A stretch of 64,000 nucleotides of DNA. Origin: Gimesia maris. GTDB taxonomy: Bacteria; Planctomycetota; Planctomycetia; Planctomycetales; Planctomycetaceae. The DNA lies in assembly GCF_008298035.1 (NCBI RefSeq), contig NZ_CP042910.1:310001-374000 (forward strand), given 5' to 3'. Below are positions 1 to 64,000 of this stretch, one piece after another. Position 1 is the first letter of the stretch. Each line of letters starts with the position of its first letter. The translations under genes were made by a program, and so were the position numbers. Below the pieces are notes generated by a model, which saw only the letters and a program-made list of their open reading frames with translations, was not told where the DNA came from and searched no databases.

Positions 1-347
1 GCATCCGTTGCGGGATCTACATTAGCCATATCGGCATCCGGATCGGCTTTGGGAGCCGGAGGTTTCCCCGTGGTAATTCGGACTTTATGCTTCCCGGGAA
101 TGGCGCCCATCGCATTACCTCGATGGGCAAGTTCATACTTACCATCAGCATCAGTCTGATCAGTGGAAGGATTTCCATTCTCAGGTATAAAGACCACTAT
201 TGCGTTGGCCAGTGGCTTGCCATCCATCGTGACGACGCCGGTGACTTTTTCGAGCTTGACTTCCGTTCCACTTCCTGAGCATCCAAAACAAAAAACAGTT
301 ATTAACATCAGTGAAGGCAGCAGTGATAATTGGTCTTTACAGCGCAT
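1..347 (-). CDS. Lipoprotein with carboxypeptidase-regulatory-like fold, partial (3' end outside window)
   Basis: The reverse strand from the ATG at 347-345 reads open to base 1, so the C-terminus is missing. The N-terminus MRCKDQ is followed by a hydrophobic stretch and a lipobox-like FCFGC|SGSG, so it is probably a lipidated envelope protein. The motif GVVTMDGKPLANAIVVF followed by DADGKYELAH is typical of the transthyretin-like/carboxypeptidase regulatory beta-sandwich found in many planctomycete lipoproteins. It is a close paralogue of the complete protein at 3866-4369. It lies downstream of the prepilin gene at 462-1415, separated by a strong hairpin. The function is unknown; extracellular binding or structure is an inference. 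Confidence 0.8.
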   Translation of the reverse strand, partial: MRCKDQLSLLPSLMLITVFCFGCSGSGTEVKLEKVTGVVTMDGKPLANAIVVFIPENGNPSTDQTDADGKYELAHRGNAMGAIPGKHKVRITTGKPPAPKADPDADMANVDPATD

Positions 348-403
348 TCAAGAACTCCGGTGTTTTCTCATGAGAGTAATATCTGAGTCGATTCAGTAAG
401 CGA

Positions 404-436
404 GAAAACCCGGTTCCACCAAGGGGTGAAACCGAG
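404..436 (-). terminator. Hairpin between prepilin and lipoprotein genes
   Basis: Bases 409-420 and 425-436 form a 12-bp stem on the minus-strand transcript (two G-U pairs) with a 4-nt loop, followed by TTTT. It could terminate or attenuate transcription between the DUF1559 gene and the downstream lipoprotein gene. A homologous hairpin sits at the same place in the second cassette (4430-4458). Confidence 0.65.
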
Positions 437-461
437 TAAAGCAGTTACGTTTTCGTGAGTA

Positions 462-1415
462 TTAGAATTCACCCACAACGTTTTTATCATCGATACCACA
501 CAGGAAAATCAGGGTGTCACCGTTGATATTTTCGCTGATAAACCGAACGCCACCATCGCCTAACAGGAAATGACAGCCGCCTTCATGGGAACTGCTCAGT
601 CCCCAGGCATTCGCAGACCCGGTGTTGCCTATGCCATTGATCATATAGTACGACGACAGAACCTGATCTGAGTTTGTTGACCAGCCTTCAAAGGTGCGCA
701 CGACCGCGGTGTGATATTGCCAGCTTCCATAGCTACCGGAATTAGCATTGTTGGTAGCATTTGACCCTGCCCAGACCGCGCCACTGAAAGTGCCTTCTGT
801 GGTTCTTTCACCCAGCATCACAACATTACTCAGGCCATCTCGGAACGATTTCATGTTTCTGGGAGTGTGATCAGCCCAGGCTGAATTGACACTCGTTTGC
901 GTAGTGGCACCAGTTGGGAGAAAAGCACATGAGTAAAGACCAACATAGTTGGACTTTCCAAAGTTACCGATATTCGGATTCAGACCGTCAGCAGGATCCG
1001 AAGGACAGGCCAGTGAAGCTATCGGAGTTTGAAAGAGGCTCAGCTGAGCGACCGTGTAAGGCGAAATCGGTTCACGCCAGGGGCCATTCATGTTGATCTG
1101 GTTGTAAATGTTTGCCTGGTCCATAAAGGGGAGCAGCATAACATTCCAGCCGAGATAGCTTTCCGTACCAGGAGGGTCGTAAACCGTATTCCGAATGTTC
1201 TCGACTTGCATTTGTGGGAAAATACCATGTGTTTCATGGTAGTTGTGTAAAGCAATTCCTAGCTGCTTCATGTTGTTCTTGCAGGTTGATCTGCGTGCTG
1301 CTTCTCGTGCCTGTTGCACTGCGGGCAGCAGCAGGGCAATCAGAATGGCGATGATGGCAATGACCACCAGAAGTTCGATCAGGGTAAAACCCCGTTTTGC
1401 AGTGAGCCGTTTCAT
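462..1415 (-). CDS. DUF1559 protein with prepilin-type N-terminal methylation signal
   Basis: The 317-residue protein starts [18 protein letters not shown], a type IV prepilin/pseudopilin leader with the G|F cleavage site and Glu+5, followed by an Ala/Leu/Ile-rich helix. The rest is a DUF1559 body ending in the H-X9-DG motif HEGGCHFLLGDGGVRF typical of planctomycete family members. A GGAG lies 7 nt before the ATG. The likely place is the cytoplasmic membrane or envelope after prepilin peptidase processing; the role of DUF1559 proteins is not established. It is very similar to the protein at 4486-5442, and the lipoprotein gene at 1-347 follows it. Confidence 0.93.
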   Translation of the reverse strand: MKRLTAKRGFTLIELLVVIAIIAILIALLLPAVQQAREAARRSTCKNNMKQLGIALHNYHETHGIFPQMQVENIRNTVYDPPGTESYLGWNVMLLPFMDQANIYNQINMNGPWREPISPYTVAQLSLFQTPIASLACPSDPADGLNPNIGNFGKSNYVGLYSCAFLPTGATTQTSVNSAWADHTPRNMKSFRDGLSNVVMLGERTTEGTFSGAVWAGSNATNNANSGSYGSWQYHTAVVRTFEGWSTNSDQVLSSYYMINGIGNTGSANAWGLSSSHEGGCHFLLGDGGVRFISENINGDTLIFLCGIDDKNVVGEF

Positions 1416-2173
1416 CCAGGTCTCCGGTAATAGAAAGAGAATTAAGAGAAATGAAAAGCATTTCTCACTCTTATCCGGCCTTTTAAGCGAATTGAAAACG
1501 GCGATGCAGGGGAGGTATAAGTATGTATCGTTTTTAGGGTTACGAAGCGCATCATTTTACGCCGCGCAGCGATACACAAAATATCTGAGCACAGTCAAAT
1601 TTCAGCTAGCTGTCAAAGAGCGACTTTTTTAATTAACAGATAAGAATAAGAAATTTGCATATATCAACAAATAAACTGTCCGAAGAGACAGAGAACTACT
1701 CTCGCTGTAAAGTGACACATTTAGAAATGTGTAAAGAGACTGAACAGAACTATTTAAAGAATTGTATTTTGATTTGTCAACAAAAAAATTCATGCCGGGC
1801 ATTAATTATTTCACCTCAAATTGCATAACTGGCAGAAATTATTGGCTTTAAGTACATTTGTTTTCTTTGAAATATTATTTTTGCCCAAATATTTGCGGAA
1901 TTGCCGGGTTGACGCTCATTTTTATACCCTGCTAACCAGAATTTGATCGAATTCTGTCAGCGTCGCAATTCAAATTGTCATCTGAATCAATAAATAAACC
2001 ATTGAACGAACCGAAAGTTTCGATGGATTTTTTTGCCGGCGCTAAAACTTCGTTAAATAAAATTCAAACCTGAAGTCAAGGTGGTGTTCCCGGATCCACT
2101 TTGGCTTTCCGTTCCGTTTTTGAATTGTCTGTTGCTCGCACGGCTTCTTTTGAGAGAGGTTCGATCATTAATC
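1416..2173. other. Intergenic region, AT-rich, no gene recognised
   Basis: There is no convincing coding sequence in this stretch of about 760 bp. It must hold the promoter and leader of the prepilin gene at 462-1415. An 8-bp inverted repeat (1446-1453 with 1459-1466) lies in the leader. The same leader recurs upstream of 5442 (5475-5482 with 5488-5495), where one base change leaves a G-U pair in the RNA. The short reading frames on the plus strand here look spurious. Confidence 0.5.
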
Positions 2174-2210
2174 AAAAAAACCGGTTGCCCCTGAGAGAGG
2201 CAACCGGTTT
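2174..2210 (-). terminator. Rho-independent terminator
   Basis: A perfect 12-bp stem (2178-2189 with 2199-2210) and a 9-nt loop are followed on the minus strand by seven T residues. It ends the transcript carrying the small lipoprotein gene at 2284-2457. Confidence 0.85.
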
Positions 2211-2283
2211 GAGGAAAAAATCGAAATTCAGTTACGTGCAAATAATCAAGCTTGATCCAACAGGATACCCGTTGGTTATTTTA

Positions 2284-2457
2284 TTATGGTGTTGTTGTAT
2301 CAACGGGAGGTTTTAGGGTTGGATCATCTTCTATTGGAGCGGAAGCCCCCTCATCAGATTCGGCTCCGCCGCCGGAACAGCCCATCATCGGGAGCAGCAA
2401 AGCCAGGCTCAAAAGACAGGGGCATACCTTTCGAAAAATATCCAAAAACACCATCAT
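2284..2457 (-). CDS. Small lipoprotein
   Basis: This short protein (about 57 residues) begins MMVFLDIFRK, then a hydrophobic core and the lipobox LLPMMGC|SGGG, and ends in an acidic, proline-containing tail. It is probably lipid-anchored with an unstructured tail. AAGGAG directly abuts the ATG at 2457; the GTG at 2451 has the best spacing (6 nt) and may be the true start. It follows the prepilin gene at 2555-3598, so it occupies the position the larger lipoproteins hold in the neighbouring cassettes. No specific function is recognised. Confidence 0.7.
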   Translation of the reverse strand: MMVFLDIFRKVCPCLLSLALLLPMMGCSGGGAESDEGASAPIEDDPTLKPPVDTTTP

Positions 2458-2510
2458 CTCCTTGTAAATGCGAATCAAAAAGTGAACTCTCCAGGAGGGA
2501 ACTGGTTACT

Positions 2511-2544
2511 CAGTCAGGGCTCCCGTGAAAGGAGGCCCTGACTG
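2511..2544 (-). terminator. Hairpin downstream of prepilin gene
   Basis: Ten-bp arms at 2511-2520 and 2535-2544 lie just past the stop of the prepilin gene at 2555 and before the small lipoprotein gene. No T-run follows, so it may stabilise or attenuate the message rather than terminate it. Confidence 0.45.
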
Positions 2545-2554
2545 AAATAACGAA

Positions 2555-3598
2555 TTAATATTCACCCGTGGGTTGACCATCATGGATGCGTGTGAGGAGA
2601 GCGTACTGAGTGTGATCCATATTTTCACTTAAGAAGCGAACAGCACCATCTCCCATCAAAACATGACAGCCCCCTTCATGGACACTGGAGGCCACAGTCA
2701 CATAAATTCTGGGATCATCCGCTGTACCTGCACCCGCCGCGCCAAGGGCATCGTAAGGCCCATTAATATGATACCGCTTGTTGTTGATGTGGTTGGGATC
2801 AAGATTGGGGTGGTTCACAGCGAACGATCCATAGACACGATGCTGCGCCCATAAGGGAGAATATGCATCATCGCGTTTCCCGTAAATGCAGCCTTCAGTC
2901 ATGGCAATTGAGTTGCTGAGCCCGTCAGTAACTGCTTTGAATTTAGCAGCCCCGTTAAATCCGAACATACCCTGTGACTGGGTTTTTATGCCGCTGGGCA
3001 TATCATTAGCACTTTCACGATAGGCCGAATACAGACCTCTTCCAGGCCAGCCACAGTAATGTGATCCGCCGCAAAATAGATAATTTGATCTGGCGGCACT
3101 TGTTGCCATCCAGCTGCTATCAGTCCTGACTTCAAGGGTCTGACCTTCATCAGAAGGGCATAAGAGTGCCGGCAGAATCGTCTGTCCCAGTGGGGTATTG
3201 TCGTTAGGCCATCCGCCTGCGACAGAAGTAAAAAAGCCGTTCGTCGCCCCGCCACTGGCAATATCAAAATTCCATTTGTTATAGAGTGGTCCCTGATCGA
3301 TGAATGGCAGCAGTAATGTAAAACCGGTGTGGTTTAACCCGTTCGTTGCCTCTTGATCACCTAGAGCCGCAGAACCTGCCCCGTTAATGCATCCTGGAGG
3401 TAGCACGCCATGGGTTTCATTATAGTTGTGTAGTGCCAGCCCCAACTGCTTCATGTTATTTTTGCAGGTGGATCTGCGTGCTGCTTCGCGCGCCTGCTGC
3501 ACTGCAGGCAGCAGCAGTGCGATCAGAATTGCAATGATGGCGATGACCACCAGCAGTTCGATCAGTGTAAAGCCCCGTTTGGATGTGAGTCGCTTCAT
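2555..3598 (-). CDS. DUF1559 protein with prepilin-type N-terminal methylation signal
   Basis: It begins [18 protein letters not shown] with the prepilin G|F site and Glu+5, and ends in an H-X9-DG type motif HEGGCHVLMGDGAVRF. A GGAG lies 6 nt before the ATG at 3598; an in-frame ATG two codons upstream (3604) abuts the GGAG and is less likely. The first 55 residues are nearly identical to those of the two flanking prepilins, but the body is diverged (SGIKTQSQGMFGFNGAAKF region), so it represents a second subfamily. The small lipoprotein gene at 2284 follows. The envelope role is unknown. Confidence 0.92.
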   Translation of the reverse strand: MKRLTSKRGFTLIELLVVIAIIAILIALLLPAVQQAREAARRSTCKNNMKQLGLALHNYNETHGVLPPGCINGAGSAALGDQEATNGLNHTGFTLLLPFIDQGPLYNKWNFDIASGGATNGFFTSVAGGWPNDNTPLGQTILPALLCPSDEGQTLEVRTDSSWMATSAARSNYLFCGGSHYCGWPGRGLYSAYRESANDMPSGIKTQSQGMFGFNGAAKFKAVTDGLSNSIAMTEGCIYGKRDDAYSPLWAQHRVYGSFAVNHPNLDPNHINNKRYHINGPYDALGAAGAGTADDPRIYVTVASSVHEGGCHVLMGDGAVRFLSENMDHTQYALLTRIHDGQPTGEY

Positions 3599-3865
3599 GT
3601 TCATCTCCAGATAAATAAAGAAATAAGAGATAGGGATAATCTAATTTTTGAAAATATGTCCCATTATTCAACCTGGTTAAAACTTTTAACGAAAGATCGA
3701 AAATCAGTTTACCGCAGGAGTTCTGTCAGTAATTTCGGGTCAGCTAATTTAATAGTAAGATCAGTTTCCTTAAAAAATCAGACGTAAGACTCAGATCCGT
3801 TTCAGAGTTACCTGACAGGCTGTTTTTGAATGCCAGGTGTTGAATGTGGTTTCCATGTCAAAGTG

Positions 3866-4369
3866 TTATTTCGACTCCAGTTTGAAATCGATGGTATTTT
3901 CTCCCGCTTTCACCTCTGCTGTCAGAGTCGTATTCGAATTGTATTTTGCCGGGATGGGATTTTTTTTACCTGAATTCGCATTCGGATTTGAAGATTCTTC
4001 GTTACCAACGTCTTCTAAACCAGCTTCTGTTTCTGGATCTATCTCGGACATATCGGCGTCGGGGTCGATCTCAGGAGCCGGAGGTTGGCCTTGTGTAATG
4101 AGCACTTTATGCTTCCCGGGAATGGCGCCCATCGCGTTGCCTCTATGGGCAAGTTGATACTTTCCCTCTGCATCTGTCTGAGCAGTGGAAGGATTCCCTT
4201 TCTCAGGTACAAAAACCACCACGGCATCGGCAAGTGGCTTACCATCCATTGTGACCACTCCGGAGACATTTTCGAGTTGGACTTCCGTTCCACTTCCGGA
4301 GCATCCAAAACAAAAAACAGTCAATAACGTCAACGAAGACAGTAGCGATATTTGATCTTTACAGCGCAT
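3866..4369 (-). CDS. Lipoprotein with carboxypeptidase-regulatory-like fold
   Basis: This 167-residue protein has an N-terminal hydrophobic segment with lipobox-like FCFGC|SGSG. A beta-sandwich signature follows (GVVTMDGKPLADAVVVF, then TDAEGKYQLAH, then GKHKVLITQG). The middle is acidic (DPDADMSEIDPETEAGLED) and the C-terminus is NTIDFKLESK. It is a probable lipid-anchored envelope protein of the planctomycete transthyretin-like class. It follows the prepilin at 4486-5442, separated by a hairpin. It is the complete paralogue of the truncated gene at 1-347. The function is unknown. Confidence 0.88.
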   Translation of the reverse strand: MRCKDQISLLSSLTLLTVFCFGCSGSGTEVQLENVSGVVTMDGKPLADAVVVFVPEKGNPSTAQTDAEGKYQLAHRGNAMGAIPGKHKVLITQGQPPAPEIDPDADMSEIDPETEAGLEDVGNEESSNPNANSGKKNPIPAKYNSNTTLTAEVKAGENTIDFKLESK

Positions 4370-4425
4370 TCAAGAATTCCGGTAATTTTCACGAGAGTAA
4401 AATCTGAGTTGTTTCAGTAAGCGAG

Positions 4426-4458
4426 AAAACCCGGTTCCACCTGGGTAGTGAAACCGAG
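4426..4458 (-). terminator. Hairpin between prepilin and lipoprotein genes (second copy)
   Basis: An 11-bp stem (4430-4440 with 4448-4458) with a 7-nt loop is followed by TTTT on the minus strand. It is homologous to the hairpin at 409-436: the stem is kept while the loop differs in length and sequence, which suggests the structure matters. Confidence 0.6.
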
Positions 4459-4485
4459 CAGAATATATTTACATTTTGGTGTGAA

Positions 4486-5442
4486 TTAAAACTCACCCAC
4501 AACATTTTTATCATTGATACCACACAGGAAAATCAGGGTATCACCGTTGACATTTTCGCTAATAAACCGAACCGTACCATCGCCTAACAGGAAATGGCAG
4601 CCGCCTTCATGGGAACTGCTTAGTCCCCAGCCGTTCGCAGCGCCAGCAGCGTTATTTTTGCCATTAATCATGTAGTACGAAGACAAGGCTTGATCTGAGT
4701 TTGTTGACCAGCCTTCAAAGGTACGCACCACTGCAGTGTGGTAATACCAGTTCCCAAGGTAACCGTACGTGGAATTGAGGGAGTTATGCGCGCCTGCCCA
4801 GATCGCACCATTGTACCCACCCTCTGTGGTTCTTTCCCCAAGCAGAATCACATTACTCAACCCATCACGAAATGATTTCATGTTTCGAGCAGTGTGATTA
4901 GCCCAGGCTGGTGTGACTCCCGAAATTGTCGTCGTACCAGGGAGCAGTCGATAACATGAGTAAGGACCTACATAGTTTGATTTTCCATAGTTACCAATGT
5001 TTGGATTCAAACCATCTGCAGGATCCGAAGGACAGGCGAAGGTCGCAATTGGAGTTTTGATAAGAGTCGGCTGAAGGACCGCATTCGAATTTGACGAATC
5101 ACGCCAGGCCGCGTTCATATTAATTTTGTTATAAAGTGGACCCTGATCCATAAAGGGCAGAATCATGACACTCCAGGGGAGGAAGCTTTCTCCGCCAGGT
5201 GGGTCATAATCTGTATTTCGCGCGTACTCAACGTGCATCTGCGGAAAGATACGATGTGTTTCGTGGTAGTTGTGTAAAGCAATCCCAAGTTGCTTCATAT
5301 TGTTTTTGCAGGTACTTCTGCGTGCTGCTTCTCTTGCCTGTTGCACTGCGGGTAAGAGCAGGGCAATGAGAATAGCGATGATGGCGATGACCACCAGAAG
5401 TTCGATCAGGGTGAAACCCCGTTTTGCTGCGAGCCGTTTCAT
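4486..5442 (-). CDS. DUF1559 protein with prepilin-type N-terminal methylation signal
   Basis: This 318-residue protein starts [18 protein letters not shown] and ends with HEGGCHFLLGDGTVRF and NDKNVVGEF. It is the full-length paralogue of the protein at 462-1415; most differences lie in the middle (surface-exposed in a pseudopilin-like model). A GGAG precedes the ATG by about 7 nt. It is first in the minus-strand array of prepilin and lipoprotein genes running to base 1. Processing by a prepilin peptidase is expected from the leader; assembly into a pilus is not shown. Confidence 0.93.
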   Translation of the reverse strand: MKRLAAKRGFTLIELLVVIAIIAILIALLLPAVQQAREAARRSTCKNNMKQLGIALHNYHETHRIFPQMHVEYARNTDYDPPGGESFLPWSVMILPFMDQGPLYNKINMNAAWRDSSNSNAVLQPTLIKTPIATFACPSDPADGLNPNIGNYGKSNYVGPYSCYRLLPGTTTISGVTPAWANHTARNMKSFRDGLSNVILLGERTTEGGYNGAIWAGAHNSLNSTYGYLGNWYYHTAVVRTFEGWSTNSDQALSSYYMINGKNNAAGAANGWGLSSSHEGGCHFLLGDGTVRFISENVNGDTLIFLCGINDKNVVGEF

Positions 5443-6195
5443 CTAAGCCTCCGGTTGTACAAAGAGAAAATTAAGAGAAATGAAAAGCACTTCTCACTCT
5501 CGTCCGGTCTTTAAGCGAAGTGAAAACGGCACTGCGCAGGACTTATAGGTCACTGTAAAGATAGAATCTGCGCACAGATAAATTTCAGTTAGCTGTAAAG
5601 AGCGACTTTTGTCAGTTCAGATAAGAGTAAGAAATATGAAAGCTATAACGACAAAATTAAATACTAGAATTTAGTAGATTCAGTCTCACAGTTTTAATGG
5701 CGAGTGCCAGGTAGAGTAGCTTGAAAAGCATGCTTTATTAAAAACCAGAAAATTAATATGTCAACATGTTTCTGTTTTCATTTATCGAATATTTAAGCTG
5801 AAATATAAAGAATAATTCATATCTTTAGTAACACTCTATGGTTATGGGTAAGGAAAATATTTGAATAATTTTAAATTCCGCGAAACAAAAGCGGAGTTTC
5901 TGTGTTATCGATTTTCACTGATCTCGATTGATGTGAATCAGGAGGTAGAACACTCATTCGTAATGATGAAAAATCAATTCAGTCTGATCGTAATTGTGTT
6001 TGAGTCTTCCATACAAAGGAGAAACATTTCTAAAGAACCATCCATAATTCGCGCGTACAAACTTGATGATCATCAGGAACTGTTGTCCAATCAAAGTAAC
6101 GCGTCTCTCTCAAGTTCGATTACTGGTAGTGTGAGTTTCGCTGTGTTGCAGATGGATTACCCTGCAAGATGCGACCGATTCTCAACGCTCGAAAA
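5443..6195. other. Intergenic region between divergent transcripts
   Basis: About 750 bp separate the minus-strand prepilin array from the plus-strand sialidase gene. It is AT-rich and I find no credible gene. It contains the prepilin leader repeat near 5475-5495 and a promoter-like motif at 6084-6106. Confidence 0.5.
6084..6106 (+). promoter_or_regulatory. Candidate bipartite promoter motif TGTCC-N13-CGTCT
   Basis: TGTCC (6084-6088) and CGTCT (6102-6106) are 13 nt apart. The same spacing is found with TGTCC upstream of the ECF sigma gene (61265) and of the LamG/DUF1549 gene (61689); the orphan element near 41.3 kb has GATCC in place of TGTCC at the same spacing. Here the motif is about 90 nt upstream of the sialidase start, as in the LamG/DUF1549 gene. 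CGTCT resembles ECF-type -10 elements. The function is inferred from recurrence only. Confidence 0.3.
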
Positions 6196-7389
6196 ATGAA
6201 CAGGATGAAAAAAATGAATCATGGTCGAGGTTATTGTGTTGGTGTGTCTGTTGCTGTTCTTGCTGGCCTGATACAAATCAACTGTCTGCCAGCGGGAGAA
6301 GATGAGAAAAAAACGACGGATCAATCGAGAATGATTCAACGTGTGTTGAGATTACCGGCGCGCGAGAATAACCCCCGGAACAGCGAAGGAGATTTTATCA
6401 CGCTGAAAGACGGACGTATTCTGTTTGTCTATACTCATTTCACAGGTGGTGCCGCAGATCACTCCTCAGCGTTCCTGGCTGGTCGCTATTCATCCGACGG
6501 CGGCAAGACCTGGACTCAGGCAGATGAAACGATCATCGAAAATGACGGCAAGCAGAATATCATGTCGGTCTCTCTGCTGCGGCTGCAGGACGGACGAATC
6601 GCTTTGTTTTATGCGAGAAAAAATTCGCTTCATGACCTGCTGCCTGTCATGCGTCTCAGCGTTGATGAAGGTGCTCACTGGAGTGAACCCGTTGAGATCA
6701 TTCCTCAAAAAGAAGTCGGTTATTATGTCTTGAATAATGATCGAGTCATACAGTTGAAGAATGGTCGTATCGTGGTGCCCCTGGCATTGCATCAGAACCT
6801 GCCTGGATCGGACCGCTTCAATCCGAATGCGAAATTTCTCTGTTATTACTCTGATGATCAGGGAAAAACATGGCAGCGTGGAACAGAAGTGGTTGTTGAA
6901 ACGCAACCGGGTGGCAAGCAGCCTTACATGCAGGAGCCTGGTTTGGTTGAACTGAAAGACGGGACCCTGATGGGATTCTGTCGTACGAATGGCGGCAGTC
7001 AGTATGTCGCGTTTTCACAAGATGGAGGCCAGACGTTTTCCGAACTGAAGCCATCCCAGATTATTTCTCCCGTCTCGCCGGCATCCATAGAACGCATTCC
7101 TTCTACGGGTGACTTACTGCTGGTCTGGAATAATCACCAGGGAATCGATGCCAAACTGAGCGGCAAGCGGACGCCGCTGACCCTGGCTATTTCCAAAGAC
7201 GAAGGCAAGACCTGGCAGCAGATTCAGAATATCGAAACCAATCCGAATGGCTGGTACTGTTACACGGCGATTGAGTTCACGAAAGATGGCGTACTACTGG
7301 GGCACTGTGCCGGCGATCGTACGAAAAATAATGGACTCGCGGAGTCACAAATCACGCTGGTCCCCCTGTCTGTCATCTACGGGAAGTAA
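6196..7389 (+). CDS. Secreted sialidase-like (BNR/Asp-box) protein
   Basis: The protein of about 397 residues has a signal-peptide-like N-terminus (VGVSVAVLAGLIQINCLPAG). It carries five Asp-box motifs: SSDGGKTWTQ, SVDEGAHWSE, SDDQGKTWQR, SQDGGQTFSE and SKDEGKTWQQ. These define a six-bladed sialidase-type beta-propeller, probably an exported glycoside hydrolase acting on polysaccharide. The substrate cannot be told; many planctomycete relatives are annotated only as exo-alpha-sialidase-like. The start is uncertain: ATGs at 6196, 6205 and 6214 are possible and none has a strong ribosome-binding site. The beta-helix gene follows about 185 bp downstream. Confidence 0.88.
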   Translation: MNRMKKMNHGRGYCVGVSVAVLAGLIQINCLPAGEDEKKTTDQSRMIQRVLRLPARENNPRNSEGDFITLKDGRILFVYTHFTGGAADHSSAFLAGRYSSDGGKTWTQADETIIENDGKQNIMSVSLLRLQDGRIALFYARKNSLHDLLPVMRLSVDEGAHWSEPVEIIPQKEVGYYVLNNDRVIQLKNGRIVVPLALHQNLPGSDRFNPNAKFLCYYSDDQGKTWQRGTEVVVETQPGGKQPYMQEPGLVELKDGTLMGFCRTNGGSQYVAFSQDGGQTFSELKPSQIISPVSPASIERIPSTGDLLLVWNNHQGIDAKLSGKRTPLTLAISKDEGKTWQQIQNIETNPNGWYCYTAIEFTKDGVLLGHCAGDRTKNNGLAESQITLVPLSVIYGK

Positions 7390-7574
7390 CTGACTCGCGG
7401 GAAATGTCCTTATCTGTCAGGAATAAAACCGATCGTACCAGAAAAACAATCGATCTGATTGATCTCTAGAATCGAGCTTGAATTCACTGAATGAATCAGG
7501 GAAACTGATTGTAAACAGAGTTAATAAAACCCTGCTTGCATTCATTCCTCAGACCATTTTCCCGGAGTCGACTG

Positions 7575-8921
7575 ATGAAATCATTGCCCTTTTCCCGTCG
7601 CGAATTTTTAGGTACCGCTGTTGGCGGTGGCTTGGGGATGCTCTCATTGAGCCGGCTCATCAATGCGGGGCTGCCGACTGTGAACGACCCGCGCGCCACT
7701 GACGGCGACTCGAGATTTGAACCCGACTGGGAAGAACGCCTTTCCATTTCCGTAGGTCCGAAATCAGGAGACATTATCGGTGCGAGCGACAAAGCGCTGC
7801 AGGCGGCGATTGACTACATAGCGGGAAAAGGGGGAGGCACGGTCCGCCTGCTGCCTGGAACCTTTACGCTGCGAAATGCGTTGCATCTGCCATCGAAGAT
7901 TCGGTTGCAGGGAAGTGGACCGGAGACGATCATCACAAAAGGGGCTTCCGAAACGGTGGCGCTCTCTGAAGATTCTGACTGGTACGATCAGGAGATTACG
8001 CTGGAGAAGTCGGCGGGCTTTCAGGTGGGAGATGGAGTGGTTCTCGTGACAAAGAATCCGAGTACCGGCAGTCAGGATGTCATTAAACGCACGCTGGTGG
8101 CACGTTCCGGAAACCGGTTCAAGTTGAACGAAGGGCTCCGCAAAAATTTGTGGCTTTCCGGCAAGCCTACAGTGTCATCTCTGTTTCCGTTGTTAACCAG
8201 CGAATACACGAAAAATGTCCTGATCGAAAATCTGACGCTGGATGGAAATCGGGAAAACAATACCAATCTGAATGGCAACTACGGTGGCTGTATTTTTCTG
8301 CAGGACTGCAATCGCTACACGATACGCAATGTGACCGCGAGGAATTACAACGGGGACGGCATCAGCTTTCAGATCTGTCACGATGTCAAAGTCGAGGGTT
8401 GTCACAGTCATGACAATGCCGACCTGGGTGTTCATCCCGGATCAGGGTCGCAGCGACCGTTGATTGTGAACAACCGCTTCGAAAATAACCACATCGGACT
8501 GTTCTGGTGCTGGGGTGTGAAATTTGGCCTGGCGGAAAAGAATCAGTTGAAAGGCAATGACATCAGTATTTCGATTGGCCATAACGATACCGATAACGTG
8601 ATGCGGGAAAATGTCATCCGTGACAGTCACCAGGTTGGTATTTTGTTCCGCAATGATGTCCGTGGGAAAAACTTCTGGGCGAATCGAAATACGGTGGTCA
8701 GGAATCAGATCATCAACAGCGGAGCCGCAGAGGGGGTCGCCATTGATGTGACCGGCAAGACTTCCGATTTGACAATTACCGATAACATCATCAGCGAAGA
8801 ACGCCAGCCGATGCAGCGCACCGGGATCCGCATTGGACCCGATGCGGGCACGATCAAACTGGCGGAGAATCAGATTCAGGGATTCATGAAATCGATTGAC
8901 GACCAGCGACAGACAACCTGA
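7575..8921 (+). CDS. Tat-exported right-handed parallel beta-helix protein
   Basis: The start is ATG 7575, with GGAG 7 nt upstream (7564-7567). The N-terminus MKSLPFSRREFLGTAVGGG contains a twin-arginine signal (S-R-R-E-F-L), so export of a folded protein is expected. The body has a pectate-lyase-like start (AIDYIAGKGGGTVRLLPGTF), then repeated Asn-rich rungs (NVTARNYNGDGISF, VEGCHSHDNADLGVHPGSG, IVNNRFENNHIGLF) typical of PbH1 repeats. It is likely a secreted polysaccharide lyase or hydrolase, or a binding protein. With the preceding sialidase-like gene it suggests breakdown of an acidic or algal polysaccharide; the substrate is unknown. Confidence 0.88.
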   Translation: MKSLPFSRREFLGTAVGGGLGMLSLSRLINAGLPTVNDPRATDGDSRFEPDWEERLSISVGPKSGDIIGASDKALQAAIDYIAGKGGGTVRLLPGTFTLRNALHLPSKIRLQGSGPETIITKGASETVALSEDSDWYDQEITLEKSAGFQVGDGVVLVTKNPSTGSQDVIKRTLVARSGNRFKLNEGLRKNLWLSGKPTVSSLFPLLTSEYTKNVLIENLTLDGNRENNTNLNGNYGGCIFLQDCNRYTIRNVTARNYNGDGISFQICHDVKVEGCHSHDNADLGVHPGSGSQRPLIVNNRFENNHIGLFWCWGVKFGLAEKNQLKGNDISISIGHNDTDNVMRENVIRDSHQVGILFRNDVRGKNFWANRNTVVRNQIINSGAAEGVAIDVTGKTSDLTITDNIISEERQPMQRTGIRIGPDAGTIKLAENQIQGFMKSIDDQRQTT

Positions 8922-8950
8922 GCACTCTGGTCCCGATGGAATCAGAGTGC
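8922..8950. terminator. Hairpin in convergent gap
   Basis: Eight-bp perfect arms (8922-8929 with 8943-8950), with a further TCC/GGA pairing inside, sit in the 41-bp gap between two convergent genes. There is no T-run on either side; it is a possible bidirectional terminator. Confidence 0.5.
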
Positions 8951-8962
8951 ACGGTCTGAAGT

Positions 8963-10201
8963 TTATTTGTCCGCGGTGATTTCTTCCGACTTCATCACTT
9001 TGCCGATCTGCTTAACGGCTTGTCGCAAACGCTGCGAGTTTTCGACGATTGCCATTCGCAGGTAGCCTTCACCGTCTTCACCGAAACCACGTCCCGGACT
9101 GACGGCAACGCCTCCTTCATCCAGCAGCTTCATCGCGAAATCGATCGACCCCATCTGAGCCCAGGGCTCCGGGATCTTGGCCCAGACGAACATGCCGGCT
9201 TTAGGGCGATCGATTTCCCAGCCGAGGCGTTCCAGGCCGTCACAGAAGACATCGCGGCGCATCTGGTATTCGGCGGCGATACTGTCGACCGCGGCTTCGC
9301 AGTGCCGCATTGCGACGATGGCAGCGATCTGGACCGGTTGAAACAGTCCGTAGTCATAATATCCTTTGATGGTGGAGAGCGCACGGACCATCTCTGAATT
9401 TCCAGAGCAGAAGCCGATACGCCAGCCGGCCATACTGAAGCCTTTACTCATGGTCGTAAATTCGACGCCAACTTCGGTTGCACCGGGAGTTGCCAGGAAG
9501 CTGGGTGCCTTGTAGCCATCAAAGCAGATGTCGGCATAAGCAAAGTCGCTGATCACCATGAACGAGTATTTCCGGGCCAGTCGAACCAGTTCCACGTAGA
9601 AATCCTGTTCGATGACGGTGGCGCTCGGATTGTGGGGGAAGTTCACCACGACGACTTTGGGTTTGGGATACAGGTGTTCGCAGGTGTAAGCGATGTTCGA
9701 CAGGAACTGGTCCGGCTGGCGGACATCCAGTTCGATGACATTTCCTGCGGCCAGCATCACGGCGTAAACGTGGACTGGGAACGAGGGGGAGGGCACAATG
9801 GCGGTGTCCCCGGGGCCCATTAAGGCCAGGCACATGTGACTGAAACCCTCTTTGGAGCCGATACAGGTCACGACTTCCGAATCGGGATCGAGGCGGACCC
9901 CATATTTTTTCCAGTAGCGGGACGTCACTTCTTTTCTGAGGTTGGCAATGCCGTTCGCAACGGAATAGCGGTGATTCCGTGGATCGGAAAGTGCTTCCGA
10001 CATCTTCTCGACAATCAAAGGGTCAGGCGGGTCAGTCGGGTTCCCCATCCCCAGGTCGATCACATCCACGCCCGCCACACGTTTCTGGTATTTCAGCTTA
10101 TTGATTTTTCCAAAAAGGTAAGGGGGTAAACGCTTTACTCGTTCAGCAACGGGGATGGTAAAGCCGTCGTCTGAAGAAGGAACTTCCGATTCGCCACGCA
10201 T
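8963..10201 (-). CDS. PLP-dependent aminotransferase, AlaC-like
   Basis: This 412-residue fold-type I aminotransferase reads [13 protein letters not shown] near the N-terminus, [37 protein letters not shown] and the PLP lysine in [16 protein letters not shown] (about K253). The order and wording match glutamate-pyruvate aminotransferase AlaC and related diaminopimelate aminotransferase-like enzymes, which make alanine from pyruvate and glutamate in the cytosol. The exact substrate cannot be fixed from sequence. It is a single gene, convergent with the beta-helix gene; about 170 bp upstream ends the transcript of the parvulin gene. Confidence 0.92.
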
Positions 10202-10367
10202 AATGAAAAGACTGCCTGTTCTACAAGGAATATTTGTCGACTATCTGTCAGGACAACAAATTCGCTCCCAAAGCGGGATTTGGGCCTGATTGAAACCATT
10301 TTACGCGATCACAACAAAAAATGCGCCTGATGAATATGACATATTTTTCTCAGATTGATCAGGACAT

Positions 10368-10406
10368 AAAAAAGCGTGTGTCAGTAAGTCAGGACTGACA
10401 CACGCT
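10368..10406 (-). terminator. Rho-independent terminator
   Basis: A perfect 13-bp stem (10373-10385 with 10394-10406) and 8-nt loop are followed on the minus strand by a T-run. It ends the parvulin transcript. Confidence 0.88.
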
Positions 10407-10445
10407 AAGTCTATCTGGTTCTCTGTTTCAGCAGCGAAATTACCG

Positions 10446-11555
10446 TTACCGGGGAGAGCCATTCAGTCCCTGTGTGGGGCTGGGGATGGCACCGCCTGAT
10501 TGACCTGGCTGCCCGTTGCTGAAGCTCGTTCCCGAAGTCTGAGAGACACCACCGGTGGTTGTACCAGTGATGTAGTTATCAACGCGGGTCTGTTCTTTCA
10601 GTTTCGCGAATACACGGGCGACTGCTTCCTGGGTCTGTTCTTCAGTCAACTGGTCAACCAGCTGGTTTTCCACTTCTTTGATGCTGTTTACGATGGGTTC
10701 GGTCCGGCCTTCGCAGAGCAGAATCGCATAGCGGCTGAGTCCGATCTGCACGATTCCGGAGACTTCCCCTTCTTTGAGTTTGAAGGCGGCTTTCCAGAGG
10801 CTTTCATTTTCAGAAAACTGTGGAATTGGCTGAATGGCACCACCCAGGGCCCGGCTGTTCGGCTCGATAGAATAGTCGCGGGCGAACCGTTCAAAGTCGC
10901 CTGGATTCTTTTTCACTTCATCCCAGACTTTCTGAGCACGGCTCAGGTTGTCCATCATGATCATGCGGGCTTTGACGCGTGGGCCGTAATCCCGCACGAA
11001 GGCTTTCTGCACCTGGTCCTGGCTCAACTTGGTGCGCTGTCCAGCCAGTTTTCGCAGTGCCAGCATTGGCCAGATCACATTGCGACGATACTGATTAGGA
11101 TTCATTTTGCGCTCTGCCTGCAGCATTTCGTACCAGGTTTTGGTATCCAGGTTAAAGCGTTTGGCGATTTTTTCTACTTCGGCGTGCACTTCTGCCTGTT
11201 CGACGTTAACGCCCGCTTTCTGACAGGCCTGTTCGATGATGGCCCGGTTGATCACATTTTCCAGAACTTCTGGTCCATACAGGGCGATACACTCACGGGC
11301 CAGTTCATCTTCGCTGATCACCACGCTGCCTACTTTGGCAACCGGCTGAGTACGAGCAGATGGCTGATTTCCGGAAATGCGGACCGTACCCGCTGATTTG
11401 TCTTCACCGGCGGCACCTGTTTTGGCGTTGAACGTCTGGAACAAGAGGACGCCGGCTAAAAGCACCAGTCCTGTACCGGCTGCGAAAAAGATAATTTTTC
11501 GATTTGAGTTAGTCTTGGCTTTGGTCGCATGCGGGTTTGGGAATGGGTCGCCCAT
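10446..11555 (-). CDS. Membrane-anchored parvulin-type peptidyl-prolyl isomerase
   Basis: This 369-residue protein has a cytosolic N-tail, one transmembrane helix (about 20-42, IIFFAAGTGLVLLAGVLLF), a SurA/PrsA-like N-domain (about 70-190), and a PpiC parvulin domain (about 195-287) with FARDYSIEPNSRALGGAI and GEVSGIVQIGLSRYAILL. A Gly/Ser/Gln-rich tail ends it. It probably assists folding of exported proteins on the outer face of the membrane. It is expressed alone: the upstream 660 bp is non-coding and a strong terminator follows. Confidence 0.92.
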   Translation of the reverse strand: MGDPFPNPHATKAKTNSNRKIIFFAAGTGLVLLAGVLLFQTFNAKTGAAGEDKSAGTVRISGNQPSARTQPVAKVGSVVISEDELARECIALYGPEVLENVINRAIIEQACQKAGVNVEQAEVHAEVEKIAKRFNLDTKTWYEMLQAERKMNPNQYRRNVIWPMLALRKLAGQRTKLSQDQVQKAFVRDYGPRVKARMIMMDNLSRAQKVWDEVKKNPGDFERFARDYSIEPNSRALGGAIQPIPQFSENESLWKAAFKLKEGEVSGIVQIGLSRYAILLCEGRTEPIVNSIKEVENQLVDQLTEEQTQEAVARVFAKLKEQTRVDNYITGTTTGGVSQTSGTSFSNGQPGQSGGAIPSPTQGLNGSPR

Positions 11556-12215
11556 TGCTAAAAATCTCCATGTTTTGTATCCGACGCGGGGGAATCATGT
11601 GAATGCCTGATCTCAGCCACCAGCATTTGGTGCCGGAAGTGACGATCCTGATTGGGGATTTTTTGATCGTCAGGCAGTGATTCCGAATGGGGTCTAAACA
11701 GACGGCTTCGGAGCCACAAATCACGTTGATACTTTGTCGTCAGAAGATTTACGAAACTTCCATGTCTCAAGCTCTACCGTAAGAGCGCGGCGGAAATGTA
11801 AATCTTTCAACAAAACAGGTCAACAGCAATTTATGGACCCTGATATCTGTATACATGCGGTGCGGCTTGAATTCGGTTCAGCCGCCTCGAAAACAGGGTG
11901 GCGAAGCTGTTTTTCTCGAATTATTTGATCCAACTGGTTCCTGGCTGCGTTCTCAATAGGACAACCTGCTGAGCGAAGTTGATTCAATCTGCAGAACCGG
12001 ATCAGGAAGTGGACCCGATTTGTGATTATTCAGCAGGTCGGCGATATCTTTGATTGCGAACAAAATTGAGAGGGTTACAATCAGAATACAGGCAGCTTTG
12101 CTGTCGGCATTTCTCATTTGCGCCAGAAAAACTACCAGACAGACGATTCAGTCAGGCAGATCAGACGAACAGACCAGATTCAACAATCAGCAGTATCAGT
12201 GACGAGGACATCAAT
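11556..12215. other. Intergenic region between divergent genes
   Basis: About 660 bp between the parvulin gene (minus) and the SPFH gene (plus). Reading frames here are short and lack coding character. Promoters for both genes must lie here, but I cannot point to a specific one. Confidence 0.5.
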
Positions 12216-13325
12216 ATGGGATTCTGGATGGATAAACTGCGAGCCGAACTCGTAGATATTATTGAGTGGATCGATGATTCAAAACATACCATGACCTGGC
12301 GGTTTCCCCGTTATCAGAATGAAATCAAAAATGGGGCGCAGCTGATTGTCCGACCCGGGCAGATGGCTTTATTTGTGCATCGCGGACAGGTGGCCGACGT
12401 GTTCGAGCCGGGGCATTATGAGCTCAAAACCGATAACCTGCCGATCCTGGCGACACTGCAGGGGTGGAAACATGGCTTCAACAGCCCCTTCCGTTCGGAA
12501 GTCTACTTCGTTAATACCACACAAATTACCGATTTGAAATGGGGGACCCCCAATCCCATCATGCTCCGCGATCCGGAATTCGGTCCAATACGCCTGCGGG
12601 CTTTCGGGAACTATTCACTCAAAGCCAATGATCCGCGAATCCTGGTGAAAGAACTGGTGGGCACCAATGCGGAGTTCCATTCAGAAGAAATCAACGAACT
12701 GTTACGCTCCATCATCAACAGTTCGTTCGCCGATCTGATTGGGGAGTCAAAATATGCGGCACTGGATCTCGCTTCGAAATATACCGAGATTTCCACAGAA
12801 CTGAAAAAAATAGTCAATGAACGAATCGATGATGAATATGGTCTGGAGACTCCTCAGCTGCTGATTGTGAATATTTCCCTGCCGGAAACGGTGGAAAAAG
12901 CCCTGGATACCCGGACCAGCATGGGTGTGATTGGTGATATGAATAAGTTCCAGCAGTTCCAGATGGGACAGGCGATGCTCTCGGCTGCAGAAAATCCATC
13001 AGGGGGAGGCGCAGCAGACGGAATGGGACTGGGCATGGGGTTCGCGATGGCGAATCGGATGATGCAGTCTCCCGGAATGGGGGCACCCGGCCAGATGACA
13101 CCGCCGCCGCCACCAGCGGCCTGGCACATCGCCGTGAATGGTCAGTCGCAGGGACCCTATTCCCTCGAACAGATTTCGCAGGGAATCGCCGGGGGACAGA
13201 TCACCGATCAGACGCAGGTCTGGTCAGCCGGGATGTCAGGCTGGTTACCCGCAAGCCAGGTCCCCCAACTCACGGGCTACTTTCAGGCAACACCACCTCC
13301 GCCACCACCACCACCGGCTGGTTAA
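12216..13325 (+). CDS. SPFH-domain protein with C-terminal GYF_2 domain
   Basis: The start is ATG 12216 (MGFWMDKLRAELVDIIEW) with GAGGA about 12 nt upstream; an upstream in-frame ATG at 12054 gives a low-complexity extension unlike the family. Residues about 1-250 match the YdjI-like SPFH/Band-7 family (QLIVRPGQMALFVHRGQVAD, GTPNPIMLRDPEFGPIRLRA, LRSIINSSFADL). A Met/Gly/Pro-rich linker follows, then a GYF_2 (DUF4339) domain (GQSQGPYSLEQISQGIAGGQI, VWSAGMSGWLPASQVP) and a polyproline tail. The family is linked to membrane stress or scaffold roles; the specific job here is unknown. Confidence 0.9.
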   Translation: MGFWMDKLRAELVDIIEWIDDSKHTMTWRFPRYQNEIKNGAQLIVRPGQMALFVHRGQVADVFEPGHYELKTDNLPILATLQGWKHGFNSPFRSEVYFVNTTQITDLKWGTPNPIMLRDPEFGPIRLRAFGNYSLKANDPRILVKELVGTNAEFHSEEINELLRSIINSSFADLIGESKYAALDLASKYTEISTELKKIVNERIDDEYGLETPQLLIVNISLPETVEKALDTRTSMGVIGDMNKFQQFQMGQAMLSAAENPSGGGAADGMGLGMGFAMANRMMQSPGMGAPGQMTPPPPPAAWHIAVNGQSQGPYSLEQISQGIAGGQITDQTQVWSAGMSGWLPASQVPQLTGYFQATPPPPPPPPAG

Positions 13326-13420
13326 GCGAACATGGTTTCTGAAAACGTTGATGGCATGAAAGCGGTACCGATAGTGAAATCAGGCTGCCCCGGGCAGAAA
13401 AACCAGAGGCTGGTGTTTGC

Positions 13421-14584
13421 GTGAGAGTCGCACATATTATCACTCGTATGATTATCGGCGGCGCGCAGCAGAATACGCTTTATACGGTCGAAGATCAGTA
13501 CCGGGATTACCAGGATGAAGTGATTCTGATGACCGGTCCCACTACTGGTCCGGAGGGCACGCTCATTCCCCGCGCGGAACAGGGAGGTTTTGATCTGCAG
13601 ATACTGCCCCATCTGACGCGGAGTATCAGTCCCCTGAATGACTGGCAAGCGTATCGGGAGTTGATTGCAGCGCTGCGGGCGTACCAGCCCGATCTGGTTC
13701 ACACGCACAGTTCCAAAGCAGGTATTCTGGGAAGGGCCGCCGCCTGGAAGTTGAAACTGCCGACCGTCCATACAATCCATGGTGCCGCCTTTCATTTTGG
13801 CCAGTCCCCCGTGAATTATCACGCTTACATCGCTGCAGAGAAGTGGGCCGCCCGGCGTTGTGACCGGCTCATCAGCGTCTGTGATGCCATGACCGATCAG
13901 TATGTTGCTGCCGGAATTACCACCAGGGATCGTTGTGACACTGTCTACAGCGGCATGGAAGTCGAACCGTTTCTCACGCCCCCCCGACCACCGGAAGAAG
14001 TACGTCGTGAACTGGGCATCGAACCGGAGCAGATCGTCATTGGAAAAGTGGCGCGGCTGTTTCACCTCAAAGGGCACAAATATCTGATTGAAGCGGCGAA
14101 ACAGGTGGTCGATGTGCAACCTGGCGTTCGGTTTTTATTGATCGGCGATGGTATTCTTCGCGCAGAATTCGAAGCGCGCATTGCCGAGCTGGGACTCTCG
14201 GACCATTTCATCTTTGCCGGACTGGTTCCCCCCGAACGCGTACCGGAACTCATTCACGCCATGGATATCGTGGTGCATACCAGTGTCTGGGAAGGACTGG
14301 CCCGTGTGCTGCCTCAAGGGCTGATTGCCAGTAAGCCCGTTGTTTCCTACGATGTGGACGGTGCCCGCGAAGTGGTGATACCCGAAGAAACCGGTTATCT
14401 GCTACCGCCGGAGTCGATTGAATCGCTGGCGCAGGCGTTGATTGAACTTGCCTCTGATCCGGAAAAGCGCCGTCGGTTCGGTCAGACGGGGCGCGACCGG
14501 TTCACGGATCAGTTTCGACATCAAACCATGACCCGCCAATTACGTGAGATTTATCAGCGGGTCCTGGATGAGCGTCAGTCATAA
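13421..14584 (+). CDS. Glycosyltransferase family 4
   Basis: The start is GTG 13421 (MRVAHIITRMIIGGAQQNT), which fits the start of GT-B family 4 enzymes. Family landmarks are PDLVHTHSSKAGILGRAAA, VHTIHGAAFHF, KVARLFHLKGHKYLIEA, FLLIGDGILRAEFEARIAEL and the donor-binding region HTSVWEGLARVLPQGLIASKPVV. It probably transfers a sugar from an NDP-sugar in the cytosol during polysaccharide or lipid-linked glycan synthesis. No other glycan biosynthesis gene adjoins it. It is convergent with the FG-GAP gene, 19 bp away. Confidence 0.93.
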   Translation: MRVAHIITRMIIGGAQQNTLYTVEDQYRDYQDEVILMTGPTTGPEGTLIPRAEQGGFDLQILPHLTRSISPLNDWQAYRELIAALRAYQPDLVHTHSSKAGILGRAAAWKLKLPTVHTIHGAAFHFGQSPVNYHAYIAAEKWAARRCDRLISVCDAMTDQYVAAGITTRDRCDTVYSGMEVEPFLTPPRPPEEVRRELGIEPEQIVIGKVARLFHLKGHKYLIEAAKQVVDVQPGVRFLLIGDGILRAEFEARIAELGLSDHFIFAGLVPPERVPELIHAMDIVVHTSVWEGLARVLPQGLIASKPVVSYDVDGAREVVIPEETGYLLPPESIESLAQALIELASDPEKRRRFGQTGRDRFTDQFRHQTMTRQLREIYQRVLDERQS

Positions 14585-14603
14585 TTGAAGGCAATGCTCC
14601 GAT

Positions 14604-15824
14604 CTATTTCTGGATCAGAACATTGACTCCTTTTTTATTGGAGAGAACGATATCGGGGCGGCCATCGCCGTTCATGTCCGCCATCGAAAACTGGGTTCCC
14701 ACGCCCGTATCGTTGCCGGCTTCGATTTTGTGCGGAATGATCTCAGGGGCCGCGTTTTTGTCGCGTTTGATTTCATACCAGTACATTACAACCGGTTCTT
14801 TTCCACCGGGGTCTTTGCCGTTGTGGGCGAAAAACCGTTTGCCGGTGACCATGTCCCGTTGACCGTCCCCATTCATGTCAATGAAATGCATGGCATGTGT
14901 CTGGGAATAACTTTTGTCAATCAGGTGTGCTTTGAATTTGGGTTCATCTCCGCCAGTGAGATTTTCAAACCACCAGACGCCAAATGCGTGAGCTGAACTG
15001 CCGAGGATGTCCATGTCGCCGTCCATGTCGAGATCTTCGACATGCAGGTCAGCCATTTTTTCTGATGGTTCTGAGCCATTCACACTGAGGGTAAAGGGGT
15101 GGAATTCCCACAGGCTTTCTCCCAGGGTTTCCGGGGCTTCCCACCAGCCATTGGGGATCAGTACGTCCTGTCGACCATCCTGATTGAAGTCGCCGACGCC
15201 CAGCCCGTGATAATATTTAAATGTCCCGTTCTTCATGGGATCGCCGGGTTTGCTGATCGGCGTGAAGGTCCATTTTTTATCAGCCAGATCAGGAGAGGGG
15301 ATTTCCAGATAGCCCATCTGCTGTTCGGGTTGCGATCCAAAAATCAGTTCCGGTTTGCCGTCTCCAGTCAGATCGGCGAACTGTGGTGACTCATTACAGA
15401 TGCTGTGCCAGATCAGGTGCTCTTTCCAGTGGCCTGATTCGTTCTTTGGGTTTTCATACCAGTAGAATTCTTTGCCAGGAAAGCTGACGTAAATGAAATC
15501 AGTCCAGCCATCCTGGTTGATGTCGTACGCGAAGTTACAGAAGCTGTCACTGTAACCGACACCAGCGACGAATTTTCCCGGTTTGCGAACTTCATGCATT
15601 TTCCAGTCGGGGGCCTCATACCAGACGTCGCCGGCAATCACATCCATCTTGCCATCTTTATTCACGTCAGCCGCTGCAGATCCTTCCGAACGGAAAGCGG
15701 CATCCAGTTGCTGTCGCTGCCAGGTTTCACCTGCGAAAAGGGTCAACGGAGCGGTCAGCAGAGACAGCAGCGCGAAGACGGAGTAACAACTCAGTCGACG
15801 GTAGATGTGATTGCGATGATTCAT
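14604..15824 (-). CDS. Secreted FG-GAP/VCBS beta-propeller protein
   Basis: This 406-residue protein has a signal peptide (FALLSLLTAPLTLFAGE). Repeated calcium-loop-like motifs follow: DVNKDGKMDVIAG, DINQDGWTDFIYV, DLTGDGKPELIFG, DFNQDGRQDVLIP, DLDMDGDMDILGS, DMNGDGQRDMVTG and DMNGDGRPDIVLS. About seven FG-GAP repeats suggest an integrin-like beta-propeller outside the cytoplasm. The start ATG overlaps the stop of the NHL gene (ATGA at 15824-15821), so the two are translationally coupled. Ligand unknown. Confidence 0.92.
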   Translation of the reverse strand: MNHRNHIYRRLSCYSVFALLSLLTAPLTLFAGETWQRQQLDAAFRSEGSAAADVNKDGKMDVIAGDVWYEAPDWKMHEVRKPGKFVAGVGYSDSFCNFAYDINQDGWTDFIYVSFPGKEFYWYENPKNESGHWKEHLIWHSICNESPQFADLTGDGKPELIFGSQPEQQMGYLEIPSPDLADKKWTFTPISKPGDPMKNGTFKYYHGLGVGDFNQDGRQDVLIPNGWWEAPETLGESLWEFHPFTLSVNGSEPSEKMADLHVEDLDMDGDMDILGSSAHAFGVWWFENLTGGDEPKFKAHLIDKSYSQTHAMHFIDMNGDGQRDMVTGKRFFAHNGKDPGGKEPVVMYWYEIKRDKNAAPEIIPHKIEAGNDTGVGTQFSMADMNGDGRPDIVLSNKKGVNVLIQK

Positions 15825-16927
15825 TTATGAGTTCCTGTTGTTAACTTGCGAACGCGGTAAGTTTCACTGTCTCCAATATAGACATTCCCGTTTGGACCCA
15901 CATACACGCCATGCGGGCGCGCCATACGACAGTGGGCTGGATCACCATCGGGGCCATCACCTTTTTTGCCGTCTCCGACAGCCGTCTCAATCGTGCCATC
16001 TTTTTTACGGATGACGCGAATGGTATGGCTCTCCGTATCAGCCAGGTAGACATCGCCATTCGGTGCGACCGAAATTCCTTTCGGGCCGGAGAGGGTCGCC
16101 TTCTTTGCAGGGCCGCCATGTCCCGTATATCCTTTTTTACCCGTACCGGCGATGTGATGTAAAGTCTGATCATCCAGATCGATGCGATATACTTTGTTTC
16201 CTTCACGTAGCGCGAGATACAGCGAACCCTTTCCGGAGCCATCGGTGAAGAAATCCAGCGCCCGCGGGCCGTTCAGGGGAGTGCCTTCGACTTTCGCGCC
16301 ATCGGGAGTTGCTTTCCGTTCCCCCGTTCCGGAAAAAGTGCTGACCGTACCGGTGGTCAGATCGACGCGGCGGATGCGGTGATTGCCGATATCGCAGATG
16401 TAAAGATTGTTATCATTGTCCAGCGCGATCGAGTGTGGCCGGGAGAATGTGGCACTGGTAGCCGGGCCGCCATCCCCTGAGAATCCTTTTTCCCCTGTGC
16501 CGGCGACAGTCGAGATCTTGCCTGTTTTGGCATCGACGCGGCGGACGATATTGTTGATCATCTCGACAAAATACATATTGCCAGCTTTATCGAAGCGGAC
16601 TTCGTATGGCTCATTGAGTTCTGCTGCTAATGCCAGGCCACTGTCGCCGCTGTAGCCTTTCTTACCGGAACCGGCGACCGTGGAAATCTTTCCCGTTTTT
16701 TCATCAATGCGCCGGATGACGTGGCTTTTGATTTCACAGACATAGAGTGCGCCGTCCGGTCCCAGAGTCAGGCCATAGGGTTCGCCGACCTGGGCTTTCA
16801 CTGCGGGGCCACCGTCGCCGGTATGTCCGACTTTTCCTGTGCCGGCGAGTGTCTTGACGGTTTGTGCAGAAGCAGACGTAGTTAACAGGCTGAGCAGCAG
16901 GACTGCAGGTAACATCAATCGTTGCAT
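15821..16927 (-). CDS. Secreted NHL-repeat beta-propeller protein
   Basis: A 368-residue protein with a signal peptide (MLPAVLLLSLLTTSASA). About six NHL repeats follow, each with the pattern AGTGKxGxxGDGGPA...LxxPxGxxxxxxGxxYxxDxxxHxIRxxD. It is probably an exported six-bladed propeller involved in binding; enzymatic activity is not evident. It is third in a four-gene minus-strand operon: 29 bp after the lipoprotein gene and overlapping the FG-GAP gene by four bases. Confidence 0.92.
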   Translation of the reverse strand: MQRLMLPAVLLLSLLTTSASAQTVKTLAGTGKVGHTGDGGPAVKAQVGEPYGLTLGPDGALYVCEIKSHVIRRIDEKTGKISTVAGSGKKGYSGDSGLALAAELNEPYEVRFDKAGNMYFVEMINNIVRRVDAKTGKISTVAGTGEKGFSGDGGPATSATFSRPHSIALDNDNNLYICDIGNHRIRRVDLTTGTVSTFSGTGERKATPDGAKVEGTPLNGPRALDFFTDGSGKGSLYLALREGNKVYRIDLDDQTLHHIAGTGKKGYTGHGGPAKKATLSGPKGISVAPNGDVYLADTESHTIRVIRKKDGTIETAVGDGKKGDGPDGDPAHCRMARPHGVYVGPNGNVYIGDSETYRVRKLTTGTHK

Positions 16928-16956
16928 GTTGTCATTCCAGAAGAAGGGTAGGTCAT

Positions 16957-17298
16957 TTACTGAGGAAGATCGTCAAACGGTCGCTCTGAATCATCGTGTT
17001 TAAATATCAGGTAGCGACCCGCATTCGGATTCTGCTTTAACAGTTCCGCAGGGGAAATCAGTTTGTGTGCCTTGGACTGTTTGTCAATCACCAGTATTTT
17101 AACACCTTCTGGATGATCTTTCCTCTTGAAAAACTGTTCAAGCATAATATTGTCAGGTTTGCCATCCGCATCCAGCATGACGACATATTCCGCCGAGGGT
17201 TGCGGTACAAACGGACGTTCTTCGGCACAGCTTTGAAAGACAATCAGGCATACGGTTAACAGGCTCAAGGAAAAGAATGACGAGTCTGCGGTACCCAT
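16957..17298 (-). CDS. Small predicted lipoprotein
   Basis: A 113-residue protein with a hydrophobic N-terminus ending in a lipobox-like VFQSC|AEE, then a small domain (YVVMLDADGKPDNIMLEQFF, KILVIDKQSKAHKLISPAEL). I do not recognise the family. The ATG follows the TAA of the upstream DUF1559 gene without a gap (TAAATG), which points to coupled translation. It is second in the prepilin-lipoprotein-NHL-FG-GAP operon. Confidence 0.82.
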   Translation of the reverse strand: MGTADSSFFSLSLLTVCLIVFQSCAEERPFVPQPSAEYVVMLDADGKPDNIMLEQFFKRKDHPEGVKILVIDKQSKAHKLISPAELLKQNPNAGRYLIFKHDDSERPFDDLPQ

Positions 17299-18213
17299 TT
17301 AATGTACGCCTCCCATCTCGGTTTCCAGTTTGTCTTTGTTGTTGAACAGGATATTACTGTCCATCGGTCCGAACCAGCCAATCTGGAATTTTTGGGGATC
17401 TCCTCCGTAGGCTGAAGTTCCTGTACCTGCCATCACTGCTGACGTCACACGACCGTCTGCCCAGGCAATATTGGCGACGGTTCCTGTATGGCGGAAATGA
17501 ATGGAGGGATCGGGCCGCCAGGGAGCTTCCGAGAAAGTCGGGGTCCAGTTATCGATGAAGTAAGGAGGCTCGATAAAGCTGTATTCGATGATGTGTAAAT
17601 CGGGAAAGCCCTGAGCCAGGGCGGCGTCTGAAAATGCAACCGTGCGGGCCAGGCTGCCAATCTCCCGCATGTTCGTGGCGATCATATTACAGGTGGGGTA
17701 CGTGTATTTCCAGGATGTTCCGCCCAGGTAAGCCTGATTGTAACCGTAGCCTCCGGTTCCCCCTTCAAACGCATTGGCCACAGTCCCATGGGCGGAAAAG
17801 TTACCAAACGTCGGGCATTTTTTAATACTCGTACTTTGCTCGAGGAACGGTGCCAATGGTCCCAGGTGCGCCTGGAATTTCGTGGTGCCATCGTCGGTGG
17901 TTCGTTCACCGTGCCAGCGTTTTTTACCCCCCAGGCCTACATGCGAGTCGGCAGCAGCGCGTGGCCAGTACCCGCCATTGGAATCCGCGTACATGTGACA
18001 GGCCAATACAATCTGTCTCAGGTTATTTTTACACTGAGCCATCCGGGCTGCTTCGCGAGCCTGCTGAACGGCGGGGAGCAGTAAGGCAATCAGAATCGCA
18101 ATGATGGCGATGACAACCAGCAGCTCGATCAGGGTAAAGCCACGTTGACGGGTGGCTCTGGCAGGGTGCTGATTGATTTGAGGAGGAGGGGAGGGAAGAT
18201 TCGAAACAGGCAT
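17299..18213 (-). CDS. DUF1559 protein with prepilin-type leader
   Basis: This 304-residue protein has a longer, proline-rich leader (about 25 residues) before [20 protein letters not shown], so the prepilin-peptidase site is kept. It ends with a divergent H-X9-DG motif ([18 protein letters not shown]). It is diverged from the three prepilins at 0.4-5.5 kb. It heads an operon with a lipoprotein gene and two beta-propeller genes, a context suggesting a shared surface assembly. Confidence 0.92.
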
Positions 18214-18376
18214 TTTTACAGATACTTTGTGGTTAGAGTGCTTGATTGCAGGTGAAAAACATCACTCAGCATTCTAACCATTTGCCGTCTTCACTGTCTT
18301 GTCAGTCAACGGACATCAAGCATGGTAAACCACATTTTTACCGAAAAAGCATTCCGAAGGTGAACGTTTTCGGAAA

Positions 18377-18568
18377 TTATTCTGTCGCAACGTCTGCCTG
18401 ATTTTGTTTCGCGATGATTTCGCGTTCTTTTTTCAGGCACATGGTGATGAATGTACCCGAGATCGCGGCCTGGGCGATCAGGTAGACCAGGATTTGCGGA
18501 CCGTTTAAGATGATACAGGCACCGAAGGCGATAACGAACAGCGTAATCAGACGTGATTTCAGACTCAT
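18377..18568 (-). CDS. Small membrane protein
   Basis: A 63-residue protein with two hydrophobic segments (about 7-27 and 28-46), a short charged C-terminus (CLKKEREIIAKQNQ) and an ATG start at 18568. Codon use and the clean membrane topology suggest a real gene. No family is recognised. It lies alone between the prepilin operon and the divergent Nif3-like gene. Confidence 0.65.
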   Translation of the reverse strand: MSLKSRLITLFVIAFGACIILNGPQILVYLIAQAAISGTFITMCLKKEREIIAKQNQADVATE

Positions 18569-18736
18569 GGACTGGACCTTGCTTTATTTCGAAGAAAGGA
18601 ATCTCTTGTCTTTAGGTTACCCAAAGTATAGTGCTGTATGATACATTGATCAATTCAGATTTGATAGAGCCAGAGAACCAGTCATATGTTTTCTGGAATA
18701 CGCACAGTCTTCAGGAGACCCGGAGTAGAAACCATC

Positions 18737-19552
18737 ATGACGGATGTTGCAGAAATTCAGGAATACCTGGCACACCTCGCTCCCCCGGATCTGGCAGAGA
18801 GCTGGGATAATGTCGGTTTATTAACGGGTGACCCTGCGCAACCGGTCAGTCGGATTCTCACTTGCCTGACGCTGACTCCGGATGTGGCTGCAGAAGCGAT
18901 TTCGGAAAAAGCGGATCTCATTATCAGTCATCACCCGATTCTGTTTCGACCGATACAGCAGATCACTTCACACTCAGTAGAAGGTAAAATGCTGCTGGAC
19001 CTGATCCAGGCGAATATTGCGGTTTACAGTCCTCACACGTCGTATGACAGTGCAGAGCAGGGCATTAACTGGCAACTGGCCCAACTGCTGGGACTGGAAG
19101 ATGTGGGAATTCTCAGACCTCTGAATTCGACAGCAGATCCAGGTCTGCCAGAGCAGGGGGCGGGGCGTTTTGGCTCACTACCGGCTGAATTTACGCTTGC
19201 GCAGGTTAATCAGCTCATCAAGCAGGCACTTAAGATCGACGCGCTGCAGTTCGTGGGAAATCCGGAGATGAAGGTGAAACGGATTGGCATCGCCTGTGGT
19301 GCCGCAGCGGAATTTCTGAGAGACGCACACTGTCACGATTGTCAGGTCCTGTTGACTGGCGAAGCCCGATTTCACGCCTGTCTGGAGGCCCGCGCATTGG
19401 GAATGGGTCTGGTTCTACCTGGCCACTACGCCACGGAGCGTCCGGCGATGGAGCAGCTGGCAGAACTGCTGCAGCAGAAGTTTACTCAGTTGACGATCTG
19501 GGCGAGTCAAAAGGAGACAGATCCGCTGCAATGGGATTGTGAAGCAGACTGA
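18737..19552 (+). CDS. Nif3-like dinuclear metal centre protein (GTP cyclohydrolase I type 2/NIF3 family)
   Basis: The ATG at 18737 (MTDVAEIQEYL) agrees with the family start; an upstream in-frame ATG (18686) adds a non-conserved extension. Family marks are LAESWDNVGLLTGDP, the metal-binding ISHHPILFRP, YSPHTSYD, and the C-terminal GHYATERPAMEQLA that supplies His and Glu. The protein forms a cytosolic hexamer with two metals in known structures; its physiological substrate is not settled. The length (271 residues) is normal. lysS follows 210 bp downstream. Confidence 0.93.
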   Translation: MTDVAEIQEYLAHLAPPDLAESWDNVGLLTGDPAQPVSRILTCLTLTPDVAAEAISEKADLIISHHPILFRPIQQITSHSVEGKMLLDLIQANIAVYSPHTSYDSAEQGINWQLAQLLGLEDVGILRPLNSTADPGLPEQGAGRFGSLPAEFTLAQVNQLIKQALKIDALQFVGNPEMKVKRIGIACGAAAEFLRDAHCHDCQVLLTGEARFHACLEARALGMGLVLPGHYATERPAMEQLAELLQQKFTQLTIWASQKETDPLQWDCEAD

Positions 19553-19763
19553 ATATAGAGGGAAATCAGTGATTCAGGGCTGATTTACATGTCTTTATGT
19601 ATATTCCACACTGGTTGCCATTGACCTGATCGGCAGATTTCGCCATTATCCCCCCTCTCTCAGTCGTATAGATCCTCTGATTTGACATACTCTCTGAACA
19701 GAATTCCGTTCCAGGGTGTCTCAATCTGTAACAACCAGCTCACATAAGACTTAAAAAATTTCG

Positions 19764-21245
19764 ATGTCCAAAGTGAAACCCAACCGTTTTGAAGCAGAAC
19801 GGATTAAAAAGTTAGAGAAAATACAGTCTCTCGGATTTGATCCCTGGGGTCAGCGGTTTGACGGCCATATTCCGATCGCGGAAGCACGTAGTCAAGCGCC
19901 TGAAGCTTCCGGCGAAGACGGGGAAGAAGTACGGATCGCAGGACGCATCATGTTGCGTCGCAAAGCAGGAAAGCTCCGTTTTTATGATATCAAAGACTGG
20001 ACGGGTAAAATCCAGCTGCTCTTTTCCCGCGGCGATTTGACTGAGGCCCAGTGGGAACTGATGGGGACACTCGATCTGGGCGATCTGATCGGCATTGATG
20101 GTTGCCTGCGCAGAACCGAGACCGGCGAAATCTCCGTTTTTGTCAAAGAGCTGACTGTACTCTGTAAATCCCTGGCACAGCCGCCGGAAAAACATCATAG
20201 CGTGAAAGATGTGGAACTGCTGCTGCGTCAACGCTCGCTGGATCTGATCTATACCGAAGGCGTGCTGGAAAAAATGCTCAAACGGAGTCAGATCATTGAC
20301 TCGGTCCGGCAGACGCTGCGGAATCAGAAGTTCGCGGAAGTCGAAACGCCCGTGTTACATGCTGTCGCCGGTGGCGCTGCAGCGCGGCCATTTATTACAC
20401 ACCATAATACGCTCGATATCGAGCTCTACATGCGGATTGCCCTGGAACTGCACCTCAAACGATTGATGGTCGGCGGCATTGAACGCGTATATGAAATCGG
20501 ACGTGTCTTCCGCAATGAAGGAATCGACGCGACACATAATCCCGAATTCACAATGATCGAAATCTACCAGGCGTATGGCGATTATGAAACGATGATGGAT
20601 CTGACCGAAGCCATCGTTACCGACGCCGTCAAAACAATCAGCGATACCATGGAACTTCCCTGGGGCGAAGGTGAAACGATCGATTTCAGTGGTCCCTGGG
20701 AACGAAAAAAATATCTCGACCTCGTCAGAGAGCACGCCGGCTGTGATCCTGCTGATCCGGCTGCTGTTGCGGCAGTGGCAAAACAGCACGGGATTGAAAC
20801 GGAAAACGTACATCCCGACGTGGTGCTGAATGAAGTTTTTGAAGCTACCTGCGAAGCACATCTGACAGGCCCGGTCTTCGTCATCGATTACCCTGCCTCA
20901 ATCTGCCCGCTGACCAAGCGGAAGCAGGATGATCCCAACATTGCCGAGCGGTTCGAACTGTTCGTCAAGGGGATGGAACTGGCGAATGCCTATACAGAGC
21001 TAAATGACCCGCTGCTGCAGGAAGAATTATTCCAGACACAACTCTCGGGGCTTTCGGATGAAGACTCGATGGCGAAGATGGATACAGATTTTATTAAAGC
21101 GTTAAAGGTTGGTATGCCGCCGGCTGGAGGACTGGGAATCGGGATTGACCGTCTGGTGATGTTGCTGACGAACAGTCACAGCATTCGCGACGTCATCTAC
21201 TTCCCACTGCTTCGACCGGAAGGACAGCCGTCACAGCCTGAGTAA
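19764..21245 (+). CDS. lysS: Lysyl-tRNA synthetase, class II
   Basis: This 493-residue enzyme charges tRNA-Lys with lysine in the cytosol. The OB-fold anticodon-binding domain covers about 50-150 ([20 protein letters not shown]). Class II motif 1 lies near [20 protein letters not shown], motif 2 is [19 protein letters not shown], and motif 3 is [15 protein letters not shown]. Length and all motifs are normal. Confidence 0.97.
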
Positions 21246-21310
21246 ACCATGGATGTATCCGGCAATCAGAATCTGATTGTCGACAGAAAATCAGCCAAAG
21301 GATTGGCCGT

Positions 21311-22912
21311 ATGTACAAATCACTGCTTTGCCTGCGATATTTGAGAACCCGATATATTGCGCTGGCCAGTATCATCAGCATGACCCTGGGTGTGGCGACG
21401 ATGATTGTCGTCAACAGTGTAATGGATGGTTTCAGTACGGATATGCGAACCCGTCTGCGAGGCATCCTGGCGGATGTAATTGTGGAAACCAATTCTCTGG
21501 ACGGCGAACCCGATACCAGGGATATTAAGAACAGCATCCAGCGTGCGATTGGCGACGATATTGCCGGGATGACGTCGACCGTCGAAATTTATGCCATGCT
21601 CAGTGTGCAATATGGTTCGCAGTGGCAGAGTAAGCCGGTCACGCTGATTGGTATCGACCCTGAAACCAAAGCTACCGTCGGCCCGCTGGCACAATATCTG
21701 GAACATACAAAAGACAACGACATTCCCAACTGGGAACTTTCGCCGGAAGCGATGGCCTATCGAAAAGAATGGACCACGCGTGCCCAGTGGATGGTCGATC
21801 GCTGGAACCATAATCCCCCACCCATCGAAGAGAACGAGCAGGTTTCTTTCGAAGAACCGGTCGAATCGAATGAGCCACTGCCGGCACCAAAGTTTGCCAA
21901 TGATACCGCGACAGTGTCCCCATTTGATCAGGCGCCGAAACCGGAATCCTCTCACAAAGCTGACCCGTCAGCCAATCCATTCAGCGAAGACATGAAAGTC
22001 TCAGCTTTTGAAGAAAAAGAAAAAGAAGACCCCGGCAGTCCGCTGAAGGGGCGCGTGTATATCGGTTATGGCCTGGTGAGTTTTCCTTATGAAGATCCGG
22101 AAACCGGTAAAACGGAAATGTTCCAGATTGTCAAACCGGGTGATGATGTCAAAATCAGTACGGTATCCGCTGGTCAACCTCCGGAGCCGAGACACTTCAA
22201 TGCCACGGTCGTTGATCTGTTCAAGAGTAACATGAGCGAACACGACAGCAGCCTGGTGTTCTGTAATCTCGAATATCTTCAGGAAATGCGTGGGATGATC
22301 GACCCTGTCAACGGGGAGAAATCGATCACATCGATCCAGATTAAACTGAAACATCCGGAAGATGCCGCCATGGTTGTCAGCAAGCTGGAAGAAGCTCTGC
22401 CTGCGGGTCGATTTCGCGTGCGGACCTGGGAAGATAAGCAGGGTCCCCTGCTGGCTGCAGTCGAAGTCGAATCTGCGATTCTGAACGTGCTGCTGTTTCT
22501 GATCATTGCGGTTGCCGGTTTTGGAATCCTGGCGATCTTTTTTATGATCACCATCGAAAAGACGCGTGATATCGGCGTGCTCAAAGCGCTGGGTGCCAGT
22601 TCAAACGGCATCATGTCCATCTTCCTGTCGTACGGGCTGGCGTTAGGGCTGGTGGGCAGTGGGGTCGGTGTGATTGTCGGTCTGCTGTTTGTGAGATACA
22701 TCAACGAAATTGAAAAAGCGATTACCTGGATCACCGGGCGGAAGGTGTTCGATCAGCGTATTTATTACTTCCCTGAAATTTCGACTCATGTGAATCCGAT
22801 GATGGTTTTCTGGGTCGCCCTTGGTGCGATGGTGATTGCTGTCCTTGCCAGTATTTTACCGGCACGTAAGGCCGCACGATTTCATCCTGTGGAATCACTG
22901 CGTTACGAATAA
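21311..22912 (+). CDS. ABC transporter permease, LolC/LolE-like (FtsX domain)
   Basis: A 533-residue permease with an N-terminal transmembrane helix (about 15-37), a large extracytoplasmic (MacB-core-like) domain, and three C-terminal helices (about 393-418, 436-467, 497-518) of the FtsX type (GVLKALGASSNGIMSIFLSYG). The end ARKAARFHPVESLRYE is characteristic. An acidic, proline-rich insert lies at about 165-245 within the periplasmic domain and makes the protein longer than typical LolC/E (about 400). It pairs with the ATPase 80 bp downstream. The role is probably release of lipoproteins from the inner membrane, or a MacB-like export. Confidence 0.92.
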   Translation: MYKSLLCLRYLRTRYIALASIISMTLGVATMIVVNSVMDGFSTDMRTRLRGILADVIVETNSLDGEPDTRDIKNSIQRAIGDDIAGMTSTVEIYAMLSVQYGSQWQSKPVTLIGIDPETKATVGPLAQYLEHTKDNDIPNWELSPEAMAYRKEWTTRAQWMVDRWNHNPPPIEENEQVSFEEPVESNEPLPAPKFANDTATVSPFDQAPKPESSHKADPSANPFSEDMKVSAFEEKEKEDPGSPLKGRVYIGYGLVSFPYEDPETGKTEMFQIVKPGDDVKISTVSAGQPPEPRHFNATVVDLFKSNMSEHDSSLVFCNLEYLQEMRGMIDPVNGEKSITSIQIKLKHPEDAAMVVSKLEEALPAGRFRVRTWEDKQGPLLAAVEVESAILNVLLFLIIAVAGFGILAIFFMITIEKTRDIGVLKALGASSNGIMSIFLSYGLALGLVGSGVGVIVGLLFVRYINEIEKAITWITGRKVFDQRIYYFPEISTHVNPMMVFWVALGAMVIAVLASILPARKAARFHPVESLRYE

Positions 22913-22992
22913 CGATCAACCATTAATCAGCGTTGTGAAACACGGAACAGTAATCTTCACAGTTGTTTCCCGTTTATGTCGAGTATGAATTC

Positions 22993-23739
22993 ATGACCGA
23001 GACCCTATCCATGCCTCATCCACAGTTAGCGGCGGTTGCCATCGAAAAGGCCTATCGAAAAGATAAACACAAAGTTCCCGTGCTGCGGGGCATTGATGTG
23101 GAAGTCCAGAAGGCCGAGTTCCTGTCGATCGTGGGGCAGTCCGGGTCCGGAAAAAGTACGCTGATGCATCTGTTTGGGCTCCTGGATTCTCCCGACATCG
23201 GAGAAATTCATCTGGAAGGTCAGCGGATCGATGATCTGCCCGACCATGCCCGCGATCAGATACGTAACCGGGTCTTCGGCTTTATTTTCCAGTTCTACCA
23301 TCTGCTGCCTGAACTGAACCTGCTGGAAAACGTGCTTTCCCCGCTGATGATTCGTTACTCGACATGGGAATACTGGAAGAGGAAAAAGCAGTTTCGACAG
23401 GACGCTTTAGAGATTATCGAAAAAGTGGGCCTGTCGCACCGAATCAAGCATCGCCCGTCAGAAATGTCGGGTGGAGAAATGCAGCGGGCCGCTATTGCCC
23501 GGGCTTTAATTGCCAAGCCTCAGATCCTGCTGGCGGACGAACCTACCGGAAATCTGGATAGTAGTACCGGTAAAGAGATTATGGACCTGCTGACCAACTT
23601 GAATGAGCAGGAACAGCTGACTATCATCATGGTGACGCACGACAATTCGATTGCCGCCCAGGCGCATCGGACGGTTCGGCTGCTGGAAGGTCAGATTGAG
23701 GTTGTGGGGAAATCCCAAGCCACTTCCGTTCCCGCTTAG
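22993..23739 (+). CDS. ABC transporter ATP-binding protein, LolD-like
   Basis: This ATPase has Walker A GQSGSGKST, Q-loop FIFQFYHLLPELNLLEN, signature MSGGEMQRAAIARAL, Walker B ILLADEPTGNLD and the switch His in MVTHD. The FQFYHLLPELNLLEN wording is typical of the LolD/MacB subfamily. The start is placed at ATG 22993; the TTG at 22963 is less likely and ATG 23011 is possible. It drives the permease encoded just upstream. Substrates are probably lipoproteins, by family and context. Confidence 0.94.
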   Translation: MTETLSMPHPQLAAVAIEKAYRKDKHKVPVLRGIDVEVQKAEFLSIVGQSGSGKSTLMHLFGLLDSPDIGEIHLEGQRIDDLPDHARDQIRNRVFGFIFQFYHLLPELNLLENVLSPLMIRYSTWEYWKRKKQFRQDALEIIEKVGLSHRIKHRPSEMSGGEMQRAAIARALIAKPQILLADEPTGNLDSSTGKEIMDLLTNLNEQEQLTIIMVTHDNSIAAQAHRTVRLLEGQIEVVGKSQATSVPA

Positions 23740-23924
23740 TGACAAACGATCAGCGTACCGCTGCTGGTTTGAACCACTGTCGCCTGCGTCGTGTCAATGG
23801 CGTACGCCGTTGTCCGTGATGCTTCTGACTGAAATGGATTTCACTGAATTCAACGTCGGATTAATCTTCCGTCAAAACCAGCCCGCCGTGCCTCGGCCTA
23901 TTTTGAGAATGGTACCAGATTCCA

Positions 23925-24782
23925 ATGTCGCTCCAAGTTTATATTGACGGAAAACTGCTTCCTAAGGAAGAAGCAAAAATCAGTGTATTCGATCATGGTC
24001 TGCTGTATGGTGACGGCGTCTTCGAAGGCATCCGCGTCTACAATAAAAAAGTGTTTCTGATCCAGGAACACATTGACCGTCTGTATGAGAGCGCGCTGGC
24101 GATTCGCCTGGAGATTCCTCTCTCTAAAGAGGAAATGGTAGAAGCGATCAATGAAACAGTGGCAGCGAACAAGATTGAGAATGGCTACATCCGACTGGTA
24201 ATCACGCGTGGGGCCGGCTCTCTGGGACTGGATATCCGCCGTACCAGTAATCCACAGGTCATCATCATTGCGGACAATATCTCCCTCTATGATCCGCAAT
24301 TGTACATCGATGGATTGAAAATCATCACCGCTGCCACCATTCGCAATCATCCGGCTGCATTGTCTTCCCGGGTGAAATCACTCAACTATCTGAATAACAT
24401 CCTCGCGAAGATTGAAGGCACCGATGCCGGCTGTATTGAGGCATTGATGTTGAACCACAAAGGGGAAGTCGCCGAATGCACGGGCGACAATATTTTCATT
24501 GTGAAAAATGGTGTGTTGAAAACCCCCTCCGTGGATGCCGGGATTCTGGAAGGCATCACCCGTAATGCGGTGATCAGGCTGGCTGAGCAGTCAGGGATCA
24601 CCGTCGATCAGTCGCCGTTTACACGACATGATATTTTTGTGGCTGACGAATGTTTCCTGACCGGGTCTGCTGCAGAAGTGATTCCCGTTGTGGAACTGGA
24701 TGGCCGCCAGATCGGAACCGGCAAGCCTGGGCCGATGACGAAAGATCTCAACGAGAAATTCAAACAGTTGACGCGGGAATAA
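23925..24782 (+). CDS. ilvE: Branched-chain amino acid aminotransferase (class IV)
   Basis: A 285-residue fold-type IV PLP enzyme. It shows DHGLLYGDGVFEGIRVY near the N-terminus, the PLP lysine in RVKSLNYLNNILAK (about K159), the EVAECTGDNIFIV region and GITRNAVIRLA for phosphate binding. This matches IlvE, which interconverts branched-chain amino acids and their 2-oxo acids with glutamate. D-amino acid transaminase is an alternative in this fold, but the motif set favours IlvE. Confidence 0.93.
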   Translation: MSLQVYIDGKLLPKEEAKISVFDHGLLYGDGVFEGIRVYNKKVFLIQEHIDRLYESALAIRLEIPLSKEEMVEAINETVAANKIENGYIRLVITRGAGSLGLDIRRTSNPQVIIIADNISLYDPQLYIDGLKIITAATIRNHPAALSSRVKSLNYLNNILAKIEGTDAGCIEALMLNHKGEVAECTGDNIFIVKNGVLKTPSVDAGILEGITRNAVIRLAEQSGITVDQSPFTRHDIFVADECFLTGSAAEVIPVVELDGRQIGTGKPGPMTKDLNEKFKQLTRE

Positions 24783-24959
24783 CGGCAGCACTGTTGATGT
24801 TGAGATACGGGAATGCGGCCTGTGATCTGAATGCCTGTTGCATGAGGCTTTTCCTGTGATACGATAATAATTCACGAGTTAGCGCGACCGGTTTGCGCCG
24901 CTGGTGTGTTTATTCTCTCAGCGAAATGAATTTGATCTGTCCCGTTCGGAAAACTGCTC

Positions 24960-25721
24960 ATGCGAATTTCAACTTCTGCTGCTGTCCGTATTCTGTGTGT
25001 TTCTCTGCTGCTGCTCTGCGCGGCTGGCGCTCAGGGAGAGCCGGCCAGTAAGGCGGCTCCCGAATCGCAAAAAGATGCTCAGACAGTCAAGCAGGCATTG
25101 GCGGAATTCAATTCGCTGATTGGCGGCTGGCGGGGGGTGGGAATGATCAAACGCAACTCCCGCAAAGGGGCCTGGTCCGAAAATGCAGAGTGGGTCTGGA
25201 AGTTTAAACCCGGATCTACCAGCATTGCCTATGAGATCACCGATGGGAAATTCCTGAAATCCGCGTCCCTCAGTTATGATCCGGAACAGAAACATTATCA
25301 GTTGGCTACCGTCCTGCCAGACGGGACAAGTCGCGATTATACGGGAAGCTTAAGCAAGGATACGCTGGTTCTGGAATCAACTCCCGATTCAGAAGGAGCC
25401 ATCTATCGGATGTCCATTCGTCGCCTGAACGAGAAACGTACCCTGGTGCTGTTCGAACAGCGAAATAAAGGGCAATCATTTTATTATCGGCTGGCAGAAG
25501 TGGGCTACACCAGAGAAGGGACACGGCTGGCAGATCCGGGAAGCGGTGGACCCGAATGTATTGTGACCGGCGGTGCGGGAACGATTCAGGTCAGCTATCA
25601 GGGAAAGACGTATTTTGTCTGCTGCAGCGGCTGTAAGCAGGCTTTCGATGAAGACCCGGAAACTTATATAGCGGAAGCAAAACAGAAAGCCGAAGAACGC
25701 AGAAAACAGAAGTCGAACTGA
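24960..25721 (+). CDS. Secreted protein with C-terminal YHS-like metal-binding domain
   Basis: A 253-residue protein with a signal peptide (ILCVSLLLLCAAGAQG). An N-terminal beta-rich domain (about 45-180; LIGGWRGVGMIKRNSRKGAW, DGTSRDYTGSLSKDTLVLE) resembles lipocalin-like or DUF1579-like folds. The C-terminal YHS/TRASH-like segment (about 197-240) reads PECIVTGGAGTIQVSYQGKT, then YFVCCSGCKQAFDEDPETYI, with three cysteines well placed for metal. A Lys/Glu-rich tail ends it. It may sense or bind a metal ion in the periplasm; this is an inference from the domain. Confidence 0.85.
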   Translation: MRISTSAAVRILCVSLLLLCAAGAQGEPASKAAPESQKDAQTVKQALAEFNSLIGGWRGVGMIKRNSRKGAWSENAEWVWKFKPGSTSIAYEITDGKFLKSASLSYDPEQKHYQLATVLPDGTSRDYTGSLSKDTLVLESTPDSEGAIYRMSIRRLNEKRTLVLFEQRNKGQSFYYRLAEVGYTREGTRLADPGSGGPECIVTGGAGTIQVSYQGKTYFVCCSGCKQAFDEDPETYIAEAKQKAEERRKQKSN

Positions 25722-25748
25722 ATTCGACTGACGTCAGCGTGATTCCGC

Positions 25749-26159
25749 TTAGAAATTTTCCAGAGAAGAACCGAGTTCCCCCGAGTTTTTTTCTTCCGGC
25801 GCTTCTTCCAGAATGACTTCTGTTTCAGCCAGATCTGTGCGAGGCAGGGGGATTCGTTCTTCCGTTGCTGATTTTTTCGACATCGGATTCAGCCACTTGG
25901 GAAGTCGGGAAAAACGTGATGATTCTTCTGCTTTCGTTTGAAGAATCGCTGGCTCAAGCTCTACGGGCTGCTGCTGTGAGACATTTTGTAACGGCGTCGC
26001 CTGCTGATCTTTTTTCGTATAAAATTCCAGACCGAAAAAAGGTGAGCGGCTGTTACTGTCCATCTGGAACCACTTGTTCCCCAGACCCTGACATCCCGTT
26101 TGTGTACAAAGCAGAAGCGTCAAGACGCAGAATGCTCTGATTAATCTTAGCCCGTTCAT
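25749..26159 (-). CDS. Hypothetical lipoprotein
   Basis: From the ATG at 26159 (MNGLRLIRAF) the protein has about 136 residues. The hydrophobic core CVLTLLLCTQ and lipobox-like TGC|QGLGNKWF indicate a lipoprotein. The rest is polar and low in structure, with a proline-rich middle and an acidic end (EVILEEAPEEKNSGELGSS). A TTG ten codons upstream is an alternative start. I do not recognise a family. Confidence 0.72.
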   Translation of the reverse strand: MNGLRLIRAFCVLTLLLCTQTGCQGLGNKWFQMDSNSRSPFFGLEFYTKKDQQATPLQNVSQQQPVELEPAILQTKAEESSRFSRLPKWLNPMSKKSATEERIPLPRTDLAETEVILEEAPEEKNSGELGSSLENF

Positions 26160-26372
26160 TGGTTGACTTATTCCATCCTTGTCCAAGTCAAATACTCTTT
26201 ACGCTATTGATGACCGAAATCCGAAGTACCGTTCTGATCGGTGGCTGAACTGGATTTCGTCCTCTATCGTCATCGGCTGATTCTGAAGTCAGAATTTCCG
26301 TTTTTCCCGTTTCTGTCTCACTTGAGAGGAAATAGCCTGTCACAGGTCGATTTATCTTAACAAATGACCGAT

Positions 26373-26567
26373 TTATTCCTGTGCGCTTTCTTCCGAACGA
26401 CGAGTTTCAATTTCTTCTTCTGATTCCACGGCTGGCTCACTCTGCTTTGGTACACCTCGAAATGCGAGTTTACTTGTGATCGGACCGTCATTTCCCATCT
26501 GACAGCCAGTCCAGGTCATGACGCACATTAGCGAACAGCAGACGGCAAGGTGTAATTGTTGACGCAT
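26373..26567 (-). CDS. Small hypothetical lipoprotein
   Basis: The start is ATG 26567 (MRQQLHLAVCCSLMCVMTW) with AAGGA 6 nt upstream. The lipobox-like TWTGC|QMGNDGP is followed by a short, acidic tail ending EEEIETRRSEESAQE. At about 64 residues it resembles the other small planctomycete lipoproteins here. Function unknown. Confidence 0.68.
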   Translation of the reverse strand: MRQQLHLAVCCSLMCVMTWTGCQMGNDGPITSKLAFRGVPKQSEPAVESEEEIETRRSEESAQE

Positions 26568-27057
26568 TGGGATTCCTTTCCCAGTAAATAGTAACAATAC
26601 CCCCTTCGGTTTTCGGGCACGTTTCATATCAGGATTCCGTTGTCAGGTGAAGAGCGTTTTTCAGATCCAGGACCTCCAATTCCTATTTTCAATTCGTTTT
26701 TCAGGGCTTTTACTCGACATGTTGCCGATTTCCCACGTGTTGCTTTCAGGCATCTTTGCACTAAGTGATTAAATATTAGCCGGTTACGTGTGATTGACAG
26801 CCGGTTGCTCTCGGCGTGTTGCTTTTTCGCCTCAAGTGGCAGACCTACGTTTCAGAGCGGTACCAAAAATATCCTGCTGAGTCTGGTTTTTTTATCTCCC
26901 TTTACAGTAACCACTTACGATTCCAGTTCTGAACAGTTTGTTAAAAAAGATTTACGGTTGGGCACCTTTGGTATTCAGCTTGCTTTACATCTCTTTATCA
27001 ACTTTGAAACACAAACAACTCGATGCAAACCTTTCATACACTTTGGAGACCACCACG
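26568..27057. other. Intergenic region upstream of the pilin-like pair
   Basis: About 490 bp between the divergent small lipoprotein gene and the first pilin-like gene. Open frames here overlap the pilin gene out of frame or lack coding character. I see no specific element. Confidence 0.5.
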
Positions 27058-27336
27058 ATGAAAAACATTATCAACCAACTGATCAACGACGAAGCCGGCT
27101 TCATTGTTTCTGCAGAACTCGTACTCATTTCCAGCATCGCCGTGCTGGCCATGATCGTCGGACTGTCTGAAGTCGCCAACAACGTCAACCAGGAACTGGA
27201 AGATGTCGGCAGTGCCTTCGCCAGTATCGATCAGTCTTACAAATTGAGCAACGCACATGGCCACAAAGCCTGCACCGATGGCAGCAGATTCAACGACTGC
27301 CCTGACTTCTGCTCCGGTCAGTGGGACGTGCAGTAA
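27058..27336 (+). CDS. Pilin-like small protein, copy 1
   Basis: The start is ATG 27058 with GGAG 9 nt upstream; upstream in-frame codons (from 26938) lack conservation with copy 2. The 92-residue protein reads MKNIINQLINDEAGFIVSAE, then LVLISSIAVLAMIVGLSEVA, a short leader and long hydrophobic helix as in Flp/TadE-type pilins. The C-terminus carries AHGHKACTDGSRFNDCPDFC. If cleaved at G|F, the conserved Glu falls at +6, not the usual +5. Proteins of this type in planctomycetes have, to my recollection, been mislabelled as aminotransferases; nothing here supports that. Confidence 0.82.
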   Translation: MKNIINQLINDEAGFIVSAELVLISSIAVLAMIVGLSEVANNVNQELEDVGSAFASIDQSYKLSNAHGHKACTDGSRFNDCPDFCSGQWDVQ

Positions 27337-27391
27337 TCCCCAGGCAGAACTCTTCAACTACCCGAAACGTGCTTTCTTTCCAACGACAACC

Positions 27392-27420
27392 GCCTGCAGG
27401 GCTTCACCACCCCTGCAGGC
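27392..27420 (+). terminator. Hairpin between the two pilin-like genes
   Basis: A perfect 10-bp stem (27392-27401 with 27411-27420) with a 9-nt loop and no T-run. It could attenuate read-through or protect the upstream message, giving different amounts of the two proteins. Confidence 0.5.
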
Positions 27421-27473
27421 TTCGAAACACCCGAAACAAAAATGAACCCATTCTCTTTCCGGAGTCCATCACC

Positions 27474-27794
27474 ATGAAAACTATGCTGATCCGTTTAATG
27501 AACGACGAGGCCGGCTTTATTGTCTCGTCCGAGCTGGTCCTGATTTCCACCATCGCCGTGCTGGCCATGATTGTCGGGCTGAGTGAAGTCGCCCATGGCG
27601 TCAACCAGGAGCTGGAAGATGTCGGGAGTGCCTTCGGGCGGATTAACCAGAGCTACTACGTTGCGGGAGCTCACGGCCATAAAGCCTGTACGGACGGCAG
27701 CAGCTTCCATGACCAGGTTGACTTCTGCGATGGCGAGAACGATATCGTCTGCGACCGTTCACCACGTAAAGAAGGTAACGGCTACTACAACTGA
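27474..27794 (+). CDS. Pilin-like small protein, copy 2
   Basis: The start is ATG 27474, with GGAG 9 nt upstream as in copy 1. The 106-residue protein reads MKTMLIRLMNDEAGFIVSSE, then LVLISTIAVLAMIVGLSEVA and HGVNQELEDVGSAFGRINQS, nearly identical to copy 1 over the first 60 residues. The C-terminus keeps GHKACTDGSSFHDQVDFC but adds about 18 residues with one more Cys. It is a tandem duplicate of 27058-27336, probably co-transcribed and ending at the terminator at 27878. Confidence 0.82.
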   Translation: MKTMLIRLMNDEAGFIVSSELVLISTIAVLAMIVGLSEVAHGVNQELEDVGSAFGRINQSYYVAGAHGHKACTDGSSFHDQVDFCDGENDIVCDRSPRKEGNGYYN

Positions 27795-27877
27795 TGGACG
27801 GCCTTGAATGGCTGATAGGAACGTCCGGCTTTCCGAGCGGGAAAGCAAGCTTGCATCGAGGCGGAGGTCTCCACCTC

Positions 27878-27913
27878 AGGCACTCTCATCGAACTGGTGA
27901 GAGTGCCTTTTTT
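27878..27913 (+). terminator. Rho-independent terminator
   Basis: A perfect 11-bp stem (27878-27888 with 27898-27908) with a 9-nt loop and a following T-run. It ends the pilin-like pair transcript, shortly before the convergent fliS gene. Confidence 0.9.
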
Positions 27914-27948
27914 AATGCGCTGCAGCTTATTGCTGATTGTTCGCAGGA

Positions 27949-28422
27949 TCAAGTTAACCAGGAGCGGCTCTGATGAGGTTGGTCGGCCTGCTCAAGATGA
28001 TGTGGTCGCTGTAAACTCTCCTGCGGGTGAATGATGCTGGTTTCATGAGGTGTTTCATCTTGAAGCTTCTCCATGAGTTCACACCAGCCTTCCCGATGAA
28101 TCATCAGAACTTTGATCGCATTGTGTATATAGCTCACTTCCTGTTTCACGTCGGCGTGGTGCAGGTTTTCATAAACGAAAACGAACAGAGCTTTGAGTTG
28201 CTCAACCATTTCCGGTTGTTGAGAAGAGTCCAGCCCCCCGATCAGCTCCGCGACCAGATCACGACTTTTATCGAGTGCAAAGTGAGCCTGCTCAAAATGA
28301 TTTTCTTCGGCGGCTTGTACTGCTTTTCTGGCAAAGCGTAAGGCTCCGTCTACAACCATAAGATGTAACTGGTGCGGTTTTGCTGTTAAAACCTGGTTCT
28401 CAATATAGTCTGCTCCGTTCAT
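27949..28422 (-). CDS. fliS: Flagellar export chaperone FliS
   Basis: The start is ATG 28422 (MNGADYIENQVLTAKPHQLH), which matches the FliS N-terminus; a GTG seven codons upstream is possible. The core VDGALRFARKAVQA and LDKSRDLVAELIGGLD, then FVFVYENLHHADVKQEVSYI, matches the four-helix chaperone that binds the flagellin C-terminus in the cytosol and stops early polymerisation. The C-terminal 30 residues (His/Gln-rich) are not conserved. fliD lies 55 bp upstream on the same strand. Confidence 0.93.
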   Translation of the reverse strand: MNGADYIENQVLTAKPHQLHLMVVDGALRFARKAVQAAEENHFEQAHFALDKSRDLVAELIGGLDSSQQPEMVEQLKALFVFVYENLHHADVKQEVSYIHNAIKVLMIHREGWCELMEKLQDETPHETSIIHPQESLQRPHHLEQADQPHQSRSWLT

Positions 28423-28477
28423 CTTTTTAGCGGCCCCTCTCACAAGTGCAAATTAATATGTTTATGTCTCAAACTGC

Positions 28478-31198
28478 TTAGCTACTGCTGGCTTTCTGCA
28501 GACCATCCAGGGCAGTCTGCTGTGAATTCAACTGGTTAACGATGGTTTCCTGTAGTGTGAACTGTCGAATAAGTCGTTCACGACGGGCTTCCAGAATCGT
28601 ATTCAATTCATCGACGCGTGTATTCAAAGCCAGTGCCGAAGCCTGTAATGAATCGGTTTGCGCTTTAAGTGTCCCGGTAAAGGGATCTGTCATTGCGGTA
28701 ATGACATCGTCCATGACGACGGCAAATCCGGTGTCCTCCTGCTGGAAAAATTCGGTGACAGCATCGGGGTCGTCAGCCAGCAGCGCGTCGAGCGTGGCGC
28801 TGTTTAATTCCAGTTTGCCATTCCCGTTAAACCGCACTCCCAGTTGGGCCATACTTTTGACAGAGCTGTTACTGATGGACAGCTTTTTCGTCAGCATTCC
28901 CTCCAGGCGGGAAACGGTTGTCTGCACCAGGCTGTTCCCGTTCAGAACGCCCCGCGCATTGGTTTCGGAATTGAAACCGGTGAGTGAGTTCTTGGCGTCA
29001 ACAAAACTGTTGTACGCATTAATGAAGGTAGTGACTGTACTCTTAATTCCCGACGTATCGCGGGCCACATTAATGGTTGACGGTGACAACCCGGTAGACA
29101 GGAGATCGATTTCCAGTCCCGTGATCGCGTCGTCAAAGCTATTCGTCGAAGAAGTCAGCAGAAAGGATGTTTGAGGATTGCTTCCGATGCGGATCAAAGC
29201 ATCATCTGCATCGACAGATGTGGAGAAACCGAAATTATAATCGCTTTCCAGAATCAATTCGCCCGCCGCGCCACTACGGGACGATGTAATCGATAGCCGG
29301 GCAGAATTAAAGGCCGTCCCATCGTCGATGATCGTGGCGGAAGCGACTCCAGTGGCATTAATTTTTTCTGTAATGTCCTGAAGTGTGTCTGTCGCTTCCA
29401 CGGAAACTTCCGTAATCTGTCTGCTGGTGACGCCGGTTGCTCCTGCGCCTTTGATTCCCAGACTGGCTGCTACGGTGCCGCTTGAAACTTCTTCGACTTT
29501 GACATCAAACGAACTGCCTCCGGTGCTTTCCACGATAAATCCGTCGCCGAAATCATTCAGCCGCGCATTGATCTTTGCTCCAGCGGTGGCAGCCGCTTCA
29601 TTGATTTTGGTGAGGACATCACCGACCGTTTTCGTGGTCTCCGAGTCTGATAAACTGACATTGAAGCTGACGCCATCCCGGTCGGTAATTCGAATACTGC
29701 CTGATGTGACCGCGGTTCCGTTTTTTCCATAAGTTGAAAGAGACGTATTTTCGTTAACGTAGCGTAAATCGAGTGAGCCGGAATCGACGGTGTGCTTTGA
29801 ATCTGCCAGAACCGTGTCTATTTTCAGGAAGCCGGCGAGGTTTCCGGTCGTATCCTGGATTTCAATCGACGTTCCCGACGCAGCAGAGGTATCCTTGATC
29901 TGGATGCCCGTTTTGGTAGCGTTGAGACTCGCTTCGATTTGAATACTGCCGTTTGCGTTGATCGCATTGATGACTTCGTCCAGTGTTTCGACGCCGGAAA
30001 AATCAATCGTGGCATTTCCACCTGCGCCATCTTCAAAGTAAACCTGGCCGGCATTCAGGACAGTGCTGCTGGCGGACACGCCACCATTGAGATTTCGCAG
30101 TAAAACGGAATTCAGGCCTCCGGATAAGGTACCTGTAATCGTGCCTCCCAGACCGGTGGTCTGGATACCCAGTTCACGGGCAGCCAGAGAGTCGTTTAAG
30201 GCGGTCACTTCAAACGTTGTGGCGACTCCCCCGGTGTTATCCGTTAAGGTCAATTTTCCATCGCTGGTGATGGCTGCAGTAACCTTGCCTCCATTCGATG
30301 CGTTGTTGTTCACCAGGTCGACAACATCACCGATTGTCTGTGCAGAGTCAAGATCGACGTTAAAGGTAGAGGCATCGGAAGCGGTGATCTGAAAGTCTTC
30401 GGAACCGGAGACTGTGGTAATCCCATTCCCGTCATTGATCTGTGACAGATTAAAATCACTGGTGACGCGATAGACGGAATCTCCCGTCAAAGTGGAACCT
30501 GCAACAGACTGCAGTATGCCCAGGTCGGCTGCTGTTTTTCCTCCTGAGACTTCCGTGACTTTCAATGTACCGAGACCGGAACTGGTATCGGTAAGCACCA
30601 GATGGTCTTCCTCAATGCTGGCGACAATGGAAGTGGCTGAGCCATTTATTTCATCGACCACATCCTGGATATTGAGTGTTCGCGTCAGGTCGATGACTTC
30701 TGTCTGGCCATCCCGGTCGGTTATGCGAATGCTGCCCCGTTGGACTCCCAGTCCATTATTCAATTCTTCCAGCAGCTTGGAATCATCCAGTTTCCCGCCT
30801 CGAGAAAGCGTGATGGTGGTATCGGTGCCTATAGGTGTTGTATCGGAATCCGAAAATCCATTTGATACGACCTGGTGGTTCGAAGAGAGGCGCAAACCCT
30901 GTAGCTGATAAGAGGCTGCGGTCGCGGTGCTGTTCGCGGCAACACTGAACTGGCTGCTGTCAGAGCTGGTGGCCTTCAATGTTTCGAAGGTGCTTTTCAG
31001 GTTCAGCTTTTGAACACTTGTATTCAGAGTCAGCAGGTTTGCTTCGAGGGTTTTGATGCCCCCTTCGGTCGCCTCAAATGCGGCAGCACGGTCCGCAAGT
31101 TTCACCAGGGCGTTGCGTTGTACGCCGATGATGGCATCTACAATTTCTGTGATATTCAATCCGGTTGCCAGACCGACACCGGAACTGATGCCTGACAT
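28478..31198 (-). CDS. fliD: Flagellar filament cap protein FliD, extended
   Basis: FliD_N covers about 1-110 (MSGISSGVGLATGLNITEIV) and FliD_C about 680-905 (SGIKSTVTTFINAYNSFVDA, the GKLELNSATLDALLADDPDA region, coiled-coil end TLQETIVNQLNSQQTALDGL). Between them are five flagellin_IN-like repeats starting near 175, 289, 405, 525 and 606, with the pattern xxDVVDEIN...LxLTDT...LGI. At 906 residues it is about twice the enterobacterial length (468). It caps the growing filament and helps flagellin fold. The many Ser/Thr in the repeats could be glycosylation targets; that is an inference from the neighbours. A FliA-like -10 lies upstream at 31280-31287. Confidence 0.94.
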   Translation of the reverse strand: MSGISSGVGLATGLNITEIVDAIIGVQRNALVKLADRAAAFEATEGGIKTLEANLLTLNTSVQKLNLKSTFETLKATSSDSSQFSVAANSTATAASYQLQGLRLSSNHQVVSNGFSDSDTTPIGTDTTITLSRGGKLDDSKLLEELNNGLGVQRGSIRITDRDGQTEVIDLTRTLNIQDVVDEINGSATSIVASIEEDHLVLTDTSSGLGTLKVTEVSGGKTAADLGILQSVAGSTLTGDSVYRVTSDFNLSQINDGNGITTVSGSEDFQITASDASTFNVDLDSAQTIGDVVDLVNNNASNGGKVTAAITSDGKLTLTDNTGGVATTFEVTALNDSLAARELGIQTTGLGGTITGTLSGGLNSVLLRNLNGGVSASSTVLNAGQVYFEDGAGGNATIDFSGVETLDEVINAINANGSIQIEASLNATKTGIQIKDTSAASGTSIEIQDTTGNLAGFLKIDTVLADSKHTVDSGSLDLRYVNENTSLSTYGKNGTAVTSGSIRITDRDGVSFNVSLSDSETTKTVGDVLTKINEAAATAGAKINARLNDFGDGFIVESTGGSSFDVKVEEVSSGTVAASLGIKGAGATGVTSRQITEVSVEATDTLQDITEKINATGVASATIIDDGTAFNSARLSITSSRSGAAGELILESDYNFGFSTSVDADDALIRIGSNPQTSFLLTSSTNSFDDAITGLEIDLLSTGLSPSTINVARDTSGIKSTVTTFINAYNSFVDAKNSLTGFNSETNARGVLNGNSLVQTTVSRLEGMLTKKLSISNSSVKSMAQLGVRFNGNGKLELNSATLDALLADDPDAVTEFFQQEDTGFAVVMDDVITAMTDPFTGTLKAQTDSLQASALALNTRVDELNTILEARRERLIRQFTLQETIVNQLNSQQTALDGLQKASSS

Positions 31199-31279
31199 GT
31201 TACCAAGCCTGTTTCAAGATAAATAAGCTGAGAGTTCTCAAAATCAGTCCGCGCATGCAGGACTGCTTGATCTAAGTAT

Positions 31280-31287
31280 TTATCGGT
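31280..31287 (-). promoter_or_regulatory. Candidate sigma-28 (FliA-like) -10 element of fliD
   Basis: The minus strand reads ACCGATAA, one base from the FliA -10 consensus GCCGATAA, about 80 bp upstream of fliD. The best -35 candidate (CTCAA, further upstream) is about 2 nt further than ideal. Suggestive only. Confidence 0.35.
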
Positions 31288-31385
31288 TAGTGAAAGGTTA
31301 CCGCTTGAGCAGAGTATCTGATTGCACGTCATCACCCTGGCTGACAGTCAGGGTGTGCCGGTTGTAGCAATTGGGGTGTTGTGGT

Positions 31386-32168
31386 TTATTCGATCACCGC
31401 ATAAGAAAGTGAGGTGGCAAACGGGAACCGCTTCAAACGCAGTTTGGGCAGCCCCAGGGTTTCCATGGCGGCCAGGGTTTCTCCAGGGAATAAATCCATA
31501 TTGAGTTCATCGAAGGCAATGATGGCTCCTTTGGGCATCCGGGGTATCAGCAGTTCCAGCGCAACTTTGGTTGGTTCGTACAGATCTGCATCCAGATGCA
31601 GGAGCGAAACGATCAGGTGCTGATTCTTTTCCAGGTACTCGGGCAGTGTGACGCTGATGTCTCCCTTGACCAGTTCGACTTTGGAAATGTGATTCAGATA
31701 ACGGGTGGAATTATAAACCTGGATCGCTTTTTCCAGGTCTTCCATGGCATTTTCTTCCGATTTAAATCCACCGACTTCCAAATGCTCGCTGGTACCTGTT
31801 GTGTCCTTCTCGCTCAATGAGGGAAAGCCTTCAAAAGTATCAAAGCCGATAATCTTGCGGAGATAATTAACCGGTTCGAGGATGGCGCTGAATTGTGCCC
31901 ATGCCATCAGGCTGGCACCACGGTGTACGCCGAGTTCGACAACAGATCCGTTGACTTCCAGTTGCTGCTGGAAAATTTCATAGCGGGCCAGCAATTTAGT
32001 AATGGATTGCCGGGAGACGTACTTGGTAAACGCATCGAGTTTATTCAGATTCGAGCCGACGCTTGATTCCCAATATTCCTCGACCGCATTCAACGCATTC
32101 AGGTCACTGTTCGACTGGTTTTGTGACTCGCCTACGTTCCCCTTTAACAGCCCTTTTTTTTCTGCCAT
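31386..32168 (-). CDS. TylF/macrocin-O-methyltransferase-like protein
   Basis: A 260-residue class I SAM methyltransferase. The SAM loop is VVELGVHRGAS (about 76-86), followed by GFDTFEGFPSL, and the acidic metal-binding LLHLDADLYEPTKVAL (about 189-204) and IIAFDELNMDLFPGE, as in TylF and NovP. Relatives put methyl groups on sugar hydroxyls of natural products or surface glycans. It is the last of four genes between flagellin and fliD, on the same strand with a 65-bp gap. The target is probably a sugar on a filament protein, by context. Confidence 0.87.
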   Translation of the reverse strand: MAEKKGLLKGNVGESQNQSNSDLNALNAVEEYWESSVGSNLNKLDAFTKYVSRQSITKLLARYEIFQQQLEVNGSVVELGVHRGASLMAWAQFSAILEPVNYLRKIIGFDTFEGFPSLSEKDTTGTSEHLEVGGFKSEENAMEDLEKAIQVYNSTRYLNHISKVELVKGDISVTLPEYLEKNQHLIVSLLHLDADLYEPTKVALELLIPRMPKGAIIAFDELNMDLFPGETLAAMETLGLPKLRLKRFPFATSLSYAVIE

Positions 32169-32233
32169 TTCAGTTACGCTTTTTAATGAAGTGAGAAGTG
32201 AAATCAGGTCTGAAACGTCCTGATGGTCTCAGG

Positions 32234-33085
32234 TTAAGACGCCGTTCGCGACATCGCCCGTCTGGCATGTGTAATATCCCTGATCCGCCAGCCCTCTTTT
32301 AGAAACTGAGGATCCCTGAGATCTCGATACCGCAGATTCAACACAAAGCGGACGTACTCTGATTGATTCTTGCAGGGAGTGTGGGGAGTCAGGCTGTGAA
32401 ATAACAGTACGTCCCCCACTTCCAGTTCTGTTGGTACAACACGGTCATATTGATCAACCACATCGGGAGGCAGTGAATGCCATTTTGTGTTGATACCATG
32501 GTTGTGTTCATCATGGGCGACCGGTGCTTTCCGGTGTTCTCCCAGAGCGAGTGTCAGGCTCCCGTTATTCTGATCTGTTTTCTGCAAAGGCGCGTACAAG
32601 GTTATGGTAGAATAAGGTCCTTCGTTGTAATACCAGTCCTGATGCCAGGAAGCGAGATGCCATTCGGCATGGGGCATACTCATGAGAATGATATAACGAT
32701 CATGGATGGAGATTTCCGGCGAGAGCAGTGTTTCCAGGATCGTCAGTAATTTCGGATGTGATCCCATTGAGTGTAATGCAGGCGCAGCATTCATGGAATC
32801 ATATAAAATACTCTGCGCACCAGGATGGTTCGATTCCAACTCGCGCAGACGATCGCTGATCTGGGTGATTTCATCCGCATCTTGCGAGACCGTGGCACCA
32901 AAATGACTCTCCAGCAGAGCGAGTCTGCCTGCCAGACTGTTGCGGATGGGAAGAAACTCATCCGGTGAGAACAGGCCTTTAACCAGGATTGCCCCCTCTT
33001 CCGCATACTGATTTACGAGCGCGTCCGAAAGTTCAAAACCGTCCTGGTAACAGTTCAGAGTACATAATTGATTGAGGGGCAGCAT
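32234..33085 (-). CDS. Phytanoyl-CoA dioxygenase (PhyH)-like Fe(II)/2-oxoglutarate enzyme
   Basis: A 283-residue protein with EEGAILVKGLFSPDEF at the start of the PhyH fold, the iron ligands H148-x-D150 (ASWHQDWYYNEG), and a distal His in HSLTPHTPCKN (about H235), then EYVRFVLNLRYRD whose Arg could bind 2-oxoglutarate. Enzymes of this family hydroxylate or otherwise oxidise small molecules and sugars. It sits between the sulfotransferase and TylF-like genes in the flagellar locus, 38 bp from the former, so glycan hydroxylation is a reasonable guess. Confidence 0.85.
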   Translation of the reverse strand: MLPLNQLCTLNCYQDGFELSDALVNQYAEEGAILVKGLFSPDEFLPIRNSLAGRLALLESHFGATVSQDADEITQISDRLRELESNHPGAQSILYDSMNAAPALHSMGSHPKLLTILETLLSPEISIHDRYIILMSMPHAEWHLASWHQDWYYNEGPYSTITLYAPLQKTDQNNGSLTLALGEHRKAPVAHDEHNHGINTKWHSLPPDVVDQYDRVVPTELEVGDVLLFHSLTPHTPCKNQSEYVRFVLNLRYRDLRDPQFLKEGWRIRDITHARRAMSRTAS

Positions 33086-33123
33086 TGTATTCCATCCCTG
33101 GTTTATTTTGCTGATAGAGAAAA

Positions 33124-33813
33124 CTATTCGCCGTAACCAAACTGGGTCACAAGCGGTTTAAAAAACCGGGTGACCATGGCCTGTTCTGATTGCGAAAGAC
33201 GATCACGCCATTTTCCAATCATCAATGGTTGAATGGGGTCAGAATCTGCCGTGTGTTCCCCATCGATGCGGACTGCTTGTGTAGTGCCGGCAGTACCGGA
33301 GACCGCTGCAGGCGCTGTCAGTAGAATATTCATTTCCTGTGCGATCGCCTCGACTTCATCCAGTTTCAGCAGGACACCCAGTTTGGTCGCCATCTGAAAG
33401 ATCAGTCCTTCCGCATTTTTCAATAGATGTTCATAAGGAATTACCATGATGCCGGGCAGGCAGAGTGCATGATGGATTTCCTGGTATGCCGCGACAGTCT
33501 GATCGACGGCATCTGCAAACGACATGGCCTGAAGCTCCATTTCTGCACAAACGACATCCCGCGGATCTCGATAGTGATAAAAGGGGCGTACGGCATCATC
33601 CTGGGCAGCGGCAATGGCTTCCTCCGTCAGTAAATCGAACTGCAGAATCAACCGCTCATTCAGGTCCATGGTTCCGACGAGCTGATTCAGTTCTTGTACG
33701 GAATTCGCTTTTTCCGAACGAAACTCGAAGCTCTGATGCTGCCAGATTTTCTGGAATACAGCCTGCGACCAGTCAGTACCTGATTTGGGAATTCCGAAAT
33801 TGAAAATGATCAT
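33124..33813 (-). CDS. Sulfotransferase-like protein
   Basis: A 229-residue protein with the PAPS 5'-phosphosulfate loop FGIPKSGTDW (about 6-15) and the 3'-phosphate motif YHYRDPRDVV (about 79-88). The C-terminus PLMIGKWRDRLSQSEQAMVT resembles the GxWxxxLSxxE motif of sulfotransferases. It is likely to use PAPS to sulfate a hydroxyl group. It is placed 69 bp after the glycosyltransferase fusion, so a filament glycan is the probable acceptor; this is inferred. Confidence 0.87.
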   Translation of the reverse strand: MIIFNFGIPKSGTDWSQAVFQKIWQHQSFEFRSEKANSVQELNQLVGTMDLNERLILQFDLLTEEAIAAAQDDAVRPFYHYRDPRDVVCAEMELQAMSFADAVDQTVAAYQEIHHALCLPGIMVIPYEHLLKNAEGLIFQMATKLGVLLKLDEVEAIAQEMNILLTAPAAVSGTAGTTQAVRIDGEHTADSDPIQPLMIGKWRDRLSQSEQAMVTRFFKPLVTQFGYGE

Positions 33814-33882
33814 AATTGTTCCTGTAGGAGATGAGACTCAGAAAAGCTGGCAGATTAGAACGCCTGCCGGACTTTTGAATTA

Positions 33883-36800
33883 CTAATTGAGATCCAGTTC
33901 TTTTGATTCACGCTGACGCGTTTTCTGAGTGAGGAATTGCGGTCGAGGTACCGTTGTTTCCGCCTTTGAACTGCGGTAGGGATGCTGGTCCTGGAAATAA
34001 TCAATGAGCTTTCCCTGGTATTCAATTAAGATCGTTTCAAAGTGGATCTGATTACGTTGAATTTCCAGCACGATATCTGCAGCCCGCCATTGTGTAGCAA
34101 TCAGAATAATATCAACGGGATTTTCCACGAGTTTGTCACGGAAGAAAATCTCCTGGCCGGTACCCGGAACGAATGTGCCGACTTTATTCATGTCGGAATC
34201 GATCACGATCGGGAACCGTTGTTTGTCCAGCTTGTGCTGATTGATGAAGGCAGCCGCTTTCCCCGTGCCGCCCCAGATAGCAGTTCGTTTACCGGACTCC
34301 GTCAGTTCGTCAAACTGCACAGCAAGTTGCGTTGCTGACTGCAGCGCTTTTTCCTGGAAGGCGATCGCCTGCCGCGCCAGTTCGACCTGATGACTCTGGG
34401 GCTGGAAGCTGGCGATACCGTATATGACTTCGTCATTATAGCTGGTTTCAATCAGGTCCACGCTTGTGGCACAGCGTTTCAGTAAGCGTTCGAGTGATTG
34501 TGTGGTGAAATGAGAGTTATGTTCGTAGAAGAAATCCACGGTACGACCGGCTGCGAGTACACCATCGATACAGGGGACTTCGATAAACAGACTGGTTGCA
34601 CATTCAGCCACATTGGCAGCAAATGCGACCTCCTGAGCAAACCCCAGAGGGTTCATCAGGTGTTCGAAAACATGCCGGCTGATAATCAGATCCGGCTTCA
34701 ACTCAGCCAGATGCCGACCAGGTTCGAACAGCATCGCGCGGGCTTCGATCAACCCATCTTCGGTTTCGATCTCGGCATTGGGATCAAAGCCGATGAATTT
34801 TCCCCACGGTATTTTTTTGGCCAGGGAACGCAGTAAATGTCCCTCGCCGCAGCCAATCTCCACAACAATCGGATTTTCCGGCAGTCTGATGGCAATCAGA
34901 TCACAGACATTCTGCAGGTGTTCGGACCAGATCGCACCTTTGTTGAACATCAGGTTGGGTTTGTCAGAATAAGGGACCTTGGCATAATCGAATGCAGCAT
35001 TTGAAATATGTCCACAGTCCACACATCGCATAAAGTCGTGCGGCAGTCGTTCCATTGCCTGAGCTTCTTCACAGCTTTGAGGCCAGGCCAGTGTGGTTAA
35101 TGGCAATAAGCCTCCATCGTAAAACTGGACTGCGATATGATAACCACAGGCGGGACAGGTGTAATTCTGCATGGCAGAATTCAGGATTTTGATGTGGTCA
35201 GCGTTTCCCGGCTGATTTAATGAAGCATCCATGCTAGGTTCCTTGCTGATGTTCGAGCTATTCAGACTGAAAGATGATTGATTGACAGGCTGCTGAGATT
35301 CACTGTGTTTCAATGCTGATTCAAAGAATGTTTCCAATTCCCGAATGGTGTTGACGTCTTCAAAAACCAGATGGCTTTTAGAGAGAATTTTGAGGCGAAG
35401 CTGATCGCGGAATGCTTCATCAGAACCGATGCGGCAGGCCAGATTGATATATTCTTCAATCGAAGAAACGACGCAGTCCTGCAGTCCCATTTTATTGTAG
35501 ATCGCGAGCATACCCCTGCCGCGCATGTATTTTGCCGGTAGTGTGACAACCGGGGTTCCGATTGCCATCGACTGATAAGATGTATTTCCCCCTCCAAAGT
35601 GCAGGGGGTCGAGCAGTACATCTGAAATATAAATCAGATTCAAAAAGTCAGGAGTCGACAGGCTTCGCAGGAAGAGAATTCGGTCTACCAGGTCCGGGAA
35701 TGATTTTTTAAACCGCGTGACCAGCAGGTCTTTCCACTTTGAGGTCTGATCACGAATCATCACGATTCGTGCCTTTGGATCCTGTTGGAGAATCCCTGCC
35801 AGGATCTGATCAAATTCGGGATGAATCTTAAACAGAGTCTGTGGGCAGGCGTAAACATGTTCGTCGTCGGACAGTCCGAACACAGCCCGGTTTTTGATTT
35901 TATCCGGCAGGGCAGGGCGGTAGTAATACGACGGCAGAGAGTCCAGTTGTACCAGTTGTTCTGTGTAGTGTTCCTGAGCGTCTTCCGGCTCGATCAGTTT
36001 ACTGGAGATGAAATAGTCTATGGTTTTCAGACCAGTCGTAATGGGATGTCCCCAGGTTACGCACTGGATGGGAGCATGCCTGGTCGTTGCCAGCGAAAAG
36101 ATAAACGGATCCATACCGATGTCTGCATAAAACAGAACGTCCAGTTCCAGGCTCTGCAGCACCTGGCTGGCCTGTTGTAATTCGATCCCCAGAAAGACGT
36201 ATTCATCAGAATGGTGGCGAATTTCCCTGGCAATGTCATCGGTATGTTTCGTGGGAGAAATTGTGATCACGTGATATTTATCCCGGTCGAAATTCTGAAT
36301 GATGCCTTTCATCAGGGAGCCAATAGTATGGTTGTAGAACAGGCTGGAAATAAACCCGATACGAATTTTTCCATCGCGGGCGACTGTCGGTTCCTGCGGA
36401 TTCCAGCTGAGGGTATTTCTAAGCTGAAACAGCTCCGTCATCCGTTCGATAATGGGGCGGTCATTAAATCCCTGATAGGCCAGGTAGAAAGTTCCCGGAG
36501 TCAGTTTGATCGAAGTATCGATCTGCACTCCATCATCGTGCATCTCTTCGATTTTTTGCACGAAAGTATTCCGGACCTCCTGGATTTCATCCATGGAAGT
36601 CGGAATGGGCGGGAATAAACTAGCCAGGGCGAGTCGATATTCCGGCTGCGGAATCAGCTCATACGCTTTTTCGAGCGCCTGTTTTGCTTCCTGAAACATT
36701 CCCATGGACTGGTAAACAGTAGCCAGGTTGCAGTACACAGGAAGATAGCCATCGTCTAATTTGCGGGCACGCAGGAAACTCTTCAGTGCTTTCTTGAATT

Positions 36801-38079
36801 GTTTCTTCTGGTTTTGAATATGACCTTTGTAGTTCCAGAGAGCCGCGCACTCCGGATGTGCTTCCAAACCCTGATCTATATGGTGGGTTGCTTCCTTGAC
36901 GCGCAATTGTGTTGAATAAAGTTCAATCAGTTTCAATCGGGACTGTAAGTGGTCGGGTTCCAGTGAAACGAGAGTCTCAAAATAACCAACGGCTGAACCG
37001 ATTTTCCTCTGCTGGTGGCGCACGCAGCCCATTCCAAACAGTGAGGCGGTATTCGTAGAGTCACTTTGATACAGACGCTGGAAGATATCGTAGGCCTGCT
37101 CAAAATCCCCAAGTGCCGCCAGCATGGATCCCAAGTGAAAGGCGGCACCGGGATGGTTGGGTTGTTTTTTGAGAACTGCCCGGTAAGTGAGCATGGCATC
37201 TGTAGTCTGCTTTGACTCTTCCAGGGCTTTTCCCAGGTGGAAACGGATCTCGCAATTGTCCGGAGAATGGTTCAGAGCGTCGTGAAAACATTTGATGGCA
37301 GTGTCGAAATCTTCCTGTCTGGTATACACGATGCCGAGGTTATTGAGGATTTCCCAGTTGCCAGGCTCCAGAATGGCTGCTTTTCGGAGGATGGAAATGG
37401 CAGTCTCGTATTTCTCTTTTGCCGAAAGAAAAACGGCATAATTTTTCATGGTATCGAGATGATCGGGAGCCAGTTGTAATGCACGCTGGTAAGCTGCATC
37501 GGCTGATTCCGTGTCCTCTGCTTTCGCCAGTGCATTCGCCAGATTAAACTGCGCGGTATGCAGATCTGGTGCCAGCCGGACGACCTGCTTACAGATTTCG
37601 ATGGCTTCTTCAACTTCATCTGTTTCCAGCAGCAGGTTCCCCAGGTTGATCAGAGCATCGGGATATCCCGGTTTAAGCTCCAGCGCTTTTCGATAAGCGT
37701 CTATCGCTCTTTGTTTTTCGCCAGAATTTGCCAGAGTAATCGCGAGGTTATAAATAAAAGCTGCGTTCCGGGGTTCCAGTTCAATCGCCCGTTCGTAATT
37801 CTGAATGGCATCCTGATACTTTCCCAGTCCTTTACACGCGGCACCGCGGTTGGAAAAGAACGAAGCGATCCCGTCGTTCCGGCAGATCGCCCGTGTAATG
37901 AAATCGATCGCTTTGTGATACTGCTTCAAATGCAGATAGACCACGCCCAGTAAATGCAGGGCATCGACCTGTCCGGGATCGTGTTGGAGAACTTCGCGAT
38001 ACAGCTCTTCTGCCAGAGGGAGATTACCCGCCTGATGCTGTTGAACCGCTGTTGCCAATAGTTCCTGAGGTGAAGGCAT
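33883..38079 (-). CDS. TPR - SPINDLY/OGT-type glycosyltransferase - sugar C-methyltransferase fusion
   Basis: A 1398-residue three-part protein. Residues 1-490 hold about a dozen TPRs (AIQNYERAIELEPRNAAFIY). Residues about 570-925 match the GT41 OGT/SPINDLY domain (KIRIGFISSLFYNHTIGSLM, WGHPITTGLKTIDYFISSK, FGGGNTSYQSMAIGTPVVTL). Residues about 975-1360 resemble a sugar C-methyltransferase: a four-Cys zinc site (CPACGY...CVDCGH), SAM loop VVEIGCGEGHLL, RHVFEHLMNP, and a C-terminal domain with AIWGGTGKAAAFIN and VIDSDMNKVGTFVPG. The Ser/Asn-rich stretch 925-970 is a linker. Between flagellin and fliD, it probably glycosylates flagellin Ser/Thr and C-methylates the sugar or its NDP form. The substrates are inferred. 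Confidence 0.9.
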   Translation of the reverse strand: MPSPQELLATAVQQHQAGNLPLAEELYREVLQHDPGQVDALHLLGVVYLHLKQYHKAIDFITRAICRNDGIASFFSNRGAACKGLGKYQDAIQNYERAIELEPRNAAFIYNLAITLANSGEKQRAIDAYRKALELKPGYPDALINLGNLLLETDEVEEAIEICKQVVRLAPDLHTAQFNLANALAKAEDTESADAAYQRALQLAPDHLDTMKNYAVFLSAKEKYETAISILRKAAILEPGNWEILNNLGIVYTRQEDFDTAIKCFHDALNHSPDNCEIRFHLGKALEESKQTTDAMLTYRAVLKKQPNHPGAAFHLGSMLAALGDFEQAYDIFQRLYQSDSTNTASLFGMGCVRHQQRKIGSAVGYFETLVSLEPDHLQSRLKLIELYSTQLRVKEATHHIDQGLEAHPECAALWNYKGHIQNQKKQFKKALKSFLRARKLDDGYLPVYCNLATVYQSMGMFQEAKQALEKAYELIPQPEYRLALASLFPPIPTSMDEIQEVRNTFVQKIEEMHDDGVQIDTSIKLTPGTFYLAYQGFNDRPIIERMTELFQLRNTLSWNPQEPTVARDGKIRIGFISSLFYNHTIGSLMKGIIQNFDRDKYHVITISPTKHTDDIAREIRHHSDEYVFLGIELQQASQVLQSLELDVLFYADIGMDPFIFSLATTRHAPIQCVTWGHPITTGLKTIDYFISSKLIEPEDAQEHYTEQLVQLDSLPSYYYRPALPDKIKNRAVFGLSDDEHVYACPQTLFKIHPEFDQILAGILQQDPKARIVMIRDQTSKWKDLLVTRFKKSFPDLVDRILFLRSLSTPDFLNLIYISDVLLDPLHFGGGNTSYQSMAIGTPVVTLPAKYMRGRGMLAIYNKMGLQDCVVSSIEEYINLACRIGSDEAFRDQLRLKILSKSHLVFEDVNTIRELETFFESALKHSESQQPVNQSSFSLNSSNISKEPSMDASLNQPGNADHIKILNSAMQNYTCPACGYHIAVQFYDGGLLPLTTLAWPQSCEEAQAMERLPHDFMRCVDCGHISNAAFDYAKVPYSDKPNLMFNKGAIWSEHLQNVCDLIAIRLPENPIVVEIGCGEGHLLRSLAKKIPWGKFIGFDPNAEIETEDGLIEARAMLFEPGRHLAELKPDLIISRHVFEHLMNPLGFAQEVAFAANVAECATSLFIEVPCIDGVLAAGRTVDFFYEHNSHFTTQSLERLLKRCATSVDLIETSYNDEVIYGIASFQPQSHQVELARQAIAFQEKALQSATQLAVQFDELTESGKRTAIWGGTGKAAAFINQHKLDKQRFPIVIDSDMNKVGTFVPGTGQEIFFRDKLVENPVDIILIATQWRAADIVLEIQRNQIHFETILIEYQGKLIDYFQDQHPYRSSKAETTVPRPQFLTQKTRQRESKELDLN

Positions 38080-38092
38080 GAGATCTTCTTTG

Positions 38093-38108
38093 AATCACGT
38101 TCGTGATT
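38093..38108. promoter_or_regulatory. Palindrome upstream of the glycosyltransferase fusion
   Basis: AATCACG-TT-CGTGATT is a perfect 7-bp inverted repeat with a 2-nt spacer, 13-28 bp upstream of the fusion's start codon. Its size fits an operator or short hairpin over the ribosome-binding site. Confidence 0.35.
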
Positions 38109-38302
38109 GAAAAAAATTCAATTGAGTACTGAGCAAAACTGTCTGATGCGGAATATCCGGCAGACTTTTTCGGTTATTCTGTTTGTATCGGCTGCGGTGG
38201 GGGTCTAGATAAGCAGTTTCTTTGGTACGCAGCAAATCAGTCGTAAAGGGGGGAATTCACCCCAGACTGGCTGTTAAAATGGGGGGAAATAAAAGCCTAA
38301 AT

Positions 38303-38338
38303 AAAAAAACACTACCCATCTTGTGATGGATAGTGTTT
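38303..38338 (-). terminator. Rho-independent terminator of the flagellin gene
   Basis: A 14-bp stem (38307-38320 with 38325-38338, one G-U pair in the RNA) and a 4-nt loop are followed on the minus strand by a T-run. It lies 46 bp past the flagellin stop and separates flagellin from the modification genes. Confidence 0.9.
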
Positions 38339-38383
38339 CAATAGTTTCAGTATTTCTCATTCAATGAATGAGGCCTTCGAGGA

Positions 38384-40192
38384 TTATCTCAAGAGACTCA
38401 ATACCTGTTGTGGGTTCTGGTTGGCAATCGAAAGAACCGAAATACCAGCCTGGTTCAGAATCTGGGCTTTCGTCAGATTCGCGGTTTCGACAGCGAAGTC
38501 GGTATCCACGATCTGGCTGCGTGCTTCAGAAATGTTTTCCAAGGCAACCCCCAGAGAAGAAACGTTGGTTTCGATCACGTTCTTCTGAATCGCACCCAGA
38601 CGACCGCGAAGAGTGGAAACACGGTTTACCGCTTCTTCGATGATATTCACCAGGTCAGAACCGGGAACCGAAGGACCAACATCCAGCAGACTCTTTCCAC
38701 CACCGGAACCGAGTTCGAACAGTTTACCGGAGACACCACCCAGACGGGCCGTATTGACCGCTTCAATTCCGATACCTACCTGACCAGCGGCTGACACGTC
38801 CTGTCCAATCTGGAACAGTGAACCACCGCCGGTAATGGTGATACTGGCAGTGTTGTCAACAGTGTTAGCGGCAGCTGTGAAGGAGAACGATGCATCCAAC
38901 TGTTGTGACCGCAGGTTCGCTGACAGACCGGAACCCTGGGCAACCTGACCGTTGATTCGAGCAACGATGTCCGAACCAATGTCTCGTTTCAGAGAATTCC
39001 CGTCGGTAATATTATCGACCGTGTCGAATGTACCTGACAGCACGTTGACGTCCACGAATTCATCAGCACCGTAGTTGTTGGCGCTGAAGGTCAGGTAGGC
39101 GTCTGTACCACCACTTAAAGCAGCAGCTGCGGCGGCATCGACAACCCCGGAACCATCACCTTCCACGGCTGATGAGACCAGAGAGTTGGTGTCTGCATTA
39201 CCGTCAAGTAACGCTTTGACTGATGTCGCAGTCGATGAAATATCACCGTTCGCAAGCGTTGCCAGACTGACCACAATCGTAATATCGGAGTTCGTATTAC
39301 TGAAAGTAATATTGGCAGCCGCACTGTTGGCAGAGGGGTCAACAAACGAAATTCGAATGTTTTGGCCTGTGTCGCCTAAGACACTGTCTGATGAACGAGC
39401 GTCGGTAAAAGTCAAATCGGAGTTGGCAGCAGTACTGTCAACCGTCAGATTGCTGGCAACCTTATTGGTTTTGCTCGCTGTCACACCGGTAATGTCGGTC
39501 ACGCCATTCACAGCATCCTTGACGTTGTCCAGCGTGCTGGAAGCACCCAGGAAGAGCACCTGTGAACCACTGGAACCACCTACTTCGATGGTGGTTGCCT
39601 CTGCCAGACCACCGTCGACAGCACTGTAATCCAGGCTGGCCTGAGTAGCCGCAGTGACGATAGTTGCGTCGAGTGTGATCGAACTGCTGCTACCAAATAC
39701 GGCTTCGTTGACCTGGAAGTCGGAGAGTTTCGCAGAGTCCGCTGCTGAAGACTGTGTACGGAACGCTTTACTTCCGTCAATCAGTTTGTCACCAGCGAAT
39801 GATGTATTGGCAGAAATTCGGTTGATCGCTGATAATGCGGTGTCGATCTGCAGCTGATTCGCTGCAATTTCGTCTTGAGACAAAGCACCTTCGTTCAAAC
39901 CTTCCTGGACCAGACCACGAACCTGGTTCAACAGGTTTGTCACTTCGCCCAGAGCCGAGTCAGCAGTTGCGATTACGTTGCTGGCACGGTTACTGTTTTT
40001 GATTGATTGTTCAATAGCAGATACCTGAGATCGCAGAGTTTCACTGGCGATCAGACCTGATGGATTGTCTTTACCCGAGTTGATTTTCAAACCGGTTGAC
40101 AGTCGTGTCAGCGAGGTATCCAGAAGATTTGTAGATTTGTTTAAACTACGCAGACCTCTCAGCGAGGCAACGTTAGTATTAATTCGTGTCAT
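38384..40192 (-). CDS. fliC: Flagellin
   Basis: A 602-residue flagellin. The conserved D0/D1 N-terminus (MTRINTNVASLRGLRSLNKS; GKDNPSGLIASETLRSQVSA) and C-terminus (LGVALENISEARSQIVDTDF; ISVLSIANQNPQQVLSLLR) form the filament core. The central 150-500 is rich in Ser, Thr, Ala and Asp and contains a flagellin_IN-like repeat (LDNVKDAVNGVTDITGVTAS); it would be surface-exposed and offers many O-glycosylation sites. It is secreted through the flagellar export apparatus. An AAGG lies 10 nt before the ATG. It is transcribed alone, ending at the 38303 terminator. Confidence 0.96.
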   Translation of the reverse strand: MTRINTNVASLRGLRSLNKSTNLLDTSLTRLSTGLKINSGKDNPSGLIASETLRSQVSAIEQSIKNSNRASNVIATADSALGEVTNLLNQVRGLVQEGLNEGALSQDEIAANQLQIDTALSAINRISANTSFAGDKLIDGSKAFRTQSSAADSAKLSDFQVNEAVFGSSSSITLDATIVTAATQASLDYSAVDGGLAEATTIEVGGSSGSQVLFLGASSTLDNVKDAVNGVTDITGVTASKTNKVASNLTVDSTAANSDLTFTDARSSDSVLGDTGQNIRISFVDPSANSAAANITFSNTNSDITIVVSLATLANGDISSTATSVKALLDGNADTNSLVSSAVEGDGSGVVDAAAAAALSGGTDAYLTFSANNYGADEFVDVNVLSGTFDTVDNITDGNSLKRDIGSDIVARINGQVAQGSGLSANLRSQQLDASFSFTAAANTVDNTASITITGGGSLFQIGQDVSAAGQVGIGIEAVNTARLGGVSGKLFELGSGGGKSLLDVGPSVPGSDLVNIIEEAVNRVSTLRGRLGAIQKNVIETNVSSLGVALENISEARSQIVDTDFAVETANLTKAQILNQAGISVLSIANQNPQQVLSLLR

Positions 40193-41776
40193 GGCAAACA
40201 GCCTTTCTCACTTGTAAATTGTGCTTCCCAAGGGATTAATGGGTTTTAGCTACTTATATGATTTAGGTTTCGAGTGATGCTGAAACCACCCGAAGACATT
40301 AGTTTCTGATCCTGTCAAATCCGATAAATGTGAAACAAAGCCATACATTCTGACAGGATTCCTCGAACTGATGTGGCTTATCTTTCCATAACAAAACCAT
40401 TCCAGATTCAGACGACATGGTAAATGTGCAGAGGGAAGCTGCGCATTCACGTTCATATTCTATCGGAATGTTACTTTAGGCAATCTGAGTGTCTTTGGTG
40501 TTTTTTTGAAAATAAACCGATCTCTCCGGTATCGCACACGGGAAAGGACGAGTTGTAACTATTATCCGTTCCTTCATCAAAAGTTCGGCTGTGACTCTAT
40601 TAGCGTGAGAGAGGAAAGTGGTGATCGTTTCATGCAAACGAATATTTATGTTAAATCGGGCTGCAGGATCGTTGCCGTTTGCCTAACTGGACCTCGCCTG
40701 TGTTGCTGGATGGATAGTCTTTGCCTAACCGTCAAACTCTGTCTTGAGGGAAATCACTCCTGTTATCACTGCACTTAGCGTCTGCTCAGTTTGCTGTATC
40801 TGCTTCCGACAGTTTGATATCGTGCATGGATAATCCCGGAAGAGGCGCTGGCAGACAGAATGTTTACGGATTCAATTATCGCACTGAAACACAGTCTGTT
40901 GATTGAAACTGATTGACGAAGGCAGTGATTCTTTTGCTTCGATCTTCTAAAATCATGTTTTCTATTCACAGAATTGAATTACCGAAGCCGGTTACCTTTG
41001 GTCTGGCTTTCCGGAAAAACTGGAAACGATTGATTCAAGAGGGGAGATATTCATTCGAGAACTGCGCAATGCACATTTACCAGGTCAACGAAATGATCCA
41101 TTAGTTACTTTGCAGGCAGTTTAAAACAGAGTCTCTGCCCCGGTGATTCATCAAAGAGTATCCTGGAGTCAGCGTGTGATTCACATTGGTGATGCAGGGC
41201 AATTCCAAGAGGTGTGAATGAACGGGGGTAATTCAATAGGAATCAGGGCATGCTGTAGAATACTTACAAAACGCATCACAATTAAGCATAGCGCCTCTCG
41301 ATCTATGATACCTGGTCCAGATGATTCTGGAGACGCGACAGTAAAACTGGATCCAGTCTGGAAATTGAAGAATCAACTGCCGTCTGAAATGCGCTTGATT
41401 GGCAGAAAAGCATCAGGTGCATTTTGTAACTGCTATTGCAGAGTTGTTGATTATGCGGGTTAATGATAATTGTTCTGATGAATGCTGGTCGTAACAAATG
41501 AACTTGGTCTTCTTGGACACTCATTCTTTTCATGCAAAAAGTCAACGCTTATTGCTCAAGATCACTGATCGGCAATGACGATCCATCTTTCATATCTTGC
41601 CAAAAGCGAACATGCCACAGCAGGTGGTTGAATAAGCAGACAAATGAAGTCTCTACAGTTGATGGAATAAATATTACAGATCATATTGCACCTGCGCTGA
41701 ACTGATTCACTTTCAAGAAGTATTGATCCTAAGAAGACCAAATTCACGAATCGCATACCTTAGGGAGCAGCAACGC
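40193..41776. other. Gene-poor region upstream of flagellin
   Basis: About 1.6 kb without a convincing gene. Short frames at 40506-40778, 40913-41104 and 41218-41463 lack ribosome-binding sites and coding character. It must hold the flagellin promoter; no clear sigma-28 or sigma-54 site reads toward flagellin. A CCGATAA at 40321-40327 faces the other way. Copy A of the 90-nt element lies at 41273-41360. Confidence 0.5.
41273..41360 (-). repeat. 90-nt element, copy A (orphan)
   Basis: On the minus strand it reads CAGACTG...GTTTTACTG, then GCGTCTCC, about 40 nt, GAGGCGCTAT and GTGATGCG. It aligns without gaps to copy B (61262-61349) over 88 nt at about 70 percent identity (counted by eye), and to copy C (61569-61658) with a small indel. 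The ATG at its end opens a frame of only about 32 codons, so no sigma factor gene follows. Confidence 0.65.
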
Positions 41777-42049
41777 ATGCCTTTGTGTCCCCAACACACT
41801 AGTCATCAGGTTAAGGAAGCCCACTCAAGATTAGGACGATCACTTGTAAAAATTCAAACAACCCGTCACGCCTCCACAGTCGCATCAGAGAATATCGCAA
41901 CCATGTTCCAGGACTGGGAACAAAAGTGGTCGCACCGTCGCGAATTGATCGCCAGTCGCATCGAGTTGATCGAGACACAGCTCGAGGCGCTTGAGCAGTC
42001 AGACCTGCCGATGCCACAGTTTACCATTTTTGATGATCCGGGAGAGTAG
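41777..42049 (+). CDS. Small hypothetical protein
   Basis: The start is ATG 41777 (MPLCPQHTSHQVKEAHSRLG) with GGGAG about 10 nt upstream. The 90-residue protein is mostly helical and charged, with a likely coiled coil near the end (RRELIASRIELIETQLEALE). No signal peptide and no recognised family. Its helical pattern and good ribosome-binding site favour a real gene in an otherwise empty stretch. Confidence 0.6.
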   Translation: MPLCPQHTSHQVKEAHSRLGRSLVKIQTTRHASTVASENIATMFQDWEQKWSHRRELIASRIELIETQLEALEQSDLPMPQFTIFDDPGE

Positions 42050-42154
42050 CGCCTGCCCGGCCTGGAACACTGTCGATGATGAAACCAACGCGGTCTCTGG
42101 ATCAGAGAGCGAAACAACAATACCTGACAAATAGTGAGACGAGTCTGTTTCAGG

Positions 42155-43300
42155 TCAGGACCGCTGTTGGTTGACTACTTTGCTGATTCGCAAAATGGCA
42201 GCATCAATTTCCTCTTTTGTATTGAGGAATGAGAGGCTTAATCGAACAGCAGAGCGATAGACGCGTTCCTCGCAGCCCATCGCCAGCAGCACGGGAGCCG
42301 GGTCTCGTGAACCGCTGGCACAGGCGCTGCCCAGTGAGCAGGAGATGCCCGCCAGGTCGAGTGAGATCAGCAGGGCTTCTCCGTCCAGGCCGGGAAACGA
42401 GATATTGAGGGTATTGGGAAGCCGATGCTGTCGATTGCCATTGATAACCGTTGGCGAGCAGAGTTCCTGCAATCCCTTCTGGAGACGATCTCTCAGCGCT
42501 GCCGTCTGGCTTGATCGTTGTTCCTGTTCTCGAACAGCAGTCGCCAATGCCTGCGCCATGCCAGCCGCCAGAGCCACCGGTTCGGTTCCCGCCCGTTTGC
42601 CTCGCTCCTGATGTCCTCCCGCGATTTGCGGCAGCAGGCGTGCGCCTTCTTTGACGATCAGGGCACCCACGCCCCGCGGGCCATGAAATTTGTGGGCAGC
42701 CAGACTGACGGCGGTGGCGCCTGAGTCATGAAAATGAAACGGAATCTTCCCGATGGCCTGTACGCAATCCAGGTGCAGGGGAATATGGTGTTTCTGACAG
42801 GCTTCCACGAGAGGTGCGATATCCTGGATCACGCCGGTCTCGTTATGAGCCAGGATGGCAGTGGCCAGTTGAACGTGTTCCCAGTTTTGTTCGAGAAGTC
42901 CTTCTGTCTGAATTCTGCCCCCGGCGTCCAGAGGCAGCTGAATCTGTTTCATTCCCCGTGGTGCCAGACGTCGAATGGTATTAAGGGTAGCGGGATGCTC
43001 GCCGGCCGGCAGGACAATCTCTCCGGGAGAACCAGACAAAAATCCCTGTATGGCCAGGTTGATCGATTCCGTACCGCCACTGGTAAAAATTACTTCCTGG
43101 GGATGGGCACCCAGGAGTGATGCCAGTTGTTCGCGGGCATCTTCAAGTACTCTGCGCGCCTGACGGCCATCTGCATGGGCGCTGCCGGGATTGGCATAGT
43201 GGGTTCGATACTGTTCTGCGACCAGGTCCACGACATCATCCAGGGGGCGTGTTGTGGAATTGTTATCCAGAAAGATCCGTTGTGAAGCTGGTATCGCCAT
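42155..43300 (-). CDS. Cysteine desulfurase (NifS/IscS family)
   Basis: A 381-residue PLP enzyme that removes sulfur from cysteine as enzyme-bound persulfide for Fe-S clusters or thiolation. Motifs: FLDNNSTTRPLDDVV at the start, FTSGGTESINLAIQG, AHNETGVIQDI, the PLP lysine in SLAAHKFHGPRGVGAL, GGHQERGKRAGTEPV, and the catalytic Cys in SLGSACASGSRDPAPV. Length is normal. No iscU or iscR is adjacent; the gene lies 45 bp after the MoxR gene on the same strand. Confidence 0.95.
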   Translation of the reverse strand: MAIPASQRIFLDNNSTTRPLDDVVDLVAEQYRTHYANPGSAHADGRQARRVLEDAREQLASLLGAHPQEVIFTSGGTESINLAIQGFLSGSPGEIVLPAGEHPATLNTIRRLAPRGMKQIQLPLDAGGRIQTEGLLEQNWEHVQLATAILAHNETGVIQDIAPLVEACQKHHIPLHLDCVQAIGKIPFHFHDSGATAVSLAAHKFHGPRGVGALIVKEGARLLPQIAGGHQERGKRAGTEPVALAAGMAQALATAVREQEQRSSQTAALRDRLQKGLQELCSPTVINGNRQHRLPNTLNISFPGLDGEALLISLDLAGISCSLGSACASGSRDPAPVLLAMGCEERVYRSAVRLSLSFLNTKEEIDAAILRISKVVNQQRS

Positions 43301-43345
43301 GACAGGTCAGTATTTCAAAGTCGGTAACCCCCGTGGGGAAAACCG

Positions 43346-44419
<1,074 letters not shown>

Positions 44420-44619
44420 AAACCCTGACTGCCTTTGCAACTAAAGACCAAACTACTCGAAACGCTTCTTATTGTTTATACTGGTCAGCAGAACCGAATG
44501 GAAGGGGCCATTTGCCGGGAGCGGAAATCCTGTCCGGGCTGGCTCTCTATCCTGTTCGTCAGTTAACATGTTTCAAGCTGATATTATCATCACTTCACCT
44601 CTAAAATGCGAGTCAGAAC

Positions 44620-45435
44620 GTGTCTCAGCCCCCAGTATCGTATCTTGTATTTGATGTGGAAGCGATCGCCGATGGAGATCTGATTTCCCGTGTTCGCTAT
44701 CCAGGGGAGGAATTATCCCCGGCAGACGCCCTGGCCCGTTATCAATCCGAACAGGTGGAAGCGACCGGCAGTGATTTTATACCGGCTACGTTTATGCTGC
44801 CGGTCTCGGTTGCGGTGGCCAAGCTTTCTGAAGATTATCGACTGCAGGACCTGACGGTACTCGATGCTCCCGATTTCCGGCCGCATATTATTACAAAGAA
44901 ATTCTGGCAGGGCTGGGTACACTATGGCCAGCCGACGTTCGTCACCTTTAATGGTCGTGGATACGATCTGCCGGTTCTGGAACTGGCCGCATATCGTTAT
45001 GGTATTTCATTACCGGAATGGTTCAATGTGAATGCCCGCAGTTTTGATCAGTCCCGTAACCGCTATAACACCGGCGCTCATCTCGATCTGATGGATCTGT
45101 TTTCCAATTTCGGTGCCGGCCGGGTCACGGGCGGTCTGAACCTGCTGGCTAATCTGATCGGCAAACCGGGTAAAACCGGTATCGATGGTTCGCAGGTGCA
45201 GTCGATGTATGATTCCGGCAAAGTGAATGAAATCAACGATTACTGCCGTTGTGATGTTCTGGATACCTATTTCGTGTTTCTTCGCTCCCGGGTTCTGGCG
45301 GGATTCCTCAGTATTGATACTGAGCAGGAGATCGTCACGGAAGCGTATCGGTACCTGGAGCGGGAAGCAAAATCCAACAAGGCGTATCAGCACTACCTTG
45401 AGCACTGGGGTGACTGGGAACCGCCGACCGAATAA
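44620..45435 (+). CDS. Predicted 3'-5' exonuclease, PolB-like (PF10108 type)
   Basis: A 271-residue protein with a GTG start at 44620. The DEDDy exonuclease motifs are visible: Exo [14 protein letters not shown], Exo [18 protein letters not shown] and Exo [19 protein letters not shown] (Tyr-x3-Asp). [14 protein letters not shown] between them is typical of this family. It probably degrades single-stranded DNA or RNA ends in the cytosol. It is divergent from the MoxR gene. Confidence 0.9.
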
Positions 45436-45445
45436 GCTTCAGGCT

Positions 45446-46618
45446 TTACTCGGAATAATTAACGTCCATGCCTGACAGGAGAAACTGAATGACCTGCTGG
45501 TTTCTGGTCTCGCTGATTTTAACAGGCAGTGGCTGAGAGGTGTGGAATTCCAGTTCGACAGACTGCCAGCCTGATTGTGGCTGATCAGGGTGTGGCTTCA
45601 GTTTCAGTGTAATAAACTTTTCTGTCACCGGTCCCGGATCATCCGTTGATAATTCGATGGTAAACGATTCTACCTGGAATGTGCTCTGGTCAACGTTCAT
45701 TAACCACGAGGACAGATTTTGCATGGCAGACAGGTAGATGGCTCTGTTCGAGAGATTCATGTCGTTTTGAGAAATCTCAGTCTCCAGTGATTTGCGCTGC
45801 CTGTTCCGGGGGTAGAGAGTAATTCCGTTTCCGAGTTTGACAGAATCAATTCTGCGGGAGACTGAAACCCAGCGTTCTACCAGCTTTTCAATTTCCTGCA
45901 GTTCTGTTTTGTTCCGGTATCCAGTGCTGGTTTGAGAAAAAGAAATGCGTCGAATCGGATCTCTCATTCCCGGTTTTGGCGGAGTCATCTCTTGTGGAAA
46001 GATCGCTTTTGCGACGGTTTGTGAAACGAATTTCGGTTCCGGCTGTCCGGCAATGATGGCGGACTTGCGCACTTCTTTTAACGCGGTTAACTCGACCGCC
46101 GCAAACCCGGATTGTGATTTTGTCTTACCGGGTAGAAAAGTTAACGATTCCGGCAGCATGGATCGTGTATCGATCTGCAGTTCAAACGGACGGCACAGAT
46201 GCCGGGTTAAAAGATCTCTGGGGGCTCCCCTCAGGATGATCAGGGAGTCCGTTTTTCGGATCACCTGCCATTCATATTCGGTCAGTAAAGTCTGGACTGA
46301 AATGGGTTGCTGAAATTCGGAAATCAGCGTCAGTTCATGTCCGCTGAAGTAAGCCTGATTCTGCTTCTTGAATTTTTCGACAGTAGACTGGGGGCCGACG
46401 GGCGATAGAAAGCTGGAGGCAGCCGACCATTGTGACAATATTTGTCGCGGATCATTCAGCTTGTTCTCGACAGCAGCCTGGTCCGAGTTCCCCGTAGAGA
46501 CTTTTGTTTTGATCTGAGTGGCAGGAGGATTGTCCGCGGGAAGCGTAGTGGCAGCCAGCAAAGCCAGCAGTATTGAATTAAGAATCAGGAAAGGATGACG
46601 ACGCATCACAAAGCTCAC
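45446..46618 (-). CDS. Secreted protein, possible TIGR03009-like planctomycete domain
   Basis: A 390-residue protein with a signal peptide (FLILNSILLALLAATTLPA). The middle reads WQVIRKTDSLIILRGAPRDL, then FELQIDTRSMLPESLTFLPG, which recalls the TIGR03009 planctomycete domain and LolA-like folds; this is from memory and uncertain. The C-terminal half is rich in beta strands. It is convergent with the exonuclease gene (10-bp gap). Function unknown. Confidence 0.72.
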   Translation of the reverse strand: MSFVMRRHPFLILNSILLALLAATTLPADNPPATQIKTKVSTGNSDQAAVENKLNDPRQILSQWSAASSFLSPVGPQSTVEKFKKQNQAYFSGHELTLISEFQQPISVQTLLTEYEWQVIRKTDSLIILRGAPRDLLTRHLCRPFELQIDTRSMLPESLTFLPGKTKSQSGFAAVELTALKEVRKSAIIAGQPEPKFVSQTVAKAIFPQEMTPPKPGMRDPIRRISFSQTSTGYRNKTELQEIEKLVERWVSVSRRIDSVKLGNGITLYPRNRQRKSLETEISQNDMNLSNRAIYLSAMQNLSSWLMNVDQSTFQVESFTIELSTDDPGPVTEKFITLKLKPHPDQPQSGWQSVELEFHTSQPLPVKISETRNQQVIQFLLSGMDVNYSE

Positions 46619-46831
46619 TCTGAAATGGGGAGAAAAAACAGACCTCGCTCAAATACGGAATTTACCGATGAGAAGTCTGGATGAGGGGGATGGAAATGTA
46701 GCAGAAAGCAGATTTTGGGAAAACGGCAATCTACCGACAGATAAGCAGGAGAGATATCATCTGTCGTAAGTTTCTATTAAACTTATACCGAGCAGTGGTT
46801 TAGATCAAAGTCGGCGATTTCGGTCTGCAAA

Positions 46832-49800
46832 CTATTGCAGTGAATTTGCTTTCTTTTGGAGAGTCTGCACCAGCGTTTTGAATGCTGAAAGCGACTGTAT
46901 TTCACTGAGATCCGGGTCTTTTTGCATCCACTCCACATCTTGAAATCCAAGTTCGGATGCCTTGTGCAGATGCTGGATTGCTGTTTCCTGATAACCTTCT
47001 ACGGTTTTCTGGACGCCAGGTGTTTTTTTCTGATCCTTCAGATTGATTAACGCCCGTCCGTAAACGCAGGCGACATTATAGTGAAACAGCCCATCTTCTT
47101 CGAAGTTTTTTAACTGTTCGTTGACGAAGGAAATGGCTTTCTCTTCCTGGTGATTATAGACCATGCAGATCGCCAGACCGGTAATTGCCTGTGAACTTTT
47201 GTTGTCAATCTCAAAAGCCCGCTGAAAATCCTTCTGAGCAGCCTGCCAGTCCATGCGTTGTAAATTCATATGCCCGCGGCCGGTAAAGGCGTCTATCAGA
47301 CGATTGTCTTTCTGGATCGTGGGATCCTGAATCATCTGATCATATACGTGCAATGCTTTTTCCCATTGCTCTGCTTCGGTATAAATATGAGCTTTGGTGA
47401 GGTAGGGCTGCATTTCCCCGGGGCTGATTTTAATCGCAGCGTCACAGGCGGCGATCGCCTCCTCCAGCTGAGAGAGTTGCTGATAGGTATTGGCTTTTGT
47501 CAGGTATGCGTATTTCAGGTAATCGCTGTTTCTCTTCAGGCTGTTTTCATTCAGAATATCATCACAAACGGCGATGACCTGGTGATAGCGTTTGAGTTTA
47601 CGGAGCAGGGTAATCTTGCTGAAATAGGCTTTGATCTGGCTGGGATTGATTTGTATCGCCTGATCATAAGTTTTGAGAGCATCGTCGGGGCGTTTGAGCG
47701 AGAGCTGGAGATCGGCTTTGAAATCGTACAGATTCATATATCGCGGGTTGGCCTGGATCGCGTCATCATAGGCTTCCAGTGCTTTATCGTTTTGATTGTG
47801 TTTGGAATAATGCGATGCCAGCATTACATAGGCAAAATGATCGAGCGGAGCAATTTCAATTGCTTTATGAAACTGCTGCAGTGCTGCTTCAGATTGAGAC
47901 TGATTGCTGTAGATCATCCCTTTCGAGACATACAATCGCGCGTTCATGCCGTCGATTTCCAGTCCCTGATCTGCAGTCTTGAGAGCCTCTTCATATTTCT
48001 GCAGCGCATTTTGAACATTCACGATACCCAGGTAGGCCGGTACGAGCAGTGAATCGATGCTGAGGGCAGTCTGGTATTCTTGCAGAGCTTCCTCGTATTG
48101 TTTATTACCCTGTTCCCTGTCACCATTTTTCACGTACTGGTAGCCAGGCGAACGCATGTAAATATTATTGAGTGCCGTTGCAGCGGCCCGCTTTTTCTCA
48201 TTGAGATTTCCTTCAAACCGGGCATCCATGATGATCTGTCGTGCCTCGGGCGTGCCGATCGAAAACAGAGATGAAAATATCGCATTCCAGGTAGAGGCCT
48301 GATCTGTTTTACGTAATGTTTTCTGTAAAATTTTGACTGCTTCGAGGGAACCGGAGGCGCGAAGGCTCTTGATCGCGCCACTCACAACCTGTAAGTTGCT
48401 GTCATTCAATGCCTGCTCCGCCAGTTCAAAATACTGCGGTGAATCGATCTTCTGCAGAGAGGTGACGATCAGCTGTTTTTCGTTGGAATTCGCCTGGGGA
48501 TAAACTTTCAGGAAACCGGCTTCCACAGTCTGGTCACCGATAGAAGCCAGTGTATTAATAATGGCAACCCGCAGTCCGGCATCGAGTTTCAGATTTTCCA
48601 GATGATGAAACAGAAACGGGATGGCACGCGGATCTTTCATTCGATCAAGAAACGAAAGCATAGCCCGGGTTGGTGCCGTCTGTTCCAGCTGTGACAGCAC
48701 ATAATTCAAGGCCAGTACTTCACTTTCATTGTCTTTCTGCTGAATCAGTTCCTGGAAGGCAACTTCACGGATTTCCGGATTGGGCGACTGCAGTGCGTTT
48801 GTCAAAATTTCGAAGAGTCGCGGATGGCCATTCAGGACCAGTGCCTTGATCGCTGCTTTTCGGAGTTCCAGATCGTCACTGGAAATGAATTCATAGATGG
48901 CGTCTCCCCACTGCGGTCGCGGGCTCTGTGCGATAATCCCAATCATTGTTTTTTGAGAAGCCGGGGGGCTTTCTTTTAACAGTTTCAAGAGAACCTTCTG
49001 GCCCTGGGAAAACCGGGACTCTGCCAGGCTGGCAATAGCGACTTCAGACTGCGGACCGACTGTACTGGCAACCTGAGCCAACCGTTCATAGCCGCGAGGA
49101 TCCCCGAGGTAACGTAACGCAAATAGCGCGGCCTGTTGCACAAGCGGGTCGGGATCTGATGTGAGTTCCAGAATCAGTGGCAGCTCTTCATTTGTCAGCT
49201 GTCGGCCGCCACTGATGAGAGCTGCGATTTTCACAGCCGGTGATCCCGTCCGGATCTGTTCAGCCACTTTTTCCCTGGTGAGGACACTCATGGCACTGTC
49301 GAGTGCAGCGTGAATCGCCTCAGATTCTTTTTCATGAATAACTTGGCCTTTATTGATTCCGAGATAAGGAACTCTGGAATCCTTTATGACTTCCCCGGAG
49401 AGATGCAATTCCGTGATCATGCTGGGAAAGACAGGTAGCGTGGGATTCACCATTGCATTCGTACCTACCTGATTTGCTGCACGAGGCAGCCAGTTTTTCA
49501 CAGAGGTGTCGATCTGAGTATTCTGATCGGGGAAATGTATGACGAAGCGTTTGATGTTCTGAGTCGTCAATTGGTCTATTACCTGAATCAGGCTTCCGTA
49601 ATTGATCGAATTTAATTCGCCGCTGACAATAAGTTCTGCCAGACACTGACTGGGCCCCAGCAATTTGACGGCGTATTTCAGTTTGCCGAGTTCGAAGCGA
49701 TTCACATTCAGTTTCAGCGTCTGATCAATGACAGAGACTTGAAATTCGATTTCAGGAATATGGGGCGCCCCCGGTAAGTCGGTGAGTAATATCCACAGAC

Positions 49801-50302
49801 TGTCCTGTTCACCCGGAGGGACAGTGATCTGATCTTGAAAATTTAAACTATTCAGTCGCAGGTTGCGTTTTCCCAACTGGACATTATGGTTTGCCAGATT
49901 GGAAGGCAAAGTACGGATGGGAACTTCCTGGCCATCTACTACTGCTTTAATCTGGCTGCGGACCAGTTTGAGGGGTTGCGGGCTCTGGTTTATCAGAATC
50001 AGACGCGTCAGGAAAAAATACAACCCATTGGGCGCCCTGTTGTGGGTGACTCCCCTGACAGTATCGTCAACGATGATAAAAGCTGAAGTCTGCGCGCTCA
50101 CGGGAGGCTGGTGGGCGGTCGGCTGATTCACGGACTTGAGCCGCGCTTCTATGTCATTGAGTAACTGCAGGCTTTGCGCCTTTGTCTGTGGACCTTCCGT
50201 TGAAACCTGCTGCTTTCGCCGGCTTTCCGCCTGGGAGTAAACTTGTGTGGGAAGCAGGGTAGAGAGTGTCAGACACAGCAGCAGACAGATTCGATTTGTC
50301 AT
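46832..50302 (-). CDS. Large exported HEAT-TPR repeat protein
   Basis: A 1156-residue protein with a signal peptide (CLLLCLTLSTLLPTQVYSQA). The N-terminal domain (about 60-340) is beta-rich and of unknown type. HEAT-like repeats run from about 345 to 715 (PLVQQAALFALRYLGDPRGY, NPEIREVAFQELIQ), then about ten TPRs from 725 to 1110 (GDREQGNKQYEEALQEYQTA, YVMLASHYSKHNQNDKALEA). It is a probable periplasmic scaffold for protein-protein contact. It lies 21 bp after the aldose epimerase gene on the same strand. Confidence 0.87.
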   Translation of the reverse strand: MTNRICLLLCLTLSTLLPTQVYSQAESRRKQQVSTEGPQTKAQSLQLLNDIEARLKSVNQPTAHQPPVSAQTSAFIIVDDTVRGVTHNRAPNGLYFFLTRLILINQSPQPLKLVRSQIKAVVDGQEVPIRTLPSNLANHNVQLGKRNLRLNSLNFQDQITVPPGEQDSLWILLTDLPGAPHIPEIEFQVSVIDQTLKLNVNRFELGKLKYAVKLLGPSQCLAELIVSGELNSINYGSLIQVIDQLTTQNIKRFVIHFPDQNTQIDTSVKNWLPRAANQVGTNAMVNPTLPVFPSMITELHLSGEVIKDSRVPYLGINKGQVIHEKESEAIHAALDSAMSVLTREKVAEQIRTGSPAVKIAALISGGRQLTNEELPLILELTSDPDPLVQQAALFALRYLGDPRGYERLAQVASTVGPQSEVAIASLAESRFSQGQKVLLKLLKESPPASQKTMIGIIAQSPRPQWGDAIYEFISSDDLELRKAAIKALVLNGHPRLFEILTNALQSPNPEIREVAFQELIQQKDNESEVLALNYVLSQLEQTAPTRAMLSFLDRMKDPRAIPFLFHHLENLKLDAGLRVAIINTLASIGDQTVEAGFLKVYPQANSNEKQLIVTSLQKIDSPQYFELAEQALNDSNLQVVSGAIKSLRASGSLEAVKILQKTLRKTDQASTWNAIFSSLFSIGTPEARQIIMDARFEGNLNEKKRAAATALNNIYMRSPGYQYVKNGDREQGNKQYEEALQEYQTALSIDSLLVPAYLGIVNVQNALQKYEEALKTADQGLEIDGMNARLYVSKGMIYSNQSQSEAALQQFHKAIEIAPLDHFAYVMLASHYSKHNQNDKALEAYDDAIQANPRYMNLYDFKADLQLSLKRPDDALKTYDQAIQINPSQIKAYFSKITLLRKLKRYHQVIAVCDDILNENSLKRNSDYLKYAYLTKANTYQQLSQLEEAIAACDAAIKISPGEMQPYLTKAHIYTEAEQWEKALHVYDQMIQDPTIQKDNRLIDAFTGRGHMNLQRMDWQAAQKDFQRAFEIDNKSSQAITGLAICMVYNHQEEKAISFVNEQLKNFEEDGLFHYNVACVYGRALINLKDQKKTPGVQKTVEGYQETAIQHLHKASELGFQDVEWMQKDPDLSEIQSLSAFKTLVQTLQKKANSLQ

Positions 50303-50323
50303 CCTGTTTCTCCCGACGTTTTA

Positions 50324-51289
50324 TCAGACAATAACTTTACCGGCCCGAATTTCAATCCAGGTTTTGATCTCCGATTCCGGAGGCAGTACCCGGAGCCCGG
50401 TTTCCACATCAGCGTTGAGCAGATTAATGGCGTTTGTCACGCACGTGTATGGCTCCAGGCAGACACAATCCCGGTCGGGGGGCGTGAACACAACCAGCTC
50501 GGTGAAGATCGCATCATAGTCCTGGGTGACGACCAGTCCTGCCTGCTCATCCATGATCAGGCACTCGTATTGATCGATATCTTCAGGCATGCCAGTGAGA
50601 ATATCGTCTGCCTGCAGCTGATCCAGCCAGGCACCTTCCCGCAGGTCGTGTGATTTTCCAATCGACTTCTTGACGCCGACGGGAAGACAGTCTTCGAGCA
50701 CCCATTCCTCGCTGGCTGGTGACTCCACCAGGCAGTTTTTGAGATGGCCGGATTCTGACAGGGGCACCTTAAAGTAAGGATGTGTTCCCAGCCCCCAGGG
50801 AATCGAACCGGAACCGGGGTTACCGACGCGGATGTCTGCCCGTAAGGTGGTCCCTTTGACTTCGTATCGAACTTCAATGAAGATGTCGCCGGGCCAGTAT
50901 TTCAGTCGGTGTTTCCCGTCGATACTCAATTGAAACTGGCCTGTCACAGCAGACTCTTCCTGCGAAATGACCCGCCAGGGAAGGTCCAGACAGAAACCAT
51001 GAATCGCGTTGCCGGTTTTGTCATGATAGGTTTTGTCAGGGGGGAGTTCATAAGGGGTTCCATCCCACTGAAAGTGCGCGTTGGCGATGCGGTTCGGGAA
51101 AGGGAACAGAATGGGAATGCCACCACTGCTGGGACGCTGATTTCCTGATGCGAAATCAGGATGTGCGTCAATGACGTCAATCGGCTGACCATCGACCATT
51201 GCCTGGAATTCATAACAGTTGAATCCTAACTCTGGTAGTATGTTGGCGTAGGAACCGGTTTCCGGGTCTTTAATCTGAATGGGCGTCAT
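50324..51289 (-). CDS. Aldose 1-epimerase (galactose mutarotase-like)
   Basis: A 321-residue protein of the GalM-like fold. Family marks are GGIPILFPFPNRIANAHFQW, the catalytic-His segment AIHGFCLDLPW, WGLGTHPYFKVPL, and the C-terminal catalytic Glu region CVCLEPYTCVTNAIN. It interconverts sugar anomers in the cytosol; the sugar cannot be assigned. It forms a short minus-strand run with the HEAT-TPR gene downstream. Confidence 0.92.
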   Translation of the reverse strand: MTPIQIKDPETGSYANILPELGFNCYEFQAMVDGQPIDVIDAHPDFASGNQRPSSGGIPILFPFPNRIANAHFQWDGTPYELPPDKTYHDKTGNAIHGFCLDLPWRVISQEESAVTGQFQLSIDGKHRLKYWPGDIFIEVRYEVKGTTLRADIRVGNPGSGSIPWGLGTHPYFKVPLSESGHLKNCLVESPASEEWVLEDCLPVGVKKSIGKSHDLREGAWLDQLQADDILTGMPEDIDQYECLIMDEQAGLVVTQDYDAIFTELVVFTPPDRDCVCLEPYTCVTNAINLLNADVETGLRVLPPESEIKTWIEIRAGKVIV

Positions 51290-51357
51290 GCGAGAGGATA
51301 CTTTTCATCAGGTGGATTATAGAGATCGTTCAAAGATCAGTTTGTCAGCAGCGTTCA

Positions 51358-51924
51358 TCAGTTCCACTCGGGGTGTGCCGTTTCCTGAGGCAAAAAGCGT
51401 CGTTCTGCCATGGCACGATCCAGCAGGGTGTCCCAGATATCATAGGGGTCAATTTCAAAGATGTCTTCCGTGGTCGCAGGGGTATTGAGCCAGTCCATCC
51501 GATTTATTTCGGATTCCAGCTGCAAAGGTGCCCAGCCGGCACAACCGAAAAAGATCCGAAAATCCAGATGCGGGTCTCCCTCGGAGATGCGCCAGATGAC
51601 CTGTTCAAAGATCTCAGGGCTGCTGCCCATGAACAAGTCCGGGACAATTGCCTCAGTTGATTTTTCGAGATCCCCGGCGTTATGCAGGGCAAACATCCCG
51701 TTTGGCTCGACCGGTCCGCCCATAAATACCATGTCCTCAAGTTTGGGCATGTCAAAATAACGCGACAATGCGTTCGTAATCGAAAAGGAGGAAGGGCGAT
51801 TGACAATCAGACCGGTAGCTCCCTGTTCGTTATGTTCCACGATCAGCACAACAGATCGATAAAAATTGAGATCGTTCAGCTTACGGGACGCGACTAAAAA
51901 ATGCCCCTTCAAAGATTTCAGCAT
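51358..51924 (-). CDS. YqgE/AlgH family protein
   Basis: The start is ATG 51924 (MLKSLKGHFLVASRKLNDLN), which matches the usual family start; the longer frame to 51996 is not conserved. Family marks are FYRSVVLIVEHNEQGATGLI, NRPSSFSITNAL, VFMGGPVEPNGMFALHN and FRIFFGCAGWAPLQLESEI. The 188-residue length is normal. AlgH/YqgE proteins are widespread with an unsettled function. The aldose epimerase gene follows after 68 bp. Confidence 0.93.
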   Translation of the reverse strand: MLKSLKGHFLVASRKLNDLNFYRSVVLIVEHNEQGATGLIVNRPSSFSITNALSRYFDMPKLEDMVFMGGPVEPNGMFALHNAGDLEKSTEAIVPDLFMGSSPEIFEQVIWRISEGDPHLDFRIFFGCAGWAPLQLESEINRMDWLNTPATTEDIFEIDPYDIWDTLLDRAMAERRFLPQETAHPEWN

Positions 51925-52256
51925 AAAGCGAATCACTCTCCTTCGATTGGATATTCTACTGAGTAAAAACGGGTTAAAAAAACGGTATAACTGCACAAAA
52001 TGTATTATAACTGCCTAAAAGCGGAAAAAACAGAGTCAGGTTTTCAGATCAGGATCACCTTTTCATCAGGACCTGTTACAGGGATTTGATGGATCAACTG
52101 AAATCGGGAAGTGGCCTGACCGTGAATCCGAAAATATTCAATGTTCAGTATTTCAACTTGAACGGATGTGGGCTATTCTGGTATTTATTGTCTGGTGTCA
52201 AATTCAAGGTTTTCTTAAGCGCCCGAATCCTCATTTTATAACATGGGCTGGTTCCA
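51925..52256. other. Intergenic region between divergent genes
   Basis: About 330 bp between the YqgE gene (minus) and the SHD1 gene (plus). I see no gene and no clear regulatory element. Confidence 0.5.
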
Positions 52257-54374
52257 ATGAAGACGTCAAAAACGCAATTTGCTGTTTTGTGCGCGATGCT
52301 TTACTCATTAGTTCTCTCTCAGACGTTGTCTGCTGAAGAAAGTTACGAACGTTTTACCGTGCGTAACTGGACCTATCGCGATGGAACTGAGGCGACCGGG
52401 AAGCTGATTACCATCACCGGCCCCACAGCGACACTTAAACTGGAGGGAGAGGGGACGGTGCGTGTTCCCCTGGAAAAATTAAGTGTGAAAGATCTGAACT
52501 GGATCTACGAATATCACAAGCGGAAAAAACTGTTAAGCTTGCTGCCACCCGAATATCGAAAACCCCAGAAAGAAGCAGTGACGTCGACCAGTCCGGATCC
52601 GTCCCCACCTGTGGAATCGACGCCTTCTCAACCTGCCTCAGAGCCGTCTCCTGCGAAACCGGCTGCAGAATCGATGCCTGCTGAAACTGCGCAGCCTGCT
52701 GCTGAGAAAGATTCATTCAAACCATTTACCGTCCGAGAATTCACATTGAAAGATGGGACGCGACATAAAGCCAAACTGCTGTCTGTGAGTTCGCAAGAGA
52801 AAGTCACGCTGCTAAAAGACGCAGGTGGTTCGATCCAGGTGCCCCTGGATGAGCTCAGTGAAAAAGACATCGAGTGGATCATTGGTTATCATCAGCACAA
52901 TAATCTGGTGGCACTTCTTCCAGAAGCCCTGAAGGCCAGGGCAACTGATCCGGGATCGATGGTCGGTCCTGCTGCTGCGCCCGCGAAAGTCGAGGCAGGT
53001 GCAGAAATGAGTGAAGCAGCGAAAGCAGACGAAGATCCGGATGTGGAAAAAGCAAATACGGAAATCGATCCCAAACTGGTTGCAGTCATGAATGATTATC
53101 GTGTCTGGACTGATAAGCAGGGGAAGAAATCGGAAGCGAAATTTACGCGTATCAATGGCCGCGAAGTGATGTTTTTAGGCAATCCGGTTGGTTTTATCAA
53201 CGTACATATCGGAACGCTCATCCCCGAAGATTTGCAACTGTTGCGGGATGCTTTGAAAATGCATGGCCGGTTGGATGAAATTCCTCTGGCCTATCGTGAA
53301 GATCCCGATCGCAATCTGTCACCGACTCGACTGAAACAGTTCATGCGACTCAATTTTCAACGTAAATGGACCGATTTGTCGGGCAATTCGGTTGCCGCCT
53401 CTTATGTCAAAATGGAGGACGGCAATGTCACCCTGTTAATTACACAAACAGGAATGGAGCAGGAGTTCCCCTATCAGAACTTCAGTGCTGAAGACCAGGT
53501 TTACGTGCAGGAGCGCCTGAAAAAAGAAGTTCCAGGGAACTTTTTCCCGGAAACAACCGAGGTGACGCTCACGCCGGAAGAGCGGGAAAAAGAGTTTCAT
53601 GTATTCACCGATTTAAATAAGCGAAAGCTGAAAGGAAAATTTGTCCGTCTGGCTTATGGCGAATCAGTGGCTGTTCTGAATACCGGCAAGAAAGAAGAAC
53701 TGTTCATTACAGAATTCTTCAGCGACTCTGATCTAAGTCTGATCAAGCCGCGTAAGCAGAAACAGACCGATCAACTGGCCATGAATGAGGGGGGCAATCC
53801 AGGAGTTCCCGGCGGGATTCCTGGCCGCATGGGAATACCCGGAGGAATTCCGGGACGGATGGGGATGCCGGGGGGGAACCCGGGCATGGGGGGCAGAAAT
53901 ATGACTGGTGGTCCCCAGAGTTCCGCCCTGCAGGAGGCCCAGCAGAAAGTACGTGAAATGCAGCAGAGAGACAGGAACCAGATGGCAGCAAATTCTGGTA
54001 TGAATGCACGGAATTCACCAGATGATTCGTTCCCTGATTTTAATCCCAATCCTGCTCCAGCAGTTCCTGACTTCCAATTATCAAAGTATGAACATCAATG
54101 CCCGATCTGCAATGAATCTCATACTTCGAGTTCCATCCTGTTTACAAGCTGTCCGCACTGTGGTGTCAAAGCAGGCGACAAAGTTTACCAATGCATGGAT
54201 TGCGACCGCAAATTTACAGCGGAGGGGCAGGGTGCAAGAGCTCCCTGTCCTCACTGCAATTCAGGGATTTCGAATATCAATGGTTTTCGCCTGGGAAAAA
54301 GTATACGCGGAATCGTGACTCTGGTGCTGGTCGTCTGTGGCTTTATTGCCGGCGGACTAAAGCTGAGAGGTTGA
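52257..54374 (+). CDS. SHD1-repeat protein with collagen-like segment and C-terminal zinc ribbons
   Basis: A 705-residue protein with a signal peptide (VLCAMLYSLVLSQTLSAEES). About five SHD1-like modules follow (FTVRNWTYRDGTEATGKLIT with VRVPLEKLSVKDLNWI; FTVREFTLKDGTRHKAKLLS; YRVWTDKQGKKSEAKF; RKWTDLSGNSVAAS; FHVFTDLNKRKLKGKF). A Gly/Pro/Met-rich stretch (IPGRMGIPGGIPGRMGMPGG) comes next, then Cys pairs (CPIC...CPHC...CMDC...CPHC) and a C-terminal hydrophobic helix (TLVLVVCGFIAGGLKL). SHD1 domains are common in planctomycetes; the role is unknown. A terminator follows. Confidence 0.9.
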   Translation: MKTSKTQFAVLCAMLYSLVLSQTLSAEESYERFTVRNWTYRDGTEATGKLITITGPTATLKLEGEGTVRVPLEKLSVKDLNWIYEYHKRKKLLSLLPPEYRKPQKEAVTSTSPDPSPPVESTPSQPASEPSPAKPAAESMPAETAQPAAEKDSFKPFTVREFTLKDGTRHKAKLLSVSSQEKVTLLKDAGGSIQVPLDELSEKDIEWIIGYHQHNNLVALLPEALKARATDPGSMVGPAAAPAKVEAGAEMSEAAKADEDPDVEKANTEIDPKLVAVMNDYRVWTDKQGKKSEAKFTRINGREVMFLGNPVGFINVHIGTLIPEDLQLLRDALKMHGRLDEIPLAYREDPDRNLSPTRLKQFMRLNFQRKWTDLSGNSVAASYVKMEDGNVTLLITQTGMEQEFPYQNFSAEDQVYVQERLKKEVPGNFFPETTEVTLTPEEREKEFHVFTDLNKRKLKGKFVRLAYGESVAVLNTGKKEELFITEFFSDSDLSLIKPRKQKQTDQLAMNEGGNPGVPGGIPGRMGIPGGIPGRMGMPGGNPGMGGRNMTGGPQSSALQEAQQKVREMQQRDRNQMAANSGMNARNSPDDSFPDFNPNPAPAVPDFQLSKYEHQCPICNESHTSSSILFTSCPHCGVKAGDKVYQCMDCDRKFTAEGQGARAPCPHCNSGISNINGFRLGKSIRGIVTLVLVVCGFIAGGLKLRG

Positions 54375-54415
54375 AAAAAAGCGAGCCTCGCCTGGTAGGA
54401 GAGACTCGCGTTTTT
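54374..54415. terminator. Bidirectional terminator
   Basis: A-run, GCGAG (54381-54385), CTCGC (54405-54409) and T-run, with additional CTC/GAG pairing inside. It serves the convergent SHD1 (plus) and thiC (minus) genes. Confidence 0.75.
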
Positions 54416-54444
54416 GTTTCACGCGGTTAAAATTCTGTGAAGAC

Positions 54445-56262
54445 TCAGGGGCGTTCATTCAAAACAGGCAGCTGTTTCGAGGTCTGCATCTGTTGTGCTT
54501 CTTCAGGGGCCACATAATCACTGTGGCAGGATGCTTTATCCTGTTCGCCCACCATTTCTTTTTTGACTTTTGAAGCCAGCTTGTGAATTTCATCCGGGCT
54601 GAGCACGCCGCGCTTCTCCAGAATTTCCTGTTGCTCGGCTGTTAATGGCAGAGACTTTTTCGCTTTATCCCAGGCATAATCTTCCGATTTACCTGACATG
54701 AATTCCTGGATCTCCTTGGAGATACGCACGCTGCACCAGTCGTGACCGCACATGGCACAGAAATCGGTATCCACATCCAGGTCTTCGTCGTGTAACGCAC
54801 GTGCGGTATCGGGGTCGAAGCTCAGTTCAAAGTGCTTTTCCCAGTTGAGGGCGGCCCGGGCTTCGGTAAGATCATCGTCCCGGTCGCGGGTTCCGGGAAT
54901 TCCCAGCGCCACATCTGCTGCATGAGCGGCAATCTTGTAAGCGATACACCCCTGTTTGACGTCGTCTTTTTTAGGCAGCCCCAGATGTTCTTTCGGAGTC
55001 ACGTAGCAGAGCATGCTGGCACCGTGATAGCCTGCGGCGGTGGCACCGATACAGCTGGTGATATGGTCGTAACCAGGGAAGATGTCGGTGACCAGGGGGC
55101 CCAGTACATAGAATGGTGCCCCATGACAGAGTGTCCGCTGGAGTTTCATGTTGAACTCGATCTGGTCGAAGGAGATATGTCCTGGTCCTTCGATCATGAC
55201 CTGCACCCCTTTTTTCCAAGCACGTTCTGTCAATTCACCCAGCACGCACAGTTCTGCCAGCTGGGCACGGTCTGAGCCATCTGCCAGTCCGCCAGGACGC
55301 AAGCCGTCACCGATGGAAAAGCTGACGTCGTATTCCCGCATGATTTCGCAGATTTCATCCCAGAGTTCGTACATGGGGTTCTGCTGTTTATTGTGGAGCA
55401 TCCATTTTGCCAGCAGAGAACCGCCGCGGCTGACGATGCCGATCAGACGCTGGGCGACGAGCGAAAGGTGTTCCTGAAGTACGCCAGCGTGAATCGTGAA
55501 ATAGTCGACACCCTGTTTGGCCTGATGTTCGAGCATCTGCAGAATGCTGGCATGATCCAGATCTTCCAGGCGACGGGCAATGATCATGGAATAAATGGGA
55601 ACCGTACCAATGGGAACCGAGCTGTTCTGAATGATCGCCTGCCGACAGCCGTCAATATCGCCACCGGTGGAGAGGTCCATTACTGTGTCGGCACCCCATT
55701 GCTCGGCCCATTTGAGTTTTTCAATTTCTTCATCCGTCCCGGAAGAAACGGGCGAGGCGCCCATGTTGGCGTTGACCTTGGTCTTGGAAGCACGACCAAT
55801 GGCCATCGGGTCGAGTTGATATCCCAGGTGCACTTTGTTGGCAGGAATAATCATGCGGCCGGCTGCGACTTCATCGCGGATCTGTTCGGCAAGCAGATGT
55901 GGTTCCCGTTCGGCGATCCGTTCCATTTCCGGCGTGATGGTTCCACAACGGGCGAATTCCAGTTGGGTGACCGGCAGGAAGTCAGCCGGGGGGGTCCAGG
56001 CGTCGGCGGTTTCATAGTTTTCTTCACAGCCTGGTTTCAGTTCCCAGCCTGCTGGCATGAAGTCCCAGGCGGTTTTTTCTGAAGGAGCGGGCATGCCCGG
56101 CGTATCGGGAGACGAGAACGTCAACGCTCCTTTTGCTCCGGGAGCGATCTGTGGCGGATTTGCGAAGCTCCCCGGATTGGTCTGGTTCGGACGTGTCGAG
56201 GGGTTTCCACCAATGGGTGGCAGTGAGTACAGCAAGTCGTTCGCAGAGGAGGAGTTAGTCAT
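54445..56262 (-). CDS. thiC: Phosphomethylpyrimidine synthase ThiC
   Basis: About 605 residues from ATG 56262 ([19 protein letters not shown]); AAGGA lies 11 nt upstream, while the ATG at 56274 abuts it. It converts aminoimidazole ribotide to HMP-P in thiamine synthesis through radical SAM chemistry. The 4Fe-4S motif is CAMCGHDWC near the C-terminus; also [48 protein letters not shown] and [20 protein letters not shown]. No TPP riboswitch was recognised in the leader. Confidence 0.97.
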
Positions 56263-56569
56263 GTGTAGAAGCATCCTTGTAAAGTGTGATGCGGTGAATC
56301 GAGTCGATTAGTCGCCGTGTTGGGTTTTTAAGAATCCGGTTCCGGGAAGTCTCTCAGAGACAGTAACAGGGCCTGGAAGAGAATTCTTGCCTATATAGTA
56401 GTGACCTGACTGCTTTTTTCAAACTCAATAGATGCTTACTCTCTGTGGTTTCCCATTGAATGTCGCATTAGTTATGATCTGCACATCATCAAAAAAGTCG
56501 ATGCGGGCTACCTCTTTGACACAAAAGAGGAATTGAAAAAATTCGGAATTGATCAGGTTAAGGGAATCC
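56263..56569. other. Intergenic region between thiC and the kinase gene
   Basis: About 307 bp with divergent promoters. The thiC leader has CTGAGA but not the paired conserved blocks of a TPP riboswitch, so none is called. Nothing else is evident. Confidence 0.5.
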
Positions 56570-57556
56570 ATGCAGTACGATGTTTATGGCGTTGGCAACG
56601 CATTAGTTGATATTCAGGCACGCGTCTCCGACGCCACACTTCAGAAACTCGGTTTTGCCAAGGGAATCATGACCCTGGTGGATGAAGAAATCCAACAGAA
56701 GGTCCTGGGAGAACTGGATGGCGCCCCCATTTCGCAGTGTGCCGGCGGTTCGGCTGCCAACACGATTCTGGGAATCGCCGATTTCGGAGGCAAAGCAGCC
56801 TACGCCGGTAAAGTGGGCAGTGACATGCTGGGGGAATTTGACCTGGCTGATATGCGTAAGCTGGGCGTGACGATTGAGGTTCCACCGGCGGCCGAGGGGC
56901 AGACCGGAACGTGTGTGGTGCTCATTACGGATGACGCACAACGGACGATGCTTACGAATCTGGGTGTCTCAGCCACGTTGAGTGTGGATGACATTAACGA
57001 AGAACATATCAAACAGTCAAAATATGTGTATGTTGAAGGCTACCTGTTTACCGGAGAAACACAGAAACGTGCAGCCTACCGCGCCATCGAGCTGGCAAAA
57101 AAACATGGTGTCAAAGTCGCTTTTACGGTCTCCGATCCCTTTCTGATCAATCTGTTCCGGGATGAATTCCAGGAATTAATCGAAGGCCCCGTGGATCTGT
57201 TGTTCTGCAATCTGGAAGAAGCCCGCAGCCTGACGGGTAAACATGATGCCGTCGATTGTGCCCATGTGATTCACAATCATGTCCCCAACCTGGCATTGAC
57301 GCTGGGCGGTGATGGTTCGATTCTGATGCATGAAGGTCGCGTGATTCCCATTGAAGGCGTTGATGTGGAAGCCATAGATACAACCGGTGCCGGCGATATG
57401 TACGCTGCCGGGATTCTGTATGGAATCACCAACGGGTTGACCTGGCACCAGGCGGGGCACCTGGCTTCGCATGCCGCTGCCCGTATTGTCTCGCAGCTGG
57501 GCGCCCGCTTGAAAAAGCCGTTTACTCAGGATGAAATTCAGGAACTGTTGAACTGA
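56570..57556 (+). CDS. PfkB-family carbohydrate kinase, adenosine-kinase-like
   Basis: The start is ATG 56570 ([20 protein letters not shown]) with AAGGGA 4 nt upstream. The 328-residue protein has the ribokinase fold: [20 protein letters not shown] near the N-terminus and the catalytic GxGD motif in [18 protein letters not shown]. The NALVDI opening and overall order match adenosine kinase-like members, which make AMP from adenosine with ATP. The NCS2 permease gene follows after one base, so both act in purine uptake and salvage. Other sugar or nucleoside substrates remain possible. Confidence 0.9.
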
Positions 57557-57557
57557 A

Positions 57558-59222
57558 ATGAAGCACAGCAATTACCCCCTCTTCGTACGACGCGACCTGG
57601 ACGGTTTTTTCGCTTTAATGATCGATAACCTGGTCCAGCTTCTGCTTATCGTCGCGTTGTGCGGCCTGTGTGGGATCTCTGCTGATTCAGAATTGTTGCT
57701 GCAGTATATTTTGCCTGGCGCGGCGCTGAGTATTCTGTTTGGGAATATCTTCTACGCCTGGCAGGCGCATCAGCTGGCGAAGCGGGAAAATCGGAGTGAT
57801 GTCTGCGCCTTGCCTTACGGTATCAATACGCCTTCCCTGCTGGTGTATATATTTTTTGTGATGGTACCCGTCTATCAGCGGACCCAAAGCGCGGAAGCCG
57901 CCTGGCAGATGGGGCTGCTGGCCTGCTTCGGCAGTGGTGTCATTGAGTTCGCCGGGGCGTTTATTGCCGACCGCGTTCGCCAAGTCACACCACGTGCCGC
58001 TCTGCTCTCAACACTGGCCGGGATCGCCATTGGTTTTATTTCAATGACGTTTGTCCTGAAGATTTATCAACGGCCGATGATTGCCATGCTGCCCGCTGCG
58101 GTTGTGCTGCTGACGCTGTTTTCGCATAAGAAATTACCCGTGCCGATTCCCGGTGGACTACTGGCGATTATCGTCGGGACGATTTGTGCCTGGGTGTTAC
58201 CGGAAGTGATTCCTCAAATGCTGCAGGGATCACCGATGAGTGCAGAGTCAATCAAAACTGCCTGGGAACAATCGGGCTGGTATCGTCCCCACTTTGCTGG
58301 GGGAGCCTTATGGGAGCTGTTGAAAGAGCCGGGCGAATGGGCCGGGTATATGTCGGTAATCTTTCCGATGGGACTGTTCAATGTGATCGGCAGCATGCAG
58401 AACATCGAATCGGCTGAAGCCGCCGGTGACAGCTACCCTGCCAGGCCGGCGATGATGGCCAATGGCGTGGGAACGATCATGGCTTCATTACTGGGCAGTT
58501 GTTTTCCCACAACCATATATATTGGACATCCGGGCTGGAAAGAAATGGGATCACGGGCCGGCTATTCCACACTGAACGGGATCTTCTTTCTGCTGATCTG
58601 TCTGACGGGAACGACGGGGGTCATCAGCAGGATCATTCCTCTGGAAGCCGGTGTGGCGATTGTGCTCTGGATTGGTATGGTGATTACGGCGCAGGCGTTT
58701 ACCGCCTCTCCCGGCAGGCACGCACCGGCTGTGGCGCTGGGATTATTCCCGGCGATCGCTGCCTGGGGCGCGACGATCATGCAAGGCACGTTCCTGGTTG
58801 GTGGGGGCAAAACACTTCAGGATGTTTTATCGACCAGTCTGTTTACTGAAGTGAACGGCTTTCTGGTACATGGGCTGGTCGTGATGGAGCGCGGCTTTAT
58901 TTTTACCTGCATGATTCTGGCTGCCATCTGCGCCTGCCTGATCGACGGTAAATATCGTTCAGCGGCAATCTGGTCCGGAATCGCTGCCCTGTTCGCTTTT
59001 CTGGGCCTGACGAATGCGTATGAAGTCATTAATAATGACATTCATTTTCGCCTGGCGTTTCTTTCGGCCGAAAAAGTCGACGGATTGACATTTCATGCGA
59101 CGGGCATTGCGATCGGCTATCTTTTGTTCGCCGCCACATTTCTGATTCTGGGTGGCTGCAAAGACGAACCTGCCATTCAGGAAACAGAAGAACCGAACCC
59201 CAAACCGGATCTCAGTCGCTGA
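57558..59222 (+). CDS. NCS2-family nucleobase permease, AzgA-like
   Basis: A 554-residue protein with about 12 transmembrane helices. It begins with [20 protein letters not shown] and has [20 protein letters not shown], then [18 protein letters not shown]. Later marks are [40 protein letters not shown] and [12 protein letters not shown], which match the AzgA-type NCS2 family moving adenine, guanine or hypoxanthine with protons. The exact base is unknown. The ATG lies one base after the kinase stop, so it is co-transcribed. The convergent FecR-like gene is 9 bp away. Confidence 0.88.
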
Positions 59223-59231
59223 GTTCACCCG

Positions 59232-60662
59232 TTACTGTTTTGTCGGCGCTTCATAAATCCGCACATTACGAAACTGGCTTTCTGCCCGGGCGATTACATC
59301 TTCATCTGCAATGAAGTGCAGGTAACGATATTTCCCGGTCAGGTACCGACCCACACGAATGCGGAATCGTTTCCAGCCTGTTCCCGTGTAGGTGTTGAAC
59401 TGCTGCCCGATATGAGACCAGGCTTCATAGCCGTAAATCTGGAAGACCTGGTTCCCTTTGTTGTACTTCTTGTCTTTGTCAAAGCCGAAACCATGAATCT
59501 GGCCTTGATGTAAGGAGCGGAAGTCAAATTCGATCACTGTGTTGGGGGTGATTTCTGCGTTGACCTCCAGCGTTTTCCAGGCATTCCCCCACAGGCGAAT
59601 TCCTTTTCCCTGTTCTATCAGCTGGTAATTAGTGGGTAGTTCATATTGCCCGTCCTGAAAACTGTAAGGTTCGATTTTGTGTGCTGCAAAATTGATGGCG
59701 GGGATATCTCCTGGAGGATCCGCAACGGAAAACTGATCACGTGCCGGGAAGGCGCCCTGATCGGCCGGTTGCCGAGTTACTTCCGATCCGGTGCTGTCAA
59801 ACACAATCGCCTGTCCAGCGGTCACAACCCGCTCATCGATGGTTTCCGGTGTCTGATCCTGATTGATCTCGGCATCCGGTTTTTCCTGTGAATGCGTGAT
59901 CGAGACGCTGCCTGTAAACACGTGAAGTTCTGTCTGTTCGTCGGCATTGACTGCCAGGCCAAAGTTTGCAGATTGAGACAGCAGTGTGAGATTCGCTGTC
60001 GTCAGTGTAAACACATGATCGCGTGAGCTGCCGACGACTGCCAGGCGTCCGGACTTCAGGTGTGCGCGGTTGTCAGAATTGATTCCGAGTTCTGCGGGCC
60101 CCTCCAGGGCGATGGTCGTACCACTCAAAAAGTCGATGAGTGTGCGTCCTGATTTGAGTTTCAACCAGCCGGGAACCAGTGGCTTACTCACATCCTGAGT
60201 CCACTCGGTCCGTTCCCAGACCGGTTGGTGTTCTTCGATAATCATTGCCGCGGGGACGCCATCACTGGAATCGAGCCGTGTGACGGCGCGGGCCGGAGTG
60301 CTGTCCATCATGAGTAGAACCGTCAGAAACAGACAGGCAACGAGAGTTGTTGCCAGCGCATACCGCATCACAGTGAGCTGCTTCCGTGCTGATGCCACGC
60401 CGGGATCGATACGGGGAGTACCTGTTTCTCTTTCAGGAGACAGACAGAACAAATCGAGGAGCGGCTCGGTGTGCCCCTGTTCCCACTGCAGGAGGGAATC
60501 GGTATTCATCATTTCCAGATAGAGTTCGCGGGCTGCTTCATCGGTTTCCAGACGTTTCAGGAAATTCTGGTTTTCCTCATCCGTCAATACACCATCCAGG
60601 AAGGCGGAAATGATTTCCTGAGTGTTGTTCTGTGTTTCTTCAGGATTTGGTTTCTGATTCAT
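59232..60662 (-). CDS. FecR-like membrane anti-sigma factor/regulator
   Basis: A 476-residue protein. The N-terminal part (IISAFLDGVLTDEENQNFLK) is an anti-sigma-like helical region; a membrane helix follows at about 97-117 (RYALATTLVACLFLTVLLMM). A FecR domain spans about 150-275 (LKSGRTLIDFLSGTTIALEG, LKSGRLAVVGSSRDHVFTL). The C-terminus (330-475) is a jelly-roll, LamG-like (VNAEITPNTVIEFDFRSLHQ). It lies 3 bp after the ECF sigma gene, so it probably binds that sigma factor and reports on the envelope. Confidence 0.9.
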   Translation of the reverse strand: MNQKPNPEETQNNTQEIISAFLDGVLTDEENQNFLKRLETDEAARELYLEMMNTDSLLQWEQGHTEPLLDLFCLSPERETGTPRIDPGVASARKQLTVMRYALATTLVACLFLTVLLMMDSTPARAVTRLDSSDGVPAAMIIEEHQPVWERTEWTQDVSKPLVPGWLKLKSGRTLIDFLSGTTIALEGPAELGINSDNRAHLKSGRLAVVGSSRDHVFTLTTANLTLLSQSANFGLAVNADEQTELHVFTGSVSITHSQEKPDAEINQDQTPETIDERVVTAGQAIVFDSTGSEVTRQPADQGAFPARDQFSVADPPGDIPAINFAAHKIEPYSFQDGQYELPTNYQLIEQGKGIRLWGNAWKTLEVNAEITPNTVIEFDFRSLHQGQIHGFGFDKDKKYNKGNQVFQIYGYEAWSHIGQQFNTYTGTGWKRFRIRVGRYLTGKYRYLHFIADEDVIARAESQFRNVRIYEAPTKQ

Positions 60663-60665
60663 GAC

Positions 60666-61265
60666 TCACAATTCTCCCTGCTCACTGGCAAGTGTTTTCT
60701 GAACGCACTCTTGTAATAGCTGCCGGATGCGATAGAGGGTCTGTGACACGGCTCCAACAGAGCGCCCCTGCGCCTCTGCGATCGCTTGTACCGAGCCACC
60801 TGAGGTATACCTCTGCTGAATCAGGTTTCGGCTCTGTTCTGGCAGCTTGGAAACACAACGGGCAAGTACCCGCTGCAGGTCCTGATCGCCCGCCAGTTTC
60901 TCTTCATTCTGTTTCGCCAGCATCTCTACCAGCTCTACATTAAACACCATTGAATCACGCTTATTGTCGCGATAATAAGCCAGGACCTGAAAGTAGGCGA
61001 CCTTACAGGCCCAGGCGATAAAATTGCTGTCTGCCTCAAATTCTTCCGAACGGCGCCAGAGAACGAGATTCGTTTCCTGCAGCACATCCTGAACAGCCTG
61101 GGAATCAGGCAGCAGTGAGCGAATATAAGCATAAAGCCTGCTCTGGTGAGCAGTTAGAAGTTGGACAAATTTTTCAATCTCTTCGGGTTTCAAGACGGTG
61201 CTGATCCTTACGGTCCCTACTGCCGACCAGTCGGCAGCGTCATGATTCTCTGATCCAGAGTGCAT
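60666..61265 (-). CDS. ECF RNA polymerase sigma factor (Rhodopirellula/Verrucomicrobium type)
   Basis: A 199-residue sigma factor with region 2 (FVQLLTAHQSRLYAYIRSLL, VQDVLQETNLVLWRRSEEFE, NFIAWACKVAYFQVLAYYRD) and region 4 (VSKLPEQSRNLIQQRYTSGG, VQAIAEAQGRSVGAVSQTLY). The start may be ATG 61265 or GTG 61268. It is followed after 3 bp by the FecR-like gene, the usual pairing. Copy B of the 90-nt element overlaps its start codon, so it may be autoregulated. Confidence 0.93.
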   Translation of the reverse strand: MHSGSENHDAADWSAVGTVRISTVLKPEEIEKFVQLLTAHQSRLYAYIRSLLPDSQAVQDVLQETNLVLWRRSEEFEADSNFIAWACKVAYFQVLAYYRDNKRDSMVFNVELVEMLAKQNEEKLAGDQDLQRVLARCVSKLPEQSRNLIQQRYTSGGSVQAIAEAQGRSVGAVSQTLYRIRQLLQECVQKTLASEQGEL

Positions 61266-61349
61266 CACTTTTAACCATAGCGTCTCTCAATCGAATGTAT
61301 TCGGCCCAACTGGCCTGGGAGACGTTAAAGTAAAACTGGACACAGTCTA
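61262..61349 (-). repeat. 90-nt element, copy B, over the ECF sigma start
   Basis: In the direction of the sigma gene it reads AGACTGTGTCCAGTTTTACT, TTAACGTCTCCC, GGCC-AGTT-GGCC, CGATTGAGAGACGCTATGG and ends at GTGATGCAC, where ATG is the sigma start. CGTCTC and GAGACG can pair to form a leader hairpin. It aligns closely with copy C (with one or two small gaps) and without gaps to copy A. Confidence 0.7.
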
Positions 61350-61367
61350 ATATACCAGAATTTCTCA

Positions 61368-61441
61368 AATCTCACACAATGAGGAGTTTTCAGGCAAAAA
61401 AACTCAAATCGATGAATCTCGATATGAATTTGTGTGAGATT
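61368..61441. promoter_or_regulatory. Separated 12-bp inverted repeat in divergent intergenic region
   Basis: AATCTCACACAA (61368-61379) and TTGTGTGAGATT (61430-61441) are perfect inverted copies, 50 bp apart, between the ECF sigma gene and the LamG gene. Two binding sites for one regulator, or a looping stem, are possible. Confidence 0.4.
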
Positions 61442-61568
61442 CGGCTTCCCTCCGGTATAGTTTAATACATCATGATTTACACTCATGTGACGTTCCTGAA
61501 GACAATGTTGTTTGTCAGATCAGGAATCCCTGAATTTCGCAAAACTCGCCTGTTGTGAACTTTCTTTT

Positions 61569-61658
61569 CAGACTGTGTCCGGTTTTGCAGTAGCGTCTCC
61601 CGGTCCATTTGGGACCGAGTCTGATCGATTGAGAGACACTATTGTAAAATCCGATGCG
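61569..61658 (+). repeat. 90-nt element, copy C, upstream of the LamG/DUF1549 gene
   Basis: On the plus strand it reads CAGACTGTGTCCGGTTTTGC, AGTAGCGTCTCCC, CGGTCC-ATTT-GGGACCG, CGATTGAGAGACACTATTG and ends GATGCG. Against copy B it lies in inverted orientation. The ATG at its end opens only a five-codon frame; the downstream gene starts at 61689. Confidence 0.7.
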
Positions 61659-61688
61659 ATCTGGAAACTGATATCGGAATTGCCTGCT

Positions 61689-64000
61689 GTGAAACAGAAC
61701 CGTGTAACTCAAAGTGCTCATTCTCTATTTCTGGTTACATTAACCTTGTCTCTGTTCACGAGCCTTGCATCGGCAGATCAGCAGCCGTCGGCAATTGAAG
61801 CGGAAAAACCAAAATCTTCCGTCAGTTACCGCGATCTGATTCTTTCCCATAAACCAGTGGCTTACTGGAGTTTCGAGCGGTACGAGCAAAACGGTTTCAA
61901 CAGCCAGGCAGTGCGCAGCCCGGATAAGTCAAAGGCGGGAAAACCCGTCCCGGCACTGGTGAGCGGCCAGCCGATGAATCTCCTCGCCGGTCCTCGACCT
62001 GCTGAATTTCCTTTGTTTGATGCTCAGAATCAGGCGGCTGCCTTTCAGCCTGGCAAGGGCTTCCTGCGGGTTGTCGATCCCGGTGAGAAAAGCATTTTTG
62101 ATTTTACTGCAGGCGATGCGATCACCCTGGAAGCATGGATCAATCCCAACTCCACGAAATCCGGACAGTTCTACTATATCATCGGGAAAGGTCGCACAAA
62201 CCGGAAAGGAGTTGCCCGGGACAATCAGAATTATAGTTTGAGGCTGACCGGCTCGGAAATCAGCTTTCTGTTTTGCACCCAGCCTGAAAAAAAAGGTGAG
62301 AAACCCACATACCACCGCTGGACTTCTTCCGGGGGGGGAATCAGTACCCATAACTGGCATCATGTCGCAGTCACTTACAGCTTCGGCAAAAAGAAAAGTC
62401 TGAACGCGTATGTCGACGGCCAGCCTGTTTCCGGGAAATGGGATGTAGGCGGCGATACCTCGCGGACACCTGTGGTTGACAATGATGAAGTCTGGATTGG
62501 TTCTTCGATGGGCGGGTCAGCAAACAGTTCCTTTAATGGACAGCTGGATGAAGTGGCCGTTTATCGGAAGGCCCTGTCTGCAAAACAGGTGGCGTCACAC
62601 TTTGAATATGCGGCTTTCGATTCACAGATGGACTGGACTACGATTCCGGAAGATCGCCTCAGAGTCGATATTCTGGAAGGGATTCCCAATAAAAAATCCT
62701 GGAAGTTTCGGCCGCCTCGCCTGGCGGAAACATTCACACAACCACACTTCGCTTTCATTGAAATTCCCAACCGTTATTCCGAGCGTGGCGTGAAAGTGGA
62801 TCGGCCGGATCCCTTCATGGTGCGGGCAATGTCGCGCATGACGCTCCCCCAAGGGAAAAAGCGGATTCTGTTGCGTGCCCGCAATGCTGCGCGGCTCTAT
62901 ATTGATGACAAACTGGTAGCAAAAACCGATTTCCACAGAATTACCAATAGCGGACACGACATCGTCTACGACGTCGATCTGAGCCTGGCGCCAAATATTC
63001 GTCCATTACACCGGGGTGATACGGAACAGGTTGTCGATTATACCGGCGATGGTAAACCGCACCGCATTCGCTTCGAGATGATCGTTGGCGGTTCCCGGCA
63101 TCGTCCTGATTTCGGAGAGACAGCGGTTTTTATCGGTAATCCCGGTGAAGATTTTCAACTTCTGACTCCGTCTGATCAGGTGGTCATGCTGACCGACAAG
63201 GACTGGCTGCCTTTCGAACGCGAATATCGTTACAGCCTGATCGCGGTGAATGCAGCACGCCGCCGGGAAGCTTCCGCGAAGGAAGATCAGTACTGGGAAT
63301 CGCGGCATCAACTTGCGAAAGCAGAGATACTCAAGCAGCCTCAAGTAAAAGTGCCATCTGCAGTCAAGGGACTGCGGGCGAATAACGCCATCGATCATTT
63401 TATCAATCTGCGACTGGCGAAAGAGCAGATTGCTCAGACACCGCTACTTGGGGATCTGGCTTTTCTAAGACGACTTTCCCTGGACACAACGGGAACTGTG
63501 CCGTCCCCAGGGCAAATTAATGCGTATCTGGCTGACGATCCGGAAACGCGGCGTGCGAAAGCGATTCAGCGTCTGATCAACGATCCCGCCTGGGCAGACA
63601 GCTGGGTTGGTTACTGGCAGGATGTGCTGGCGGAGAACCCGAATATCCTCAACCCGACATTGAATAACACCGGGCCCTTCCGCTGGTGGATTCACGAATC
63701 GTTTTATGATAACAAACCTTTCGACCGCTTCCTGACCGAACTGGTCCTGATGGAAGGCAGCAAGTATTTTGGTGGACCGGCCGGTTTTGAAATGGCTTCG
63801 CAGAACGATGCCCCGATGGCGGCCAAAGCGCATATCATTGGCCAGGCCTTCCTTGGTCTGAATATGCAGTGTGCCCGCTGTCACGATGCCCCGTTCCATG
63901 ATTTCAAACAACGCGATCTGTTCAGCCTGGCGGCCATGCTGAAGCGTTCTTCGCAAGGCGTCCCCAAAACCAGCTCGATTCCCGGTTTTGATCCCAAGTC
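61689..64000 (+). CDS. LamG - DUF1549 (planctomycete cytochrome-like) protein, partial (3' end outside window)
   Basis: The frame is open from a GTG at 61689 to the end of the window (770 codons). The GTG gives a signal peptide (MKQNRVTQSAHSLFLVTLTL, then SLFTSLASA); no in-frame ATG is nearer, and GGAA lies about 9 nt upstream. Residues about 60-245 form a LamG-like domain (ITLEAWINPN, HNWHHVAVTYSF, FNGQLDEVAVYRKAL). A middle domain has RILLRARNAARLYID. From about 565 lies DUF1549 (AIDHFINLRL, FLRRLSLDTTGTVPSPGQI) with MQCARCHDAPFHDF, a CxxCH haem-binding-like motif. DUF1553 probably follows outside the window. It may be under the divergent ECF sigma factor. Confidence 0.9.
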   Translation, partial: MKQNRVTQSAHSLFLVTLTLSLFTSLASADQQPSAIEAEKPKSSVSYRDLILSHKPVAYWSFERYEQNGFNSQAVRSPDKSKAGKPVPALVSGQPMNLLAGPRPAEFPLFDAQNQAAAFQPGKGFLRVVDPGEKSIFDFTAGDAITLEAWINPNSTKSGQFYYIIGKGRTNRKGVARDNQNYSLRLTGSEISFLFCTQPEKKGEKPTYHRWTSSGGGISTHNWHHVAVTYSFGKKKSLNAYVDGQPVSGKWDVGGDTSRTPVVDNDEVWIGSSMGGSANSSFNGQLDEVAVYRKALSAKQVASHFEYAAFDSQMDWTTIPEDRLRVDILEGIPNKKSWKFRPPRLAETFTQPHFAFIEIPNRYSERGVKVDRPDPFMVRAMSRMTLPQGKKRILLRARNAARLYIDDKLVAKTDFHRITNSGHDIVYDVDLSLAPNIRPLHRGDTEQVVDYTGDGKPHRIRFEMIVGGSRHRPDFGETAVFIGNPGEDFQLLTPSDQVVMLTDKDWLPFEREYRYSLIAVNAARRREASAKEDQYWESRHQLAKAEILKQPQVKVPSAVKGLRANNAIDHFINLRLAKEQIAQTPLLGDLAFLRRLSLDTTGTVPSPGQINAYLADDPETRRAKAIQRLINDPAWADSWVGYWQDVLAENPNILNPTLNNTGPFRWWIHESFYDNKPFDRFLTELVLMEGSKYFGGPAGFEMASQNDAPMAAKAHIIGQAFLGLNMQCARCHDAPFHDFKQRDLFSLAAMLKRSSQGVPKTSSIPGFDPK

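Follow-up and report, generated by a model that had tools for sequence, protein, structure and literature searches.

A four-gene enzyme island lies between the flagellin gene fliC and the filament cap gene fliD of Gimesia maris, in the 64,000-nucleotide stretch of DNA that we analysed (the window). It encodes a fusion of TPRs, a GT41 glycosyltransferase domain and a methyltransferase, together with sulfotransferase-like, PhyH-like and TylF-like proteins. The island is present in this planctomycete and in most of its relatives within the genus, and its probable role is to attach an unusual sugar to the filament protein and to tailor that sugar. We consider it likely to be a flagellin glycosylation island, a reading in which we infer the acceptor, the sugar, the order of steps and every chemistry. 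The argument builds on gene content, conservation of the locus, the joint loss of two genes in one lineage, core domains that occur both fused and unfused, and a single-copy GT41 gene.

Gene order and transcription units

All seven genes of the locus are intact open reading frames whose coordinates and strand match the original prediction, and the Pfam matches bear out the run of seven consecutive genes on one strand that it described from fliC to fliS. Along the minus strand these are fliC (38384..40192; flagellin, 602 aa; Pfam Flagellin_N 89 bits, Flagellin_C 78 bits), the TPR-GT41-methyltransferase fusion gene ogt (33883..38079; 1398 aa; Pfam matches below), the sulfotransferase-like gene sulf (33124..33813; 229 aa), the PhyH-family Fe(II)/2-oxoglutarate dioxygenase-like gene phyH (32234..33085; 283 aa; PhyH 44.7 bits), the TylF-family O-methyltransferase gene tylF (31386..32168; 260 aa; TylF 43.6 bits), fliD (28478..31198; filament cap, 906 aa; FliD_C 141 bits, FliD_N 46 bits) and fliS (27949..28443; export chaperone, 164 aa; FliS 90 bits, and NCBIfam fliS above its cut-off). 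The gene identities proposed earlier thus agree with the profiles, the weakest call being the sulfotransferase (Sulfotransfer_1, 23.9 bits against a cut-off of 22). Across the Gimesia loci examined the gene order is kept and the genes are under purifying selection (median dN/dS 0.03-0.09), so the arrangement is not due to chance. Pfam found among the four island genes no sugar-nucleotide synthesis gene, of the kind often present in flagellin glycosylation islands, and no NDP-sugar synthesis or transport gene was recognised among them; dTDP-glucose 4,6-dehydratase is encoded outside the island, above its curated cut-off, in 17/17 Gimesia genomes.

The locus is probably divided into three transcription units, fliC, ogt-sulf-phyH-tylF and fliD-fliS, since a hairpin follows fliC and the hexamer CCGATA, which we take to be a FliA-like -10 element, lies upstream of fliC, the fusion gene and fliD and does not occur inside the operon. 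The terminator-like hairpin (38306..38339, minus strand) has 15 pairs and then a T run, and its inverted repeat recurs in the seven spacers listed from a 14-row alignment. CCGATA, likewise on the minus strand, is found upstream of fliC at 40461..40466 (13/13 Gimesia upstream stretches), of the fusion gene at 38186..38191 (14/14 spacers) and of fliD at 31281..31286 (14/14). The spacers before sulf (0/14), phyH and tylF (each 0/10 measurable) and fliS (0/14) do not contain it. A single transcript over all seven genes is unlikely, since the hairpin and the promoter-like motifs inside the locus speak against it.

The hexamer before fliD is kept even where phyH and tylF have been lost, and it also precedes fliD in the island-free relatives L073, L074, L094 and L096; over other genera it stands before 5/28 fliD genes versus 11/347 other ORFs. 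Before fliC of other genera it is not enriched (3/61 versus the same 11/347), and it is common in the window (44 matches versus 20.6 in shuffles), so that the evidence for co-regulation comes from the Gimesia alignments and from fliD. Scans of the window for terminators (16 sites versus 14.1 in shuffles) and for sigma-54-like (67 versus 66.1), sigma-28-like (17 versus 12.7, reached by 15/100 shuffles) and sigma-70-like consensus sites (8 versus 12.5) were at chance.

Domains and motifs of the island proteins

The fusion protein consists, approximately, of TPRs (residues 1-500), a GT41 domain (540-925) and paired cysteines with a methyltransferase (975-1398), and matches Glyco_transf_41 at 93 bits, with TPRs, Methyltransf_23 at 54 and Methyltransf_14 at 42. 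It has the N-terminal TPRs and the GT-B/GT41 domain with conserved motifs that are seen in FlmG-type enzymes. GT41 is a family of protein glycosyltransferases that also includes Asn transferases. The nearest solved structures to the GT41 domain are the bacterial TPR protein 5djs, human OGT and SPINDLY (about 78-97 bits); HMW1C-like structures score 49 bits, and an N-glucosyltransferase model scores 58 bits, far below its cut-off of 1000. In the Gimesia alignment the motifs WGHPITTG and GGGNTSYQS are near-invariant, and the Lys of LFKIHP, whose aligned counterpart in human OGT is the Lys of LYKIDP, is kept in 14/14.

The fused methyltransferase (CMT) is predicted to be a relative of sugar 3-C-methyltransferases, and would carry out C-methylation, a tentative assignment given the partial match to the C-terminal profile (positions 42-147 of 160). 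Its nearest solved relatives, at no more than 29 bits, are D-mycarose 3-C-methyltransferase (PDB 4rv9), presumably MtmC, and TcaB9 (3ndi); the SAM motif, the His of the RHVFEHL motif and a Glu-His pair align with both. Four of the five residues that we take to be catalytic in TcaB9 (Tyr76, His181, Tyr222, Glu224 and His225, placed on the fusion by eye) are kept in 14/14 Gimesia rows and in the seven listed rows of a wider alignment. At the position of Tyr222, a Tyr in 4rv9, Gimesia and G085 have Phe, and G081, G095 and G097 have Tyr. The structure model of this part is poor (mean pLDDT 51).

For the sulfotransferase-like protein, the proposed sulfation step is tentative: the profile is matched by the window protein and by 6/6 orthologues scanned (E <= 0.01), but the PAPS motifs are degenerate. 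In PAPS-dependent sulfotransferases the 5'-phosphosulfate loop carries a basic residue and the 3'-phosphate motif a Ser, and as a group the Gimesia proteins do not keep them: the loop Lys, present in the window protein, is Asn in 13/14 genomes, and the Ser position varies among the 14. The homologue in G095 has Arg and Ser at these sites, judged by eye. A profile of the protein itself, run against a sample of 392 genomes from across the phylum, matched nine Gimesia genomes and G095 and no others, and the structure prediction is poor (mean pLDDT 44).

PhyH iron ligands are an H-x-D and a distal His, and the PhyH-like protein, whose nearest solved relative is 1-deoxypentalenic acid 11-beta-hydroxylase (36.5 bits), keeps WHQDW and the distal His in 12/12. 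The TylF-like protein is closest to CalS11, the TDP-rhamnose 3'-O-methyltransferase (PDB 4gf5, 3tos; 135 bits over residues 49-251); its pairwise identity is 86.6-99.6% in 12 genomes, with HLDADLYEPT, the conserved D-x-D region, invariant in 12/12.

As for the acceptor, the genome has two flagellin-family matches, FliC and a weaker one of 755 aa. Enrichment in Ser and Thr was ruled out as an acceptor sign, the central region of FliC having a Ser+Thr fraction of 0.223 in Gimesia versus 0.244 in 31 flagellins of other genera; its Asn content is 8.5% versus 6.4%. Transfer would be to Ser/Thr, with Asn as a less probable alternative.

Distribution in Gimesia and its relatives

Comparison of gene order across Gimesia, which the original prediction had called for, showed that in 14/14 loci examined the fliC-fliD interval holds the fusion gene and sulf. 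CMT and sulf were each detected in 16/17 Gimesia genomes, and in 15/17 with a match the island fusion gene was the only GT41 gene found. In other genera fliC and fliD are separated by 38-573 bp in 30/30 loci with both genes, so the island is absent there. Orthologues of phyH and tylF co-occur in the same 14/17 Gimesia genomes. G028 and G037, a sister pair, lack both: a single change on the tree removed the two genes together and in place, and the block upstream of fliD was kept. Substitutions tracking this loss number zero in FliC and one in FliD (a lost Ser/Thr); a sister pair with the module gave 0 and 1.

Flagellin is widespread in the family (109/170 genomes), and a scan of genome contigs returned five relatives of the Gimesia type and four distant TPR matches. 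Among relatives, GT41 and CMT are fused in three genomes (G071, G073, G074) and form neighbouring separate frames in five: they are adjacent genes in G061, G081, G095 and G097, and in G085 a single stop separates the two within one frame. G056 (L148), whose methyltransferase frame has a TPR-like start but lacks GT41, was excluded from the fusion tally. In G081, a member of another genus, the unfused pair lies directly upstream of fliD-fliS, the only such case among the five. More broadly, in six or more genera of the family a GT41 gene adjoins flagellin or fliD or lies no more than about 8.5 kb away, and these neighbourhoods come from two distant GT41 clades.

Relatives with the enzymes away from flagellar genes also exist, which counts in part against the original prediction: in the complete genome G095, GT41, CMT and sulf-like genes lie together near 3.63 Mb and fliC near 4.57 Mb, about 0.94 Mb apart. 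The short flanking stretches examined around the fused genes of G071, G073 and G074, and the stretch around the clade A genes of G097, contained no fliC, fliD or fliS; in G074, fliC and fliD are directly adjacent, away from the fused gene. As to placement beside another glycan pathway, the further circumstance that would have spoken against the prediction, none was recognised by eye next to the G095 genes. TylF homologues of other genera sit 2-3 kb away from a GT41 gene of another type, and in L158, the one such locus scanned, a sugar aminotransferase gene separates the two. A dedicated flagellin-modification island nevertheless gains support from the constant slot, the lone GT41 gene, the adjacency of fliC and fliD in other genera, and G081.

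Proposed pathway, alternatives and known systems

We propose that the island has occupied the fliC-fliD slot since an ancestor of Gimesia or earlier, and that it would be transcribed as an operon, probably from its own flagellar-type promoter, with the fliC unit on one side and the fliD-fliS unit on the other. By analogy with FlmG in Caulobacter, the TPR domain may capture flagellin in the cytoplasm before export, and the GT41 domain would transfer one sugar to Ser/Thr, or alternatively Asn, from a donor that is most likely a common or a dTDP-deoxyhexose nucleotide whose synthesis genes lie outside the island. The fused methyltransferase would then add a carbon branch to the transferred sugar; the PhyH-like and TylF-like enzymes could provide an optional second step, oxidation and then O-methylation; and the sulfotransferase-like protein may add a further group, perhaps sulfate, or may have lost PAPS catalysis. 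A broader idea, which we hold tentatively and think doubtful, is that Planctomycetes repeatedly built modular TPR-GT41 cassettes for decorating flagellin: in Gimesia, one writer-editor protein would bind flagellin and transfer and C-methylate the sugar, and an exchangeable PhyH-TylF pair would finish it to a branched and O-methylated deoxysugar such as is otherwise known from antibiotics.

It seems unlikely that the fusion protein instead glycosylates some other cytoplasmic or surface protein, such as a stalk fibre, a pilin or a giant surface protein, and that the slot is a mere landing site. The distant genes of G095 and the flagellum-free flanks in G097, G071, G073 and G074 would fit this, as would inserts of unrelated function described at the enterobacterial fliC locus (PMC4875605) and the fibres described over the whole surface of Gimesia cells (PMC7716864). 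Against it stand the slot kept in every Gimesia locus examined together with a conserved promoter-like motif, the GT41-CMT pair upstream of fliD-fliS in G081, whether that position is shared and old or independent, and the recurrence of GT41-flagellin neighbourhoods in two clades. We give a still lower chance to the same island being N-linked, with HMW1C-like Asn glucosylation and tailoring enzymes acting on a plain hexose: the N-glucosyltransferase and HMW1C-like scores and the Asn content of FliC lean that way, but the best GT41 matches are of TPR-bearing bacterial, OGT and SPINDLY types, and a TPR array is the FlmG/OGT architecture. It strikes us as highly improbable that the operon makes a small methylated sugar, diffusible or linked to lipid, that has nothing to do with flagella, with GT41 as a scaffold. 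Both methyltransferases have their nearest solved relatives in antibiotic sugar pathways, where CalS11, MtmC (if correctly assigned) and TcaB9 act, but GT41 is a protein glycosyltransferase family and the four genes include none for NDP-sugar synthesis or transport.

If flagellin glycosylation is correct, the flagellin of planctomycete swarmer cells bears a tailored glycan, built by one fused enzyme and exchangeable finishing modules. Since the G028/G037 lineage naturally lacks the PhyH-TylF module, the chemistry could be read by comparing filament masses where strains are cultured, and the unfused GT41-CMT relatives allow the role of the fusion to be probed.

Sulfation of a filament glycan has a counterpart in Halobacterium salinarum, whose archaellin glycan is archaeal, N-linked and built by machinery other than that of Gimesia. 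The archaellin glycans of this species are described as sulfated, an example of sulfotransferase tailoring (PMC11980604, PMC6591318). The Geobacillus island resembles that of Gimesia in lying beside a flagellin gene, with fliD and fliS in the locus and tailoring methyltransferases, but it is placed between flaA2 and flaG, and 'sulfo', 'phytanoyl' and 'TPR' are absent from the main text of its description (PMC5109656). Islands beside fliC that combine a GT41 transferase with a methyltransferase have already been published: the enterobacterial ones encode SPINDLY/GT41 transferases, nearly all with methyltransferase domains (De Maayer and Cowan 2016, PMC4875605), and share with Gimesia the insert adjoining fliC, GT41-methyltransferase proteins and further tailoring methyltransferases. 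They lie between fliC and fliA, vary in content among strains and in some cases carry sugar-synthesis genes, whereas the Gimesia island lies between fliC and fliD, is stable over the loci examined in the genus, has no sugar-synthesis genes and adds genes of the PhyH-like and sulfotransferase-like types; the main text of PMC4875605 contains neither of the stems 'sulfo' and 'dioxygenase'. Caulobacter crescentus FlmG, a soluble flagellin O-glycosyltransferase, has, like the fusion protein, N-terminal TPRs, which bind flagellin, and a C-terminal GT-B transferase; it is 596 aa long, uses pseudaminic acid and has no methyltransferase in its domain account (PMC7591256). The Gimesia protein, likened to it by architecture, is 1398 aa long, includes a fused methyltransferase and is encoded next to tailoring genes. 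The closest precedents for the Gimesia island, neither of them named in the original prediction, are FlmG and the enterobacterial islands with GT41-methyltransferase proteins.

The island locus in Gimesia

All seven genes of the order claimed in the original prediction, fliC, the fusion gene (ogt), sulf, phyH, tylF, fliD and fliS, proved to be intact minus-strand ORFs within 27949-40192 of the window, which covers positions 310001-374000 of a single-contig genome of 7.82 Mb; the fliS product also exceeded the NCBIfam cut-off. We compared this order across 17 Gimesia genomes, source genome included, and across 80 fetched flagellin regions (13 from Gimesia, 67 from other genera), taken from among the 109 genomes, of 170 in the family, that match Flagellin_C. 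Each of the 14 Gimesia loci, counting that of the window, had ogt and sulf between fliC and fliD, and in 12 of these phyH and tylF were additionally present. Two genomes with no fetched fliC region (G034 and G038) carried the methyltransferase part of ogt, sulf, phyH and tylF consecutively on a single contig; in a third such genome, G036 (74% complete), all four were unmatched. The fusion gene was 79-87% identical to named Gimesia records, and selection on the island genes was purifying throughout (median dN/dS of 0.03-0.09, with between 6 and 75 unsaturated pairs for each gene). Of the 67 loci from other genera, 30 contained both fliC and fliD, several of them with a shorter flagellin type, and here the gap between the two genes was 38-573 bp.

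The hexamer CCGATA, which we take to be the core of a FliA-type -10 element, occurred in Gimesia upstream of fliC (13/13), the fusion gene (14/14) and fliD (14/14), and was absent from the measurable spacers of sulf (0/14), phyH (0/10), tylF (0/10) and fliS (0/14). It also preceded fliD in four relatives that lack the island (L073, L074, L094 and L096) and, over all fetched non-Gimesia loci, in 5 of 28 cases (Fisher p 0.004; other ORFs 11/347); before fliC in these loci no enrichment was seen (3/61, p 0.35, against the same 11/347). A terminator-like hairpin lay 3' of fliC in a terminator scan that was overall at chance level, and its inverted repeat was kept in the seven printed rows of the 14-row fliC-ogt spacer alignment. 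Together, the hairpin and the placement of CCGATA suggest that there are probably three transcription units, of which the island is the middle one and a separate operon. The sigma factor is an inference.

A second flagellin-family protein of 755 aa (G000:C1:1058134-1060350, plus strand), with similar matches in other genomes of the genus, is perhaps the hook-filament junction protein FlgL. Convergent with fliS are two tandem small plus-strand genes (26938-27336 and 27321-27794), whose products have a hydrophobic stretch (DEAGFIVS-ELVLIS) and the motif GHKACTDGS in common and look pilin-like by eye. Four minus-strand genes (462-1415, 2555-3604, 4486-5442 and 17299-18213) encode proteins whose pseudopilin-like N-termini are almost the same ([33 protein letters not shown]) and are probably of the DUF1559 type common in planctomycetes.

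The fusion protein and the putative tailoring enzymes

In the 1398-aa fusion protein the TPR array extends to about residue 500 and is followed by a GT41 part; the C-terminal part is a methyltransferase that contains paired cysteines. The nearest solved structures to the GT part were the bacterial TPR protein 5djs (96 bits), human OGT and SPINDLY. Those nearest to the methyltransferase part, D-mycarose 3-C-methyltransferase and TcaB9, matched weakly (29 bits or less), and C-methylation is a prediction with this distant match as its basis. In 15 of the 17 Gimesia genomes GT41 was matched by two segments, both from the island gene; no GT41 outside it was found in the 17, G036 and G038, both fragmented, being without any match. 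We take the island GT41 to be a dedicated enzyme. Linkage of the sugar to Ser/Thr and to Asn both stand as readings, and no Ser/Thr enrichment was seen in FliC.

The TylF-like protein was clearly related to the TDP-rhamnose 3'-O-methyltransferase CalS11 (135 bits) and the PhyH-like protein weakly to 1-deoxypentalenic acid hydroxylase; the sulfotransferase-like protein had no solved relative with E < 0.7. Of 14 Gimesia genomes, 13 have Asn at what we take to be the position of the sulfotransferase loop Lys, which only the window keeps, and the residue at the usual Ser position is variable, so that the sulfation included in the original prediction becomes a guess. Orthologues of phyH and tylF occurred in an identical set of 14 of the 17 genomes. 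The sister pair G028/G037 lacks both, for which a single change on the tree suffices, and with the tree rooted at its midpoint we read this change as a loss; the pair keeps the tylF-fliD spacer including its CCGATA block. No substitution in FliC and one in FliD tracked the loss, which makes phyH-tylF look like optional finishing.

Relatives of the fusion gene and GT41 across the family

Nine non-Gimesia family genomes held a close clade of the methyltransferase part (47-68% identity; next matches 31% or less). It was fused to GT41 in G073, G074 and G071 (cut by the contig end), encoded by an adjacent separate gene in G061, G081, G095 and G097, in a common frame with one stop between in G085, and without an adjoining GT41 part in G056. 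The G081 pair lies directly upstream of fliD-fliS, a position that may be an old shared one or of independent origin. In G095 and G097 a sulfotransferase-like gene comes next after the pair. The expected tie of the enzymes to flagellar genes held in all 14 Gimesia loci but not in G095, a complete genome in which about 0.94 Mb separates the cluster from fliC: no fliC, fliD or fliS match was found in the 20.5 kb surrounding the cluster, and its neighbours were, by eye, coaD-, ornithine-cyclodeaminase- and serine-acetyltransferase-like genes. In G085 a 51-residue tylF remnant (73% identity; L146 2969-3121, plus strand) directly follows the pair, and this locus may be a decayed island. The fused and adjacent pairs, the sulfotransferase-like gene and the tylF remnant make GT41 plus methyltransferase look like an old core around which other enzymes would come and go.

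GT41 genes lay beside flagellin or fliD in G002 (genus g2, L129), G022 (g8, L130), G081 (g35, L134) and the three g53 genomes G150, G151 and G152 (L118, L131 and L119), and 8.4 kb from fliC in the complete genome G014 (g7, L132). Read from matches on shared contigs, the linkage extends to at least 6 of 33 GT41-bearing genera, Gimesia counted. In g53, five tandem TPR-GT41 genes stand directly behind fliC (G150 L118 4614-15763, G152 L119 3846-15142, G151 L131 4463-15649), and in a GT41 tree of 42 rows, built by quick search, each has a counterpart in all three genomes. The tree has two distant clades, with flagellin-linked members in both. In 10 of 13 fetched other-genus loci a TylF homologue (34-39% identity) and a GT41 gene stood 2-3 kb apart (the position in L161 not being from the ORF map, where TylF was missed). 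Two loci were scanned, L158 and L132 (which has no TylF), and in each a DegT/DnrJ/EryC1 aminotransferase came next after the GT41 gene; scans of two sulfotransferase-like genes, one in L155 and one in L132, showed both to be clear PF13469 members. Linkage in both clades and these neighbours make GT41 with exchangeable sugar tailoring a recurrent design in the planctomycete family studied.

Two further arrangements were observed. Two GT41 genes of G022 flank flagellin, flaG-like and fliS-like genes, near a PhyH-like protein fused, by eye, to HEAT-like repeats (L130 606-2027, plus strand). In L155-L164 and L132 (genera g6, g7, g23, g46 and g50) the operon runs GT41, an unknown protein of about 220 aa, the aminotransferase (two scanned), TylF (except in L132) and a class I methyltransferase (one scanned), with a sulfotransferase in some.

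Comparison with known systems

Among the titles and abstract starts listed from the open-licence PMC literature we found no description of an island of the Gimesia type, and no paper combining flagellin with phytanoyl-CoA dioxygenase was found there. Gimesia strains are reported to be flagellated at some stage (PMC7716864), so a filament exists. The nearest precedents are Caulobacter FlmG (PMC7591256) and the flagellin islands of Enterobacteriaceae (PMC4875605), and by this comparison the Gimesia island extends an established type and founds no new one.
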